From positions 1 through 45,777 of the IMG/VR virus record IMGVR_UViG_3300011432_000012: a stretch of 45,777 nt of DNA. The stretch is one strand, 5' to 3'. The notes beneath the pieces were generated by a model. It was given only the letters and a program-made list of their open reading frames with translations, did not search any database and had not been told where the DNA came from. A program made the translations under genes and the position numbers. Of the stretch, positions 1 to 45,777 are shown piece by piece. This stretch comes from a virus. Position 1 is the stretch's first letter. Every line of letters starts with the position of its first letter.

Positions 1-123
1 CGACGTAGCCCATGTGATCCATGGCAAAGGCGAGCGTCGATTCTGCGGGGCCGACCAGCGCTTCCCACAGCGAGCGGAGGGAGAAGTCTTCGGGCCGTGC
101 GCGCTTGCGCTGGCCATTGGGCA
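1..123. repeat. Left copy of 123-bp terminal direct repeat
   Basis: Bases 1-123 are identical to 45655-45777. The repeat lies inside the capsid gene, which stays in frame across the junction, so it most likely marks a circular assembly (or circularly permuted DNA) rather than a physical phage end. Confidence 0.95.
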
Positions 124-217
124 GGTCCTTGCCCTCGAGCAGCAGCGCCTGGACCTGGAGATAGCCCGCTGGGCCATGCTCGCTGACCAGGCCCTCGATT
201 GCGTCGCGACGAATCAT
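1..217 (-). CDS. Major capsid protein, N-terminal part (continues at 45654)
   Basis: This is the first part of the major capsid gene, whose remainder is 44675-45654. The ATG at 217 follows a purine-rich Shine-Dalgarno (GGGAGA, about 221-231). The frame reads straight through the internal ATG at position 22 (equal to 45676), adding 65 residues before the Met-Asp-His-Met that looks like the start at the right end of the window. The full protein is 398 residues. The order protease/scaffold, decoration protein, capsid is the usual order in HK97-fold phages. Confidence 0.85.
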   Translation of the reverse strand, partial: MIRRDAIEGLVSEHGPAGYLQVQALLLEGKDLPNGQRKRARPEDFSLRSLWEALVGPAESTLAFAMDHMGYV

Positions 218-287
218 CGTCCGTCTCCCTCTGTCGGCTGCGATGGAACGGGGCGCGCGCGCAGCCGATCGCGCGCGCCCGGAATCG

Positions 288-761
288 TCAGACGGTGTTG
301 GTGGTCCGGTTGCCCGAGATCCGCACGAGCACGCGGGTCGTGGTGGCCGTGTACTTCCGCCACACGCGGCCGATCGCGTCGGTCTGGGCCGCGGCCGCAA
401 TCACGGTAAACGCCGAGGCGGTCCCGGGGATGCCCGCCACCTCGTCGGGACCGACCAGCGCGAAGGCATCCCACGCGGTCGCGGCGCACTCGAACTCGAA
501 CACGCCTTCGGTGGCGAGCGTGACGTCGTCCGTCTCGCCCGCGGCCGAGCCCGTCATGGCCACGCCAGCGAAGTTGTCCTTCCAGAGCGCCTGATTCAGC
601 GCGAGCGAGGTCTGGTCGGCCTGCGCGCCCAACGGCTTCACGTCGTCGGTGGCCGCGTCGTAATAGCACATGTAGCCCACGTCGATGACCGTCGCCGAGA
701 GCACGGGCAGCTTGATCGTGCCCTTGGAGTCCATGTGCCGGAATCGTTGTACGTGCGCCAT
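288..761 (-). CDS. Putative capsid decoration (cement) protein
   Basis: This 157-residue protein is rich in beta-prone residues and Ala/Thr, has no membrane segment, and lies directly between the protease/scaffold gene and the capsid gene. That is the usual place of small head-decoration proteins (lambda gpD-type or DUF2190-like). The N-terminus has a short basic stretch followed by a Thr-Ile-Lys-Leu-Pro-Val strand like the DUF2190 beta-helix start. GAGGGAG lies a few bases before the ATG. The role rests on position and general character; no diagnostic motif was seen. Confidence 0.6.
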   Translation of the reverse strand: MAHVQRFRHMDSKGTIKLPVLSATVIDVGYMCYYDAATDDVKPLGAQADQTSLALNQALWKDNFAGVAMTGSAAGETDDVTLATEGVFEFECAATAWDAFALVGPDEVAGIPGTASAFTVIAAAAQTDAIGRVWRKYTATTTRVLVRISGNRTTNTV

Positions 762-844
762 CGGTTACTCCCTCGCCAGCGGGGCGATATGTGGTGACCG
801 TTTTCCGCCCGGGCGAGGATCACCCGGCGCGTGCTCGGTCGGGG

Positions 845-1909
845 TCAGCCTGCGACGAGCTTCAGCCCGAGCGTCCGGGCGTACTCGTCCACCTTCTCTT
901 CGTCGATCGGCCGGGTGCCGTCGGCCTCGTGGGTCGGCCGGCGCTCGTCCAGATCCCGCTCCGTCGAGCGCGGCGCGCTCCGCCCGAACTTCACCTTGCC
1001 CGCGATCGTCTTGCGCTCGGCGATCATCGCGCTCACCGCGGCGGCGTTCGGCGCCTCCCGCAGCTGCGTCCGGAACTGCTCGGTGACGAGCACGTCGGGC
1101 AGCTTCGCATCGGCGAGCTTCGTGGCGATCAGGGCCGCGCGCGCGGAGTCCTTCTCCGTGGCATCCTTGTCGGCCAGCTGCTCCTTCAGCGCCTTGTTCT
1201 CCCGCGCGAGCGCCGCCATCTCCGCGGCGTCCGGGTTGGACTCCTTGAGCAGGGCCTCGATCAGCTCGGGCCGGTGTTTCTTGATGTCGGCCGCGGTCAA
1301 CGTCTTGAAGTCCACAGCGTCCTCCGGGTTGATGACCGACTCGAACAAGCCGGCGGTGGTAGCAGGGTCGGTAACGAGCTCGACGGCGAAGACCTCGGCG
1401 AGCGACTCGACGACGTCGGCCTGGCCGTGCGCACCCGGGCGGACGGTGCCGCGGCCGCGGTGTGACATGCCGGCGCGATGCGGCATCTGCTCGGCGAGCG
1501 CGAACGCCAACGAGCTGGTGGGCTCGCGCTCGAGAATGTGCAGGTCGCCCTTCACCGTATCGCCGACGCGCCGCGGGTTCAGGATCTCGCCGGCGAGATC
1601 AAGGACTGAGCGGGCGCCTTTGCGCTCGCGCAGCTGCGCTTCGGTGGGATGGTCGAAGTAGAATGGCGCGTGTTGGTAGAGGCGCACCGCATCGTTGAGG
1701 GCCTGCTCGCTGTAGGTGCGGCCGTTCTTGGAGGTCTTGCCGCAGAGCGTGACGTTCTTGATGAGCCGCTCGCCGCGATCGACGCGCGCTTCGCCGAGAC
1801 CTTCGAAGTCTTCCCAGAGCCGCTCGTCGCGGGGCGTGCGCTGCTCCTCGTCGAGCTCGTCGTCCTCGTCGCGCTGCTTGCGCTTGGCCGTAGAACCTCC
1901 TGAACGCAA
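845..1909 (-). CDS. Prohead protease fused to scaffold-like domain
   Basis: The protein probably processes and scaffolds the procapsid. Residues about 40-190 resemble a phage prohead protease: a start strand (Leu-Ile-Lys-Asn-Val), a Lys-Asn-Gly-Arg stretch, a His-Pro-Thr segment and a conserved Val-Thr-Asp-Pro-Ala. Residues about 240-290 form a charged coiled coil (Ala-Leu-Ala-Arg-Glu-Asn-Lys) typical of scaffolds, followed by a basic tail. The longest conventional start is TTG at 1909, but that TTG sits in a hairpin's T-tract and lies before the only good Shine-Dalgarno (AGGAGG, 1896-1901). The codon four bases after that site is ACG at 1891, in frame, so the real protein may be 348 residues with an ACG start. 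Confidence 0.75.
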   Translation of the reverse strand: MRSGGSTAKRKQRDEDDELDEEQRTPRDERLWEDFEGLGEARVDRGERLIKNVTLCGKTSKNGRTYSEQALNDAVRLYQHAPFYFDHPTEAQLRERKGARSVLDLAGEILNPRRVGDTVKGDLHILEREPTSSLAFALAEQMPHRAGMSHRGRGTVRPGAHGQADVVESLAEVFAVELVTDPATTAGLFESVINPEDAVDFKTLTAADIKKHRPELIEALLKESNPDAAEMAALARENKALKEQLADKDATEKDSARAALIATKLADAKLPDVLVTEQFRTQLREAPNAAAVSAMIAERKTIAGKVKFGRSAPRSTERDLDERRPTHEADGTRPIDEEKVDEYARTLGLKLVAG

Positions 1910-1958
1910 AAATCCCGGCGAGCCGATTGGCTGCCGGGATTGCCGCAGTTAGCGGGTG
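1896..1958 (-). promoter_or_regulatory. Duplicated structured leader, copy A
   Basis: On the minus strand this reads a conserved block (CACCCGCTAACTGCGGCA), then a hairpin (ATCCCGGC paired with GCCGGGAT, plus an inner AGCC/GGCT stem), then TTTTT, CGTTC and AGGAGG. It matches 31943-32010 throughout except in the hairpin loop. A -10-like TAGTAT lies at 1978-1983, 20 nt before the conserved block. It resembles an intrinsic terminator or an RNA control element in the 5' leader of the protease gene. Confidence 0.6.
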
Positions 1959-2012
1959 ACCCCTGTCCAATGGGAGCATACTACACGGTCCGCAGGGGCG
2001 CAAGCACGGGCC

Positions 2013-2360
2013 CTACTCTTCGAGCGGCACCAGATCGCCGGCGAGCAGCGTCTGGCGGCGCTCGTACTGAACGACGGCGCCGTCCATGCACTTGAGCCGC
2101 ACCCACCCGGTCAGCCCCGCCGCGAGCGCGAGCAGCTCTTCGGCGTACCACTCCACTTCCTTGCGCGCCGGAATGGTAGGGCGGAGCACGCGCCCACCCT
2201 TGAGGGACTCGGTCGAGTCCCAGCGGGTGATGCGGCCGCGCTCGCAGTGGGCCTCGATCAGGCCCGTGAAGCCGCCGTGCAGGATGCGCGTGAGATCACG
2301 CGCGATCGCGTCGACGCCGACTGCAGACGGCTGCACTCGGGCCGCCAGCGCGCGCGCCAT
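2013..2360 (-). CDS. Hypothetical head-region protein (115 aa)
   Basis: I do not recognise this family. The ATG at 2360 overlaps the stop of the F-like head morphogenesis gene as TGATG, so the two are probably translationally coupled. The protein is soluble, with alternating charged and hydrophobic residues and a beta-rich C-terminal half containing Arg-Leu-Lys-Cys-Met-Asp-Gly. It lies between a minor head protein and the protease, so a structural or assembly role is plausible. It is the last gene before the structured leader at 1896-1958. Confidence 0.6.
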   Translation of the reverse strand: MARALAARVQPSAVGVDAIARDLTRILHGGFTGLIEAHCERGRITRWDSTESLKGGRVLRPTIPARKEVEWYAEELLALAAGLTGWVRLKCMDGAVVQYERRQTLLAGDLVPLEE

Positions 2361-3169
2361 CAGCCGTCGACCCACAGCTCAAGGAGACAGCGGCACCCAG
2401 GATGCGCCGGCGGGCGATCGTGCCCCGAGGGAAAGACCTCGCTCAGGCTGCGGCGCTTCCCGTCGTCGTTGCGCTTGCACGGGCCGATTGGGTTGCCCGC
2501 ATCGACGGCCTCGTCGCGCGCGGACACCCATTGCCGTTCCACGCGGCCGCCCGCAGCCGCCACCGCTTCGCCGCGCTCCTGCACCAAGTCCCCGACGTAC
2601 CGCACGGTCTCGGTGCGGGCGATCAGCTTGGCGCGTTGGTCGATCAGGCGTCGGCGGACACGGCCCGCCGTGTGCGCGGCGGCCGCTTCCGTGGCGCCGG
2701 CATTCAGCGCGGCACGGCGCGCGCGCTCGACTTGGGCGACTTGGCGCGTCGTTAGCCCCGTGGCCTGGCCGATCGTCGCGATCGCCTCCGGCGTCATCCC
2801 CGCATCCGCGATGAGTGAGAGTTGGAGCCGCACGGCGGCGAGCCCTTCTTCTTCGATCTGGCGGATCAGCTCGCCGATTCGCAGGCGGGCGAGCTCGTCG
2901 GGCGACGTCTGCTCGAGCAGCGTTTCGGCCAGCGCTTCAGCCACGAGCCGCCGCACGAGCTCGGCTTCGAGTGCGGCAAGCCGCTCGCGCAACCGGGCCA
3001 GGAAGCTCGACGGGACGATCCGCACGACCGCCGCCGCTAGCCACTCGGCCGGCGTGAGCAGCTGGCCCAAGCCGACGAGCCCCGAGTGCAGAGTGGGCTG
3101 CAGCCGTCGCTGGATCCGCGCCACCGTCCGCAGGTGTGCCACTCGACCGGCTGTCAGCCGGCGCGCCAT
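2360..3169 (-). CDS. Phage head morphogenesis protein, F-like (SPP1 gp7 type)
   Basis: This 269-residue minor capsid protein belongs to the Mu gpF / SPP1 gp7 family, which sits at the portal vertex and helps procapsid assembly or DNA exit. The C-terminal domain shows the family signature in order: Ala-Arg-Thr-Glu-Thr-Val-Arg, Gln-Trp-Val-Ser-Ala, a Cys, a Phe-Pro-Ser-Gly, and the terminal Pro-Pro-Ala-His-Pro-Gly-Cys-Arg-Cys that ends the F domain. The N-terminal half is long, helical and arginine-rich. It would normally follow the portal directly; here 7.5 kb of fibre and glycan genes intervene. The start overlaps the upstream stop. Confidence 0.85.
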   Translation of the reverse strand: MARRLTAGRVAHLRTVARIQRRLQPTLHSGLVGLGQLLTPAEWLAAAVVRIVPSSFLARLRERLAALEAELVRRLVAEALAETLLEQTSPDELARLRIGELIRQIEEEGLAAVRLQLSLIADAGMTPEAIATIGQATGLTTRQVAQVERARRAALNAGATEAAAAHTAGRVRRRLIDQRAKLIARTETVRYVGDLVQERGEAVAAAGGRVERQWVSARDEAVDAGNPIGPCKRNDDGKRRSLSEVFPSGHDRPPAHPGCRCLLELWVDG

Positions 3170-3513
3170 CAGGGCCGGACCGCGACGACGAGGCGCCGCG
3201 TGACGAAGTTGACGTCGGCACCATTCCCGAACACCTCGAAGACATCCGAGCCGGCGAACGACGCCAGCTGCGCATTGAGATCAGCCCCTTCGAAGACCGC
3301 GAAGTATTTCCCGGTGGTCCCGCGCTCCGCGGCCGCCTTGCTCAACGTCGCATGGATGGCAGCGCCGGCCTCCGTTGCGGAGAGGAAGAAGGTGAGCCCG
3401 GCGAGACCGGTCGCGACCTCGAGCGCACCTGTCGCCGCATTCTTGCGCCGCACAAGTTTCTCGGGCTCGTCATCATTCCCGCCTAAATAGAGTGGCTTGC
3501 CTCGATCGGGCAT
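3169..3513 (-). CDS. Hypothetical protein (114 aa)
   Basis: This unrecognised protein starts with a charged segment containing Leu-Tyr-Leu-Gly-Gly-Asn-Asp-Asp and continues with Ala/Gly-rich and beta-prone sequence. The start is an ATG at 3513, directly before the preceding gene's stop, and its own stop overlaps the start of the F-like gene. It is the last gene of the inserted fibre/glycan block and may be a small structural protein. Confidence 0.6.
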   Translation of the reverse strand: MPDRGKPLYLGGNDDEPEKLVRRKNAATGALEVATGLAGLTFFLSATEAGAAIHATLSKAAAERGTTGKYFAVFEGADLNAQLASFAGSDVFEVFGNGADVNFVTRRLVVAVRP

Positions 3514-3690
3514 TTAGTTCACCTCCAGACGGACGCGACTAGCATCGGCGACCCCAAAGCGCGCGAGTGATCCGTCGATGAGGACGTATCGCACACCGCT
3601 CCCGTCGACGACGTAGAGGGGGAGCGAAACGCCCACCGGTGCAGAGAACGGCAGGAAGTAGGAGGCGGGGTAGCCGCCGGCAATGATCAT
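3514..3690 (-). CDS. Small hypothetical protein (58 aa)
   Basis: A 58-residue ORF fits exactly between its neighbours: its ATG at 3690 overlaps the glycosyltransferase stop as ATGA, and its TAA abuts the next gene. The composition is beta-prone and hydrophobic (Tyr-Phe-Leu-Pro-Phe, Leu-Tyr-Val-Val-Asp) without a clear membrane helix. The overlap pattern is the main reason to call it. Function unknown. Confidence 0.55.
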   Translation of the reverse strand: MIIAGGYPASYFLPFSAPVGVSLPLYVVDGSGVRYVLIDGSLARFGVADASRVRLEVN

Positions 3691-4526
3691 CCTTGCACCC
3701 GTGGCCCGGGATAGGCGAGCTGCGCATCGATGTTGCTCTCGGGCGTGCCGATGGCGCGCACGATCTCCCCGTGTGCGGTCATGAGCTCGGCCCCTGGTGG
3801 TGACATGTGCAACCACTCGTCGAACCATTCCCGCGCGTGATCGCAGTTGCGGTAGCTCTCAAACCACGGGCCGCCGAGTGTGTAATGCAGAATCTTGGCC
3901 TTCGGGTTCGGCACGTACTCGCCAACCAGCCAGTTCCACTCCAGCGGGAGCGCTCCCACGCGCCCGTCGTCCAGCCATGAGAAGCGATGCAGCTCAAGCC
4001 CGGACAGAATGTTCACGCGTGCCGGTGTGAGCGCCTTGCAGCGAACACAGTCGAACACCATGAACGAGGACCAGTTCTTCCGGGGGTAGGGAACATTGAT
4101 CTGGTTCAAGAACTTCACCGTCGCCGTAGAGGCGTAGTCGTGTTGGCACACGTAGACGGCCGGCTCGGCGGCGTTGCTGCGTAGGCCGCGACTAGCTTGA
4201 TTGCGCCGCTCCTCCACCCGCGTGCGACGATCCCGCTCGACCACATCCATGACCTCGTAAATGTCGGCCAGGCAGAGCATGTCGGAATCCATGAAGATTG
4301 CGTCGCCCTCGTAGTCAGCGAGGTAGGGCACGAGGAAGCGCGTCATGCTGAACTCGGTAGACTCCGTCTTGCCACGCTCGCGCGTGTACAGCCCAGCAGC
4401 CCGCAGCGCTGGCTGCACGAGCGGTATGATCGCCACCGGGCCAGAGGCACGGGACAGAATGCTGTGCGCGCAGACGTGATAGGCCACCGGCTCGCGCGAG
4501 TCGTACCCGATGAAGATGCGTAGCAT
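3687..4526 (-). CDS. Glycosyltransferase, GT8-like
   Basis: This 279-residue enzyme probably moves a sugar from a nucleotide-sugar donor to a virion or cell-surface acceptor. It opens with Leu-Arg-Ile-Phe-Ile-Gly-Tyr-Asp-Ser-Arg-Glu, the typical start of GT8-like phage proteins. At about residue 78 it carries Phe-Met-Asp-Ser-Asp-Met, a DxD metal/nucleotide-sugar motif. The C-terminal half has His-Tyr-Thr-Leu-Gly-Gly-Pro-Trp-Phe, the conserved acceptor-side motif. It lies in a tightly overlapping run with a DUF115-methyltransferase and a serine-rich fibre, which points to fibre or capsid glycosylation. A role in changing host surface sugars is the alternative. Confidence 0.85.
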   Translation of the reverse strand: MLRIFIGYDSREPVAYHVCAHSILSRASGPVAIIPLVQPALRAAGLYTRERGKTESTEFSMTRFLVPYLADYEGDAIFMDSDMLCLADIYEVMDVVERDRRTRVEERRNQASRGLRSNAAEPAVYVCQHDYASTATVKFLNQINVPYPRKNWSSFMVFDCVRCKALTPARVNILSGLELHRFSWLDDGRVGALPLEWNWLVGEYVPNPKAKILHYTLGGPWFESYRNCDHAREWFDEWLHMSPPGAELMTAHGEIVRAIGTPESNIDAQLAYPGPRVQG

Positions 4527-5164
4527 CAGCTCCCCCGAAACATGGGTCCGCCACCGGCAGCGGCCGCGTGGCGCAGGTTCACGGCGATGGCCAGCTGAAT
4601 CAGACTGGTCACCGTGGTCCAGTCCAGCGATACCGCACCACCTGTGCCGGGCGCGGAGGCGACGGCCACCATCGTGGCACCGTTTGAATCGACTGGGCCT
4701 TCCAAGACCTCGGTGTCCGACGTTCCGAGATCCGGATTACTCCCGCACTGCACGCCAACCGCGAGCCCGTCCGCCGTGGTCGTGACGCTGATCGAATCAG
4801 GGGACGCGGTATCGGTGACCTGCCCGTCGAAGGGGTCCACGGTGTCGATACCATCCACGCCCCGGAATCCGCACGACCACGAATCCACGCTGAAATCTGA
4901 GGTTCCAACAAAGACCGTCTGGGCACCGCTCGGAGCCCCGACGAATACGGCCAAGTAGTTGCGTACATCCTGCCCGGCCTCGAAACCTTGGTAGCTCTCG
5001 GTCGGAGCTGCGGCGGCAATCGTGGCCGCGATCGTGGGGCTCGTCCCGTGCCACAGCGTGCAGGCAAAGAAGACCGCCGCCGCCGCCGGGATCGTGCGGC
5101 TCGCCGAATTAGTCTCACCGTCAAACGTGTAGGTGACGGCGGCGGCGGCGACGAAGCTAGGCAC
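4526..5164 (-). CDS. Putative structural protein (212 aa, beta-rich)
   Basis: The protein has an Ala/Thr/Ser/Gly-rich, strand-forming composition (Thr-Tyr-Thr-Phe-Asp-Gly at the N-terminus, repeated Ser-Val-Thr-Thr segments) typical of phage fibre or capsid appendage domains. It ends with a glycine-rich Met-Phe-Arg-Gly tail. The start is GTG at 5164, overlapping the previous gene by 8 bases, and its stop overlaps the glycosyltransferase start as TGATG. No catalytic motif was seen. Confidence 0.65.
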   Translation of the reverse strand: MPSFVAAAAVTYTFDGETNSASRTIPAAAAVFFACTLWHGTSPTIAATIAAAAPTESYQGFEAGQDVRNYLAVFVGAPSGAQTVFVGTSDFSVDSWSCGFRGVDGIDTVDPFDGQVTDTASPDSISVTTTADGLAVGVQCGSNPDLGTSDTEVLEGPVDSNGATMVAVASAPGTGGAVSLDWTTVTSLIQLAIAVNLRHAAAAGGGPMFRGS

Positions 5165-5573
5165 GCGCCCGCACCTTGTACGTGTCGAACAGCGTGGCCG
5201 GGGTCGGCTCCGCTACGCCTTGGGCTGGCCCACCGTAGAAATCGAACGGAAGCGGGACGCCGCGTACCATCGGGAAGGTGAGCGTTATGCCGAGCGGCGT
5301 CAGGTCTACGTCTCGGTGACTCGCATCGAGCCGCGCGGCGAGCCGAATCGTGCGCAGCGCCCCGCGGGCCGTCGTGATGAGAATGTCGCGCTTCCGTGCA
5401 CCGAGTGCGACGAGGCTGCCGCGCGTGAACAGCCGGGCGAGGGTGGTCGTCCGAGCAATCGGGCTGTCCCAGCGCCGAGCGTCGTCGTCCGCCACCACGA
5501 CCTCGAAGACGACCTCGTCCGCCGGATTGCCGGTCGGGCAGCGCGTGAACCGCTCCATGACGATCTCGGCCAT
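5157..5573 (-). CDS. Hypothetical structural-block protein (138 aa)
   Basis: Unrecognised. ATG at 5573 overlaps the stop of the lectin-like gene (TGATG), which decides the start; the open frame extends further upstream only by chance. The sequence is mixed alpha/beta with a run of short strands (Val-Val-Phe-Glu-Val-Val-Val) and a Pro-rich loop near the end. Its place between a lectin-like protein and another beta-rich protein suggests part of an appendage or its assembly. Confidence 0.6.
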   Translation of the reverse strand: MAEIVMERFTRCPTGNPADEVVFEVVVADDDARRWDSPIARTTTLARLFTRGSLVALGARKRDILITTARGALRTIRLAARLDASHRDVDLTPLGITLTFPMVRGVPLPFDFYGGPAQGVAEPTPATLFDTYKVRARA

Positions 5574-6310
5574 CAGGCGTGCCTGCTGATACGCATGTGG
5601 TCGTACCAGAAGTAGTCCTGCTCGCTCTTGGTCTCGCCCGACCCACCCCAGGTCGGCGCGATCTTGTGCTCGTCGAACGCATTCGCGGGCCAAGTCACGT
5701 CGGTGTAATTGCCCTGCAGCACGTTGTCGAGCCACCACTTCATCGAACTCGGGGACTTCCGCATATACCACTCAATCAGGTGCCACGACCCGAGCGTGAT
5801 CTCGGTGCTGTTCACGTTCGGATCTAAGTTGCGATTATCACTGGCGAGTTCGGTCGTCGGCCGGAGTAGATGGCTGCCAGCGGTCATCATGATGAACACC
5901 TGCCCACCAGCGCCGCCGCCGCCTAAAAACTGGAACGTGATCTTATTCCCGGCCGAATGGTCCTGCCACGGACTGCTCGCCTTCCAGTAGAACCCGATGT
6001 AGAGCTCGTTCCCGCCGCCGACATCCAGAAAGAGCGTCCCCGGATCATCACCCCCGGGGAAGCCGATCGGGTAGCTGTACTGCGCGACGAAACTCGGCGA
6101 CTGTGGGGCCGCGCCATCCGACGTGCGAGAAATGTTGCCGCTGTTGTTGATGAACCAGCCCGAGGAACCGACGGGATCGCCAGCGCCCGGGTTCGGCATC
6201 ACATCGCTAAAGCCGTACTCGTTGACGAGCGTGAAGCCTGCCGGCTCGTTGGGGAAACCGCTGAAACCACCCATCGGGGCGCGCACCATGAGCCCAGGCG
6301 TCAGCACCAT
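5573..6310 (-). CDS. Lectin/LamG-like protein
   Basis: This 245-residue protein looks like a concanavalin A-like jelly-roll domain. It has a glycine-rich first third, an Asn-Glu-Leu-Tyr-Ile-Gly-Phe-Tyr-Trp segment, and the common order of Gly-Ser-Trp-His-Leu-Ile-Glu-Trp-Tyr followed by Trp-Trp-Leu-Asp-Asn as seen in polysaccharide-lyase or LamG folds. Such domains on phage appendages bind or cut sugars. I see no certain catalytic residues. ATG at 6310 overlaps the previous stop as TGATG. Confidence 0.7.
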   Translation of the reverse strand: MVLTPGLMVRAPMGGFSGFPNEPAGFTLVNEYGFSDVMPNPGAGDPVGSSGWFINNSGNISRTSDGAAPQSPSFVAQYSYPIGFPGGDDPGTLFLDVGGGNELYIGFYWKASSPWQDHSAGNKITFQFLGGGGAGGQVFIMMTAGSHLLRPTTELASDNRNLDPNVNSTEITLGSWHLIEWYMRKSPSSMKWWLDNVLQGNYTDVTWPANAFDEHKIAPTWGGSGETKSEQDYFWYDHMRISRHA

Positions 6311-7704
6311 CAGGCCACCTGCGTGATCTTTGGACCGACGACGAACAGCAGCTCGGGGCCGACCTGCTCGACCTTCCCGATCGTGAAGAACTTTCGCAGC
6401 CGCTTCTCCCACCACTTGCGCGGCTGCTGGATCAGATGCGTGTTCCGTCCATCGGGGAGCGTCTTCTGCGCCGGCCCGGTGTGGATGACGAAGAAGCCGG
6501 CCAGCCGCACGACGCGCCGGAGATCGTAGAGCACGTAGAGCAGCTTGTCGGGCTCGATGTGCTCGAGCACGTCCGTGCAGACTACGATGTCCGCCGGTTT
6601 CGGCGACTCGTCTTTGCCCGCGATCGCCGGGTCGTACTCCTGAATGTGGAACGGCAGCGCCTTGGCGAGCCGCCCCTTCCCGCACCCGTAGTCCAGCACG
6701 TCCTTGGTCTTGAGCGCGGTGCACATCTTCAGGACGTTCTCGGCGTGCTTCTCGCCGCCCACCCCGTAGGCCAGGTTCCGGTCGTGGAGCTCGGCGTTCA
6801 GCCGCCGGTACTCGGGCGAGATCAGCGCCTCTTTGATGAACGCGACGAGCTGCAGGGACCGCTTCGCCGCATCGACCGACACGATCGAGTGCCGCACCAG
6901 GGCCTGCGTCAGACCTTCCCCGTAGAACTTGGCCCGCACGGCCGGGAGCTGCGCGAGCTCATGGATCGTCTGGCGCGCCGCCTCGAGCATCGCCGGCGTG
7001 GTGAGGTAGACCGTCCCGGACCCCTCCGGGTATTCGCACTCGGCGTATTTCTGCTGCGTGTAGGGGTGCGCCGCCGCATGGCGCACGTCGCCGCGGGCGC
7101 AGCCGTCGAGACCGAAGATGTGCAGCTCCGTGTAGCCGAGGAAGGCGGCGAGCGCCATCGCTCGGAGCCCCACGTCACACCCGCCCAGGACCGCCCACTC
7201 CCCAAACGGCAGGACGCGCTTGCCTTCCTCGGTCCCGTCGAACACATGCCAGAGCAGGACATGGTCGGCAAAGAGCTGTGGACCGAGTCCCGTCTCGAGG
7301 TGGTCGAAATACTCCGGCGCGCAGGTCGAGGCCGCGAGGTAGTGTACGGCCGGGTGCGGCGGCCCGAGCAGGCCGACCTTGTGGGCGCGCGGGTCGACCT
7401 CGACGTGATAGGTCGGCACGATCCCGCGCTCGAGCAGGAACTTGTGCGAGCCCGAGCAGGTGATCACGTGCGGGAATTGGCGGACGAGCTCCCACGTGTC
7501 CGTCAGGCTCGGCCCGAACCCGACGACGGCGACGGCGGTCTTCGCGCGCGCCGCGCGTTGTTCCGCAGTGGGCTCTTGGAGCCGTCCGACGCCGCGCTTG
7601 AGCGCGCGGGCGATCTGCTCGTCGCGCAGCCACATCGGCGCCGCATATGTCACGTGCTGCTTCTCGTCCGCCTTGAGCGTCCGGACCGCCAGCGTGGCCG
7701 TCAC
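6310..7704 (-). CDS. DUF115 (MptE-like)-methyltransferase fusion
   Basis: A 464-residue two-domain protein. The N-terminal part (about 45-270) matches the DUF115/6-hydroxymethylpterin pyrophosphokinase-like family: a Gly-Phe-Gly-Pro-Ser-Leu loop, Thr-Cys-Ser-Gly-Ser-His, and Tyr-His-Val-Glu-Val-Asp-Pro. In motility-associated (Maf) proteins this domain acts in flagellin glycosylation. The C-terminal part (about 325-464) is a class I SAM methyltransferase: Val-Leu-Asp-Tyr-Gly-Cys-Gly-Lys-Gly is motif I, and Cys-Thr-Asp-Val-Leu-Glu-His-Ile motif IV. The GTG start at 7704 overlaps the fibre stop as GTGA. With the glycosyltransferase downstream, it likely helps build or cap a methylated glycan. 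Confidence 0.85.
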   Translation of the reverse strand: MTATLAVRTLKADEKQHVTYAAPMWLRDEQIARALKRGVGRLQEPTAEQRAARAKTAVAVVGFGPSLTDTWELVRQFPHVITCSGSHKFLLERGIVPTYHVEVDPRAHKVGLLGPPHPAVHYLAASTCAPEYFDHLETGLGPQLFADHVLLWHVFDGTEEGKRVLPFGEWAVLGGCDVGLRAMALAAFLGYTELHIFGLDGCARGDVRHAAAHPYTQQKYAECEYPEGSGTVYLTTPAMLEAARQTIHELAQLPAVRAKFYGEGLTQALVRHSIVSVDAAKRSLQLVAFIKEALISPEYRRLNAELHDRNLAYGVGGEKHAENVLKMCTALKTKDVLDYGCGKGRLAKALPFHIQEYDPAIAGKDESPKPADIVVCTDVLEHIEPDKLLYVLYDLRRVVRLAGFFVIHTGPAQKTLPDGRNTHLIQQPRKWWEKRLRKFFTIGKVEQVGPELLFVVGPKITQVA

Positions 7705-10685
7705 TTGAGGCGCCGGATCCGTAGGTATGATCCGCGGAGGGGGCTCATCACCGCCGTGTTCACGCTGGTTGCCATCTGGAGTTGCACAACGCCGGTCGTC
7801 GAGACGAGCATGACCCCGCGGAAACGGCACAGGTGCGACGCGCCGGACCCCATCAATGTCGAGATCACGACAGCCCCCGAGTTCGCCGGACCCCATTCGC
7901 CGTGATAGAAGCTCGAGAACGAACTGGCGGCGGCACCGGCGAGGAGTGACGTCGAGCCTTCGATGTGACCGCCGCCTTGATTTAAGGCCGGGAACGTGAG
8001 CCCGAACTTGACGACGTTCGCGGGTGCGCTGAACAGCACGTCCGCATCGAGCTCGTAGAGCACCCCCGCACTCACCGAGACCGAAAGGCCGCTGATGTTC
8101 GTGAGCCCTGTCGCCGAAATGCTCTGCACCACGCTGACCATGGCGAGCGCAGCCGCGCTGCTGCCGCCAGGGACGGCGCTCAGCCGGTTCGAGATGGCGT
8201 TGATGACCGCCTGCAGTCCGACCGCCGTGCCCCCGCCCGAGACGGTGGAGACGAGACTCACGATCGACGCCAAGTGGCTGACGGTCGACTGCACAGACGT
8301 CACGTTGGCGGAGATCACGTCGCCGGCGGATTGGGCATTGCTCACCGTCGCCGCCAAGACGCTGAGGGCGGACGCTGCCTGGGCCGACACGGCGTCGAGC
8401 TCGGCCGAGGTCACGCTCCCGCCACCACCCCCTGCCTGCGAGATCTTGTTCGACAGCATATTGATGACGGCCTGCAGCCCCGTAGCCGAGCCCCCGGCCG
8501 ATTGCGCACTCACGTTCGACACCACCGAGCGCAACGCGCTGACGTTGGACGCCAAGCTCACCAGCATCGCACTCTGCGTCACGGTCACGATGGACGCGAT
8601 GAGCGACAGCGCTGCCGCAGCGGTCGCGCTCACGACCGACACTTCCGTGCTCGTCACACTGCCACCGCCGCCACCCGCCGGCGCCTCGACCGAGATGCGC
8701 TGCGAGATGGCATCGAGAATGCTCTGCAGGCCACGGACGGACGTCCCCGCCGCCGATGTCTTCACGCTCACGGCCGACCGCAGCACGGAGACCGCCGACC
8801 AGATCGACGCCGCGGCGGCCGAGACCGTGTTCGCATGGGCATCGGCGCTCGTCGCGGCAAGGCTCGCGACCGACGCGGCGGCCGACGCGGCTTGAGCGTG
8901 GGCATCCGCAGACGTAGCCGCCAAGCTCGCCACCGAGGCAGCTGCCGAGGCCGCTTGGGCGTGCGCGTCAGCCGAGGTCGCCGCAGCGCTGGCGATCGAG
9001 ATGTTCGTCGACAGCACGCTCATCTTGTTCGAGAGCGCGTTGACCACGCTCTGCAGACCAGCGGCGACGCCCGCGCCCGAGACCGCCGAGACCAGGCTGA
9101 CAATCGAGGCCAGGTGGCTGACCGTGGATTGCAGCGAGACGATGTTCACGGACAAGGCCGCGTCCGCCACCGACCGAACTGACGCTTCCTGGTTGATAGC
9201 TGAGGCCGCCTGGGCGGAGGCCGCCGAGAGCTCGGTGCTGGTGACCGAACCGCCACCGCCACCGGCCGCGCTGATCTTGTTCGAGAGGGCATTGATGACG
9301 GCCTGAAGGCCGGTCGCCGAGCCGCCACCCGCCGACGTGGCCGAGACATTCGACACGACGGACCGCAGCGCCGAGACGTCCGACTGCAGCGACGTAAGAG
9401 TGGCCGAGACCGCGTTCCCGATCGAGAGACTGTCGCTGACGATGTTCGACAGCGCGTCGTGCGCTGACCGCAGGTTCGAGATGTCCCCGGACAGCACGGA
9501 CGTGATGCGCGCCGAGAGCGTGGCGGCCGCCGCCGACAGCTCGGTGCTCGTGACGCTGCCGGATCCACCACCGCCCGCGGCAGAGATCTTGTTGCTGAGC
9601 GCATCCACGACGGCCTGAAGACCCGTCGCCGAACCACCACCCGCGGAGGTCGCGGAGACGTTCGAGACCGCCGACCGCATGTTGCTGACCGTGGACTGGA
9701 GCGACAGCACATTGACGGACAGCAGCGCGTCGGCCGAGCGCAGGTTCGATATGTCGTTCGAGAGGACCGACGTCACCCGCAGTGACAGTGTGGCCGCGGC
9801 TGCAGACAGCTCCGTGCTCGTCACACTCCCCGAGCCCCCGCCGCCGGCCGCCGAGATCTTGTTCGACAGGGCGTCGATCGCCGCCTGGAGCCCGGTGGCT
9901 GACCCACCTCCGGCACTCGTGGCGCTGACGTTACTGACCGCCGAGCGCAGGTTGCTCACCGTCGATTGCAACGACACCACGTCGAGCGAGAGTACAGCGC
10001 CGGCTGAGCGCAAGTTCGATATGTCGTTGCTGAGGACGGACGTAATCCGGTTGTCCAACGACACGGCCTGCGCGGAGACCGAGACCACCTTGGCGCTGAG
10101 CGTCGAGACGTTGGTCGAGAGCGCCGAGACCGCCAGCGACAAGGCAGCCAGGGCGACACTCACAGCGTTCGCATGAGCATCGGCCGAGGTTGCGGCCAGG
10201 CTCGCCACGGAGGCGTGGACGTCAGCCGCCCCAGCGGCCACACTCACCACCGACACCGCTTGCGCCAGCGAGGTATCTGCGGCGGCGCGCACCGATTGCG
10301 CGTTCGAGATCGTCGTGCTGATCGCACTGACGGCGAGCGACAAGGCAGCACCAGCCGAGATCGCGTTCGAGAGGTCGTTCTCAATGTCGGTGAGGGTCTT
10401 CGCCGTGATGGTCGCCGCGATCTGATCGCCGACGAGAATAGCGCGGGCGCCCGAGCCTTCCTGGGTGCGCACGATCGTGAGCGTGTCGCCCGCAATCCCT
10501 GTAACGCGAACGATCTCGGCGTTCGTCGGGACGGGGAGGACGCCAGCCGCCCAAACAGTGGCGTTAAACGGAGTGGCGGGGAACCGCGAGCCTTCGCCAG
10601 CAGCCACACCAAGGGAGGTCCCGCTCGCCGCCGGCGTCGGGGCGGTCGCGACCAGGGAGTAGGCTAGGTTCTTATGCGCATCCAT
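7701..10685 (-). CDS. Repetitive Ser/Ala/Val-rich coiled-coil fibre protein
   Basis: A 994-residue fibre. The N-terminal domain (about 1-100) is globular and probably anchors it to the particle. Residues about 100-860 are low-complexity heptads built from Ser, Ala, Val and Leu with Asn (for example Ser-Val-Val-Ser-Asn-Val-Ser), expected to form a trimeric rod. Within the rod are seven copies of a Gly-Leu-Gln-x4-x-x-Ser-Asn-Lys motif, each after or before a Gly-rich hinge. The last 120 residues form a beta-rich tip domain ending in Arg-Ile-Arg-Arg-Leu-Lys. The gene follows portal and precedes glycan genes, so it may be a head fibre or a displaced tail fibre. Confidence 0.85.
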   Translation of the reverse strand: MDAHKNLAYSLVATAPTPAASGTSLGVAAGEGSRFPATPFNATVWAAGVLPVPTNAEIVRVTGIAGDTLTIVRTQEGSGARAILVGDQIAATITAKTLTDIENDLSNAISAGAALSLAVSAISTTISNAQSVRAAADTSLAQAVSVVSVAAGAADVHASVASLAATSADAHANAVSVALAALSLAVSALSTNVSTLSAKVVSVSAQAVSLDNRITSVLSNDISNLRSAGAVLSLDVVSLQSTVSNLRSAVSNVSATSAGGGSATGLQAAIDALSNKISAAGGGGSGSVTSTELSAAAATLSLRVTSVLSNDISNLRSADALLSVNVLSLQSTVSNMRSAVSNVSATSAGGGSATGLQAVVDALSNKISAAGGGGSGSVTSTELSAAAATLSARITSVLSGDISNLRSAHDALSNIVSDSLSIGNAVSATLTSLQSDVSALRSVVSNVSATSAGGGSATGLQAVINALSNKISAAGGGGGSVTSTELSAASAQAASAINQEASVRSVADAALSVNIVSLQSTVSHLASIVSLVSAVSGAGVAAGLQSVVNALSNKMSVLSTNISIASAAATSADAHAQAASAAASVASLAATSADAHAQAASAAASVASLAATSADAHANTVSAAAASIWSAVSVLRSAVSVKTSAAGTSVRGLQSILDAISQRISVEAPAGGGGGSVTSTEVSVVSATAAAALSLIASIVTVTQSAMLVSLASNVSALRSVVSNVSAQSAGGSATGLQAVINMLSNKISQAGGGGGSVTSAELDAVSAQAASALSVLAATVSNAQSAGDVISANVTSVQSTVSHLASIVSLVSTVSGGGTAVGLQAVINAISNRLSAVPGGSSAAALAMVSVVQSISATGLTNISGLSVSVSAGVLYELDADVLFSAPANVVKFGLTFPALNQGGGHIEGSTSLLAGAAASSFSSFYHGEWGPANSGAVVISTLMGSGASHLCRFRGVMLVSTTGVVQLQMATSVNTAVMSPLRGSYLRIRRLK
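8190..9905 (-). repeat. Seven coding modules in the fibre gene
   Basis: Seven Gly-Leu-Gln modules are encoded near 8208, 8472, 8724, 9052, 9302, 9616 and 9886, spaced 250-330 bp. The protein motif is well conserved but the DNA differs at many third positions, so these are old duplications kept by selection on the protein. Confidence 0.75.
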
Positions 10686-10693
10686 CGGACAGC

Positions 10694-12403
10694 CTAACCG
10701 GCTGTCGGTTGCGGCCGACGATCAATCGCAGGCATCGGCGGGCGGTTGCCGTTCTCGGGGTTGCTGGGATCGGCATCCAGCGGCTGCTCTTCCACGAGCG
10801 CGGGGATCCCCATGCCGTGGCGCACGAACGTCTCGAGGTTCGGGTCGGGCGTCAGCACGCCCGCCATCGTGGCCTGCGCGATGCGGTCGAGCAGGGTCGC
10901 GACGGGCTGCTTCGGCGGATCCTCGGCCTCGGCCTCCAGCCGCTCCTTCTCCACCTCCCAGTCGATCCCCTCGTCGCGCGCCATGCCTTCGAGCGACAGC
11001 ACACCGGCGTCGCGCCGCACCTTATTGGCGGCTGCGTGCTCGGCCTCATCGCGCGCGAGCAGCGGCGGCCACTCGACTTTGATCTCGATCGTCTGGGCTT
11101 CTTCTTCGGTGAGCCCTTCGACCTGCTGCGCGCGCGCGGCAGCGATCAGCGCCCAGCGGTGCAGCTGCTCAAAGACCGGCGTGAAGAAGTCCTGCCAGCT
11201 CTCGAACTCGCGGACGCCCGGCGACTCGGCCACCATCGTCGAGCTGTAGTTCGCATTCGAGGCGTCGCCGGTGAACATGTACTCGGGCAGGCCGCTCGCC
11301 GCGGCGAGCGTCAGGAGGATCGAGCGACCGTCTTCCTTGGCGTCCTGGGCGTTGATGTTGGGGTTCTTGAATTCGTACTTCACCCCGGGCGAGGCGTGGA
11401 CCGTCGTCCCGGGCTTCAGCATCTTCTGCGCGCGCGCAGCGCCCGGCGTGTCCTCGCGCTCCTTCTGCTGCGCGTCACGGATGCCGGCGATCTGGCCCGG
11501 ACTGCCGGTGACTTCCTTCACCAGCACGACGGCGGTGCGCATCAGGTTCAGCGTGATGCGGTAGTTCAGCCAATCCTCGAACTGGCGGATCCGCTTGAGC
11601 AGCGGCTCGAGCTGGGAGCGGCCGCGCTTCACGTCCGAATCGACGCGGCCCTTCACGTGCAACAGCTCGCTCGCCGGGATGACCTCCTTCACCGTCTTGC
11701 CATCGGGGCACCAGCAATAGCCGAGCACCGTCTGGACGTCTTCCTTCGCCGTGACGATGCCATGCGTCACGGTGGTATTGGGGTCAGCGATCTGCTCGGC
11801 CGGCACGAGACGCAGGAAGATCATTCCCTCGGGCGGGTCTTCGTTCCCCTCGCGGAGCTGCTCGAGCGACGTCCCGGCGCGCAGGAGCAGCTGCGCCACG
11901 AGCGGGGCGACGTCGAGCTCGGGCGGCTCGTCGAAGCGCCGGATGAACGCCTCGCCGTCGCGCCAGGTACGCTCGGGGATCTCGTCCTCGAGCTTCTCCC
12001 AGTTGTTCCACTTCTGGAATTGCGCGAGCCAGGTGTCGCAGGCCTTCGCCACCTCGGGGCTCTCGTGCTCGACGCTGATCGTCGCGCCCTTGCCGATGAC
12101 GAAACGCCGCAGGCTCCCGAGGTAGCCGGCGGCGTGGGTGTTCTCGAGCGCGGCGCGCTGGGCCGCTTCGCGCAGGCTGGTCTGCGTGGTCTGATCGAGC
12201 TCGCGCTTGCCCTGCGTGTCGATCGGGACGAAGCCGTCGTTCTCCGGCTCGACGCGCTTGACGACTTCGGCGAGCACGGCGTTCGCGGCTTCGTAGCTCA
12301 GGCGGTCGTGGCGGGCGCGCTCCTCGGCGAGGAGGCGCTGCTCGAAGGGCGCCGCGACAACGGCGCGCAACATCGAGAGCATGCCCGGCCGGCGATCGGC
12401 CAT
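10694..12403 (-). CDS. Portal protein, lambda gpB-like
   Basis: This 569-residue protein forms the dodecameric DNA gate at the head vertex. Typical lambda-type portal features are visible: an early Gly-Lys-Gly-Ala strand, a Trp-Arg-Asp-Gly-Glu-Ala-Phe segment (about 150), His-Val-Lys-Gly-Arg before the stem, and Gly-Leu-Pro-Glu-Tyr-Met-Phe followed by Ala-Asn-Tyr-Ser-Ser. ATG at 12403 overlaps the stop of the small upstream gene (TGATG). The C-terminus is Pro-rich and probably disordered. The family places it with the large terminase just upstream. Confidence 0.9.
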   Translation of the reverse strand: MADRRPGMLSMLRAVVAAPFEQRLLAEERARHDRLSYEAANAVLAEVVKRVEPENDGFVPIDTQGKRELDQTTQTSLREAAQRAALENTHAAGYLGSLRRFVIGKGATISVEHESPEVAKACDTWLAQFQKWNNWEKLEDEIPERTWRDGEAFIRRFDEPPELDVAPLVAQLLLRAGTSLEQLREGNEDPPEGMIFLRLVPAEQIADPNTTVTHGIVTAKEDVQTVLGYCWCPDGKTVKEVIPASELLHVKGRVDSDVKRGRSQLEPLLKRIRQFEDWLNYRITLNLMRTAVVLVKEVTGSPGQIAGIRDAQQKEREDTPGAARAQKMLKPGTTVHASPGVKYEFKNPNINAQDAKEDGRSILLTLAAASGLPEYMFTGDASNANYSSTMVAESPGVREFESWQDFFTPVFEQLHRWALIAAARAQQVEGLTEEEAQTIEIKVEWPPLLARDEAEHAAANKVRRDAGVLSLEGMARDEGIDWEVEKERLEAEAEDPPKQPVATLLDRIAQATMAGVLTPDPNLETFVRHGMGIPALVEEQPLDADPSNPENGNRPPMPAIDRRPQPTAG

Positions 12404-12615
12404 CAGGTCTTGATCAGCCCGTCTTGGCTGACGACGAGCAGGTCGGTGCCGTTGGCTTTCTTGGTTTCCTTGGCCGTCGCGCGCTTCTGGATCACGCGCA
12501 GCGCCTCCATCAGCGCGCCGGCGCACCAGAACGGATGATCGATCGGGCCCTGGATCTGCACCGATCCGGACTGCGGGTCGAAGGTGATCACGATCTGTAT
12601 CGCCTGACCGTTCAT
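12403..12615 (-). CDS. Small protein between terminase and portal (70 aa)
   Basis: A 70-residue protein fills the place of the lambda gpW-type head-completion gene, between large terminase and portal, but I see no clear gpW motif. It has an N-terminal beta stretch (Ile-Gln-Ile-Val-Ile-Thr-Phe-Asp), a predicted helix, and a basic middle. ATG at 12615 is chosen because GGGGGAGCGG lies just before it; an earlier ATG at 12633 has no such site. A hairpin with four Ts lies directly upstream. Confidence 0.65.
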   Translation of the reverse strand: MNGQAIQIVITFDPQSGSVQIQGPIDHPFWCAGALMEALRVIQKRATAKETKKANGTDLLVVSQDGLIKT

Positions 12616-12631
12616 CCGCTCCCCCGCATGC

Positions 12632-12690
12632 AAAAGGTGAGGGCCCCGAAGCGCGGGACACTCGTCCCATTCACCTCGGAGCCCTCACCC
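12632..12690 (-). terminator. Intrinsic terminator after large terminase
   Basis: On the minus strand a GGTGAGGGCTCCGA arm pairs with its near-complement 14 bases long at 12636-12649, with an inner GGGAC/GTCCC hairpin, followed by TTTT at 12632-12635. It lies after the terminase stop and just before the 70-residue gene's Shine-Dalgarno, so it could also act as a leader control point. Confidence 0.65.
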
Positions 12691-12744
12691 GTCGAACACG
12701 GATCGCGGCCCCCGTCGGTTCCCAAGATAGCCCATCCGCCGCCG

Positions 12745-14211
12745 TTATTCCACGAAGCCCTCGAAGATCTGGTCCTCGTCGCCCGGCGTCTGCATCCCCT
12801 CCCACCCGAGCGCCGCCTTGTTGAACGCGCCGGCGGCCGCGTCCATCTGATCGAGGTTCGCGGCGCCAGGCCCGGCGGCCTCCATCTCGCGGAGAAACTC
12901 CTCGTTCCAGTCGTTCGGCGCGGCGCTGCGGCGCAGCCGCACGTTCTTCGCCTTGGCGGCCGCCGCGAGCGGGTTGGCGCGCACGAACTTGTCGCCCGTC
13001 GGCCGGTCGCCGTAGATCGTATGCCCCGCGAGGTTCTTGATCGTGTTCTCGGTCGACTCCTTCCCGCTTGCCCCGGGCTCGGTCTCGACGAACGTCGTCA
13101 CGGCGCCCACCCCGAAGAGATGGGCATCCGCGTCGGCGGTCTGCTTGATCACGTTCTCGCGCCGGGCCGCGCCCCACTGCCCGCGCACGACATCCTCGAT
13201 CGTGGCGACGCCCGCCCAGTAGGCGAGCCGCACGCCGGCGGTGAACTTGCCCCCGTCCTGCGTGCCCGCCTTGTCCCAGTAGCGCACGCGGATCGCTTCG
13301 CGCGGGGAGGCGTCGACGATCTCGAAGTCCCCGCGGTCGAACTGCCCGCCGCCGCGCGCGGTCGGCCGCTGCTGGAACTGCCCAGCCGTCCCGTAGGGCC
13401 CGAGGCTGCGCTTCTTCGAGTCGATCCACTTGCGATCGAACCGCGCCGGCCACAGCAGCTCGCCCTCCGTCGTGCGCGGATCCTGCCGGCCGAGCACCGT
13501 GACGCACGTCTTGCCTTCCCACTCGGCCGGCAAACAGAGGTGCTCGTAGCCGCCTTCGGCGAGCAGGAAGCCGGTGAGGTCGCGCTCGTGGAGCCGCTGC
13601 ATCACGACCACTTTGCGCGCGAGGCGGGTGCTCATCACCTCGCTCCACCAGGTAATCACGTTCTCGCGCTCGGTCTCCGACTCCGCCTCGTCGATCGAGT
13701 GCGGGTCGTCGGCGACCCCGATGTCGGCGCCCTCGCCCGTGCCTGAGCCCACGCCCATCGCCAAGCGGAAGCCGGTCTCCGAGTTGTCGTAGCGCTTCTT
13801 CTCGTTCTGGTCGCTCGTCAGCTGCACGCGATCGCCGAAGCGCTGCTGATACCAGGGATCCTGAATGACGCGCCGGGCTTTCAGGCAGTCGCGCGTGGCG
13901 AGCTGCTCCTTGTAGCTGCCGTAGATCCAGCGCACGGCGGGATCGAACGTCCAGACCCAGGTGGGCCACAGCACGCCGACGCTCAGCGACTTCATGTGCC
14001 GCGGCGGGATGTTGATGATGAGCGCCTCGATCAGGCCGCGGGTCACCGCCTCGAGGTGCTCGGCGATCGCATCGATGTGCCAGCCGGGGACGAACGGGCG
14101 CTTGGGCTCGACGAGATGCCAGGCGCGCTCGATGTAGGTGCGGAGACTGCGGCGGCAGCGCTCGGCTTCGACGGCGACGAGCGTCGGCAGCCGGGCGGTC
14201 GTAGTGGTCAC
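12745..14211 (-). CDS. terL: Terminase large subunit
   Basis: This 488-residue ATPase/nuclease pumps and cuts DNA into the prohead. The ATPase motor has an Ile-Pro-Pro-Arg-His-Met-Lys-Ser variant Walker A at about residue 68 and a Val-Ala-Asp-Asp-Pro Walker B region around 170, followed by the coupling segment with Thr-Trp-Trp. The nuclease domain begins near Arg-Tyr-Trp-Asp-Lys-Ala-Gly, whose Asp is a metal ligand. GTG at 14211 overlaps the stop of the preceding 63-residue gene (GTGA), which fixes the start. The order small terminase, two small genes, large terminase, portal is normal. Confidence 0.92.
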   Translation of the reverse strand: MTTTTARLPTLVAVEAERCRRSLRTYIERAWHLVEPKRPFVPGWHIDAIAEHLEAVTRGLIEALIINIPPRHMKSLSVGVLWPTWVWTFDPAVRWIYGSYKEQLATRDCLKARRVIQDPWYQQRFGDRVQLTSDQNEKKRYDNSETGFRLAMGVGSGTGEGADIGVADDPHSIDEAESETERENVITWWSEVMSTRLARKVVVMQRLHERDLTGFLLAEGGYEHLCLPAEWEGKTCVTVLGRQDPRTTEGELLWPARFDRKWIDSKKRSLGPYGTAGQFQQRPTARGGGQFDRGDFEIVDASPREAIRVRYWDKAGTQDGGKFTAGVRLAYWAGVATIEDVVRGQWGAARRENVIKQTADADAHLFGVGAVTTFVETEPGASGKESTENTIKNLAGHTIYGDRPTGDKFVRANPLAAAAKAKNVRLRRSAAPNDWNEEFLREMEAAGPGAANLDQMDAAAGAFNKAALGWEGMQTPGDEDQIFEGFVE

Positions 14212-14399
14212 TCCAGCGAACCGCCGAACTCTGCCATCAACGCATCGCGCTTTTCCCCCGCCTGCTCCTCCGTATCGAACGGCCCGCACTCACCACCCTC
14301 GGGCGAAATCACATACCAGCCATCGCTGCCGTCCGCAAGATACCAGACGTTCGCATATCCTGGCGCGTTGGGCCACGGGCCGAAGCCTTGGGTGCTCAC
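14208..14399 (-). CDS. Small hypothetical protein (63 aa)
   Basis: The protein is rich in aromatics and Gly (Gly-Phe-Gly-Pro-Trp near the start, Gly-Trp-Tyr-Val-Ile), with a helical C-terminus containing Glu-Glu-Gln-Ala-Gly-Glu-Lys. GTG at 14399 overlaps the upstream stop (GTGA) and its own stop overlaps the large terminase start. The family is unknown. Confidence 0.6.
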   Translation of the reverse strand: MSTQGFGPWPNAPGYANVWYLADGSDGWYVISPEGGECGPFDTEEQAGEKRDALMAEFGGSLE

Positions 14400-14632
14400 T
14401 CGTACCCCAGCAGATCGCCGACGAGGACGGGCACCAGGTGCTTGCACTTCTTCTCGCGGCAGGGCACGTCGAACAGCGGCAGCGTCAGCAGCTCGGGCGG
14501 CAGCGGGCCGATGTGCTCGCGCAGCCGGCGCGCGGTCTCGGTGAACGCGCGGATCTGCGCGGTCGGCCGGCGCGGACACGTGCAGCGGGCGAGCGGGGCG
14601 AACTTCGCGGGCGGCGTGGTCGTGTCGTTCAC
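14396..14632 (-). CDS. Small cysteine-containing protein (78 aa)
   Basis: It contains Cys-Thr-Cys at about residue 17 and Cys-Arg-Glu-Lys-Lys-Cys near residue 58, which together could bind one zinc. GTG at 14632 overlaps the small-terminase stop as GTGA. Function unknown; sits in the packaging operon. Confidence 0.6.
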   Translation of the reverse strand: MNDTTTPPAKFAPLARCTCPRRPTAQIRAFTETARRLREHIGPLPPELLTLPLFDVPCREKKCKHLVPVLVGDLLGYE

Positions 14633-15078
14633 GACACGAGCTGCAGCCGCCGCTGCTCGGCATCGTGAATCTCTTGGAGCTTCGCGAGCGCAGCGTCCGA
14701 ATAGCCGCGCAGCTCGACGGGGATCGGGCCCCCGCTCGGGCCCGAGTGCTGCAGCTCCTGCACGGGCCGGCCGTAGACGCGATCGGACAGCCACATCACC
14801 GCCTTCCAGAACTGCTCGTGCGTCACGTCGGCCGCGCCGCTGAGGAAGTAGCGGATCTGCGTCAGCACCTCGTCGCTGTTCAGCATCGCGTTGAGCTCTT
14901 GGCGAAAGGTCTCGGGCGGGCGTCCGGCGTTGGGCGCGCCCTTCGCGGGCCCGCGACCGCGGCGAGGATCCACCCCGCGCAGGAATGGTTTGCCCGGCGG
15001 CGCTGACTTTGGTGCAGACTTTCTCGCACCTGGGCGGCGCTGGCGGTGGCCCTTCGCGGGCTGCTTGCGCTTGCTCAC
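14629..15078 (-). CDS. Putative terminase small subunit
   Basis: A 149-residue protein. A basic, disordered N-terminus (about 1-45, Lys/Arg/Pro/Gly) is followed by a helical core with Asn-Ala-Met-Leu-Asn-Ser-Asp-Glu and then Trp-Leu-Ser-Asp-Arg-Val-Tyr-Gly-Arg-Pro-Val-Gln, a motif I associate with phage small-terminase-like or DUF5681-type proteins encoded just before large terminase. The position fits a DNA-recognition subunit. GTG at 15078 overlaps the previous stop. The assignment rests on the motif and context, not a full fold match. Confidence 0.6.
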   Translation of the reverse strand: MSKRKQPAKGHRQRRPGARKSAPKSAPPGKPFLRGVDPRRGRGPAKGAPNAGRPPETFRQELNAMLNSDEVLTQIRYFLSGAADVTHEQFWKAVMWLSDRVYGRPVQELQHSGPSGGPIPVELRGYSDAALAKLQEIHDAEQRRLQLVS

Positions 15079-15257
15079 CGCGCCTCGGGCTCCGTCGTGG
15101 AGGTGACACGCGCCCACTTTCGGCAAAGCTTGAGATGGCCCTTCGTGGCGCTCGCCGCGTCGTTGTAGCCCGCGAAGTCCAACTCTCTCCCGCTGATTTC
15201 CGGTAGTCCGCACGCGCCGCACTCTAGATCTCCCTCCCCTGCTCCACGGACGCTCAT
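15075..15257 (-). CDS. Zinc-knuckle microprotein (60 aa)
   Basis: It contains Cys-Gly-Ala-Cys near residue 13 and a Gly-His-Leu-Lys-Leu-Cys about 25 residues later, a plausible single zinc site. ATG at 15257 overlaps the upstream stop as ATGA. It resembles in style other one-zinc microproteins in this genome (23075-23272, 25511-25708). Confidence 0.6.
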   Translation of the reverse strand: MSVRGAGEGDLECGACGLPEISGRELDFAGYNDAASATKGHLKLCRKWARVTSTTEPEAR

Positions 15258-15493
15258 GGCTGCTCGCGATTCCGGCCACCGAAGGTCCGCATCCACCAGT
15301 GCGCGACGCAGCTGTGGCCGATCGCCTCCATCTCAATCGACTTCTTGAACAGCCGCGCGGGGCGGCGCTTGTGGGCCTTCAGCAGGTGCTGCCCGTAGGG
15401 AATGGCAACGAGGTCGCCAGACTCGAACGGCGTCACGTCCGTCTCCGCCACCAGCCGCTTCAGCTCTCGCAATGAAATGTAAATCTCAGGCAT
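15254..15493 (-). CDS. Hypothetical protein (79 aa)
   Basis: Unrecognised soluble protein with a basic central region (Lys-Ala-His-Lys-Arg-Arg). A strong AGGGGGA Shine-Dalgarno lies 4 bases before the ATG at 15493. The gene overlaps the end of the upstream nuclease gene by 34 bases, longer than elsewhere in this operon. Confidence 0.6.
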   Translation of the reverse strand: MPEIYISLRELKRLVAETDVTPFESGDLVAIPYGQHLLKAHKRRPARLFKKSIEMEAIGHSCVAHWWMRTFGGRNREQP

Positions 15494-16119
15494 TTGTCCC
15501 CCTTAAGGTTTCCTTTTGACTCCGGCTCCCCTGCTCCACGGATACGCAACGCCGCTTCCAAGTCGTCGGCGCACGCTTCGAGCTGGCGCGCCTTCGTATC
15601 CAGACGCGGGGCACTCGCCTCATGCGGGTTGATGTCATTGCGGATAGATGCCGCCAGTCGCCGCCACTGACCGATCTTCGCGCGCACGATCCACGCTTCC
15701 TTGCTGGCGTCCGGTGCCTCTGCTGGCGCGAGGGGCGCAGCCCCGACCGCGACCTCGAATACCTGGTGCGGCATCAGTCGCGGCGGCACTTCTGGTGCTG
15801 GAGCCGCCCCCGACGGCCCGTGCAGATCGATCCAGTCGCGCAGCGAGACGACGACGAGCGCGTCGAGGTCGGCACCCCGTGGCTGCTGCAGGATCACGAC
15901 GCCGATCTTCGCCGGCGCGCGCGTCGCCGCCTTCTCGCACACCAGCGCGAGCCACTCGGCCACGTAGCGGGGGAATTGGCGCGCGCGCTTCTTGAACTGG
16001 AAGCAGAACATCGGCGTCTCGGCATCGGCGCCGTTGCGCTCGCCGGTGACGGGGATCCGGCGCGTGCCGAGGAGCACGGCGACACGGCGCTCGAACGCCT
16101 TCCACGTTTTATCCGCCAT
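15460..16119 (-). CDS. Putative Holliday-junction-resolvase-like nuclease
   Basis: Residues about 1-60 carry a PD-(D/E)XK pattern: an N-terminal helix (Trp-Lys-Ala-Phe-Glu-Arg-Arg-Val-Ala), Arg-Arg-Ile-Pro-Val-Thr-Gly, then an Asp about 10 residues later, and Phe-Gln-Phe-Lys-Lys-Arg as the Q-x-K end of the active site. This resembles phage and archaeal Hjr-like resolvases or related restriction-fold nucleases. The rest (about 100-219) is a variable helical tail without a known domain. The ATG at 16119 precedes the conserved N-terminal helix. It might resolve replication or packaging intermediates. Confidence 0.6.
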   Translation of the reverse strand: MADKTWKAFERRVAVLLGTRRIPVTGERNGADAETPMFCFQFKKRARQFPRYVAEWLALVCEKAATRAPAKIGVVILQQPRGADLDALVVVSLRDWIDLHGPSGAAPAPEVPPRLMPHQVFEVAVGAAPLAPAEAPDASKEAWIVRAKIGQWRRLAASIRNDINPHEASAPRLDTKARQLEACADDLEAALRIRGAGEPESKGNLKGDKCLRFTFHCES

Positions 16120-16276
16120 GGCTCGCCCCTGTGCCGGCGTTGGCGTTCGCCGCCTGGTAACGCGCCTCGAATCCCGCCGCAATCTCTTTCGCCGACATCA
16201 GCCGGAGCCGTCCGGTGAACGCCTTCCAGCCGATTTGGTGCTGCCACTGGTGGAGCATCCATTCGAGCGGCACCAT
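16109..16276 (-). CDS. Small hypothetical protein (55 aa)
   Basis: A 55-residue helical protein (Leu-His-Gln-Trp-Gln-His-Gln-Ile-Gly-Trp) starting at an ATG with GAGG six bases before it. A longer frame reaches 16390, but that extension runs towards the attP arm repeats and lacks a better start. Unrecognised. Confidence 0.5.
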   Translation of the reverse strand: MVPLEWMLHQWQHQIGWKAFTGRLRLMSAKEIAAGFEARYQAANANAGTGASHGG

Positions 16277-16554
16277 ATTCGCCTCGTCGGGATGCCCAGC
16301 GCCGCGCGAGTCGATGTGCGCGCGGGTTTGGGCACTGGCACGAGGGGATAGCTCATGACCGGTCCCCCCGGTTGCCATTCCGGTTGCCAATTCGGGCGGT
16401 CTTTGGGCCCCTACGCGCCGAACGACTACCGAAACCAGCTAGCCTGGTTATGCTTGGGAAGACTTGGAACCAGCGTCGGAAAGAAGAGGTCGGGGGTTCA
16501 AATCCCCCCGCCCCGACTTGCAGCACAAGGACTTGCGCATGAGCGGTCGCCACT
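16277..16554. other. Non-coding attP interval
   Basis: Apart from the attP elements, no convincing gene was seen in this 278-base interval; a minus-strand frame here is short and covers the tRNA-like core. Confidence 0.6.
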
Positions 16555-16568
16555 TCAGTCGCCATTTC
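16368..16568. other. attP: attP: tRNA 3'-end core with flanking arm-type repeats
   Basis: Bases 16487-16516 read as the 3' end of a tRNA: a T-arm (GGGGG, TTCAAAT, CCCCC) followed by an acceptor strand GCCCCGA. No matching 5' half lies upstream at tRNA distance, so it is not a complete gene but an integration core that would restore a host tRNA. Two tandem 13-bp repeats lie left (16368-16380, 16381-16393) and two 12-bp repeats right (16545-16556, 16557-16568). All four share GCCA-(N)-TTC spacing and look like integrase arm sites. The integrase lies 0.8 kb to the right. Confidence 0.75.
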
Positions 16569-17310
16569 CACTGCCCATCTGCTCGAGATTCGTCACGCGC
16601 CGCCGGTGCAACTCGATGGCGACGGTCGCCTGGCGCCGGAGCTCGTAGGCCTCGTTGAATGCCCGCCGCTCCGCATCCTGAACGCCCAAGTTGAGCCACT
16701 GGCGGCACGCGGCGCAGATGTATCGCGGCAGCCCGACATCGAAGAGTGTTTTCTTTTCGCCGCAGAGCCCGCACCCGATGGCCTTCTCGGTTTGATACCG
16801 CTGGTCGGCTAGCAGCTTTAGGCGTTGCTTTTCTGCTGCCGCAGATTCCTTCGCCATGCGACGCTCGGTCTTGTCCAGCGGACCGAGCGGACGCACGGGC
16901 GAATTCATGGCGTCGCGCAACGCATTCAGGCGTGCGGCGACGGCCTCCTTGTCGGCGACGCGCCTCGCGACGTCGGTCGTCAACCAAGCGACCAACTCCG
17001 GATCCGCCCTGAACCATTCCCGGTGAACGCGGAGGTGCGCCCAGCGTTCATGCGCTTCCGCCTCAGAGAGAATCCATTCCGCGGCGGTGACGAGCACGAC
17101 CGGCTTCCCGGGCAACTGGAGGCCGTTGACGCGAGACGTGGGATTGATCGAGCGCCCCAGTTTGATTCGATCGCCGACCTGTATGGCGTAGAAGTGCGAC
17201 GGTTTCTGCGGTCCTTCGAAAGGAGCCGGCAGGCCGAAGCGCCGATACGTTTCATACAGCCGGTTGATCAGCGTGTCCTGTGGGTCGACGACCTCGTTCT
17301 CAGTGCCCAT
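16555..17310 (-). CDS. GIY-YIG-like (MUG113/T5orf172 type) protein with zinc ribbon
   Basis: Residues about 38-110 look like the MUG113/T5orf172 branch of the GIY-YIG nuclease superfamily: His-Phe-Tyr-Ala-Ile-Gln is the first strand, Ile-Lys-Leu-Gly-Arg-Ser-Ile-Asn-Pro-Thr-Ser-Arg the second motif with its Arg, and a later Ala-Glu-Ala-His-Glu-Arg supplies the Glu helix. A Cys-Gly-Leu-Cys and Cys-Ala-Ala-Cys pair near residue 195 forms a zinc ribbon. It is encoded between integrase and attP, and its 3' end covers the right-hand arm repeats. A nicking or DNA-binding role in integration or exclusion is possible. Confidence 0.7.
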   Translation of the reverse strand: MGTENEVVDPQDTLINRLYETYRRFGLPAPFEGPQKPSHFYAIQVGDRIKLGRSINPTSRVNGLQLPGKPVVLVTAAEWILSEAEAHERWAHLRVHREWFRADPELVAWLTTDVARRVADKEAVAARLNALRDAMNSPVRPLGPLDKTERRMAKESAAAEKQRLKLLADQRYQTEKAIGCGLCGEKKTLFDVGLPRYICAACRQWLNLGVQDAERRAFNEAYELRRQATVAIELHRRRVTNLEQMGSGNGD

Positions 17311-18385
17311 TCGCTTCTTTCTCCTCGAGCTGAATCCGCGCGCGCTCTAAGTTCTCCGGCCGCTCACGCATGTACTGATTTGTAACCGCCAGAGTGGACT
17401 GCTTTAACCACTGTGCCGCAGTCGTCAGATCGCCGATGTCCCCGACCACCATACGGCGCAACCCGTGGAAAGCACGACCTTTGATGTGCGCCACGCCGGC
17501 GCGCTTCTCTGCCTCACCGAGGTGCCAGTGCAGCCCGGAATACCGCAGGACCTTCGTGGGGCGGTATCGACTCCAGAAGACCCAGCCAGATTCGTTGCGA
17601 TGCCCGTGCGCCTCGAGCAGCGCCGCACGAGCCACGACAGTCATGGGTCGCGTAAACGTCTCGGCCGTCTTATCCCACTCGGCACGGAACGTGACGCCGC
17701 CCTGCTCGAAGTCGATGTCTTCCCACCGCAGGTGGAGGATCGCATTGATGCGCGCGCCATACGAGGCGCAGAGCTGGATGACATTGCGGGCGCGCCACTG
17801 CTCGGGCCAATCGAGCGCGGCCGCAATCTTGAGCAGCTCGGCGCGCGTGTACTCGGCCGGCCGCGCGTCGCGCTGGCTGCGCGGCGTCTGGTAGCGGTAG
17901 GTCGCCAGTGGGTTCTGGCCGATGATCCGGCGACCTTGGGCGAAATTGAGCATCTGGCGCAGAAAACCGACGAGCCGCCGGATCGTCCCGTGCGCGATCT
18001 TCTTCGCGCGTAACCGATCGCGGAGTGCGTCGGCATCCTCGTGGCCCAGCTCGGTGACGGGTCTCTTGATGACGGAGAGGCGGCTAGCCCAGTCGGCATA
18101 CAGCGTGGCCGTCTTCGGCCGCCAGCCATGCTCATTGGCCGCTTTGTATTTGATCCAGAGTTCCGCGACCGTCGGAATCGGTCCACCGATCGGCATGAGG
18201 CGCCGGCGCTCCGCGGCATACTCCTCCGCCCACCGCTTGGCATCGGCCTCCTGCGAAACCGGCCAACTCTTGGTGTGCCGCTTCTTCCGAGCATCCCGCC
18301 ATTCGCACCACACGCGACCGCGCGCGACCCACAGGCGGACCGTGGCGCCGTGGACACCGTAAGTGCGACCCTGTCTACGCGTCAC
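17300..18385 (-). CDS. int: Tyrosine-type integrase
   Basis: This 361-residue recombinase catalyses site-specific integration and excision. The order is an arm-binding N-terminus (about 1-60), a core-binding SAM-like domain (about 70-160, with a Leu-Arg-Gln-Met-Leu-Asn-Phe-Ala), and a catalytic domain. The catalytic residues are visible: Arg in Tyr-Gly-Ala-Arg-Ile-Asn, His-Gly-Leu-Arg-Arg (H-x-x-R), and Tyr in Thr-Asn-Gln-Tyr-Met-Arg. The gene starts at GTG 18385, overlaps the 57-residue gene upstream by 11 bases, and its end overlaps the GIY-YIG-like gene. The attP site lies just beyond. Confidence 0.95.
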   Translation of the reverse strand: MTRRQGRTYGVHGATVRLWVARGRVWCEWRDARKKRHTKSWPVSQEADAKRWAEEYAAERRRLMPIGGPIPTVAELWIKYKAANEHGWRPKTATLYADWASRLSVIKRPVTELGHEDADALRDRLRAKKIAHGTIRRLVGFLRQMLNFAQGRRIIGQNPLATYRYQTPRSQRDARPAEYTRAELLKIAAALDWPEQWRARNVIQLCASYGARINAILHLRWEDIDFEQGGVTFRAEWDKTAETFTRPMTVVARAALLEAHGHRNESGWVFWSRYRPTKVLRYSGLHWHLGEAEKRAGVAHIKGRAFHGLRRMVVGDIGDLTTAAQWLKQSTLAVTNQYMRERPENLERARIQLEEKEANGH

Positions 18386-18548
18386 GACGGGCCCGCGCGC
18401 GAGCGGATAGGACGATAGGATCCTCGGCTTCGGCAGACTCCAACAAATCTACCCATCGTGCGACGGTCTGGAGTGTCGGCGCGGCCGACATGTCGACCAG
18501 CGTTCGCATCTCGTTCAGCACGCGATCGACATTGCCGGACTCAGCCAT
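18375..18548 (-). CDS. Small protein upstream of integrase (57 aa)
   Basis: A 57-residue frame starts with ATG at 18548, overlapping the end of the previous gene, and stops with TAG at 18375, inside the integrase start. It is a soluble helical protein (Val-Leu-Asn-Glu-Met-Arg-Thr-Leu-Val-Asp) with an Arg-rich end. It may be an excisionase-sized accessory factor, but no winged-helix pattern was seen. Confidence 0.5.
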   Translation of the reverse strand: MAESGNVDRVLNEMRTLVDMSAAPTLQTVARWVDLLESAEAEDPIVLSARARARRDA

Positions 18549-18795
18549 CGCTCAGGTCCTCGCGCTCCATCTTCTCCGGCATCTCCGCCATCGCCGCGTA
18601 CAGATTCACGCCGTGCTCTTGCAGCTCCACGCCGAGCGCGCGCCACGCAAACAGCATCGCGGCTTTGTGGTCGCTCTTCATCGTGGCCGCGTATCCCAGC
18701 GAGCGCAGCTGGATCGTGACGACGACGCCGTGCGGCACGGGGCTGACCTCGAGGTCGACCACGGTCTGGCCCTTGGGCGGAATCGGCGAACTCAC
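18541..18795 (-). CDS. Hypothetical protein (84 aa)
   Basis: Unrecognised, possibly a beta-strand start (Val-Val-Asp-Leu-Glu-Val) followed by a helical end with Leu-Gln-Glu-His-Gly-Val. GTG at 18795 overlaps the upstream stop (GTGA). Confidence 0.6.
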   Translation of the reverse strand: MSSPIPPKGQTVVDLEVSPVPHGVVVTIQLRSLGYAATMKSDHKAAMLFAWRALGVELQEHGVNLYAAMAEMPEKMEREDLSDG

Positions 18796-19379
18796 GCGCT
18801 CTCCGCGATCTGGCCGGGCGCCACTCGCCAGTTCGGCGTGAAGCATTTGCACTTCCGACAAGAGCCGTAGCGGTGGATGCCGAGCGAATGCGCGCAGTCG
18901 GGGCATGGCGGCGACGTCGCCTGGGCCAGCGCGTTGTCGTGCGCGCGCTTTGCACCATCCCACGCTGCGGCGTAGTGCCGGAACAGCAGCGCCTGCACGA
19001 AGCCCGCATGCCGCAGCGGTTCGATCTCCCGCTCGGGCGCCTTGCGCTGCACCCACCAACAGTCGGCGCAGCGGACGATGATGCCACACTCGGCCGGCAC
19101 TTCGCGCGGATCCACGAGCCCCTTGGGAAAGGCAAAGTAGAGCCGCATGACCGCCTGCAGATACTTCCGGTACTTGCCCGCGCGGACGTCGGCGAGGAAA
19201 TCCGCGCGGCTGATCTTCACCTCGTAGGCGGTGAGGCGCGGTCGCGTCCACGAGAGGCGCATGGCTGCGACATCGACGATGCCGGCGCTCAAGGCCAGCT
19301 TCTCGATCGCGATCTCACCGGCGAGATGGCGCAGATCCAGGAGCTCGGCCGCGAGCTCGTCGTGCTTCCAGTCGGTCAT
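18792..19379 (-). CDS. MmcB-like PD-(D/E)XK protein with zinc ribbon
   Basis: Residues about 45-105 match the MmcB-like (DUF4/PD-(D/E)XK) nuclease pattern: Tyr-Glu-Val-Lys-Ile-Ser-Arg-Ala-Asp-Phe-Leu holds the E-x-K active-site pair, then Tyr-Leu-Gln-Ala-Val-Met, Tyr-Phe-Ala-Phe-Pro-Lys-Gly-Leu and Pro-Ala-Glu-Cys-Gly-Ile. MmcB proteins are linked to DNA repair. The C-terminus adds Cys-Pro-Asp-Cys and Cys-Arg-Lys-Cys, a zinc ribbon. ATG overlaps the previous stop. Likely processes phage or host DNA. Confidence 0.7.
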   Translation of the reverse strand: MTDWKHDELAAELLDLRHLAGEIAIEKLALSAGIVDVAAMRLSWTRPRLTAYEVKISRADFLADVRAGKYRKYLQAVMRLYFAFPKGLVDPREVPAECGIIVRCADCWWVQRKAPEREIEPLRHAGFVQALLFRHYAAAWDGAKRAHDNALAQATSPPCPDCAHSLGIHRYGSCRKCKCFTPNWRVAPGQIAESA

Positions 19380-19654
19380 CGCCGGTGCGCCGCGGCATCA
19401 GGACACGTCGCGAAGTGGCTTTGATACAGCTTCTCCCCAGGCGCCGGCGCTGCAGTGAACGTCGCGAGCAGATCCTTCCCCGCGCGCAGCTCGTCCTGGT
19501 CGAAGCCTTGCTGCGCCTCGTCGAGCAGCGTCTCGTCAATCCGAAAGCCGCGCGGCGCGACAACGGGCTCGGCGTCGACGGGCATGCGCTTCCCGTTCGT
19601 GGTGATCGTCCAGAGGATCGGCTCCTCGCACGAGCGGCAGCGAGAGAGCTTCAC
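19376..19654 (-). CDS. Small zinc-finger protein (92 aa)
   Basis: The N-terminus has Cys-Arg-Ser-Cys followed by Ile-Leu-Trp, then a His-Phe-Ala-Thr-Cys-Pro near the C-terminus, which could complete a zinc site. This is the pattern of many phage proteins that report a Cys pair, a Trp and a late His-x3-Cys. GTG at 19654 overlaps the upstream stop. Confidence 0.6.
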   Translation of the reverse strand: MKLSRCRSCEEPILWTITTNGKRMPVDAEPVVAPRGFRIDETLLDEAQQGFDQDELRAGKDLLATFTAAPAPGEKLYQSHFATCPDAAAHRR

Positions 19655-19983
19655 GCGATGCCCCGCCGGACTTCATCCCACAGCCGGCGCTCGCCCTGCG
19701 TCAGCCCCTCGAGCGGCGTCACGTGATCGCCCAGCGGATGGATCGTGCCCAACCCTTCCTGCACGACGTCCTGGTCGTCGCCGTCGTCGTCGAGCAGCTT
19801 CGTGATCGGCGCCGACGGTAGCACATCGACGACCTCCCGCGTGCGCGGCGTGTGCCGGCGCTCGAACTGGGCGAACGGCCGCAGCAGCGACCAGAAGACC
19901 AGCAGCACGACGAACGCCACCAGCAGTTCGACGACCCACGCCACCACAGCGAGGGCGGCGAGGACGAGCGCGAGCACCTTCAT
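19651..19983 (-). CDS. Membrane protein (110 aa)
   Basis: The N-terminal 40 residues hold a long hydrophobic stretch rich in Leu/Val/Ala (one or two helices), followed by a soluble acidic region with Asp-Asp-Asp-Gly-Asp-Asp-Gln-Asp. It is overlapped by neighbours on both sides (ATGA). Function unknown. Confidence 0.65.
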   Translation of the reverse strand: MKVLALVLAALAVVAWVVELLVAFVVLLVFWSLLRPFAQFERRHTPRTREVVDVLPSAPITKLLDDDGDDQDVVQEGLGTIHPLGDHVTPLEGLTQGERRLWDEVRRGIA

Positions 19984-20201
19984 GGGGCACCCTCGGCCTC
20001 GATCGCCGCGCGCTCGACCGGATCGGCGGTGACGTGGCGATCGGAGAGCATCTGGAAGGACCAGCACGCCATCCCGCGGAGGCCGGCGTAGTGCTGGAGG
20101 CGGCGCCGATCAGCGTGGCAGTGCTGCCAGAACCGGCAGGGCGTCGTCGGGGAGTCTGCTTCCTGGCAGAGCGGCTCGTCACACTTCATCGGCACCGTCA
20201 T
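19980..20201 (-). CDS. Small cysteine-rich protein (73 aa)
   Basis: It has Cys residues near positions 7, 12, 22 and 28 with a His-Cys-His, suggesting zinc. ATG at 20201 overlaps the replication gene stop as TCA/CAT. An internal ATG four residues later is possible. No family recognised. Confidence 0.55.
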   Translation of the reverse strand: MTVPMKCDEPLCQEADSPTTPCRFWQHCHADRRRLQHYAGLRGMACWSFQMLSDRHVTADPVERAAIEAEGAP

Positions 20202-20632
20202 CTGGCACCGCCGTTGCCGTCGTCCTTGCGTGCAACGTTAAGACTTTCTTTTATTCTCTCTCTAATTCTACTTCTACTTCTGTGCGACTCAGTGCCCAAC
20301 CGCTTGTCAGCGGACGCCCTACCCGCGACCGACGCCTTCTCCGACCGTGCGCACTGGTCGGCATAGACTTGAGCGAGCTTCCTGTTGATGAGTCGTTGGT
20401 CTTCCGTGCCGTCTGAGATGAATCCGAGTTCCAACACACGGGCAACTAAACGCCGACTCGCGCCCAACGCCTTGGCAACGACCTTGGCGTCAGCGGGCAC
20501 CGAGCCCTCGCGCCACTGCCAGCACAGGAGGGTGATGTAGACCCCGCGCTCGGCGTAGCTCATCCGCCGCACGCGCTCGTCGGTGTCCCAGGCGTCGATC
20601 TCGAGCGGGAACCACTTCAGCGGTGCGGCCAC
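20198..20632 (-). CDS. DUF1376-like replication initiation protein
   Basis: The N-terminal 100 residues match the DUF1376 pattern found in phage replication proteins: Lys-Trp-Phe-Pro-Leu, Asp-Ala-Trp-Asp-Thr-Asp, Met-Ser-Tyr-Ala-Glu-Arg-Gly-Val-Tyr, Leu-Cys-Trp-Gln-Trp. The family usually begins longer replication proteins; here the protein ends after 144 residues in a basic Arg/Ser/Lys tail without a helicase loader. That tail is encoded by an AT-rich patch (20233-20285). GTG at 20632 follows directly on the acidic microprotein's stop. Confidence 0.7.
   Translation of the reverse strand: MAAPLKWFPLEIDAWDTDERVRRMSYAERGVYITLLCWQWREGSVPADAKVVAKALGASRRLVARVLELGFISDGTEDQRLINRKLAQVYADQCARSEKASVAGRASADKRLGTESHRSRSRIRERIKESLNVARKDDGNGGAR
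20233..20285. other. AT-rich tract inside replication gene (candidate origin)
   Basis: About 50 bases that are roughly two thirds A/T, pyrimidine-rich on the plus strand with TCTCTCTC and TTCTACTTCTACTTC repeats, stand out sharply against the GC-rich surroundings. In lambda the origin lies inside the O gene, so this is a candidate DNA-unwinding site; no experimental or iteron evidence is visible. Confidence 0.35.
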
Positions 20633-20755
20633 CTACCGCCCCGCCTCGTTCGGATCGAAGAGTTCGTCCTCGTCGTCGTAGCCGTCGCCGTCCTCGTCCT
20701 CATCCTCGTCCAGGTCCTCGTCGAGCTCGGGTGCGGTCTTCGGTTTGGTGGTCAT
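20633..20755 (-). CDS. Very acidic 40-residue protein
   Basis: A 40-codon frame from ATG 20755 to TAG 20633, ending directly before the GTG of the replication gene. Nineteen of the 40 residues are Asp or Glu. It may be a DNA-mimic-type inhibitor or a partner of basic neighbours; the acidic run could also be a chance product of GAC/GAG repeats, but the exact fit between two genes argues for a gene. Confidence 0.5.
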   Translation of the reverse strand: MTTKPKTAPELDEDLDEDEDEDGDGYDDEDELFDPNEAGR

Positions 20756-20757
20756 CC

Positions 20758-21522
20758 CTACCATCCCTTTCGGTTGAGCTTCACGCCGCAGCGACGGCAG
20801 GGATCGAAATCCGTCATCACGCCGCAGTCAGGATTCGTGCACTTCACGCTGCCCGAGAGCTGCGTGCCCTTCGGCGTCGGCGCCGCGGCTGTCGGCTTCG
20901 CCGGCGGTGCCGTAGCGTGACGCTTCCACCCCAGGTCCTTCGCGCGCTTGTAGATCGTCTTCATCGAGACGCCGGTGCGCTTTTCGATCTCGGGTCCCGA
21001 GACGCCCTTCTCGTATTGCAGCTGGATGGTGGCCAGCTTGTCGGGGCTGAGCCGCGTGGCTCCGGCCTCGCTCGGCGTGGCGGCGTGCGCGGCGGTGGCC
21101 GGCGGCCGTTTCCATTGTCCCTCACTGGCGCGCGTGTAGATCGTCGCGACGCTGACGCCCGCGGCCTTGGCGATCTCGGCGACGGGTTTCCCGGCCGCGT
21201 AGTCGCGCTTCGACTGATTCCATTTCGGGTCGTGCGGATTGCCGCGCGTGTTCCGCTGGCCGTTCTTCCCGCCGCCGTTGCGCGCCGGCGGCAGCGTCAG
21301 CCCGACTGGCACCGCAACGCCGGCGCGCTTGCGCACCGCGGCGATGATCACGTCGAGATCCGCGATCTCTTGCACGCTGGCCGCGCGTTGCTGCTCGAGC
21401 TGCGCGAGCAAGGCGGGGTAATCAATGGCGTTCACCGAAACCACACGGTCGGTCGGTCGGTCGGTCGGTCGGTCGGTCGGTCTGGCCTTGACCCTGATGC
21501 GAGGATAGACGCCGCGCGGCAT
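20758..21522 (-). CDS. Two-HTH regulator with zinc ribbon
   Basis: This 254-residue protein has two homeodomain-like helix-turn-helix units: Pro-Val-Ala-Glu-Ile-Ala-Lys-Ala-Ala-Gly-Val-Ser (about 120) and Ser-Gly-Pro-Glu-Ile-Glu-Lys-Arg-Thr-Gly-Val-Ser (about 180). A C-terminal zinc ribbon has Cys-Thr-Asn-Pro-Asp-Cys and Cys-Arg-Arg-Cys. Residues about 14-26 are Pro-Thr-Asp-Arg repeats encoded by (CGGT)9. The ATG at 21522 overlaps the ParB stop as TGATG. It may act with ParB or control early transcription. Confidence 0.75.
   Translation of the reverse strand: MPRGVYPRIRVKARPTDRPTDRPTDRVVSVNAIDYPALLAQLEQQRAASVQEIADLDVIIAAVRKRAGVAVPVGLTLPPARNGGGKNGQRNTRGNPHDPKWNQSKRDYAAGKPVAEIAKAAGVSVATIYTRASEGQWKRPPATAAHAATPSEAGATRLSPDKLATIQLQYEKGVSGPEIEKRTGVSMKTIYKRAKDLGWKRHATAPPAKPTAAAPTPKGTQLSGSVKCTNPDCGVMTDFDPCRRCGVKLNRKGW
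21446..21481. repeat. (CGGT)9 tetranucleotide tract
   Basis: Nine perfect CGGT units (ACCG on the coding strand) sit about 40 bases inside the two-HTH gene. Loss or gain of one unit would shift the frame, so this could be a slipped-strand on/off switch. Confidence 0.9.
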
Positions 21523-23078
21523 CAGCGGCTCCCTTTCTTCTTTGCCTTCTTGGCGGCGGGCTTCTTCTCCTCCACCTTGGGCGCGACCTGGTCGACGATC
21601 TTCGCGGCGTCGATGCCGAGCTCTTTGAACTCGTCCGCCATGCCGTACACGCGCCACCCGTTCAGATTCTCGAGATAGGTCAGCCATGCCACGCGGCGCA
21701 GCAGCTGCTCGGGGGTCTTGCCCACCGGCACCAGGTTGAGCGCACCCTTGAACACGTCGTGCGGCCACGGGGCGACTTCAGAGAGGACGCGCTCCATGAG
21801 CGCCGAGGTTGGTCCGATCGGCGCATCCTTGACCCGCTCGGCCAGCGCCTTCGCTAGGACGGGCAGCGCCTTCTTCCAGCGAGCGCGCTCGAGCTCCTCG
21901 GCCTCGTGCGCGCGTTTGCGCCGTGCCTCCTCCTGGATCCAGTTCCGATCAGTGGCCGGCGCGAGCTTGCCGGATGCCTGGGCCTTCGCGCGCCGCTTGC
22001 GGGCGCGGGCCGACTCGGGGAAGTGCACCTCGCACTTGTCGCGATTCACGCAGACGCGGAAGGCCTCGCCGCGGGACTGGCCGGCGGCGACGATGCCGAT
22101 CCGGCTCCACGCGCAGGTCTTCGACTTCTTCGTCCCGTCGGCGCGGCGCCAGGACATCTCGCCATAGGTGCGAACCTTCCCGTCCTTGGCGTCGTCGCGG
22201 AGCCCATGGTCGTAGGTGATGTAGACGGGCTCGAGGTCGTCCGACTCGGCCTCTTTCAGCGCCACCACCGTCGCCGGGAACAGCACCGGATCCACGTCCT
22301 CCGGCCGGAAGCGCACGTGATCGTCGATGTAGTTCGCGAGCTCGCGGACGCTGACCGCCGTGACCGCGCGGGGCAGCTCGAGCGACGGTTGCTCGGGATC
22401 GTAGTCGGCATCCTCGCCCTGCCAGAGGCCTCCGCCCGCCTGGGACTGGTAGCGGTTCACCCGCTTGGGATCGCCCATGACGCGCTTCTGCTCGGCCGGC
22501 TTCAGGCGCGCGAGGAGGATGGCGTGGCCCGCGGTGATCAGTCCCTCCTCGAGGTACTTCTTCGCCTCGGGGATCAGCTGCAGCAGCTTGAGCCGGTCGT
22601 AGACGTACTTCATCGAGAGCCCGATCCGCGCCGCGAGCTTGGCGACGTCGTAGCCCGCCTTCTCCATCAGCATCTTGAACCCGGCCGCCTCGTCGAGCGG
22701 CGCGACGTCGTCTCTCTGCTTATTCTCGACGGTCAACAGCTCGAGGAACGCGACGTCGCTGAGCGGCCGCACCACGGCGAGGAGGCTCGTGAGCCCCGCG
22801 ATCTTCGCCGCCCGGTAGCGCCGGTGGCCGGCGCCGATCTCGTAGTTCTGCCCGGCCCGCCGGACGATGATCGGCGTCAGCTGCCCGTTCACGCGCAACG
22901 ACTCGGCCGTTTCGGCTAGCTTCGCGGGGTCGAAGTGCTTGCGCGGGTTCCAGGGCGACTCGATCAGCTCGCGTAGAGGGATATGGCGGAGCTCCCCAGC
23001 GCCGGCTGGCGAGGGGACTGTGGCGATCTCGCCGAGGTGCGGCGTCGTCGGTGCAGCAGTAGCGGTCACGGTGCTCAT
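21522..23078 (-). CDS. parB: ParB-like nuclease/partition domain protein
   Basis: A 518-residue ParB/Spo0J-family protein. Residues about 30-130 show the ParB N domain: Glu-Ser-Pro-Trp-Asn-Pro-Arg-Lys-His-Phe, Asn-Gly-Gln-Leu-Thr-Pro-Ile, and Glu-Ile-Gly-Ala-Gly-His-Arg-Arg-Tyr-Arg-Ala-Ala. A helix-turn-helix follows at about 165-190 (Leu-Ala-Ala-Arg-Ile-Gly-Leu-Ser). A long C-terminal extension (about 250-518) ends in a Lys/Ala-rich tail. No ParA gene is present, so a solo role in gene control or DNA handling is more likely than partition. ATG at 23078 overlaps the upstream stop. Confidence 0.85.
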   Translation of the reverse strand: MSTVTATAAPTTPHLGEIATVPSPAGAGELRHIPLRELIESPWNPRKHFDPAKLAETAESLRVNGQLTPIIVRRAGQNYEIGAGHRRYRAAKIAGLTSLLAVVRPLSDVAFLELLTVENKQRDDVAPLDEAAGFKMLMEKAGYDVAKLAARIGLSMKYVYDRLKLLQLIPEAKKYLEEGLITAGHAILLARLKPAEQKRVMGDPKRVNRYQSQAGGGLWQGEDADYDPEQPSLELPRAVTAVSVRELANYIDDHVRFRPEDVDPVLFPATVVALKEAESDDLEPVYITYDHGLRDDAKDGKVRTYGEMSWRRADGTKKSKTCAWSRIGIVAAGQSRGEAFRVCVNRDKCEVHFPESARARKRRAKAQASGKLAPATDRNWIQEEARRKRAHEAEELERARWKKALPVLAKALAERVKDAPIGPTSALMERVLSEVAPWPHDVFKGALNLVPVGKTPEQLLRRVAWLTYLENLNGWRVYGMADEFKELGIDAAKIVDQVAPKVEEKKPAAKKAKKKGSR

Positions 23079-23272
23079 CTCCCTTGGTTGCAGGCGTCGT
23101 TCCACGCGCGCAGGCGGCGCAGTTCGGTGACGTGCAGCTTGTGCTGCTCGACGCGCGTCGCATGGGGCCCGCCGGTCCGAGTCATGCAGCCGACGCCGGG
23201 CTTCGCGTTGCAGGCCGGGCACGCGACGTCGAGGACCGTCGGCTCGTCCGGTGAGGTCCTCAGCGTCGTCAT
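23075..23272 (-). CDS. Zinc-knuckle microprotein (65 aa)
   Basis: It has Cys-Pro-Ala-Cys-Asn-Ala-Lys-Pro-Gly-Val-Gly-Cys followed by a His and Arg, the small phage zinc-finger type (CPxC...PG..C...H..R). ATG overlaps the upstream stop (ATGA). Likely a DNA-binding or adaptor protein. Confidence 0.65.
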   Translation of the reverse strand: MTTLRTSPDEPTVLDVACPACNAKPGVGCMTRTGGPHATRVEQHKLHVTELRRLRAWNDACNQGR

Positions 23273-23613
23273 CGCCCTCGACGTCCGCGGCCGCGGCCGC
23301 GCTTCTTCAGCCCGAAGAGATCACCGTCCCCACCGTCCTGCGCCGCCTTCGTGCTCTTCTCGTTCGGACCGGCGAGGAAGTTGAACGTGCCCTGCTCGTC
23401 GAACTTGGGGCCGAGGCGCGACGCGATGTCGTGGGCCTCGCCCTCGAGCTGCTTGGCCTCGTTGTGGCGATCGAGCTCCGTGCACTTCTTCGCGACCTTC
23501 GTCAGTTCGGCCGCGCGGCGCTTCAGCGCCCGGCAGACGGTGCGGCAGTCGTTCAGCGCGAGCGCCCCGATCGTCAGCGTCGGGTCGTGGGCAGGTGCGG
23601 CATCTGTGGTCAT
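23269..23613 (-). CDS. Hypothetical protein (114 aa)
   Basis: A helical protein (Leu-Lys-Arg-Arg-Ala-Ala-Glu-Leu-Thr-Lys) ending in an Arg/Gly-rich tail, probably nucleic-acid binding. ATG at 23613 has AGGAG eight bases before it and is preferred over an ATG ten codons earlier. Confidence 0.6.
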   Translation of the reverse strand: MTTDAAPAHDPTLTIGALALNDCRTVCRALKRRAAELTKVAKKCTELDRHNEAKQLEGEAHDIASRLGPKFDEQGTFNFLAGPNEKSTKAAQDGGDGDLFGLKKRGRGRGRRGR

Positions 23614-23904
23614 GTGAATCTCCTGGTCCTGCGGGGTGGTCATGGTCTTGGGCCTCGCCGTTGAGCCGCAGAGCAGCGCGTCAGCTGGCCGGGCGATTCC
23701 TTCCCGGTGCGCGATCCGCGCGTCCTACGCCGGCGTGTTGCTGACCCAAGACCGTTAGGGCGCAGTCGGGGGCGTGATCCCCTTCGTCAGTGGCCTGGGT
23801 CGGGTTATGGGCCCGTTCGTCCATCCACCACCCGCGCTTTTCGCGCCGCCCGCAGAGCACTGGCCTTGCACGAACCATGGGCCAGCTCCCACATACCGGC
23901 GGCG
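23614..23904. other. Interval without a clear gene
   Basis: A 65-residue minus frame at 23681-23878 with His-Ala-Pro-Asp-Cys could be a small gene, but it lacks overlap with neighbours and has no Shine-Dalgarno. No promoter or hairpin stood out. Confidence 0.5.
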
Positions 23905-24444
23905 CTACGTCGTGTAGCCGAATCCCCGCAGCACGGCGTCCCGGGCTTCTCGTTGCTCGGGGCTCAGTAGATCGTCCTTGGTGCCGATCAGCTCACTCGG
24001 CGACTTCGCCGCCGTGAGCAGCTTGGCCTGCTCGTCGTCGATGTCGTCCGTCCGGATGCGCGTATAGCCCGACTCCGGTTCCCCGATCCAGCGCAAGAGG
24101 TACGGCACGGGGCAGTCGGGCGCGTGGCCACCCAGGGGGATCGACAGGGTCCACTCGGGATAGACGCCCGTCGCTGCCTTGAACCCTTCACGACTCGTGC
24201 TGTGACGGGGCCTCCCGTCGGCGGGCTTGTCGGACAGGTCCGCATCGCACAGGAAGCAGTACTTGCCGCCGCAAATGAGCGCGCCGCGGTCGTGCACGTG
24301 CTTGAGCGCCGCTTTTGCACCGGCTTCGTCGAGCATCGTGCTAGCCTGGAAGCCGCGCGTGCGCCGGATGGACGGCCACTCATCGGGCACGAGGCCGCGA
24401 TAGCCGGGCGGCCGATTGCAGAGTCCATCCCCGTAGACGGCCAT
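23905..24444 (-). CDS. Hypothetical protein (179 aa)
   Basis: Unrecognised. It has Cys-Gly-Gly-Lys-Tyr-Cys-Phe-Leu-Cys in the middle, followed later by His-Ala-Pro-Asp-Cys, which together could hold a zinc ion. The C-terminal part is helical and charged. ATG at 24444 abuts the previous stop. Confidence 0.65.
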   Translation of the reverse strand: MAVYGDGLCNRPPGYRGLVPDEWPSIRRTRGFQASTMLDEAGAKAALKHVHDRGALICGGKYCFLCDADLSDKPADGRPRHSTSREGFKAATGVYPEWTLSIPLGGHAPDCPVPYLLRWIGEPESGYTRIRTDDIDDEQAKLLTAAKSPSELIGTKDDLLSPEQREARDAVLRGFGYTT

Positions 24445-25191
24445 TCAGCGCGCGGTTCCCGGCGGCACCAGTTCGCGCCGCTTCAGCTCATCCTTCGCGA
24501 GGCTCTGCCAGATGTCGATGTGCGGCCCACGGCGGCCCGGCTCGACCAACCAAAGCAGCTGCGCCTGCGACCAGTCGCGCAGCTTTTTGTTGAACACGGG
24601 ACCGCTGCCCGGCCACGGGGTGTCCGATGTCGGCTCGGGCTCGGGCAGGGTATCGGGTTGCTCGTTCTCATCTGGGGCCACGCGATTGCCGATTTCCTCG
24701 GCGCTCACTTCGCCCATCGCGATCAGGTTTGAGATCGCGCGGTTCGTGGCTCGTGTGGCGGCCGTCGCGATGGCGTCGGCGACAGTGATGACACGCCGAC
24801 CCGTCGCCTCATCGGTGCAGCAGGCTCCGACATCCTCCGACATCTGGCCCCACGGCCCGATCGCCTGCGCCGTGACCGTCGCGCAGAACTGTCCGTTGAT
24901 AAACTCGCTTACCGTGCGCGAGACCTTGATGCTGATGCCGAAGTGGCGCGCGAGCTTCCGCCAGGCCGACTTCTTCTTGAACGTGCGCTTGCCTTCACGC
25001 TGTACGTCGTTCGGTCCGATCAGTGCGGTGCACGCTTTGTCGTAGGCGGCGGCGAGCTGCTGCTGGTGTTTGATCGCTGCGCCGTCTTGGATCTGCTGCA
25101 GGTAGTCCTGCATGGCAAACTTCGCGGGGAGCGCGACGATCTCGCCGGTCTCCGGCGCGAGGCCCTCACGGGTCTGCACTGCGGTGGTCAT
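24445..25191 (-). CDS. Putative single-strand annealing protein
   Basis: This 248-residue protein resembles phage recombination proteins of the Rad52/Sak-like kind. A basic Lys-Lys-Lys-Ser-Ala-Trp-Arg-Lys-Leu-Ala-Arg-His-Phe-Gly-Ile segment (about 75-90) is followed by an Ala-rich helical Ala-Thr-Ala-Ala-Thr-Arg-Ala-Thr-Asn-Arg-Ala-Ile-Ser segment, then Gly-Glu-Val-Ser-Ala-Glu-Glu. This pattern (a Lys-rich beta region then an Ala/Thr/Asn/Arg helix) recurs in annealing proteins of many phages. The C-terminus adds an acidic/Pro linker and a basic end. ATG at 25191 overlaps the upstream stop. Confidence 0.5.
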   Translation of the reverse strand: MTTAVQTREGLAPETGEIVALPAKFAMQDYLQQIQDGAAIKHQQQLAAAYDKACTALIGPNDVQREGKRTFKKKSAWRKLARHFGISIKVSRTVSEFINGQFCATVTAQAIGPWGQMSEDVGACCTDEATGRRVITVADAIATAATRATNRAISNLIAMGEVSAEEIGNRVAPDENEQPDTLPEPEPTSDTPWPGSGPVFNKKLRDWSQAQLLWLVEPGRRGPHIDIWQSLAKDELKRRELVPPGTAR

Positions 25192-25514
25192 GGTTTGCAC
25201 CCTTCACGAGCCGGGTCTAGATTGAGCGCGGCGCCGGGCTCAACGGCGTCAGCTCCAGGCCCCGTCGACGTGACAGCGTCGGCGGGGTTTTCGTTGCGGG
25301 GCGTGAGGCAGTGCGCGCAGACGTTCGCCGCCGGGTGATGCCGGCGTGTCGCGCGCGCCGTGCGCTCGATCGGGATCAGACGGCCGCAGCGCGTCCGGGG
25401 GCCGAGCGTGATGTGCCACTCGGTGTAGCGGGTGCCCGTCCACCAAGCAATGAGACTGGGCGCCCACGTGTACGGCATGGCCTCGCGCGCGAGGACGAGC
25501 GCGGTGCCGGTCAT
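25188..25514 (-). CDS. Hypothetical protein (108 aa)
   Basis: It starts with Leu-Val-Leu-Ala-Arg-Glu-Ala, has a Trp-His-Ile-Thr-Leu-Gly-Pro-Arg-Thr and a possible zinc site (Arg-Cys-Gly, then Cys-Ala-His-Cys). ATG overlaps the upstream stop (ATGA). Unknown. Confidence 0.6.
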   Translation of the reverse strand: MTGTALVLAREAMPYTWAPSLIAWWTGTRYTEWHITLGPRTRCGRLIPIERTARATRRHHPAANVCAHCLTPRNENPADAVTSTGPGADAVEPGAALNLDPAREGCKP

Positions 25515-25708
25515 GCGGGCACCTCGCGCACGCGCCGCGGCGCGTTGTTCAGGCGGGCGAGATGCACACCTTCGTGCACCGGGTTGCCCAGCTTGTCGAC
25601 GAGCGGGATCCCGACGTTCGGATCGCAGCGCTTGCCGTCCTCGGCACCGCACGTCGAGCAACGGCCCCACACCGCGCGCTCGTGGAAGGTCAGCTCGCGC
25701 TCGCTCAC
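25511..25708 (-). CDS. Zinc-knuckle microprotein (65 aa)
   Basis: Cys-Ser-Thr-Cys-Gly-Ala-Glu-Asp-Gly-Lys-Arg-Cys followed by two His at about 45-49 matches the small zinc-finger type of the gene at 23075. The start is GTG at 25708. Confidence 0.65.
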   Translation of the reverse strand: MSERELTFHERAVWGRCSTCGAEDGKRCDPNVGIPLVDKLGNPVHEGVHLARLNNAPRRVREVPA

Positions 25709-25854
25709 GTGTCGCGACCGGCGAGCTCGCGGGCCCTGCGCTCGATCAGCGCATCGACGTCGTGATGCTTCGGCTCGCGCCGTGCTTCATCGCGCGCAAC
25801 CAGGGCGATAAGGATCGACCAGAAGAGAACGGACACGATCGCGGCGATACTCAT
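25705..25854 (-). CDS. Small single-pass membrane protein (49 aa)
   Basis: The N-terminus Ile-Ala-Ala-Ile-Val-Ser-Val-Leu-Phe-Trp-Ser-Ile-Leu-Ile-Ala-Leu-Val is one transmembrane helix, followed by a charged soluble tail. ATG at 25854 overlaps the HNH-like gene's stop. Confidence 0.6.
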   Translation of the reverse strand: MSIAAIVSVLFWSILIALVARDEARREPKHHDVDALIERRARELAGRDT

Positions 25855-26360
25855 GTCGTCTGCCGGCGATTGTGCGTCTGCTCGAAGCTGGTTGCCCAGC
25901 GACAATTGGACGGTTCGTAATTGCCGTAGGGATTGATGCGATCGAGGGACCTGCCGTTCGGGCGCTCGCCCATATCGGCGAGGAAATTCTCGAAGGTCTC
26001 CCAACGCTGGCAGATGCTGACACCGCGCCCGCCATAGTAGGCATACTGCGTTGAGCGCGGATTGAGGCATCGCCTGCGCATGGCCTGCCAGCTCGTGTAG
26101 GTGCGACTCTCGCCACTGATGCGACTGTGGCCATGCCTCAGCTTGGTTCGTGCGCTCGTAATAGCAGCAATCTCACGCGACAAACAACCACAACTTTTCG
26201 AGCAGCCGTTGAGCAGGGACTGGGCTAGTACTACTCGCTCGTTGCAACATGCGCATCGACACACCCATGTCGGCCGCGGCGAACGCTCCTTGCGGATAAC
26301 GCTCGGCCCGGGACCGAGTACGGTCCACCGTCCAAACCGCTGGCCGATACCGATTGTCAT
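25851..26360 (-). CDS. HNH-like homing endonuclease candidate
   Basis: A 169-residue protein. The N-terminal part has a possible zinc ribbon (Cys-Arg-Cys-Ala-Cys-Cys). The C-terminal part carries a recurrent phage motif: Thr-Ser-Trp-Gln-Ala-Met-Arg-Arg-Arg-Cys, Tyr-Tyr-Gly-Gly-Arg-Gly-Val, Ser-Leu-Asp-Arg-Ile, and Asn-Cys-Arg-Trp-Ala. These are the H/N-containing blocks of a small HNH or AP2-linked family often found in phages. ATG at 26360 (ATGA overlap) is preferred to the longer GTG start at 26369. Confidence 0.6.
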   Translation of the reverse strand: MTIGIGQRFGRWTVLGPGPSVIRKERSPRPTWVCRCACCNERVVLAQSLLNGCSKSCGCLSREIAAITSARTKLRHGHSRISGESRTYTSWQAMRRRCLNPRSTQYAYYGGRGVSICQRWETFENFLADMGERPNGRSLDRINPYGNYEPSNCRWATSFEQTHNRRQTT

Positions 26361-26836
26361 CCAGCGCACCCCCGCAACCGCTGCTCTTCGATCAGGGTGT
26401 CCAGCAGCGCGGTCTCCCGTCTGATCATCTCGCGCTTTCGGGCGATCAGTCGCGCGAGGTTCGCATCAGACTTGTCGAGCTGATACCGGAGCTCGTCCAC
26501 ATCCTCCAACGCGTCCGCCTGCTCGGCGAGCATCCACGTCGCTTCGCAGTTCGGCGGCGGTTCCCTTCCATCGAGCGCGCGATAGATCGGCTCGACGAAC
26601 CGCGCGAGCCGCTCGTCATCCCCGAGCTGCTTGAAGGCGTGGATGATCGCCGCGGCGCGATGATTGACCGAGCGCATCAGATGCTCGACGGACTGCGGCC
26701 GCATGCCGAGCTGCGGGGCGATGTACAGCGCGACCGGGTCGCGTTTCCCGTTCGCCGACCAGCGGCGTTCCTTCGGGAGGGACGTGCCGACTCCAGCATT
26801 GCTGGCCGCGTGCGTGGGACGTTGCGTTGCGCGCAT
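26357..26836 (-). CDS. Hypothetical protein (159 aa)
   Basis: Helical protein with an internal coiled coil and basic/acidic heptads (Asp-Ala-Asn-Leu-Ala-Arg-Leu-Ile-Ala-Arg). No domain recognised. The N-terminal 30 residues are likely disordered. Confidence 0.6.
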   Translation of the reverse strand: MRATQRPTHAASNAGVGTSLPKERRWSANGKRDPVALYIAPQLGMRPQSVEHLMRSVNHRAAAIIHAFKQLGDDERLARFVEPIYRALDGREPPPNCEATWMLAEQADALEDVDELRYQLDKSDANLARLIARKREMIRRETALLDTLIEEQRLRGCAG

Positions 26837-26837
26837 G

Positions 26838-27173
26838 CTAGACCGCCACCGTGGGCGAGAACGCGCGCGCGTCCTGAATGGTGAGCCAGCGCGTCAGCTG
26901 CGCGAGGTCCCGGCAGGCGAGCTCGCGATCGACGAGATGATTTTCGTAAATTGGCCCCCCAGGCTGGCCGGGACGGGCAATCAAATATCCGCACCGCCAC
27001 GAGCCGTCCCCGTTCGTCTGCACGACGACGCGCCGCAGGGCGTGGGGGATCGTCGGGTCGGCCCGCTCAGCTACGACGATGCCGTCGATGATGATCGTGA
27101 CGCGGAAGCTGCGGTTCAACAGCAGCTCGACGACGTCGACGACGGTGAGGCCCGGCGCGGTGGCGGTGGTCAT
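26838..27173 (-). CDS. Hypothetical protein (111 aa)
   Basis: Beta-rich start (Arg-Val-Thr-Ile-Ile-Ile-Asp-Gly-Ile-Val) and a helical end. ATG at 27173 overlaps the RHH-like gene's stop. Probably the second early gene; function unknown. Confidence 0.6.
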   Translation of the reverse strand: MTTATAPGLTVVDVVELLLNRSFRVTIIIDGIVVAERADPTIPHALRRVVVQTNGDGSWRCGYLIARPGQPGGPIYENHLVDRELACRDLAQLTRWLTIQDARAFSPTVAV

Positions 27174-27364
27174 GATTGGAGGACCGGCTCGCCCGCGATG
27201 ATCTCGCGCACCCGAGGCATCGCCAACTCCCGCAGGAGCTGGCTCTGTTCCACGATCTCGCCGCGCCGCGTGCTTTCGAGGCGCGCCGCCTTCTCGAGAT
27301 CGCCGGCATCCTGGCTGCTCAGCCGCACCGTGAGCCGTTCCTTCTTGACGTGACGCTTCGCCAT
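27170..27364 (-). CDS. Ribbon-helix-helix-like regulator
   Basis: This 64-residue protein begins with a beta strand Glu-Arg-Leu-Thr-Val-Arg-Leu followed by two helices (Asp-Ala-Gly-Asp-Leu-Glu-Lys-Ala-Ala and a second with Gly-Glu-Ile-Val), typical of RHH or CopG-type DNA-binding proteins. It is the first gene leftwards of the immunity promoter, where a Cro or anti-repressor-type regulator is often found. GGGAG lies before its ATG. Confidence 0.65.
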   Translation of the reverse strand: MAKRHVKKERLTVRLSSQDAGDLEKAARLESTRRGEIVEQSQLLRELAMPRVREIIAGEPVLQS

Positions 27365-27406
27365 GCCTATGCTCCCTTCCGTTCCGGACCGACGGATGAC
27401 TGACTC

Positions 27407-27421
27407 TTGTCTGACGGGCAA
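27407..27421. promoter_or_regulatory. Candidate operator O1
   Basis: TTGTCT-GAC-GGGCAA, an imperfect palindrome of the form TTGYCY-N3-RGRCAA, 20 bp from the next copy (two helical turns). Confidence 0.6.
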
Positions 27422-27422
27422 G

Positions 27423-27451
27423 AGTATTGTCCAAAGGACAAGCCGTGTCAA
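27423..27451 (-). promoter_or_regulatory. Leftward early promoter
   Basis: On the minus strand a perfect TTGACA (27446-27451) is followed, after 17 bases, by AATACT (27423-27428). It would transcribe the long leftward operon starting at the RHH-like gene. The symmetric operator at 27427-27441 covers its spacer and touches the -10. Confidence 0.75.
27427..27441. promoter_or_regulatory. Candidate operator O2
   Basis: TTGTCC-AAA-GGACAA is a perfect palindrome of the same form, located in the spacer of the leftward promoter, where repressor binding would block transcription. Confidence 0.75.
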
Positions 27452-27461
27452 GTACCAAGTT

Positions 27462-27950
27462 ATGCCGCGACAGGGCAAGCACTTAACGGAGCCCTATGTC
27501 CAGTGGGTCGAGGCCGAAATGGCCGAACGGGGGTGGAAGGCGGCGGAACTTGCCCGACGGGCAAAGATGAACCAAGGCGCGATCTCGCGGATGCTCAGGC
27601 GGGAGGTGGCGCCCGATGCCCTGACACTGGAACGATTGGCGAAGGCGTTCGGGAAACCGCTCCCCGTTCTCCGGCTGGCACCGGAGCCGGGACGCCCCCC
27701 GGGTGGCGGCCGTGCGGCTCGTTCCACACCTTCTAATCAGGCCGAGATGCTCGGCGCCGAAGAGATCGCCGAAGAAGTGGGCGAGGTCCTCGAGCCCCTG
27801 ATCAAGCTCCTGGCAGGGAAGGGTGGGACGATTGCGGCACGGTGGCTGTTGGCGGTGGCGGCTGAAGCGAACGATCAGGGCGTGACCGACGTGCGCCCGT
27901 TGATCGATCTCGCACGCGAGCTGCTCTGGCGCGCCGAGCGGGTGGAGTGA
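27462..27950 (+). CDS. HTH (XRE-like) phage repressor
   Basis: This 162-residue protein has an XRE-type helix-turn-helix at about 15-70 (Arg-Arg-Ala-Lys-Met-Asn-Gln-Gly-Ala-Ile-Ser-Arg-Met, then a Leu-Arg-Leu-Ala-Pro-Glu-Pro linker). The C-terminal part (about 85-162) is helical and probably dimerises; there is no Ser-Lys LexA-type protease domain, so induction may need another factor. It is divergent from the leftward early operon and likely keeps the prophage silent via the TTGYCY operators, one of which lies inside its own gene. The ATG at 27462 has a weak ribosome site. Confidence 0.8.
   Translation: MPRQGKHLTEPYVQWVEAEMAERGWKAAELARRAKMNQGAISRMLRREVAPDALTLERLAKAFGKPLPVLRLAPEPGRPPGGGRAARSTPSNQAEMLGAEEIAEEVGEVLEPLIKLLAGKGGTIAARWLLAVAAEANDQGVTDVRPLIDLARELLWRAERVE
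27550..27564. promoter_or_regulatory. Candidate internal operator O3
   Basis: TTGCCC-GAC-GGGCAA, a perfect palindrome of the TTGYCY-N3-RGRCAA form, within the repressor coding sequence. It could give autoregulation or DNA looping with O1/O2. Confidence 0.5.
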
Positions 27951-28168
27951 TGCGCGTGGCCCACGCCGTGCGTCGGGTGATTCTGGCCAACGAGCTCGCC
28001 AGCTCGCGCTACGGACTGCATCGACTGATCGGGTGGCTTCGCGAAATCGCGGATGACTTCGCCGCGCACGGCGCCGACGTGAATGATCTGCGTTGGGAGA
28101 TTCGCCGGCTGACGCGCGAACTGCGCCGCAGGGGCGGGCTGCTGCTGTTGCTCGTGGTCCTGCTGTGA
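27950..28168 (+). CDS. Small tail-anchored membrane protein (72 aa)
   Basis: The stop of the repressor and this ATG overlap as TGATG. The protein is basic and helical with a hydrophobic C-terminal run (Leu-Leu-Leu-Leu-Leu-Val-Val-Leu-Leu), suggesting tail-anchoring in the membrane. It is cotranscribed with the repressor, so it is probably made in lysogens. Confidence 0.6.
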   Translation: MRVAHAVRRVILANELASSRYGLHRLIGWLREIADDFAAHGADVNDLRWEIRRLTRELRRRGGLLLLLVVLL

Positions 28169-28404
28169 GCGCCGGGCCCCTCACGCCTGGCGAGTTGCTC
28201 GGTCACAGCGTGCGCACCGCGGGCGCCGTCGTCTCCTGGCTCAGCATCGCGGGCGGCCTGCTCGCGATCGGCCTCGGCGTCATCCACAAGGGCGAGCCCG
28301 GCGCGATGGCGATGGCCGGGGCCGGGATCGCGGGGATGTTGTGGGGCTGGTGGCTCGGGGCGATCAGCCGCGGGGTCGCGCATCTGCTCGAGCGCCGGCC
28401 CTGA
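28165..28404 (+). CDS. Two-helix membrane protein (79 aa)
   Basis: GTG at 28165 overlaps the previous stop (GTGA). Two hydrophobic segments (about 20-42 and 50-70) with Gly/Ala/Trp-rich sequence form a helical hairpin. As the third gene of the plus-strand repressor operon it is a candidate for superinfection exclusion. No motif recognised. Confidence 0.6.
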   Translation: MSAGPLTPGELLGHSVRTAGAVVSWLSIAGGLLAIGLGVIHKGEPGAMAMAGAGIAGMLWGWWLGAISRGVAHLLERRP

Positions 28405-28457
28405 CCGCGCCCGACGCGACCATCCTCGAGCTGACGCTGAAGGCGATCGCGCGGCTG

Positions 28458-28997
28458 CTACGGCCAGGGAAACCGCAGCACCTGGCAGCCGACGACGATA
28501 GTCGCGCCGGCGCCGACGCCTTGGCCGGCCGACGCGCCGAGCCCGACGGAGACGCCACAGCGCCGGGGCCGAACCGTTAGCTGGCGTGCGAGCTGCGCGT
28601 GCAGTCGCCCGGCCTCCGCTTCGGCGGAGTCGGCGCGTTGCCCGCAGGCGAGCAGCGCCACGGAGCAGCGCGCGAACGCGCTCGAGTCCGCGGTCGCGAT
28701 CTCCCCGAGCACCGTGACGGTATCGACGCGCGTCCCGGCCGCGAGCGCGGCGCGGAGGGAATCGGCGCGCCGGTGCGCGACGCCGGCGAGCTGCTGATTG
28801 GCGCGCTCGACTACCCTGAGCCGCTCGCGGTACTTGACCAGCTGGCCGTGGATCCGGAGCAGCGCGCGAGAGCTGTCGCTGATCACCTGGTCGCGCGCCG
28901 ACATCAGCGCATCGATCCGACCGAACACGTAGAACAGAAGCGCCACCGCGATCGCGCCGGCGACGAGGTAGGCAACGATGCGTTTCGGGGGCGTCAC
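28458..28997 (-). CDS. Putative inner-membrane spanin (Rz-like)
   Basis: GTG at 28997 starts a 179-residue protein with an N-terminal membrane helix (about 8-27) followed by a long charged coiled coil and an alanine-rich periplasmic part with a Cys, as in inner-membrane spanins. It ends in a glycine-rich stretch. It is the last gene of the lysis operon and converges with the immunity operon. The lipoprotein upstream would be its partner. Confidence 0.65.
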   Translation of the reverse strand: MTPPKRIVAYLVAGAIAVALLFYVFGRIDALMSARDQVISDSSRALLRIHGQLVKYRERLRVVERANQQLAGVAHRRADSLRAALAAGTRVDTVTVLGEIATADSSAFARCSVALLACGQRADSAEAEAGRLHAQLARQLTVRPRRCGVSVGLGASAGQGVGAGATIVVGCQVLRFPWP

Positions 28998-29188
28998 GTG
29001 GGGACCCGCTGTAGCGCCGCTCGCCGTTCCGCGGCCCGCTTGATGTTCTCCCGATGCGCCGCCGTTACCTCCCACGGTCCGGCCGCGATCTGGCGCGCGT
29101 GCGCCATCACAGCCCGCGGGACCGGACACTGATGCACGGCGGTCCGCAGGCGCCCGCAATGCCGACAGCGCCCGAAGTGGAGTCTCAT
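28994..29188 (-). CDS. Small zinc-binding protein (64 aa)
   Basis: Cys-Arg-His-Cys, then His-x-Cys about 10 residues later, could hold zinc; the rest is Arg/Ala-rich. ATG overlaps the lipoprotein stop. Role in lysis module unknown. Confidence 0.55.
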   Translation of the reverse strand: MRLHFGRCRHCGRLRTAVHQCPVPRAVMAHARQIAAGPWEVTAAHRENIKRAAERRAALQRVPT

Positions 29189-29652
29189 CGCAGGCTCAGC
29201 TGCGGGACCTGCCACAGCGAACGTCGCGGGCACCCCTTGTCCAGCGCGTAACGCCCCCTGCACGCCATCCAGGCTTCTTCGTCGTCCGTCAGCGCCCATT
29301 CCCGTAGGGTGTAGTGACTGTGGTAGTCCGCATGGCACGCGCCGGGGTCGGCTGGCAGGAGGCTCACCCGCGCCGGGGACGCGCTCACGCCGGTGACCCA
29401 CACCGCCCCCGCGATGCCCACGTGCCCGCTGCCGAACCGATAGTAGGCGCAGAGCAGGACCGTGCCGCCGACTTTCACCTCGAGGGATTCGGGAAACAAC
29501 TCCAGGGCTACGAGCTTGACGCGCGGGGGCGGTGGTGGAGGCGGTAGCGGCGGCGGCGCGACCACCACAAGCGGAGGCGGCGCAGGCGGTTGCGGCGGCG
29601 GAGTTTCGCCGGCGGGGCAACCGAGGAGGAGCAACAGCCAGGCATATCTCAC
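29185..29652 (-). CDS. Proline-rich lipoprotein (outer-membrane spanin candidate)
   Basis: The GTG at 29652 starts a signal peptide with lipobox Leu-Leu-Gly-Cys (Cys at residue 12), followed by about 35 residues rich in Pro (PPxPPAPPP), then an Ig-like beta domain (Val-Lys-Val-Gly-Gly-Thr-Val) with several Cys. Outer-membrane spanins are small lipoproteins with Pro-rich linkers, so this is a candidate, though longer and carrying a globular domain. Confidence 0.6.
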   Translation of the reverse strand: MRYAWLLLLLGCPAGETPPPQPPAPPPLVVVAPPPLPPPPPPPRVKLVALELFPESLEVKVGGTVLLCAYYRFGSGHVGIAGAVWVTGVSASPARVSLLPADPGACHADYHSHYTLREWALTDDEEAWMACRGRYALDKGCPRRSLWQVPQLSLR

Positions 29653-29768
29653 AGCCGGGGCTTCGAGCTCACCATGGGCAGACCCCGGTGACCCTGCCGC
29701 CAGCCGAAAAACCATCCCGCGCCACCGGCGACGAGGTGCGTAAAGATCAGAATGAGTACCAGTGCCAT
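29649..29768 (-). CDS. 39-residue membrane protein in lysis module
   Basis: A 39-codon frame from ATG 29768 (AGGAGG four bases before) to TGA 29649, overlapping the lipoprotein start (GTGA). It has a single hydrophobic helix (about residues 2-17, Leu-Val-Leu-Ile-Leu-Ile-Phe) and a basic C-terminus, the shape of a small pinholin-like or regulatory membrane peptide. Confidence 0.6.
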   Translation of the reverse strand: MALVLILIFTHLVAGGAGWFFGWRQGHRGLPMVSSKPRL

Positions 29769-29786
29769 ACGTCCTCCTGGTGATGG

Positions 29787-30164
29787 TCAGTCATCCGCTT
29801 CAACAAACTCACCCACCGCATTCGGGCGAGGATCGACGCCGATGTGCCAATGGTGATCCTTCGCCGGGTCCGCGTTGTAGACGGGCTCGAACTCGATCGC
29901 CCCCGGCGCCTCGGCTTCCAGTCCGACGATCGCGGCATTCACGCGCCACTTGTCGTGCGCTGACCACTGCCGGGAATCGAGGTCCACCGCCATGCCGCGG
30001 CCGTGCAGTCCCTTCCCGTTCGTGCGGTAGTCGTTGGTGATGTGGAACGGCACGCCGGCGCGGCCGCGCACGCGATCGAGCCAGCGCAGGAACCCGACGT
30101 CCATGTTGTCGGGATACCGGAACTCGCTCGCGCGGAAGTAGACGAGGTCGGTGGGAAAGCTCAT
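29787..30164 (-). CDS. Endolysin, M15 peptidase
   Basis: This 125-residue enzyme cuts the peptide side chains of peptidoglycan. The zinc-site pattern of the VanY/M15 family is visible: Leu-His-Gly-Arg-Gly-Met-Ala-Val-Asp near residue 55 (the H-x6-D), and Asp-His-His-Trp-His-Ile near residue 103 (the H-x-H). There is no signal peptide, so it needs a holin for release; the next gene upstream (30161) encodes one. The start overlaps the holin gene's stop. Confidence 0.85.
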   Translation of the reverse strand: MSFPTDLVYFRASEFRYPDNMDVGFLRWLDRVRGRAGVPFHITNDYRTNGKGLHGRGMAVDLDSRQWSAHDKWRVNAAIVGLEAEAPGAIEFEPVYNADPAKDHHWHIGVDPRPNAVGEFVEADD

Positions 30165-30481
30165 GTCGTCGGGCTCGGCGGGTCAGGGTCGGGCAATGGG
30201 GTGGCGCCTTGAGTCGCCGCGATGTAGGCCGCATCGGTTTTGCGCTTCCCGAAGAACTGGGCCGCGTCGAGCCCGCTCATGACGAGGAGGAAGGCCAGCC
30301 ACTCGTAGGACGGCTCCCACGTCTCGCTCAAGAAGTACTTCGCGGCGGTGCCCAGCACCACGATCAGCGTGATGAGCACCCGCGCCTGCGTCGTGGGCAG
30401 GTCGCCCAGGAACGCCATGATCCTGGATTGCGGCTTTTCCCGGACGGCCGGCACGGGGAGCGACACGCGGGGTACGGTCAC
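30161..30481 (-). CDS. Putative holin
   Basis: A 106-residue protein with two transmembrane helices: Ala-Arg-Val-Leu-Ile-Thr-Leu-Ile-Val-Val-Leu-Gly and Leu-Ala-Phe-Leu-Leu-Val-Met-Ser-Gly-Leu-Asp. The C-terminus is charged and Pro/Thr-rich. It lies just before the endolysin with overlapping ends (GTGA), so it probably forms the lysis hole. Confidence 0.7.
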   Translation of the reverse strand: MTVPRVSLPVPAVREKPQSRIMAFLGDLPTTQARVLITLIVVLGTAAKYFLSETWEPSYEWLAFLLVMSGLDAAQFFGKRKTDAAYIAATQGATPLPDPDPPSPTT

Positions 30482-30936
30482 ACGCTCCTCCGTTCGGGTC
30501 CGTTGCTGCGCTCTTTCTTCCGATCGAGCAGCCGCATACCGAAGGTCAAGCTGAACGTCAGGAGCGCGAGGAAGATCCCCATCAGATAGACGCTGCGGTT
30601 GGACGCGCCCTGCGCCTCCGACTGCGCGAGCTCGAGGTTGCGCACCTTGTCCTCGAGACCGGTGATCCGCGTATGCCACTCCGGCCGGCTCACGAACCCG
30701 CTGGCCTGGTCCCGTAGTGTCGAACGGAACTCGTTCATCCCGTCGAGGCGCGCGTTCATCGACGCCAGCGCAGCCCCGACGGCGCGGTCGTTGAGGTCGT
30801 CGCGTTGGTCGAGGCGCTTGTTCAGTTCCATCATCCGCGACTCGAATTCACGCCGCGACAACGGCGGGTCCTGCGCCGGCTGCCCCTGCAGCAGCAGGAG
30901 CGGGATGAAGAGCACGACGCCCCGCACCGGAATCAC
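30478..30936 (-). CDS. Coiled-coil membrane protein
   Basis: GTG at 30936 begins a hydrophobic signal-like segment (Val-Leu-Phe-Ile-Pro-Leu-Leu-Leu-Leu), followed by a long charged coiled coil (Ser-Arg-Arg-Glu-Phe-Glu-Ser-Arg, Arg-Leu-Asp-Gln-Arg-Asp-Asp) and a C-terminal membrane helix (about 118-136). It is a common companion of phage holins, possibly an antiholin or spacer protein; the role is inferred from position. Confidence 0.65.
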   Translation of the reverse strand: MIPVRGVVLFIPLLLLQGQPAQDPPLSRREFESRMMELNKRLDQRDDLNDRAVGAALASMNARLDGMNEFRSTLRDQASGFVSRPEWHTRITGLEDKVRNLELAQSEAQGASNRSVYLMGIFLALLTFSLTFGMRLLDRKKERSNGPERRSV

Positions 30937-31643
30937 CGGCAAATCCTCGCGCGGGATGCAGCCTGCTTCGCCCTGCGTGTGATCCAACCGCGTCGCCGCA
31001 TCTCGGAGTACTCGGCATCAGTGAGCTTGGCCCTCAGCGCAAGCCCATTACGGTGGCCACTTATGCGGCCCGCCTCACGCACATGAGCCAGTTCTCCAGG
31101 CGTCAGCCCATCGCGGCGCTTACGCTCTTCTCGGACCCGAATGCCCTTGATCCGATTTGCGGGGTCAGCATTCATGGCCGCCACGTTCTTCGGTCCGCTA
31201 ATGAAACCGCACTTCCGTGCGAGGTCGGATCTCTGTTCCGGTGTCATACTCGCCATCCGAGCACGCCCAGCCTCACGCGCGTTGGCCGACCGCTCGGCTG
31301 GTGTCAGCTGCGCATTGAGTGTGCGCGCCCCCTTGCTGGCATTTTCCTGCGCCAGTTCAGGATGCAACTCGTGAGTACGGCGCCCGTTCGCCCGCGCCAA
31401 CCCGGGATGCAGTTCGTGGGTACGCAGTCCAGCCTGGTACGCGTGCTTGGTGCATTTCGCCGACCCGTGCTCGCTCGCGTGACAGGACGGGCAACGAGGC
31501 ACGACGTTGTTGGCGACGTAGCCTTCCGCCGGAACGAGACGGTGAGGATGGCACCGAGAACCATCTGGGAATGGCGGAACAGCACCGCACTTCCCGCACG
31601 GCATACTTCGGATCGCATTCTTCTCGCGAGTGGTCAGCGGCAT
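30933..31643 (-). CDS. HNH homing endonuclease with NUMOD3-like repeats
   Basis: The N-terminal domain has Cys-Gly-Lys-Cys, His-Pro-His-Arg-Leu-Val and Asn-Asn-Val-Val-Pro-Arg-Cys-Pro-Ser-Cys-His, i.e. an HNH nuclease with zinc. The rest holds repeated basic helices (Thr-His-Glu-Leu-His-Pro, Arg-Ala-Arg-Met-Ala) resembling NUMOD3 modules for DNA binding. It overlaps the end of the VanZ-like gene by 10 bases. Homing nucleases in lysis cassettes are selfish inserts. Confidence 0.8.
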   Translation of the reverse strand: MPLTTREKNAIRSMPCGKCGAVPPFPDGSRCHPHRLVPAEGYVANNVVPRCPSCHASEHGSAKCTKHAYQAGLRTHELHPGLARANGRRTHELHPELAQENASKGARTLNAQLTPAERSANAREAGRARMASMTPEQRSDLARKCGFISGPKNVAAMNADPANRIKGIRVREERKRRDGLTPGELAHVREAGRISGHRNGLALRAKLTDAEYSEMRRRGWITRRAKQAASRARICR

Positions 31644-31939
31644 ATTTTCCAAAGTGCCGCAGCCGCGAGCGCGGCGCCGACGACGTCGGCGATCAGATCC
31701 CGCCAACTCACCTGGTCGCAGAGGAACGGCCACGGCTCGGGCCGCCCCTGCCGGTCCCAGCGCCAGAAGCGGTAGAGCTCGACGAGCTCCACCCCGACCG
31801 CGGCGATCGAGAACAGGCCGAGCAGCACGAGCAGCGACGCCCGCGTGAGCGCCGCGAGCATGGTCCAGGTCGCGAACGCCCAGACGACGTGCTCGAGCTT
31901 GTCGAACGCCCAGAAGCGATCCTTGGCGAACAGCTGCAT
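31634..31939 (-). CDS. VanZ-like membrane protein (101 aa)
   Basis: An Asp-Lys-Leu-Glu-His-Val N-terminal motif, three hydrophobic helices, a Gly-Val-Glu-Leu-Val-Glu-Leu-Tyr and Asp-Leu-Ile-Ala-Asp-Val-Val-Gly near the C-terminus match the VanZ/YfiM-like membrane family. The ATG at 31939 follows GGGAGG of the structured leader copy B. It is the first gene after the tail module and may be part of lysis. Confidence 0.65.
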   Translation of the reverse strand: MQLFAKDRFWAFDKLEHVVWAFATWTMLAALTRASLLVLLGLFSIAAVGVELVELYRFWRWDRQGRPEPWPFLCDQVSWRDLIADVVGAALAAAALWKICR

Positions 31940-31942
31940 CGG

Positions 31943-32010
31943 CCTCCCAGAACGACAAAATCCCGACCGGGCCTGTTATGGCCTAGCCGGGATGCCGCAG
32001 TTAGCGGGTG
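31943..32010 (-). promoter_or_regulatory. Duplicated structured leader, copy B
   Basis: Same layout as 1896-1958: CACCCGCTAACTGCGGCA, hairpin (ATCCCGGC/GTCGGGAT with an inner GGCC/GGCC stem), TTTT, CGTTC, GGGAGG, then ATG after three bases. A -10-like TATATT (32030-32035) lies 20 bases before the conserved block, the same distance as in copy A. Confidence 0.6.
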
Positions 32011-32121
32011 TCTCGGTGCGCTGGCCCCAAATATAAGGCGATTCTGCGGTAGCGGGGTTAACCCCGGGACGCGGCGCTTCCCGAGTAGCGGCTGGGGCAC
32101 CGTCACCATAGTGTCTATCGC

Positions 32122-32472
32122 ATGCGCACCATCACAGTTTTCCTGGTCACGCTCCTCGCCTGCGCCGATTCAACGGGCCCGAACGACTCCACCTACCACT
32201 TCCCGGAGATCACGGTCCGCGCGCGGGTGGGGAAGTACAGCGCGACGCAATGCCATGTCGATTTCCTGGTGACGGCGAAGCGCAGCAGCGACACGGTGAG
32301 CTACCAGCTCTACGCGCCCGGCGCCCCGTTGGCGCCGACCGAAGCCGCGACCGGTCGCACGCCGTTGGGACTCGACCGGATTGTCGATGCGCGTGAGTTC
32401 TTCCTGGACTGGAATGTGGCCGGACCAGGCTATCACTATACCGCCCCGGCCCCTGGGATCGTGCACTGTTGA
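32122..32472 (+). CDS. Lipoprotein moron gene
   Basis: A 116-residue secreted lipoprotein: N-terminal hydrophobic stretch, lipobox Leu-Leu-Ala-Cys, then Ala-Asp-Ser-Thr-Gly-Pro, a style I associate with Gemmatimonadota lipoproteins. It is alone on the plus strand within the minus-strand late region, between tail and lysis genes, the classic position of a lysogenic-conversion or superinfection-exclusion moron. The mature part is beta-rich with two Cys. A TAGTGT at 32109-32114 sits 7 bases before the ATG and no Shine-Dalgarno is visible, so the transcript may be leaderless. Confidence 0.75.
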   Translation: MRTITVFLVTLLACADSTGPNDSTYHFPEITVRARVGKYSATQCHVDFLVTAKRSSDTVSYQLYAPGAPLAPTEAATGRTPLGLDRIVDAREFFLDWNVAGPGYHYTAPAPGIVHC

Positions 32473-32488
32473 AGGCGCTACGCGCCTT
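32472..32488 (+). terminator. Hairpin after lipoprotein gene
   Basis: AAGGCGC and GCGCCTT with a 3-base loop, directly at the stop codon; followed by GCTCTTCC rather than a T-run, so a weak terminator at best. Confidence 0.4.
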
Positions 32489-32557
32489 GCTCTTCCGCGT
32501 GGCGTGGCACCTCATGTCTTGCTAAGAGGAAAGGTTCACTCGGCGGCTGGTCCGACT

Positions 32558-32851
32558 TCATTCTTCGAGAACCCTAGTCGTCGGCTCCTCATTGCGGGCA
32601 AGCACCGCCTCCCGGCGGATCGTCCCGCGACACCCATCGCAGAGATAGAGATCAACGTCGGGCACGTTCTGATGTTTCGGAAAGCGCGCCCGCACCTTGG
32701 CGAGTCGGGGCGCTGACAGCTCGCCGAAATGCACCAGCGCATCAGCCGCCACGAAGCGACGAGCGCAGCAGCGCGGCGGTCCCTCGCCGGCATCGCGGTC
32801 TATTGACTTGCCGGGTGGCACGATGCCTGCCTCATCCGCCCACGTTTTCAC
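32558..32851 (-). CDS. Hypothetical cysteine-containing protein (97 aa)
   Basis: Basic protein with Cys-Cys-Ala-Arg-Arg and a Leu-Cys-Asp-Gly-Cys pair that could bind zinc. The GTG at 32851 overlaps the tail-tip stop. Unrecognised; probably the last tail-module gene. Confidence 0.6.
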   Translation of the reverse strand: MKTWADEAGIVPPGKSIDRDAGEGPPRCCARRFVAADALVHFGELSAPRLAKVRARFPKHQNVPDVDLYLCDGCRGTIRREAVLARNEEPTTRVLEE

Positions 32852-35800
32852 TAGAGTACCTCCTGCGCGACCCAGATCACGTTATCGCCCGTGCTGGGAA
32901 TGGCGCTCTCGGTGGTGTCCGCCGCGGTCGTCCACGTCACACCGTTCCACGCGCCCGGATTGGATCCGGCGCCGTCCCCAGGCTTGACCGTGAAGCTTCC
33001 CGTCCCGCTGCTCCCGCCGATCGTGACGACCGAGAACTCCTTCGCGCGAATCCGCACGTCGTCGTTGGCTCCAAGACCGCTTACGACAATCGGCTTCTGC
33101 TCGTGCGACCAGGTGTTCAAGACGTTGGGATCTGAGTCATTGGCTATGGCGCTGTAGAGGTAAGTCGCCCGCTCGACCCAGCCCCCGCCGTCGTTCGTCT
33201 CGAGCGCCACCGTCAGATTGACTTGCACCTCTGAACCCGGCTCACTGACCTCCTGATCGGCAGCGACGACGACTTCGTAATGCACGGTGTAAGTGTCGTC
33301 ATTCGCCGGCACATTGGAGCCGAGATCAGCGTCAGCGGTTTCCCCCTCAGCGTCCAGCAGACTGCCGCTCGCGAAATCCGCGCTGCGGGCCGTCGTGGCT
33401 CCCACGGAGACGATTTGCGCGCGCGACGAGAATCCGCTCGCCGTCACGTCGAACGCCTGGAGCCGCAATCGCTGCTTGCCGGCGGGCAATGTGCTGGAGT
33501 AGGAGACGTATTGCCCGCCCTTGAACAGAATCATCGGGGCGTTTTGGTACGTCTGCGCGAACGTGATCCCGGCCACATTCCCGTCGGCGTCGGGACCGTT
33601 GACCGTGATCTCCTCACGATGCCGATAGAGCCGGTGCGAGACCCCGCCCTCGAAGACGCCGTTCGTTGGAACGAGCTTCACACTGGCCTCGGCCGTCACA
33701 CCAGTGGCATCCTCAGCCATGAGCGCGTACTTGCCGTCGAGGAACTCCTGGCCGCGCTTCAGCTTCCCGGTGTTGGGGTCGACCAGCCCCCCGATATAAA
33801 TGAGCTTGTTCCGGACGAACTTTGCCTCGCCTTGGATGCCCGTCGCCCCGGCGCCGCTGTAGGGGGTGATCGTGAGGAAGACCGACTGCGTGTAGCTGAA
33901 GGCGCCGGCGTCGTACTCGCCCGTGTTCCCCTCGGCGATCGTCCCGGTGCCGGCAGCGGGCTGGCCCGCCGTGCTGGTCGCGATCTTCACCGAGCGCACC
34001 TTGGAGTCGCCAACCCACAGCGCGAACAGATGGTCGCCGCGCCAGATCAACTCGGCGCTCTGCAGCATCGGGTCGAAGACGCGGGTCGCGGCCGTGCCGC
34101 GGCCCAGGTCGTAGAGCGGCCGGATCGCGACGGTGAACCGCCGGCCGCTGCAGGGATTCGGATCGTCGCACAGCTCGATCTTCGCGCTGAGCCACAGGCG
34201 ACCGCGCAGCGTCGCGCCCGTGTGCGGATCCCGCACGACCAGCATGTCGGTCTCGAACACGCCCGAGTCGCCCGGCTCGAGCTCGGGGAACATGTACGAG
34301 GTCTCGATCAGCGCGCGGCCGCGCCCCGTCGCGAACCAGTCGAGCACGCGCGTGCCCACGCTGCGCGCGAGCACGGCATAGTCGGCGATCGGCTGCGGCG
34401 GGATCCACTCGGCGATCTCCTGGGGCAGGCGCTCGAGCGGCGCGTTCTTCGCCTTGCCGTAGGCGAGCACGCCGACGGCCGACGCCCCCTCCCACTCATC
34501 GTCGAACTGCCCCCGGGCCGCGTTCCAGTTGAACGGCACGACATAGGTGTCGATCCGGTCCTCAATCCCTTGCGTGATCGAGAGGATCCGGATCTCCTCC
34601 ATCGGCCACACGAAGCAGAACTCGCCGGCGTCCTTCATGTTCACGGCCTTCAGCTTGCCCTGGCTGCCGAGGAGGCCGAAGCCGACGACGTGCGCGACCG
34701 CCTCGAGCTCGTCCTTGCCGGTGGGCTCTTCGTCGTCGGTGACCTCGGAGATCGCTTTGCCGATCAGCGTCGTCGTGTCCTCGAGCCCGGGCCCGCGGTA
34801 GCGGACATCCACCTCGAGCTGGTTCGCCAGCAGGTCGTCGTAGACGGCTTTCACGGACTGGTTCACGTAGCTCACCGATTGGCGGCGGTCCTCGGTGCGG
34901 AAACGCCACCAGGTCAGGATCCCGCGACGCGAGCCGCCCGCCCCGCCCACGTTGAACGTGATCCACAGCTCGAGGTTCGCGGGGTCCGTGATCGCCGCGA
35001 CGCTCGCGTCGGACAACTGGAAGCTGCCCGGCGTGATCAGGTCGCTGATATTCGCCTGGAGGGTGCTCGTCGCGATCAGCGTGCCCGACGAGTGCCGTAA
35101 CTCGATGGTGGCGTCGATCGTCTTCCCGGCGGCCACGTCCTTCCGGATCCGGTAGTCGACGTAGAGCCGGCGCCCGGGCAGATCCGCCGGCGTCGGCAGC
35201 GACTCCTTGTGAATCGCGTTGACGGGATCCACCGCGGACTGGACATAGGTCGCGTCGTCCGCATCGACCTCATTCACGCGCTGGTAGAGATTGACTCCGC
35301 TGCCCGTGTCGGTCGTGTAGCCGCCCACGCTGACGTCGCCGTCGGGCGCGGAGGAGGCCCCGGGCGACTTCTTCGGCAGGAGGCCGCGGATCAGCGTCAG
35401 CACCGAGACGACCGGGATCGCGTAATCGCTCGCCCGGGGGTGCTGGCCCTTGGGCAAGAAGTCGTCGATGTGCAGCCACTTGTCCTCGGACAGGCTCGCG
35501 GCACCGACCCAGAGACGGAACGTGTAGGCCCGAAGGTCGGCATCGGCGAGCAGGTTTTCGATCCAGCTATGGTAATCGCGCTCGCCGTCCAGGAGGCCGA
35601 GCAGCATCCCGTCGACGACCTCGCCCTGCAGCGTCAGCAGGTCAATGCCGTAGCCGCCCGAGAGCTGGATCCGCGCGACGGAATGGCCCCCCGCGTCGTA
35701 GGCGGGGTTCGTGCGGATCTCTTCGGCGCCGAGCGTGCGCAGCACCGGGGTCAGGCTCGCGCTCGCATCAGTGAAGAACAGCGCGCGGATCTCGTAGGTC

Positions 35801-36897
35801 TGCCGCAGCCCGACGTCCGTGAGTTGGGTGTTGTCTTGTCCGGAGAGGAATGTGCGCCAGTCGCCCGGCGTGGCCGGGTTGCCGCCATCCTTCAGGACCT
35901 GGCCCGTCAGCGCGGTCCCGTTCGGGACGGCGCCGTTGATCGTGAACACGACGGGATTGGTGGGCACCCCGTTCAGGTCGAGCCGGTTGCCAGCCCCGCT
36001 GAACGTCAGGTCATCGTTCGCATAGGTGCCGTACTCGATGACGAGCCGCGGCGTGCCGGCACCGGCGCCGTCGTCGCCATGCGTGCCGGGCTCCAAGAGG
36101 GGCACCATCGTGAACACGGACTGAGGCGGCGCGACGAGTTTGCGGCTCGAGAGCACGTTGCCGTTCGTCGTGACGCTCGGGACGGTGTTGTCGTAGCCGA
36201 GCCCGATGTTCGTCGCCGGCGCGTTGTCCTTGTCGAGTCCCGTGAAGACCAGCAGGGTGACCGGCGCCGGGACGGCATTGAAGAGCGTGGCCAGCAGCTC
36301 GAGGAACTGCGGGGTGCCGTACTGCTTGGGCCGTGGCCGCGCGAGGACGGGCGCGATCGAGTAGTCGAAGGTGACGAGCCCCTCGGCCGAGCCCTGGACG
36401 GTCGCGTAGACGGGATCGGCGATCGGCGCGCACACGAGCTGCCGCTTGGGGGGGAAGCCGAGCGGGAAGCCGACCTTCACGATGCGCAAGAGGTCGAGCC
36501 GCCATTTCACGACGGTCTGCGGGTTCGCGGGATTGCGCCGCGGATGCAGCCACGCCTTCACGCGCTTGATCTCGATCTGGGCGGGCTCGGCGCCGGCCCA
36601 CTCGACGACGGGGCAGGTGAAGGGGAAGCGACCGTCGAGCTCGAGGTCGGTGAAGTAGGACGTGTGGGGCGCGCGCTCGGGGATGAGCGTCTGCACGGTC
36701 TCGGCCAGCCGGACCCCGTGATCGAGGACCTGGAGGCCGGTGAGGGAGTCGGCGGCGTTCCACTGGTCCTTGCGCTGACGCACGTCAGACCGGGTGATCT
36801 GCAGCGCTTCGATGAACTGGTCGACCTGGGGATCGCCGCGGCGGAGCAGGGCTTCGAGGTCGGGATGGAGCCCGATGCCGCCCGCCGACGTCCTCAC
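32851..36897 (-). CDS. Central tail tip / tail hub protein
   Basis: A 1348-residue protein, the largest of the genome, in the position of lambda gpJ/Tal: after tape measure and distal tail proteins. The N-terminal third is beta-rich hub-like sequence; the C-terminal half has fibronectin or Ig-like strands and a Gly/Ser/Asp-rich end. It likely closes the tail tip and contacts the receptor. GTG at 36897 overlaps the upstream gene (GTGA). Exact domain limits cannot be set by eye. Confidence 0.75.
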   Translation of the reverse strand: MRTSAGGIGLHPDLEALLRRGDPQVDQFIEALQITRSDVRQRKDQWNAADSLTGLQVLDHGVRLAETVQTLIPERAPHTSYFTDLELDGRFPFTCPVVEWAGAEPAQIEIKRVKAWLHPRRNPANPQTVVKWRLDLLRIVKVGFPLGFPPKRQLVCAPIADPVYATVQGSAEGLVTFDYSIAPVLARPRPKQYGTPQFLELLATLFNAVPAPVTLLVFTGLDKDNAPATNIGLGYDNTVPSVTTNGNVLSSRKLVAPPQSVFTMVPLLEPGTHGDDGAGAGTPRLVIEYGTYANDDLTFSGAGNRLDLNGVPTNPVVFTINGAVPNGTALTGQVLKDGGNPATPGDWRTFLSGQDNTQLTDVGLRQTYEIRALFFTDASASLTPVLRTLGAEEIRTNPAYDAGGHSVARIQLSGGYGIDLLTLQGEVVDGMLLGLLDGERDYHSWIENLLADADLRAYTFRLWVGAASLSEDKWLHIDDFLPKGQHPRASDYAIPVVSVLTLIRGLLPKKSPGASSAPDGDVSVGGYTTDTGSGVNLYQRVNEVDADDATYVQSAVDPVNAIHKESLPTPADLPGRRLYVDYRIRKDVAAGKTIDATIELRHSSGTLIATSTLQANISDLITPGSFQLSDASVAAITDPANLELWITFNVGGAGGSRRGILTWWRFRTEDRRQSVSYVNQSVKAVYDDLLANQLEVDVRYRGPGLEDTTTLIGKAISEVTDDEEPTGKDELEAVAHVVGFGLLGSQGKLKAVNMKDAGEFCFVWPMEEIRILSITQGIEDRIDTYVVPFNWNAARGQFDDEWEGASAVGVLAYGKAKNAPLERLPQEIAEWIPPQPIADYAVLARSVGTRVLDWFATGRGRALIETSYMFPELEPGDSGVFETDMLVVRDPHTGATLRGRLWLSAKIELCDDPNPCSGRRFTVAIRPLYDLGRGTAATRVFDPMLQSAELIWRGDHLFALWVGDSKVRSVKIATSTAGQPAAGTGTIAEGNTGEYDAGAFSYTQSVFLTITPYSGAGATGIQGEAKFVRNKLIYIGGLVDPNTGKLKRGQEFLDGKYALMAEDATGVTAEASVKLVPTNGVFEGGVSHRLYRHREEITVNGPDADGNVAGITFAQTYQNAPMILFKGGQYVSYSSTLPAGKQRLRLQAFDVTASGFSSRAQIVSVGATTARSADFASGSLLDAEGETADADLGSNVPANDDTYTVHYEVVVAADQEVSEPGSEVQVNLTVALETNDGGGWVERATYLYSAIANDSDPNVLNTWSHEQKPIVVSGLGANDDVRIRAKEFSVVTIGGSSGTGSFTVKPGDGAGSNPGAWNGVTWTTAADTTESAIPSTGDNVIWVAQEVL

Positions 36898-38201
36898 GGA
36901 ACGGCCAGGTATTCCGCGAGCGTGAACTGGCCCCGCAGGAACATCTCGTCGATTAGCGGGGCGAACAGATTGGCGCCCACCCCGATGTTCTGCGAGGTGT
37001 AGTTCGGCATGGCGCCTGCGCCCGTCCCGTAGCTCGGCAATCCCGCTCCGAGGTCGATCCGGGCCGCCGGCACGGTGCGGAGGTTCTTGTATTGCGCGAC
37101 GTAGGTGATCTGCGCGCCGGCGACGATCGCCGCGTTCGGGAACATGTCCGACCCTGGCCCGTCCACCGTGGCTTCGATGAGCCGCGACGCATTGGTGAAG
37201 ACGCCGCGGACGTTGCCGTTCGTGTCGCCGATCTGATAGATGGACGGGTTTATGCCGAGGCTCCCAGAGACGTCAGCATGGACGGGACGGCCCAAGCGAG
37301 CGCCGACGGTGAGCTCAATGTCGTTCCCGAAATTGGCCGATACATTGAGGCTGTCCGCTGCCCGGGCCACCGCACTCGCGACGGTCGGGATGTAGCTGCT
37401 GGGGAACGGGGTGTTGTTCTCAAACTGCGCGCCCCATACCGAGATGTACGACGAACCGTCCCCCGTGTAGACTGTGGTGCCGTTTCCGCTACTTATGCCG
37501 ACCGTGCCGAGGGGTGTCGTGTCCCCATTGTTGCAAGCCCCGATCAGGGTGCAGCGATACCAGCCATTGGCGAGTTTTTGGATGAAGGCCTGCTCACCCG
37601 ACCCGGCGCCGTTATGGCTGACGGTTCCTACGGCCCCGGTGGCCAAATTGAACCATGCCAGCACGCCGTTCGTGAGTCCGTTAACGTCGCGGATTGTCAG
37701 GTACACAAAGCTGCGAGTTCCCGCTTTCGCGAAGACCGACACCGAGTGGCGCACGTCGGCAGTGGCGGTCAGTGTTTGGTACACGACGTGTTCCTGCGAT
37801 AGCGCGCCCTCGATCAGGCGATCCGCAGTCGTCGTCCCGTCGGGTGCTACATCCGCATTCGCGCCGAATGTGACCGTGGTCTTTGACCATGCCGCGTTGT
37901 CGATCTCTTCGGAGCGAAGCATTAAGTTTTGGCGGCCCCCCTCCATCAAAAGTCCTGGCGTTTCCCGGATACCGTCCCCATCGAGGTCCACCCACTCCAC
38001 CCGCAGCACGTTCGCCGCAGCTTTGCGGATGAGCCCGTCGCGGTCCACGTAGGTCGCGCACGTCGCAGCGTCCGCTCGCGTGAAGACGTAGGGCACCTCC
38101 ACCCTGCCGCGCCCGGCCCCGTACACCGCCGGGACGCCGTAGCGTTGCAGGACGCGCCCGCCGACGCGGAGCAGCACGTGTTTCGGTTGGACTTCAGCCA
38201 C
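36894..38201 (-). CDS. Tail protein with lectin/carbohydrate-binding-like domains
   Basis: A 435-residue protein whose middle part (about 85-270) reads like phage carbohydrate-binding jelly-roll domains: Asn-Leu-Met-Leu-Arg-Ser-Glu, Ala-Ala-Trp-Ser-Lys-Thr, Asp-Gly-Thr-Thr-Thr-Ala-Asp-Arg-Leu, and Asn-Gly-Trp-Tyr-Arg-Cys. The C-terminal part has a LamG-like ending. It lies between the distal tail protein and the tail hub, so it may be a receptor-binding component. GTG start. Confidence 0.75.
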   Translation of the reverse strand: MAEVQPKHVLLRVGGRVLQRYGVPAVYGAGRGRVEVPYVFTRADAATCATYVDRDGLIRKAAANVLRVEWVDLDGDGIRETPGLLMEGGRQNLMLRSEEIDNAAWSKTTVTFGANADVAPDGTTTADRLIEGALSQEHVVYQTLTATADVRHSVSVFAKAGTRSFVYLTIRDVNGLTNGVLAWFNLATGAVGTVSHNGAGSGEQAFIQKLANGWYRCTLIGACNNGDTTPLGTVGISSGNGTTVYTGDGSSYISVWGAQFENNTPFPSSYIPTVASAVARAADSLNVSANFGNDIELTVGARLGRPVHADVSGSLGINPSIYQIGDTNGNVRGVFTNASRLIEATVDGPGSDMFPNAAIVAGAQITYVAQYKNLRTVPAARIDLGAGLPSYGTGAGAMPNYTSQNIGVGANLFAPLIDEMFLRGQFTLAEYLAVP

Positions 38202-38210
38202 GGTGCCTCC

Positions 38211-39056
38211 TCATGCAGCCAGCGGCTCCCGCTCGCTCCAGGCGATCAACCCCTGCGGGTGGCTCCAGTTACTCCCCGACTCCTTCACGAGCCCGAGCTC
38301 GCTATTCGCTACGCGATCGGCCAGCACGGCCCGGTCCGCCTGGTCCTCGTCGTGCACGATCCACGTCGGCCGGTTTCGCCCGAACACGAACTGCAGGTGA
38401 TAGCGCGCGAGCTCGTAGGCGAAGTAGTCCGCCATCTTGAGCCGGATCGCCCCCTGCCGCGGATAGGCGGCGCGGCCGTGACTGCGCCAGCCGCTCGGGA
38501 ACACCGTCTCCTCGACCAGCAGGAAGTCGTTGTCCGGCGCCGACGGCCGGAACAGATGCTCGGGGCTGTACGACACGCCGACCCACAGCCCCACGACCTG
38601 CGGCCTGAGGCCGGCGCCCATCGCCGGCACGTAGAGCCGGCACGCCGCGCCTGAGCGGAACGGGAAGCGCTTCAGCCAGGCGCCCTCCTCCGTCACGACG
38701 CCGTTCGCGTCGTCAAGCGAGCCGGCGCCGGGGTTGGCCGGGATGAAGCAGTCGACGGCGACCTGCGCCGGCGTGGCCCAATCGTCGTCGGAGAACTCGA
38801 GCTTGATCTGCTTGCCGGCGAGGTTGTGGCCGCGATCGAGCGCCACCATGTCCGCGCCGCGCACCTGGTCGAAGACGGCCTTCAGGAACCAGGGGTCGTT
38901 GGCCGTGGTGGACGTGGCGAAGTTCAGCCCGTGGCGCCGCCCGTTCGCGACGAGCGCGGCCTCGTGGCCGACCGGCTCTTCGTCCGCCGTGATGACGTGC
39001 AGCGGGTACTGCGTCCGACTGAAGACATTGTCGCCGAAGAAGACGGGACGGTCCAT
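38211..39056 (-). CDS. Distal tail (Dit-like) protein
   Basis: A 281-residue mixed-fold protein after the tape-measure gene, the place of distal tail or minor tail proteins. The N-terminus (Val-Phe-Phe-Gly-Asp-Asn-Val-Phe-Ser) and several beta strands with Trp residues fit, but no diagnostic motif was seen. Its stop and the next gene leave nine bases. Confidence 0.6.
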   Translation of the reverse strand: MDRPVFFGDNVFSRTQYPLHVITADEEPVGHEAALVANGRRHGLNFATSTTANDPWFLKAVFDQVRGADMVALDRGHNLAGKQIKLEFSDDDWATPAQVAVDCFIPANPGAGSLDDANGVVTEEGAWLKRFPFRSGAACRLYVPAMGAGLRPQVVGLWVGVSYSPEHLFRPSAPDNDFLLVEETVFPSGWRSHGRAAYPRQGAIRLKMADYFAYELARYHLQFVFGRNRPTWIVHDEDQADRAVLADRVANSELGLVKESGSNWSHPQGLIAWSEREPLAA

Positions 39057-39057
39057 C

Positions 39058-40797
39058 TCAGCGCCCCGCCAGGATCAAGGGCACGCGCCGCACGCCATCG
39101 TTGCGCGTGCGCTCGCCCAGCGTGTAGATCACACGGTCGACGATCTCGCCCGTCGTCGGCGACTGGATCAGCAGCTCGATGCGCTGCGGCCCGGCCGGGA
39201 TTCCGCGCAGCTGCTCGAGCGCCTCGCGGCTGTAGCGGTCGATCGTCACGCCCCGGCTCTCGCTCGCCAGCGCGATCGCGCCGACGCCGCCGATGACCGC
39301 CCCAGCCACCGGATTGACGAGGCCGATGATGCCGCCGATCGCCGACAGGATGCCGCCGCCACTGCCCCCTGAGACGACCGCCGCAATCGCACCCGACACC
39401 GCGTTGATGATCGAGACCGCGAGGAGCCCCGTCCCCTTCTGCGCCTTCTCCATGTCCTCGGTGAGCCGCTCGACGGCATCGGCGAACTGCTCGGTCGTCA
39501 TCGCCCCAGCGTCCAGGACGATCTGCAGCATCGCCATCCCCTGATTGAAGATCTGCTGGGGGCTGAGCGTCCGAGCCAACACGCTGCGCGTGAAGTCGAG
39601 CGCCTGCGCGTAGTGCTGCTGCTCGGCCGCCGCCTGCCCGGCGGTCCGCGCGGCGCTCGCCGCCGTGACCGCGCCCGGACCCGTGCCGAACGCCGCGAAC
39701 GGTCCTGTCGTCTGCGCTTGCGGCTGGCCGAATCCTTGGAAGACCGCCGTCCGGGACGCCGCGACGACGGCGCCGCCGGCGCTGAAGGCCGGGCCGAGCA
39801 GCTCGCCGGCCGCCTGCAGCAGCGCGACCACGTCCTGGAGCGGTTCGCCCAGTTGGCGCCGAACCGTCTCGCCACCCTGCGCGATCTTCGTCTGGAGCTC
39901 GTCCAGGATCGTGAGCAGCTGGCTCACGTCGGCTGAGTCGATCGCCTGCCGCAGCCGCTCGACCATTTCGCGCCCCGCCGCCTCGCCCGCTTCGCCGAGC
40001 TCTTCGAGCAGCTTCGTCTGCAGCCGCCGCACGAGCTCGAGCGCCTCGCCCGCGCGGGTCGTGAGGCGCTCCATCGTCGCACGATCGAAAGCGCCTATGC
40101 CAAGCTTCTGAACTTCCTCGCTCTCACGCATCTTTGTGCGGAACGCCGCGAGCGCATTCGCGTCTCGAGCGAGGCCCCCCTGCGCGATCATCAGTTCGAG
40201 TTTCAGGGCGCGCGTCGGGTCGGCGGCGTTGCGCAGTTCAAGGAGGCTTGCGCTGACCTGTTTCGCGCCGGCCGCCGCTGCGCGGGCATCCCGGGTGAAG
40301 AAGCGGAACGCGCCGGCCATGAGCGCGAGGCCGGCCGTGATGGCCAGCGTGACCGTACCCCCGACGCCGAACATGAACATCCCGGACGCCAAGCGCCCCG
40401 CCATCGCGTTCGCGCCAGCCAACTCGACGGCCAGCATGGTCGCCGCGCCACGCATTCCCTGCATCCCACGGCCCGCGCCGACGACCGCCGTGCCTACGCG
40501 CGCGAGCCCGACTGACCCCGCCGTCCCGAGCTGCGTCATCGCCGTCGTCGCCCGGGCGGCATCGCGCGTCATCGTTTGCAGGATCTGGGTCTGTGTCGCC
40601 CAGCCGGACTGGAAGGCGTTCGGGCCGCCGATCACCCTACCGGGGCCGAGGCCTGGAGCGACGGGCGTGCGCGCAAGCCGCTCCTGCTCCTCGCGCAGCT
40701 TGGCGAGCTGGGCGCGCGCATGATCCGGGATCTGCGCGCCCTCCTCTGACCACTTCAGCTTGAGGAGTAGCTCGTCGAGATCGACACTAGCGCCCAT
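39058..40797 (-). CDS. Tail tape-measure protein
   Basis: A 579-residue protein that sets tail length. It has the expected long helical, Ala/Gln-rich body, a hydrophobic middle (about 135-165, Phe-Gly-Val-Gly-Gly-Thr-Val), a second hydrophobic Gly-rich block (about 480-520), and lies just after the tail-chaperone frameshift pair. By the usual rule of about 0.15 nm per residue the tail would be near 90 nm (inference). ATG overlaps the chaperone stop by 11 bases. Confidence 0.85.
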   Translation of the reverse strand: MGASVDLDELLLKLKWSEEGAQIPDHARAQLAKLREEQERLARTPVAPGLGPGRVIGGPNAFQSGWATQTQILQTMTRDAARATTAMTQLGTAGSVGLARVGTAVVGAGRGMQGMRGAATMLAVELAGANAMAGRLASGMFMFGVGGTVTLAITAGLALMAGAFRFFTRDARAAAAGAKQVSASLLELRNAADPTRALKLELMIAQGGLARDANALAAFRTKMRESEEVQKLGIGAFDRATMERLTTRAGEALELVRRLQTKLLEELGEAGEAAGREMVERLRQAIDSADVSQLLTILDELQTKIAQGGETVRRQLGEPLQDVVALLQAAGELLGPAFSAGGAVVAASRTAVFQGFGQPQAQTTGPFAAFGTGPGAVTAASAARTAGQAAAEQQHYAQALDFTRSVLARTLSPQQIFNQGMAMLQIVLDAGAMTTEQFADAVERLTEDMEKAQKGTGLLAVSIINAVSGAIAAVVSGGSGGGILSAIGGIIGLVNPVAGAVIGGVGAIALASESRGVTIDRYSREALEQLRGIPAGPQRIELLIQSPTTGEIVDRVIYTLGERTRNDGVRRVPLILAGR

Positions 40798-41047
40798 CGG
40801 GCCCCACGATCAGCGGCGTACGGTAGTTGAACGCCTCGGTCTCGAGCGCGTGCTGTACTTGCATGCGTTCGCCCATGCCCTCGCTCGACAGCCCGGCCAG
40901 TGCGAAGCTCGGGCCCACGATCGCGGCGTAGATCTCGCGCGCGGTGAAGCGGGCCGTCCGCGCGACGCCGGCGAGGAACTTCGCCCACCCGTCCTCATGC
41001 GGGTGCAAGCGCCCGTAGGCGTGCTCGTACTCGAACACGAGGTCCAT
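40787..41047 (-). CDS. Downstream T-like chaperone ORF
   Basis: An ATG at 41047 in TGATG overlap with the upstream stop would give an 86-residue protein by reinitiation; it has Tyr-Glu-His-Ala-Tyr-Gly-Arg. It is the C-terminal part of the frameshift fusion, so separate translation is not required. Confidence 0.55.
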   Translation of the reverse strand: MDLVFEYEHAYGRLHPHEDGWAKFLAGVARTARFTAREIYAAIVGPSFALAGLSSEGMGERMQVQHALETEAFNYRTPLIVGPDGR

Positions 41048-41439
41048 CAGGTTGGGCTGGCCACCAGCGTCGGGGTCCTGCCGTCCGCCGGCGGCTGCTG
41101 CTGCGCGAGCAGCGCTACCATCCAGCCAGGCAGCGACCGGCGGTGGGAGAAAAAACTCATCAGCACGTAATCGTGGAACTCGCCGAACTCGAGATCCTGC
41201 AGCACGGACAGATCCTCGACGTCCATCTTCTCACGCAGATCCTTGATGATGAGCGCCATGGACTCGGAGTAGGGCGCGCCTTTCTGGTGCTGCTCGAGCA
41301 GCTCCATCCAGCGGATCGCGTCGTCGAAGAGCAGGACCTTGTGGGCGACGAACTTCTTGCCCGTCGGCAGATCGACGCGAATCCCGAGGAACGATTCCAC
41401 GGCGGCCGCGATGGAGGACTTCTTGGCAGAAGCGGGCAT
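40787..41439 (-). CDS. Tail-assembly chaperone fusion (gpGT-like, -1 frameshift product)
   Basis: Slippage at 41149-41155 would join the first 97 residues of the upstream ORF to 120 residues of the -1 frame (through 40787), giving a 217-residue protein. The -1 frame is open all the way from the slip site. This is the classical G/GT arrangement of tail chaperones before the tape-measure gene, as in lambda. The stretch after the slip contains Ala/Pro-rich and acidic sequence and then Tyr-Glu-His-Ala-Tyr-Gly-Arg. Confidence 0.8.
41047..41439 (-). CDS. Tail-assembly chaperone (gpG-like)
   Basis: A 130-residue helical acidic protein with Leu-Phe-Asp-Asp-Ala-Ile-Arg-Trp and a Glu/Leu-rich middle, in the position of the main tail chaperone between tail tube and tape measure. 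Its coding sequence contains the slippery site TTTTTTC. Confidence 0.75.
   Translation of the reverse strand: MPASAKKSSIAAAVESFLGIRVDLPTGKKFVAHKVLLFDDAIRWMELLEQHQKGAPYSESMALIIKDLREKMDVEDLSVLQDLEFGEFHDYVLMSFFSHRRSLPGWMVALLAQQQPPADGRTPTLVASPT
41149..41155 (-). promoter_or_regulatory. -1 ribosomal frameshift site (U UUU UUC)
   Basis: The heptamer TTTTTTC is read in frame as AGT-TTT-TTC; slipping one base back keeps codon-anticodon pairing. The -1 frame is then open to the downstream ORF. Confidence 0.8.
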
Positions 41440-41519
41440 GCGACATCCTTTGCGTGAGTCGGCGTGGCAGGTGGGCTCACCACTGAGGGGCGGGCCCGGA
41501 GGTACAGCGCGGATGTGAT

Positions 41520-41538
41520 CCCGCCCGACTGGGGCGGG
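41520..41538 (-). terminator. Hairpin after tail-tube gene
   Basis: CCCGCCC and GGGCGGG with a 5-base loop directly after the tail-tube stop; no T-run follows. A weak terminator or mRNA-stabilising hairpin for a highly expressed structural gene. Confidence 0.4.
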
Positions 41539-41544
41539 GGAGGG

Positions 41545-42483
41545 TCAGTCGCTGGTGATCGTCGGCGTGGTGCCGGCGACGTCGTAGGTCAGCACGTGAT
41601 CGACGAAGCCCTGACTGCTCGCCGGCTCCGGCGCGTTCACGTAGCACTCAGGCAGCGACAGCTTCCACCGGTTGAACGCCACGCTCCCGAGTGTCGTATT
41701 GATCGCCCGGGCCACCCGCGCCTTGTGGTCGGCGTAGGGATCGTAGGTCGCGATCGGCGGCTTGCGCGCGGTGAGCTGGAAGGTCGGCTGACACTCCGAC
41801 CAGTCGAACTCTCCGAGCCCGTCGGTCTGGTTCGCATCCTCGGACAGTTGGGCATCCGCCCCCTGGTTGAACTCGCAGGTCGCGATCGCCGGCGACCACG
41901 CGCCCACCGCGAGCGTGAGGCCCACCGCCGACAGGGCATCTGTCGTGTCGTAGGCGAAGCCGCCCGGCAGCGCCGTGGTCACCGGCTCGGCGCCGAGGCG
42001 GCCGCGCACCAGCGAGCGCCAGGCACTGATCCGGCCCGAGCTTTGCTGGATCCGGAGCGACCCGCGGCACCCGACGGCTTTGATGAGCAGGTCGCCCGTC
42101 CAGAAGTAGATCGAGGCCGACTCGTGATCGGCCGCGCCGAGCGTGTAATCGAACTTGGCGGTGCCGTCGGTCTGGGTCCACCCGTTGCACCGCAGGATGG
42201 GATCGAACTCGGTGATCACGTCGCTGCCGGCGCCGCGCGGTTCCCACGCGATCTCGGCCTCGACGAACCGGCCGCGCGGCAGGCCCGGCTTCACGGGGAA
42301 GGGCAGGCTGCCCGCGACCTCGTTGCGCTTGTTGGGCCAGTTGTCGCGGATCCGCACGACGGTCCAGAGATCGCCCACCACGCGCAGGGCGTCAGTGCCG
42401 ACGACCGGCACCGAGTCGACGCCGTAGCCGCCGACCTCGATCTTGGCGGCAACGCCTTTCGCAAGGAACGATTTCCAGGCCAT
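41545..42483 (-). CDS. Major tail (tube) protein
   Basis: A 312-residue beta-rich protein with Gly-Gly-Tyr-Gly-Val-Asp-Ser-Val near the N-terminus, Asp-Thr-Thr-Asp-Ala-Leu-Ser-Ala-Val-Gly in the middle and a Val-Leu-Thr-Tyr-Asp-Val strand near the end, as in long-type siphophage tube proteins. It lies between tail completion/neck genes and tail chaperones. A GC-rich hairpin follows its stop. Confidence 0.7.
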   Translation of the reverse strand: MAWKSFLAKGVAAKIEVGGYGVDSVPVVGTDALRVVGDLWTVVRIRDNWPNKRNEVAGSLPFPVKPGLPRGRFVEAEIAWEPRGAGSDVITEFDPILRCNGWTQTDGTAKFDYTLGAADHESASIYFWTGDLLIKAVGCRGSLRIQQSSGRISAWRSLVRGRLGAEPVTTALPGGFAYDTTDALSAVGLTLAVGAWSPAIATCEFNQGADAQLSEDANQTDGLGEFDWSECQPTFQLTARKPPIATYDPYADHKARVARAINTTLGSVAFNRWKLSLPECYVNAPEPASSQGFVDHVLTYDVAGTTPTITSD

Positions 42484-42487
42484 GGCC

Positions 42488-42682
42488 TCAGCGCTCCGGT
42501 TTCGTCATGCGGTGCTCATCTGGTTCGGGGATCCCGCCAGCCTGCAGACAGGCACCGTTTTCATCGAACGACCCGCCGACCGTGGGCTCGACCGTGATGT
42601 CCCGCCGGCGCTCGCCCTCTTCCGGCTCCTCGGGAGCCGATGGGGCCGCCAGTGCGGAGCGTGCCATCCTGCGCGTCGTCAC
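42488..42682 (-). CDS. Small disordered protein (64 aa)
   Basis: GTG at 42682 overlaps the upstream stop (GTGA). Acidic/Pro-rich and probably unstructured. Unrecognised. Confidence 0.5.
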   Translation of the reverse strand: MTTRRMARSALAAPSAPEEPEEGERRRDITVEPTVGGSFDENGACLQAGGIPEPDEHRMTKPER

Positions 42683-43272
42683 GGGATCTGGTCCGTGTCC
42701 CAGATCGGCGAGACCACGTGCACCCACTGCTCGTAATAGTCGAGACCGTCGGCGGGCCCTGACCCGTCAATGTCGGCGATCACGCTCTGCGGTTCGTGGC
42801 CCCCGCCTTCGATCCCTGAGCCCGCCGTGCCGAAGCGATCGACGAGCTTCATGATCACTTCGGGTGCGAGCTCGGCCTGCGCGAGGATGATGTCGGCGTC
42901 CGGTCCGCGGCACAGATACTCGTAATGGGCGAGCAGCACATTCTCGCGTTCCTGTTGCGACTTGGCCTGTGTGCGTGCCGAGCTGGTCCAGCAGCCGAGC
43001 CCCGGCAGGGGGCTCTCGTTCGGGCCGAAGACGCGCGCGGGTTTTCGCACGTAGACGTTGATGCTGGTGTCGATGGCCAGCCCGGCGAGGCCCTTCTCGG
43101 CGATCACGGCAACGAACTCGTCCGTGAAGTGGGCCGCGGCGAGCGCGCCCAGCTTCTCGGAGACGTCGTAGAACACGGCGCCCTCAGGCGGCGCGGATGA
43201 CGGCGCCGCTCGCGCGGACGGCGCGAGCGTGAGGCAGGGCAGACTGATCAGCAGCAGCGAGCGAAGTCTCAT
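42679..43272 (-). CDS. Neck-region protein with signal-like N-terminus (197 aa)
   Basis: The first 22 residues (Met-Arg-Leu-Arg-Ser-Leu-Leu-Leu-Ile-Ser-Leu-Pro-Cys) look like a cleavable signal peptide ending Ala-Arg-Ala-Ala, which is odd in a head/tail connector region. The mature part is mixed alpha/beta with a Tyr-Glu-Tyr-Leu-Cys and a Gly-rich loop. An internal GTG at about codon 33 could be the real start, giving a soluble tail-terminator-size protein. The role is uncertain. Confidence 0.6.
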   Translation of the reverse strand: MRLRSLLLISLPCLTLAPSARAAPSSAPPEGAVFYDVSEKLGALAAAHFTDEFVAVIAEKGLAGLAIDTSINVYVRKPARVFGPNESPLPGLGCWTSSARTQAKSQQERENVLLAHYEYLCRGPDADIILAQAELAPEVIMKLVDRFGTAGSGIEGGGHEPQSVIADIDGSGPADGLDYYEQWVHVVSPIWDTDQIP

Positions 43273-43308
43273 ACAGCCCCCCGGGTGTCAGCGGCAGGAT
43301 TGCCGCGC

Positions 43309-43860
43309 CTACAGGCCCAGCCGCGCGCGCATCGTGATCTCGATCGCGCCGACGGGCACGCCTTGCAGATAGAGCCGCACCGGCTGAAACATCAGCTCGC
43401 GCTGCTGGAACGGATCGCGAAACGCGAGCGGCGGACGGCGCGGCAACCGGCTCCGGGGCCGGGTCGACTGGTGGTAGATCCCGTAGAAGACCGAGCTGCC
43501 CCAGATCAAGCCGGACCCCGACACCTGGCGCACGTGCTGCGGATGGCCGCGGCGGAAGCTCGAGCGCAGGTTGCCCGTCCACCCGAGGATCGGCGACCGC
43601 GGCCCCGCGCCGCCGCTCGGCGCCTGGCGGTAATAGCCCCACCGTCTGGTCCGTGCCTTCACCGTCGATGCCGCGAGCGGCGGCCACACGTTCCCGCTGT
43701 GCGTGCCCTCGGTCTCGAACGTCTTCTCGACATGGAGCTCGAGCAGGTTGGCAACGGTCTCGAGCGCCGGCTGCGGATGCGCGGCGCGTTCCTTGAGGCC
43801 GCCGATCTGCGCGGTAATCTCCTCGATGCCCGCCAGCTGGGCGCCTAGCCGGACTGCCAT
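43309..43860 (-). CDS. Tail completion protein (Mu gpG / phage virion morphogenesis type)
   Basis: A 183-residue protein with Trp-Pro-Pro-Leu-Ala-Ala-Ser-Thr and Ile-Tyr-His-Gln followed by a basic Pro-Arg-Arg-Pro-Pro-Leu-Ala-Phe stretch, typical of the phage virion morphogenesis (tail completion) family. Position between connector and tail tube supports it. Confidence 0.75.
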   Translation of the reverse strand: MAVRLGAQLAGIEEITAQIGGLKERAAHPQPALETVANLLELHVEKTFETEGTHSGNVWPPLAASTVKARTRRWGYYRQAPSGGAGPRSPILGWTGNLRSSFRRGHPQHVRQVSGSGLIWGSSVFYGIYHQSTRPRSRLPRRPPLAFRDPFQQRELMFQPVRLYLQGVPVGAIEITMRARLGL

Positions 43861-43863
43861 TGC

Positions 43864-44325
43864 TCACGAGACCTCGTCTCCGACGTACTCGCTGTGATCC
43901 TCGCCGAACCGGTCGCGGCGATAGTCGACGTTGTCCACGAGCTCGAACGGCACGATCGACGTGTCGACCATCACCCCACCGATGCTCACCAGCAGACTGC
44001 CTTGCGCCTCGAGCTGCAGCGCCAGCTTCAGGTAGATCTCAGCCGACCCATGCTTCGGCGACTGTCCAGGCGGGGCGCCGGCAGAGCCCTGCCGCGCGAA
44101 CGCTGCAGCGATGCTGCGAGCCACTGACGCCGCCGCGAAGTGCAGCGGCTTCCGGGTCGCCTCACTCGGTACGCTGGTCAGCGTCAAACCTTCCAGCACC
44201 AGCGCGCCGTGAATCTCTTCGTCGTCCACCAGCGGCGAGGCGTCGTTCTTGGTCGCGCCGACCTTGTAGCGCACCCAGTGGAGCGCCTCGGTCGGGACTT
44301 TCTCGGGCTCGTAGCTGAACGCCAC
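43864..44325 (-). CDS. Putative head-tail connector (153 aa)
   Basis: The second gene after capsid, in the place of the connector or gp6-like protein. Its mixed composition includes Pro-Leu-His-Phe-Ala-Ala and Ala-Leu-Gln-Leu-Glu-Ala. GTG start at 44325. No certain motif. Confidence 0.6.
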   Translation of the reverse strand: MAFSYEPEKVPTEALHWVRYKVGATKNDASPLVDDEEIHGALVLEGLTLTSVPSEATRKPLHFAAASVARSIAAAFARQGSAGAPPGQSPKHGSAEIYLKLALQLEAQGSLLVSIGGVMVDTSIVPFELVDNVDYRRDRFGEDHSEYVGDEVS

Positions 44326-44336
44326 CGCGCGCTACG

Positions 44337-44585
44337 CTACTTCCGCTTCTTCGCGGACTTTTTCTTCTTCGCGGCCGGCCGACGGGCCGGCTTGGGCGCT
44401 TTGGCGGCGGCCTTCGCGGCGTGCGCGTCCGCGATGTCGGCGGCCTCGTCCTCGAGCGCGACGAGCTGCTCCTGGGTCGCGTCCTTGGGCGCCGTGACCT
44501 CGCCGATCTTTTCGCTGGCGTGGTAAACGGTGATGGTCTTCCCGTCGGGGGACGACGTGCGGTAGTCGGGGGGCAGTGGACGCAT
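44337..44585 (-). CDS. Small protein with Lys/Ala-rich tail (82 aa)
   Basis: The N-terminal half has Asp-Gly-Lys-Thr-Ile-Thr-Val-Tyr-His; the second half is a Lys/Ala/Pro-rich tail ending Lys-Lys-Lys-Ser-Ala-Lys-Lys-Arg, as in histone-like or head-linked small proteins. It follows the capsid gene and its terminator-like hairpin. Confidence 0.6.
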   Translation of the reverse strand: MRPLPPDYRTSSPDGKTITVYHASEKIGEVTAPKDATQEQLVALEDEAADIADAHAAKAAAKAPKPARRPAAKKKKSAKKRK

Positions 44586-44608
44586 GGGCGGTGATCCTCA
44601 CGGCAGCG

Positions 44609-44670
44609 AAAAAGGTGATCCCGAGCATGGGATGGGCGCCGCGTCCGGCCACCCACCCCCTCTCGGGAAT
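44609..44670 (-). terminator. Terminator after major capsid gene
   Basis: On the minus strand TCCCGAG and CTCGGGA close a long stem with inner GGGTGGGTGG / CCCATCCCA pairing, then CACC and TTTTT, just after the capsid stop and just before the next gene. Confidence 0.6.
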
Positions 44671-44674
44671 GTGA

Positions 44675-45777
44675 TTAGACGGCGTTGACCTTCACCACCA
44701 GCCGGTGGTCGGTCGCCTGCACGTCCCCGTACTCGCGGACCTTGAAGCGCGCGACGATGTCCCGCTCGAAGTCTTCGTCGTTCCCCGCCGGTTGCCGGAA
44801 GGTCTGGAGCGGCCAGATCTCCTTATAGATGAACTGGCGCTTGAAGTCCCCGATGAGCCAGTCGGACGCATCGTCCCACTGGTCGGCGCCCTGCGCCGCA
44901 TCGAGGAACGGGCTCGAGACCGCGCGAAGGCCGGGCACGAGCTGCCGCGCGACGCCGGCGGTGATGACCGTCGCCGTGGTCGTGTTCGTGCGATCCTCGA
45001 CGGCGTTGACGATGCGAGCTGCCGTGCCGGCCAACTCCTGGGCCGTGAGGATGTGCGTCGGCATCCAGATGATCGGGTCAGCACCGCCCTCATCTCCCGG
45101 CTCGCGGTCGTCGCGCTGGTTCAGCGCGTAGAACGCCAGCACTTCCTGAATGTCGGTCCAGTCGATGAGTGGCGTCGCGGTCGAGAGCAGCGAGTTATTG
45201 CCCGCGCTGTAGAGCTGCGTGGCCACGCCCTGCGGCCGGTAGATGCGCTCGGTCGAGGCGACGTCGGCGACGGCGCGAATGATCCGCTTCTCGCGGTTCG
45301 CGCGGAGCATATTGCCCAGGCCCTGCGCCCGCAGCAGCATCTGCCCCGTCTGGTCGAAGAAGACCGCCTCCTCGGAGACCGAGAGCAGGCGGCCGCGCTT
45401 GGTTTCCGTCGTGGTGACGAACTTCTCGCGGAAGGTCGAATCCTGGTAGGGCTCGCCTTCCTCGACGACCTTCGGGCCTTGCAGGCTCGTAAACCCGACC
45501 ATGCGCTCGCCGCGCAGCTTGGACGGGACAACCGTGACGAGCTCGTCGCCGATCGCGCCGGGCATCTCGTAGCCCTCGATCACCTTGGCCGAGATCAACT
45601 GACCGACGGCCGAGGGAAACGCGCTCGAGGTCACGGCCTCGCGGAGCGGCATCTCGACGTAGCCCATGTGATCCATGGCAAAGGCGAGCGTCGATTCTGC
45701 GGGGCCGACCAGCGCTTCCCACAGCGAGCGGAGGGAGAAGTCTTCGGGCCGTGCGCGCTTGCGCTGGCCATTGGGCA
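44675..45777 (-). CDS. Major capsid protein, C-terminal part
   Basis: Together with 1-217 this forms a 398-residue HK97-type capsid protein. Motifs such as Ser-Val-Ser-Glu-Glu-Ala-Val-Phe-Phe, a Leu-Gly-Asn-Met-Leu-Arg-Ala-Asn-Arg-Glu helix, Trp-Met-Pro-Thr-His-Ile-Leu-Thr and a C-terminal Val-Arg-Glu-Tyr-Gly-Asp strand fit that fold. The N-terminal part before 45655 is a copy of the left end. Confidence 0.85.
   Translation of the reverse strand, partial: PNGQRKRARPEDFSLRSLWEALVGPAESTLAFAMDHMGYVEMPLREAVTSSAFPSAVGQLISAKVIEGYEMPGAIGDELVTVVPSKLRGERMVGFTSLQGPKVVEEGEPYQDSTFREKFVTTTETKRGRLLSVSEEAVFFDQTGQMLLRAQGLGNMLRANREKRIIRAVADVASTERIYRPQGVATQLYSAGNNSLLSTATPLIDWTDIQEVLAFYALNQRDDREPGDEGGADPIIWMPTHILTAQELAGTAARIVNAVEDRTNTTTATVITAGVARQLVPGLRAVSSPFLDAAQGADQWDDASDWLIGDFKRQFIYKEIWPLQTFRQPAGNDEDFERDIVARFKVREYGDVQATDHRLVVKVNAV
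45655..45777. repeat. Right copy of 123-bp terminal direct repeat
   Basis: Identical to 1-123 base for base; shows that the contig closes on itself. Confidence 0.95.

Follow-up and report, generated by a model that had tools for sequence, protein, structure and literature searches.

A serine-rich fibre gene and a Maf-like DUF115-methyltransferase gene, usually with a GT8 gene, form a recurrent unit in uncultured viruses

The presence of a long fibre gene and putative sugar-modifying enzymes between the portal and head morphogenesis genes of an uncultured phage raises the question of what these genes do together. The window (the whole stretch of DNA analysed, 45,777 nt, IMG/VR record IMGVR_UViG_3300011432_000012) carries a 123-bp terminal repeat and is therefore taken as a complete circular record; an integrase gene is also present in the phage. 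As the first-pass annotation had proposed, gene calls by codon usage place eight genes head-to-tail on the minus strand in the portal-to-F-like interval (3169-10685), adjoining genes abutting or overlapping by 1-8 nt:

10694-12403, minus strand: portal protein (context); Pfam Phage_portal_2 (lambda-type) 6.5e-24, phrog_21
7701-10685, minus strand: predicted fibre, 994 aa, with putative anchor, stalk and tip; gene call
6310-7704, minus strand: predicted DUF115 (Maf-like)-SAM methyltransferase fusion, 464 aa; Pfam, profile and model
5573-6310, minus strand: 245-aa protein, possibly jelly-roll/lectin-like; gene call, label from sequence reading only
5157-5573, minus strand: 138-aa protein; gene call
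4526-5164, minus strand: 212-aa protein; gene call
3687-4526, minus strand: predicted GT8-fold glycosyltransferase, 279 aa; alignment and model
3514-3690, minus strand: s1, 58 aa; matches the C-terminal end of a repetitive protein (224 aa) of contig L088
3169-3513, minus strand: s2, 114 aa; core head module gene common to L088
2360-3169, minus strand: Mu F-like head morphogenesis protein (context); PF04233 (Mu_F) 6.7e-6, narrowly below the Pfam cut-off; phrog_3517 1.9e-12

Misassembly, or displacement of a separate tail operon, had been named beforehand as a refuting possibility; it was ruled out by near-identical contigs from three other metagenomes and by the recurrence of the module elsewhere. 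L086 is 99.99% identical over 12 kb and covers integrase, terminase, portal and fibre; L002 is 100% identical from the fibre end through F, without about 65 nt near 4690-4755 (inside the 212-aa gene); and L003, 100% identical from DUF115 through the tail, connects both window ends. Contig L088, the closest relative (portal 74%), likewise has portal and F apart: other genes separate them, without the fibre N-terminus or the enzymes, so the initial premise that portal and F are normally neighbours is invalid for this lineage. A general portal-fibre-F arrangement was likewise ruled out, and the site beside F is not a general one, since PF04233 occurs in only 5 of the 50 records fetched by fibre N-terminus or GT8.

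The fusion originally read from the DNA alone was confirmed on several counts. Pfam recognises MptE-like/DUF115 (PF01973, 5.3e-13, 49.5 bits versus a cut-off of 34.6) and Methyltransf_23 (5.3e-7, 30 bits versus a cut-off of 27), the DUF115 part matches Maf in a PDB profile search (5mu5, 9.5e-8), with MptE chains absent from the matches at E<=0.1, and the predicted model has a pLDDT of 85. Structure comparison with VIA gave a Z of 19.9 to Maf 5mu5 over 221 residues versus 14.6 over 194 to MptE 8sd5; by profile and model, the flagellin glycosyltransferase Maf thus appears to be a closer match for the DUF115 domain than the pterin kinase MptE is. We use the name Maf-like, and not flagellin Maf, because the neighbouring gene encodes a phage fibre and no flagellar or nonulosonic-acid genes were found among the annotated neighbours in the window. 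The second domain (Z 13-15 to methyltransferases, with a DYGCGKG (GxG) motif) is predicted to be a class I SAM methyltransferase with a SAM-binding Rossmann fold. Some phage versions of the enzyme additionally carry FkbM and 2OG-oxygenase domains.

The GT8-like assignment was also upheld, through a modelled GT-A fold of family 8 together with an invariant DxD and C-terminal histidine. Pfam gave no match at E<=0.1 and the only PDB profile match was WbbM (0.003). Across an alignment of 34 relatives D80-x-D82 and H214..G218 are invariant, and the predicted model (pLDDT 87.6) matches WbbM, LARGE1, GlyE, LgtC and glycogenin with Foldseek and VIA at Z 15-17, with VIA scores of 17.3 to GlyE, 17.1 to LgtC and 17.0 to 3tzt.

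The putative fibre appears to consist of an N-terminal anchor (aa 1-108), a serine-rich coiled-coil-like stalk and a C-terminal tip comprising the last ~150 aa. Serine makes up 18.6% of the window fibre, with Ser-Ser spacings of 3 and 7 enriched and 2 depleted, a heptad periodicity. Cassette fibres contain 17.3% serine versus 9.6% in other fibres, and within them the stalk (20.6%, about 21%) exceeds the tip (11.1%); stalk serines follow a 3-4 heptad pattern and occupy 64-94% of seven heptad-spaced positions. One cassette fibre, in contig L128, is instead collagen-like, threonine-rich and serine-poor. As a control for serine content, the ETAAR stalk motif outside cassettes yielded only two sequence segments, too few for a comparison. 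Fifty further proteins from the retrieved loci carry the tip domain, which had no match in a PDB sequence search. The fibre may sit on the head or on the tail: in 19 of 63 contigs its N-terminal domain comes after phrog_240, a “head protein”, but it matches proteins annotated “tail fiber” in isolate phages.

Is this combination peculiar to one phage? A set of 52 non-redundant DUF115-methyltransferases (<90% identity) was assembled from IMG/VR, 47 of them with a visible upstream gene, and a tip-domain fibre lay within two genes in 36 of the 47 and immediately adjacent in 30. The recurrent order is a serine-rich fibre, then the DUF115-methyltransferase, then usually a GT8 gene, which is nearby in 31 of the 52 and absent nearby in 21, some of these at contig ends. 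Contigs fetched by other routes show the same module: tip, DUF115-methyltransferase and GT8 follow one another directly in four fetched by GT8 similarity alone (L004, L006, L011 and L027), and two fetched by the fibre N-terminus also carry it (L128, and L091 without a visible GT8). Among the fibres retrieved with the N-terminal query, DUF115 lay within three genes of all three with the tip domain versus none of the 57 without it. Three narrower tip-domain queries returned only contigs with an adjacent DUF115, weak support because the query patterns were derived from such contigs. The synteny check therefore sustains the fibre-DUF115-GT8 part of the block first proposed, which recurs in many unrelated phages, and not its adjacency to F.

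Inheritance appears to divide the fibre itself. No fewer than six unrelated kinds of N-terminus occur, whereas stalk, tip and enzyme remain together. In Mantel tests, DUF115 distances track those of the tip (r 0.38, p 0.002) but not those of the fibre N-terminus (r 0.00, p 0.43). The genes upstream of the module include portals of several PHROG families and tail proteins. The module boundary thus appears to lie inside the fibre gene, which suggests the distal fibre as substrate. GT8 behaves differently; its distances do not track the tip (r -0.17), and other phages commonly carry GT8 without the tip-domain fibre. Given this, and its absence nearby in the 21 loci noted above, GT8 may act elsewhere.

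The remaining genes are not part of this pattern. For the 245-aa, 138-aa and 212-aa proteins no Pfam or PHROG match was found, and for the first no PDB sequence match, so the “lectin-like” and “beta-rich” labels were not confirmed. Both s1 and s2 occur in L088 without the cassette. These five genes appear from their distribution to lie outside the conserved core and to be peculiar to this lineage; the eight genes as one functional unit were ruled out, and the core reduces to three. The fibre and DUF115-methyltransferase, usually with GT8, form a conserved unit in dozens of unrelated uncultured viruses, and this recurrence suggests chemical decoration of the fibres by the viruses themselves.

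We infer activity, substrate and sugar alike, and consider the neighbouring fibre the probable target of O-glycosylation and methylation by these enzymes, which together with it would make up a self-contained decoration module. The phage would make a trimeric-type coiled-coil fibre with stalk serines in a regular 3-4 heptad pattern; the Maf-like DUF115 domain would place the first sugar on serine or threonine of the stalk (or tip) in the cytoplasm, before assembly; GT8, drawing on a nucleotide-sugar donor, would add or extend sugar; and the methyltransferase fused to DUF115 would cap or modify the glycan (or protein) by methylation. Where FkbM methyltransferase and 2-oxoglutarate oxygenase domains are fused as well, in other phages, they could contribute further steps. 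Possible effects include stiffening, protease resistance, receptor tuning and shielding. Of the build-sugar-methylate unit proposed at the outset, conserved linkage, enzyme folds and a boundary within the fibre speak for the idea, though not for all eight genes. Against it, gene linkage can reflect shared exchange and not enzyme-substrate action, the DUF115 domain also matches MptE (8sd5, Z 14.6), the high serine content may simply have been inherited with a homologous stalk, and the methyltransferase could target protein instead of sugar.

The regular stalk serines bear on a different possibility, which leaves them unexplained: that the enzymes alter the host surface (capsule, LPS, flagella) late in infection or lysogeny, blocking re-adsorption, and travel with the fibre to match the receptor. 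Serotype-changing phage glycosyltransferases are known (stated in PMC12619734), one would expect the fibre to be exchanged along with receptor modification, and the phage carries an integrase. However, the enzyme genes belong to a late structural operon, in which they overlap those for the fibre and the head, and Pfam and PHROG scans of the cassette revealed neither a flippase nor a membrane partner; we regard this explanation as unlikely. The DUF115-methyltransferase and GT8 may alternatively target a capsid, decoration or tail-tube protein of the virion, the fibre being adjacent through block exchange of structural modules. Glycosylated mycobacteriophage capsid and tail-tube proteins (Freeman 2023, cited in PMC12619734) and fibre-independent GT8 genes, such as that of L012 beside scaffold and capsid genes, fit this proposal, but the DUF115-methyltransferase tracks the fibre tip and no single head gene set, the upstream portals and tail proteins vary, and L088 has the same capsid and head genes without the enzymes, which makes it quite unlikely. 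Hypermodification of phage DNA bases by GT8 and the methyltransferase is very improbable: DNA-decorating phage glycosyltransferases are known (cited in the same paper), but no pyrimidine hydroxymethylase or other base-modification gene was recognised among the scanned window genes, and DUF115, which resembles a protein glycosyltransferase, is associated with a fibre.

Decoration of the fibre by its linked enzymes thus remains our preferred reading. On a wider proposal our confidence is evenly divided: that this is a widespread mobile module in which the distal serine-rich half of the fibre is inherited with a Maf-like transferase-methyltransferase (sometimes with FkbM and 2OG oxygenase) and GT8, has been swapped onto at least six unrelated anchors, and yields fibres that are hydroxylated, glycosylated and methylated. 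Phage fibres determine which bacteria are infected; if the reading is true, predicting host range from fibre sequence alone would fall short, and protein glycosylation of the Maf type would extend beyond flagella. The enzymes may also be useful tools to decorate coiled-coil proteins. The association seems undescribed, no open-licence PMC paper having been found that joins DUF115, phage and glycosyltransferase or treats tail-fibre glycosylation of such a type; this may be because neither the DUF115 part nor the fibre-enzyme association was found among 50,697 isolate-phage records. A search of 84,980 genomes for cellular homologues gave only two relatives; each is a MAG contig, and one of them equals a viral contig in length.

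Among known systems, Maf modifies flagellin serine and threonine in the cytoplasm before assembly (PMC4065374). Profile and structure give Maf (DUF115/PF01973, 5mu5) and the phage domain a common central fold and motifs (GPS.., FG.D), and both are linked to a long serine-rich helical filament protein; the phage form differs in its fusion to a methyltransferase, sometimes with FkbM and 2OG-oxygenase, in its fibre partner and in having no recognised nonulosonic-acid genes. The GT8 enzyme shares with LgtC, GlyE, glycogenin, LARGE1 and WbbM a predicted GT-A fold spanning most of its length, the invariant DxD and a C-terminal His..Gly, but at 10-19% identity and as a phage subfamily (phrog_28018, which carries no functional annotation). 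Caulobacter phage CcrSC has a tail protein (gp168), a weak DUF115-like protein (gp169), GT8 (gp172) and a methyltransferase (gp173) in one run, although there the domains are unfused, extra glycosyltransferase-like genes are present, and gp168 is not serine-rich and has galactose-binding-like domains. In mycobacteriophages, phage-encoded enzymes have also been proposed to glycosylate virion proteins, the targets being capsid and tail-tube subunits, whereas here enzyme inheritance tracks the fibre stalk and tip. Finally, Mimivirus, a eukaryotic virus using other enzyme families, modifies its collagen, virus-encoded enzymes glycosylating viral fibrous proteins (PMC9546862); its glucosyltransferase and hydroxylase-type enzymes recall the oxygenase and transferase domains combined in the phage versions, as its collagen recalls the collagen-like fibre of L128.

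All eight genes that the first-pass annotation had placed between the portal and F-like head protein genes (3169-10685, minus strand) exist at those coordinates, gene calls confirm their order, and the junctions are genuine, matching contigs from three other metagenomes (L086, L002 and L003) at 99.99-100% identity. The virus record of 45,777 bases carries a 123-bp direct terminal repeat (1-123 and 45655-45777), and the major capsid gene, divided between the two ends, is joined in L003, which crosses the terminal junction and is identical to the window over 13.5 kb. This repeat and this spanning contig show the genome to be complete and circular. Along the minus strand, terminase and then a 70-aa gene precede portal, which is followed by fibre; next come, in this order, the DUF115-methyltransferase, lectin-like, 138-aa, 212-aa, GT8, s1, s2 and F-like genes. 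A 115-aa gene lies beyond F, and after it come the genes for a protease-like protein, decoration and capsid, followed by neck and tail. The genes discussed below are:

7701-10685, minus strand, Ser-rich fibre
6310-7704, minus strand, DUF115-methyltransferase
3687-4526, minus strand, GT8-like protein
3514-3690, minus strand, s1, 58-aa protein
3169-3513, minus strand, s2, 114-aa protein
2360-3169, minus strand, Mu F-like head protein

Apart from about 65 nt missing at window position 4690-4755 or thereabouts, L002 is identical to the window; in that contig the gap fuses the 212-aa reading frame with GT8 (a variant or an assembly slip). Elsewhere, a 1348-aa tail-region protein without a Pfam or PHROG match (32851-36897) is possibly the tail tip, and a T5orf172/GIY-YIG-like homing endonuclease (16555-17310) overlaps the end of the integrase gene.

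The fibre and the DUF115-methyltransferase recur together. Searching IMG/VR with a DUF115 alignment gave 80 loci, which together with loci from other queries yielded 71 DUF115-methyltransferase fusions, 52 after redundancy removal at 90% identity. A fibre with the window's C-terminal tip domain lay within two genes in 36 of the 47 with a visible upstream gene (immediately upstream in 30), and GT8 within six genes downstream in 30 of the 52 (just upstream in one), in a sampling that is partly dependent, some loci having been fetched via DUF115 itself. The link is kept in loci fetched via GT8 (L004, L006, L011, L027), and among fibres retrieved with the N-terminal anchor domain it holds for 3/3 tip-domain fibres versus 0/57 others. 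Several portal families, as well as terminases and tail proteins, are represented among the genes 5' of cassette fibres; the module therefore occupies structural regions of diverse phages.

Cassette fibre N-termini form at least six unrelated groups. DUF115 distances correlate with tip distances (r 0.38, p 0.002) versus r 0.00 for N-terminal distances, which are saturated, so that the comparison is a sign of mosaicism and not a fine test. The simplest reading of these sequences is that stalk, tip and DUF115-methyltransferase would travel jointly, attached to whichever anchor a phage has. GT8 distances do not track tip distances, and GT8 is more loosely tied to the module. In a relative whose portal is 74% identical (L088), different genes, without fibre anchor or enzymes, lie between portal and s1-s2-F; the cassette is therefore an exchangeable insert in this head module. 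L088 also encodes a 224-aa protein of repeated ETDLAQAV units (14175-14849) whose C-terminus matches s1; s1 itself is possibly a truncated repetitive structural protein. In an unrelated phage, L128, portal and an intermediate gene precede a collagen-like, Thr-rich fibre, which is followed by DUF115-methyltransferase, a second transferase-like gene, a B12-binding radical SAM protein (9147-10595, between DUF115 and GT8) and GT8; a single small gene and then a ParB-like gene separate GT8 from F. A similar run is found in L235.

Three parts make up the window fibre: its anchor domain occurs across many IMG/VR contigs and also in isolate tail fibres, the stalk is rich in Ser, and a PDB sequence search with the tip domain gave no match. 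Mean serine is 17.3% in DUF115-adjacent fibres versus 9.6% in other fibres of the anchor-domain query set (p 7e-15, for related, not independent, sequences); the difference also holds within same-anchor fibres (7 versus 45 proteins, p 0.001), the collagen-like L128 fibre being the exception. Serine makes up 20.6% of stalks and 11.1% of tips. Near the recurring ETAAR motif lie seven positions with a spacing of 4-3-4-14-4-3, all adjoining the hydrophobic core position, and serine occupies 64-94% of these. This pattern fits an exposed row of putative acceptor sites; it may instead be plain stalk design.

The DUF115 half passes the PF01973 Pfam cut-off, and a profile of 12 relatives matches the flagellin glycosyltransferase Maf (5mu5) at 9.5e-8. 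A predicted model (mean pLDDT 85) superposes on 5mu5 across 221 residues with Z 19.9, versus Z 14.6 for the pterin kinase MptE (8sd5). A SAM methyltransferase makes up the other half of the fusion. A Pfam search gave no match for the GT8-like protein; its model (pLDDT 87.6) resembles GlyE, LgtC, WbbM and LARGE1 (Z 16-17), and D80, D82, H214 and G218 are invariant across an alignment of 34 relatives. Four loci encode enlarged DUF115-methyltransferases of 690-900 aa with FkbM methyltransferase and/or 2OG-oxygenase-like domains:

L006, 3646-6318, enlarged DUF115-methyltransferase
L027, 7319-9982, enlarged DUF115-methyltransferase
L059, 143-2833, enlarged DUF115-methyltransferase
L091, 12286-14364, enlarged DUF115-methyltransferase

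The FkbM domain lies C-terminal of the methyltransferase in L006, L027 and L059 (2e-14 to 8e-12); the 2OG-Fe(II) oxygenase match in L006, L027 and L091 is weak (0.008 to 0.002, below cut-off). Separate adjoining genes encode domains of both types in other loci. These additions suggest multi-step modification.

Gene linkage, enzyme folds, motifs and serine pattern are direct observations; we infer the substrate, donor, order and effect of modification. Maf glycosylates flagellin Ser/Thr in the cytoplasm, preceding export (PMC4065374); by analogy, the phage DUF115 enzyme would glycosylate the fibre ahead of assembly, GT8 would then extend the sugar, and the methyltransferase would cap the glycan.

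Virion glycosylation is already known for mycobacteriophage capsids and tail tubes (PMC12619734), and BFVD includes single MptE-like-named proteins of uncultured phages. No description of the fibre-linked cassette was found in the open-licence papers covered, and searches of 50,697 isolate records found neither the DUF115 part nor the tip domain. Among cultured phages, Caulobacter phage CcrSC has a run of genes (gp169-gp174, L083:6712-11198) of the DUF115-like, GT8, methyltransferase and GT9-like types. Its set is looser than the cassette, with the domains unfused and located behind the tail protein gp168, and this run offers a cultured test system.
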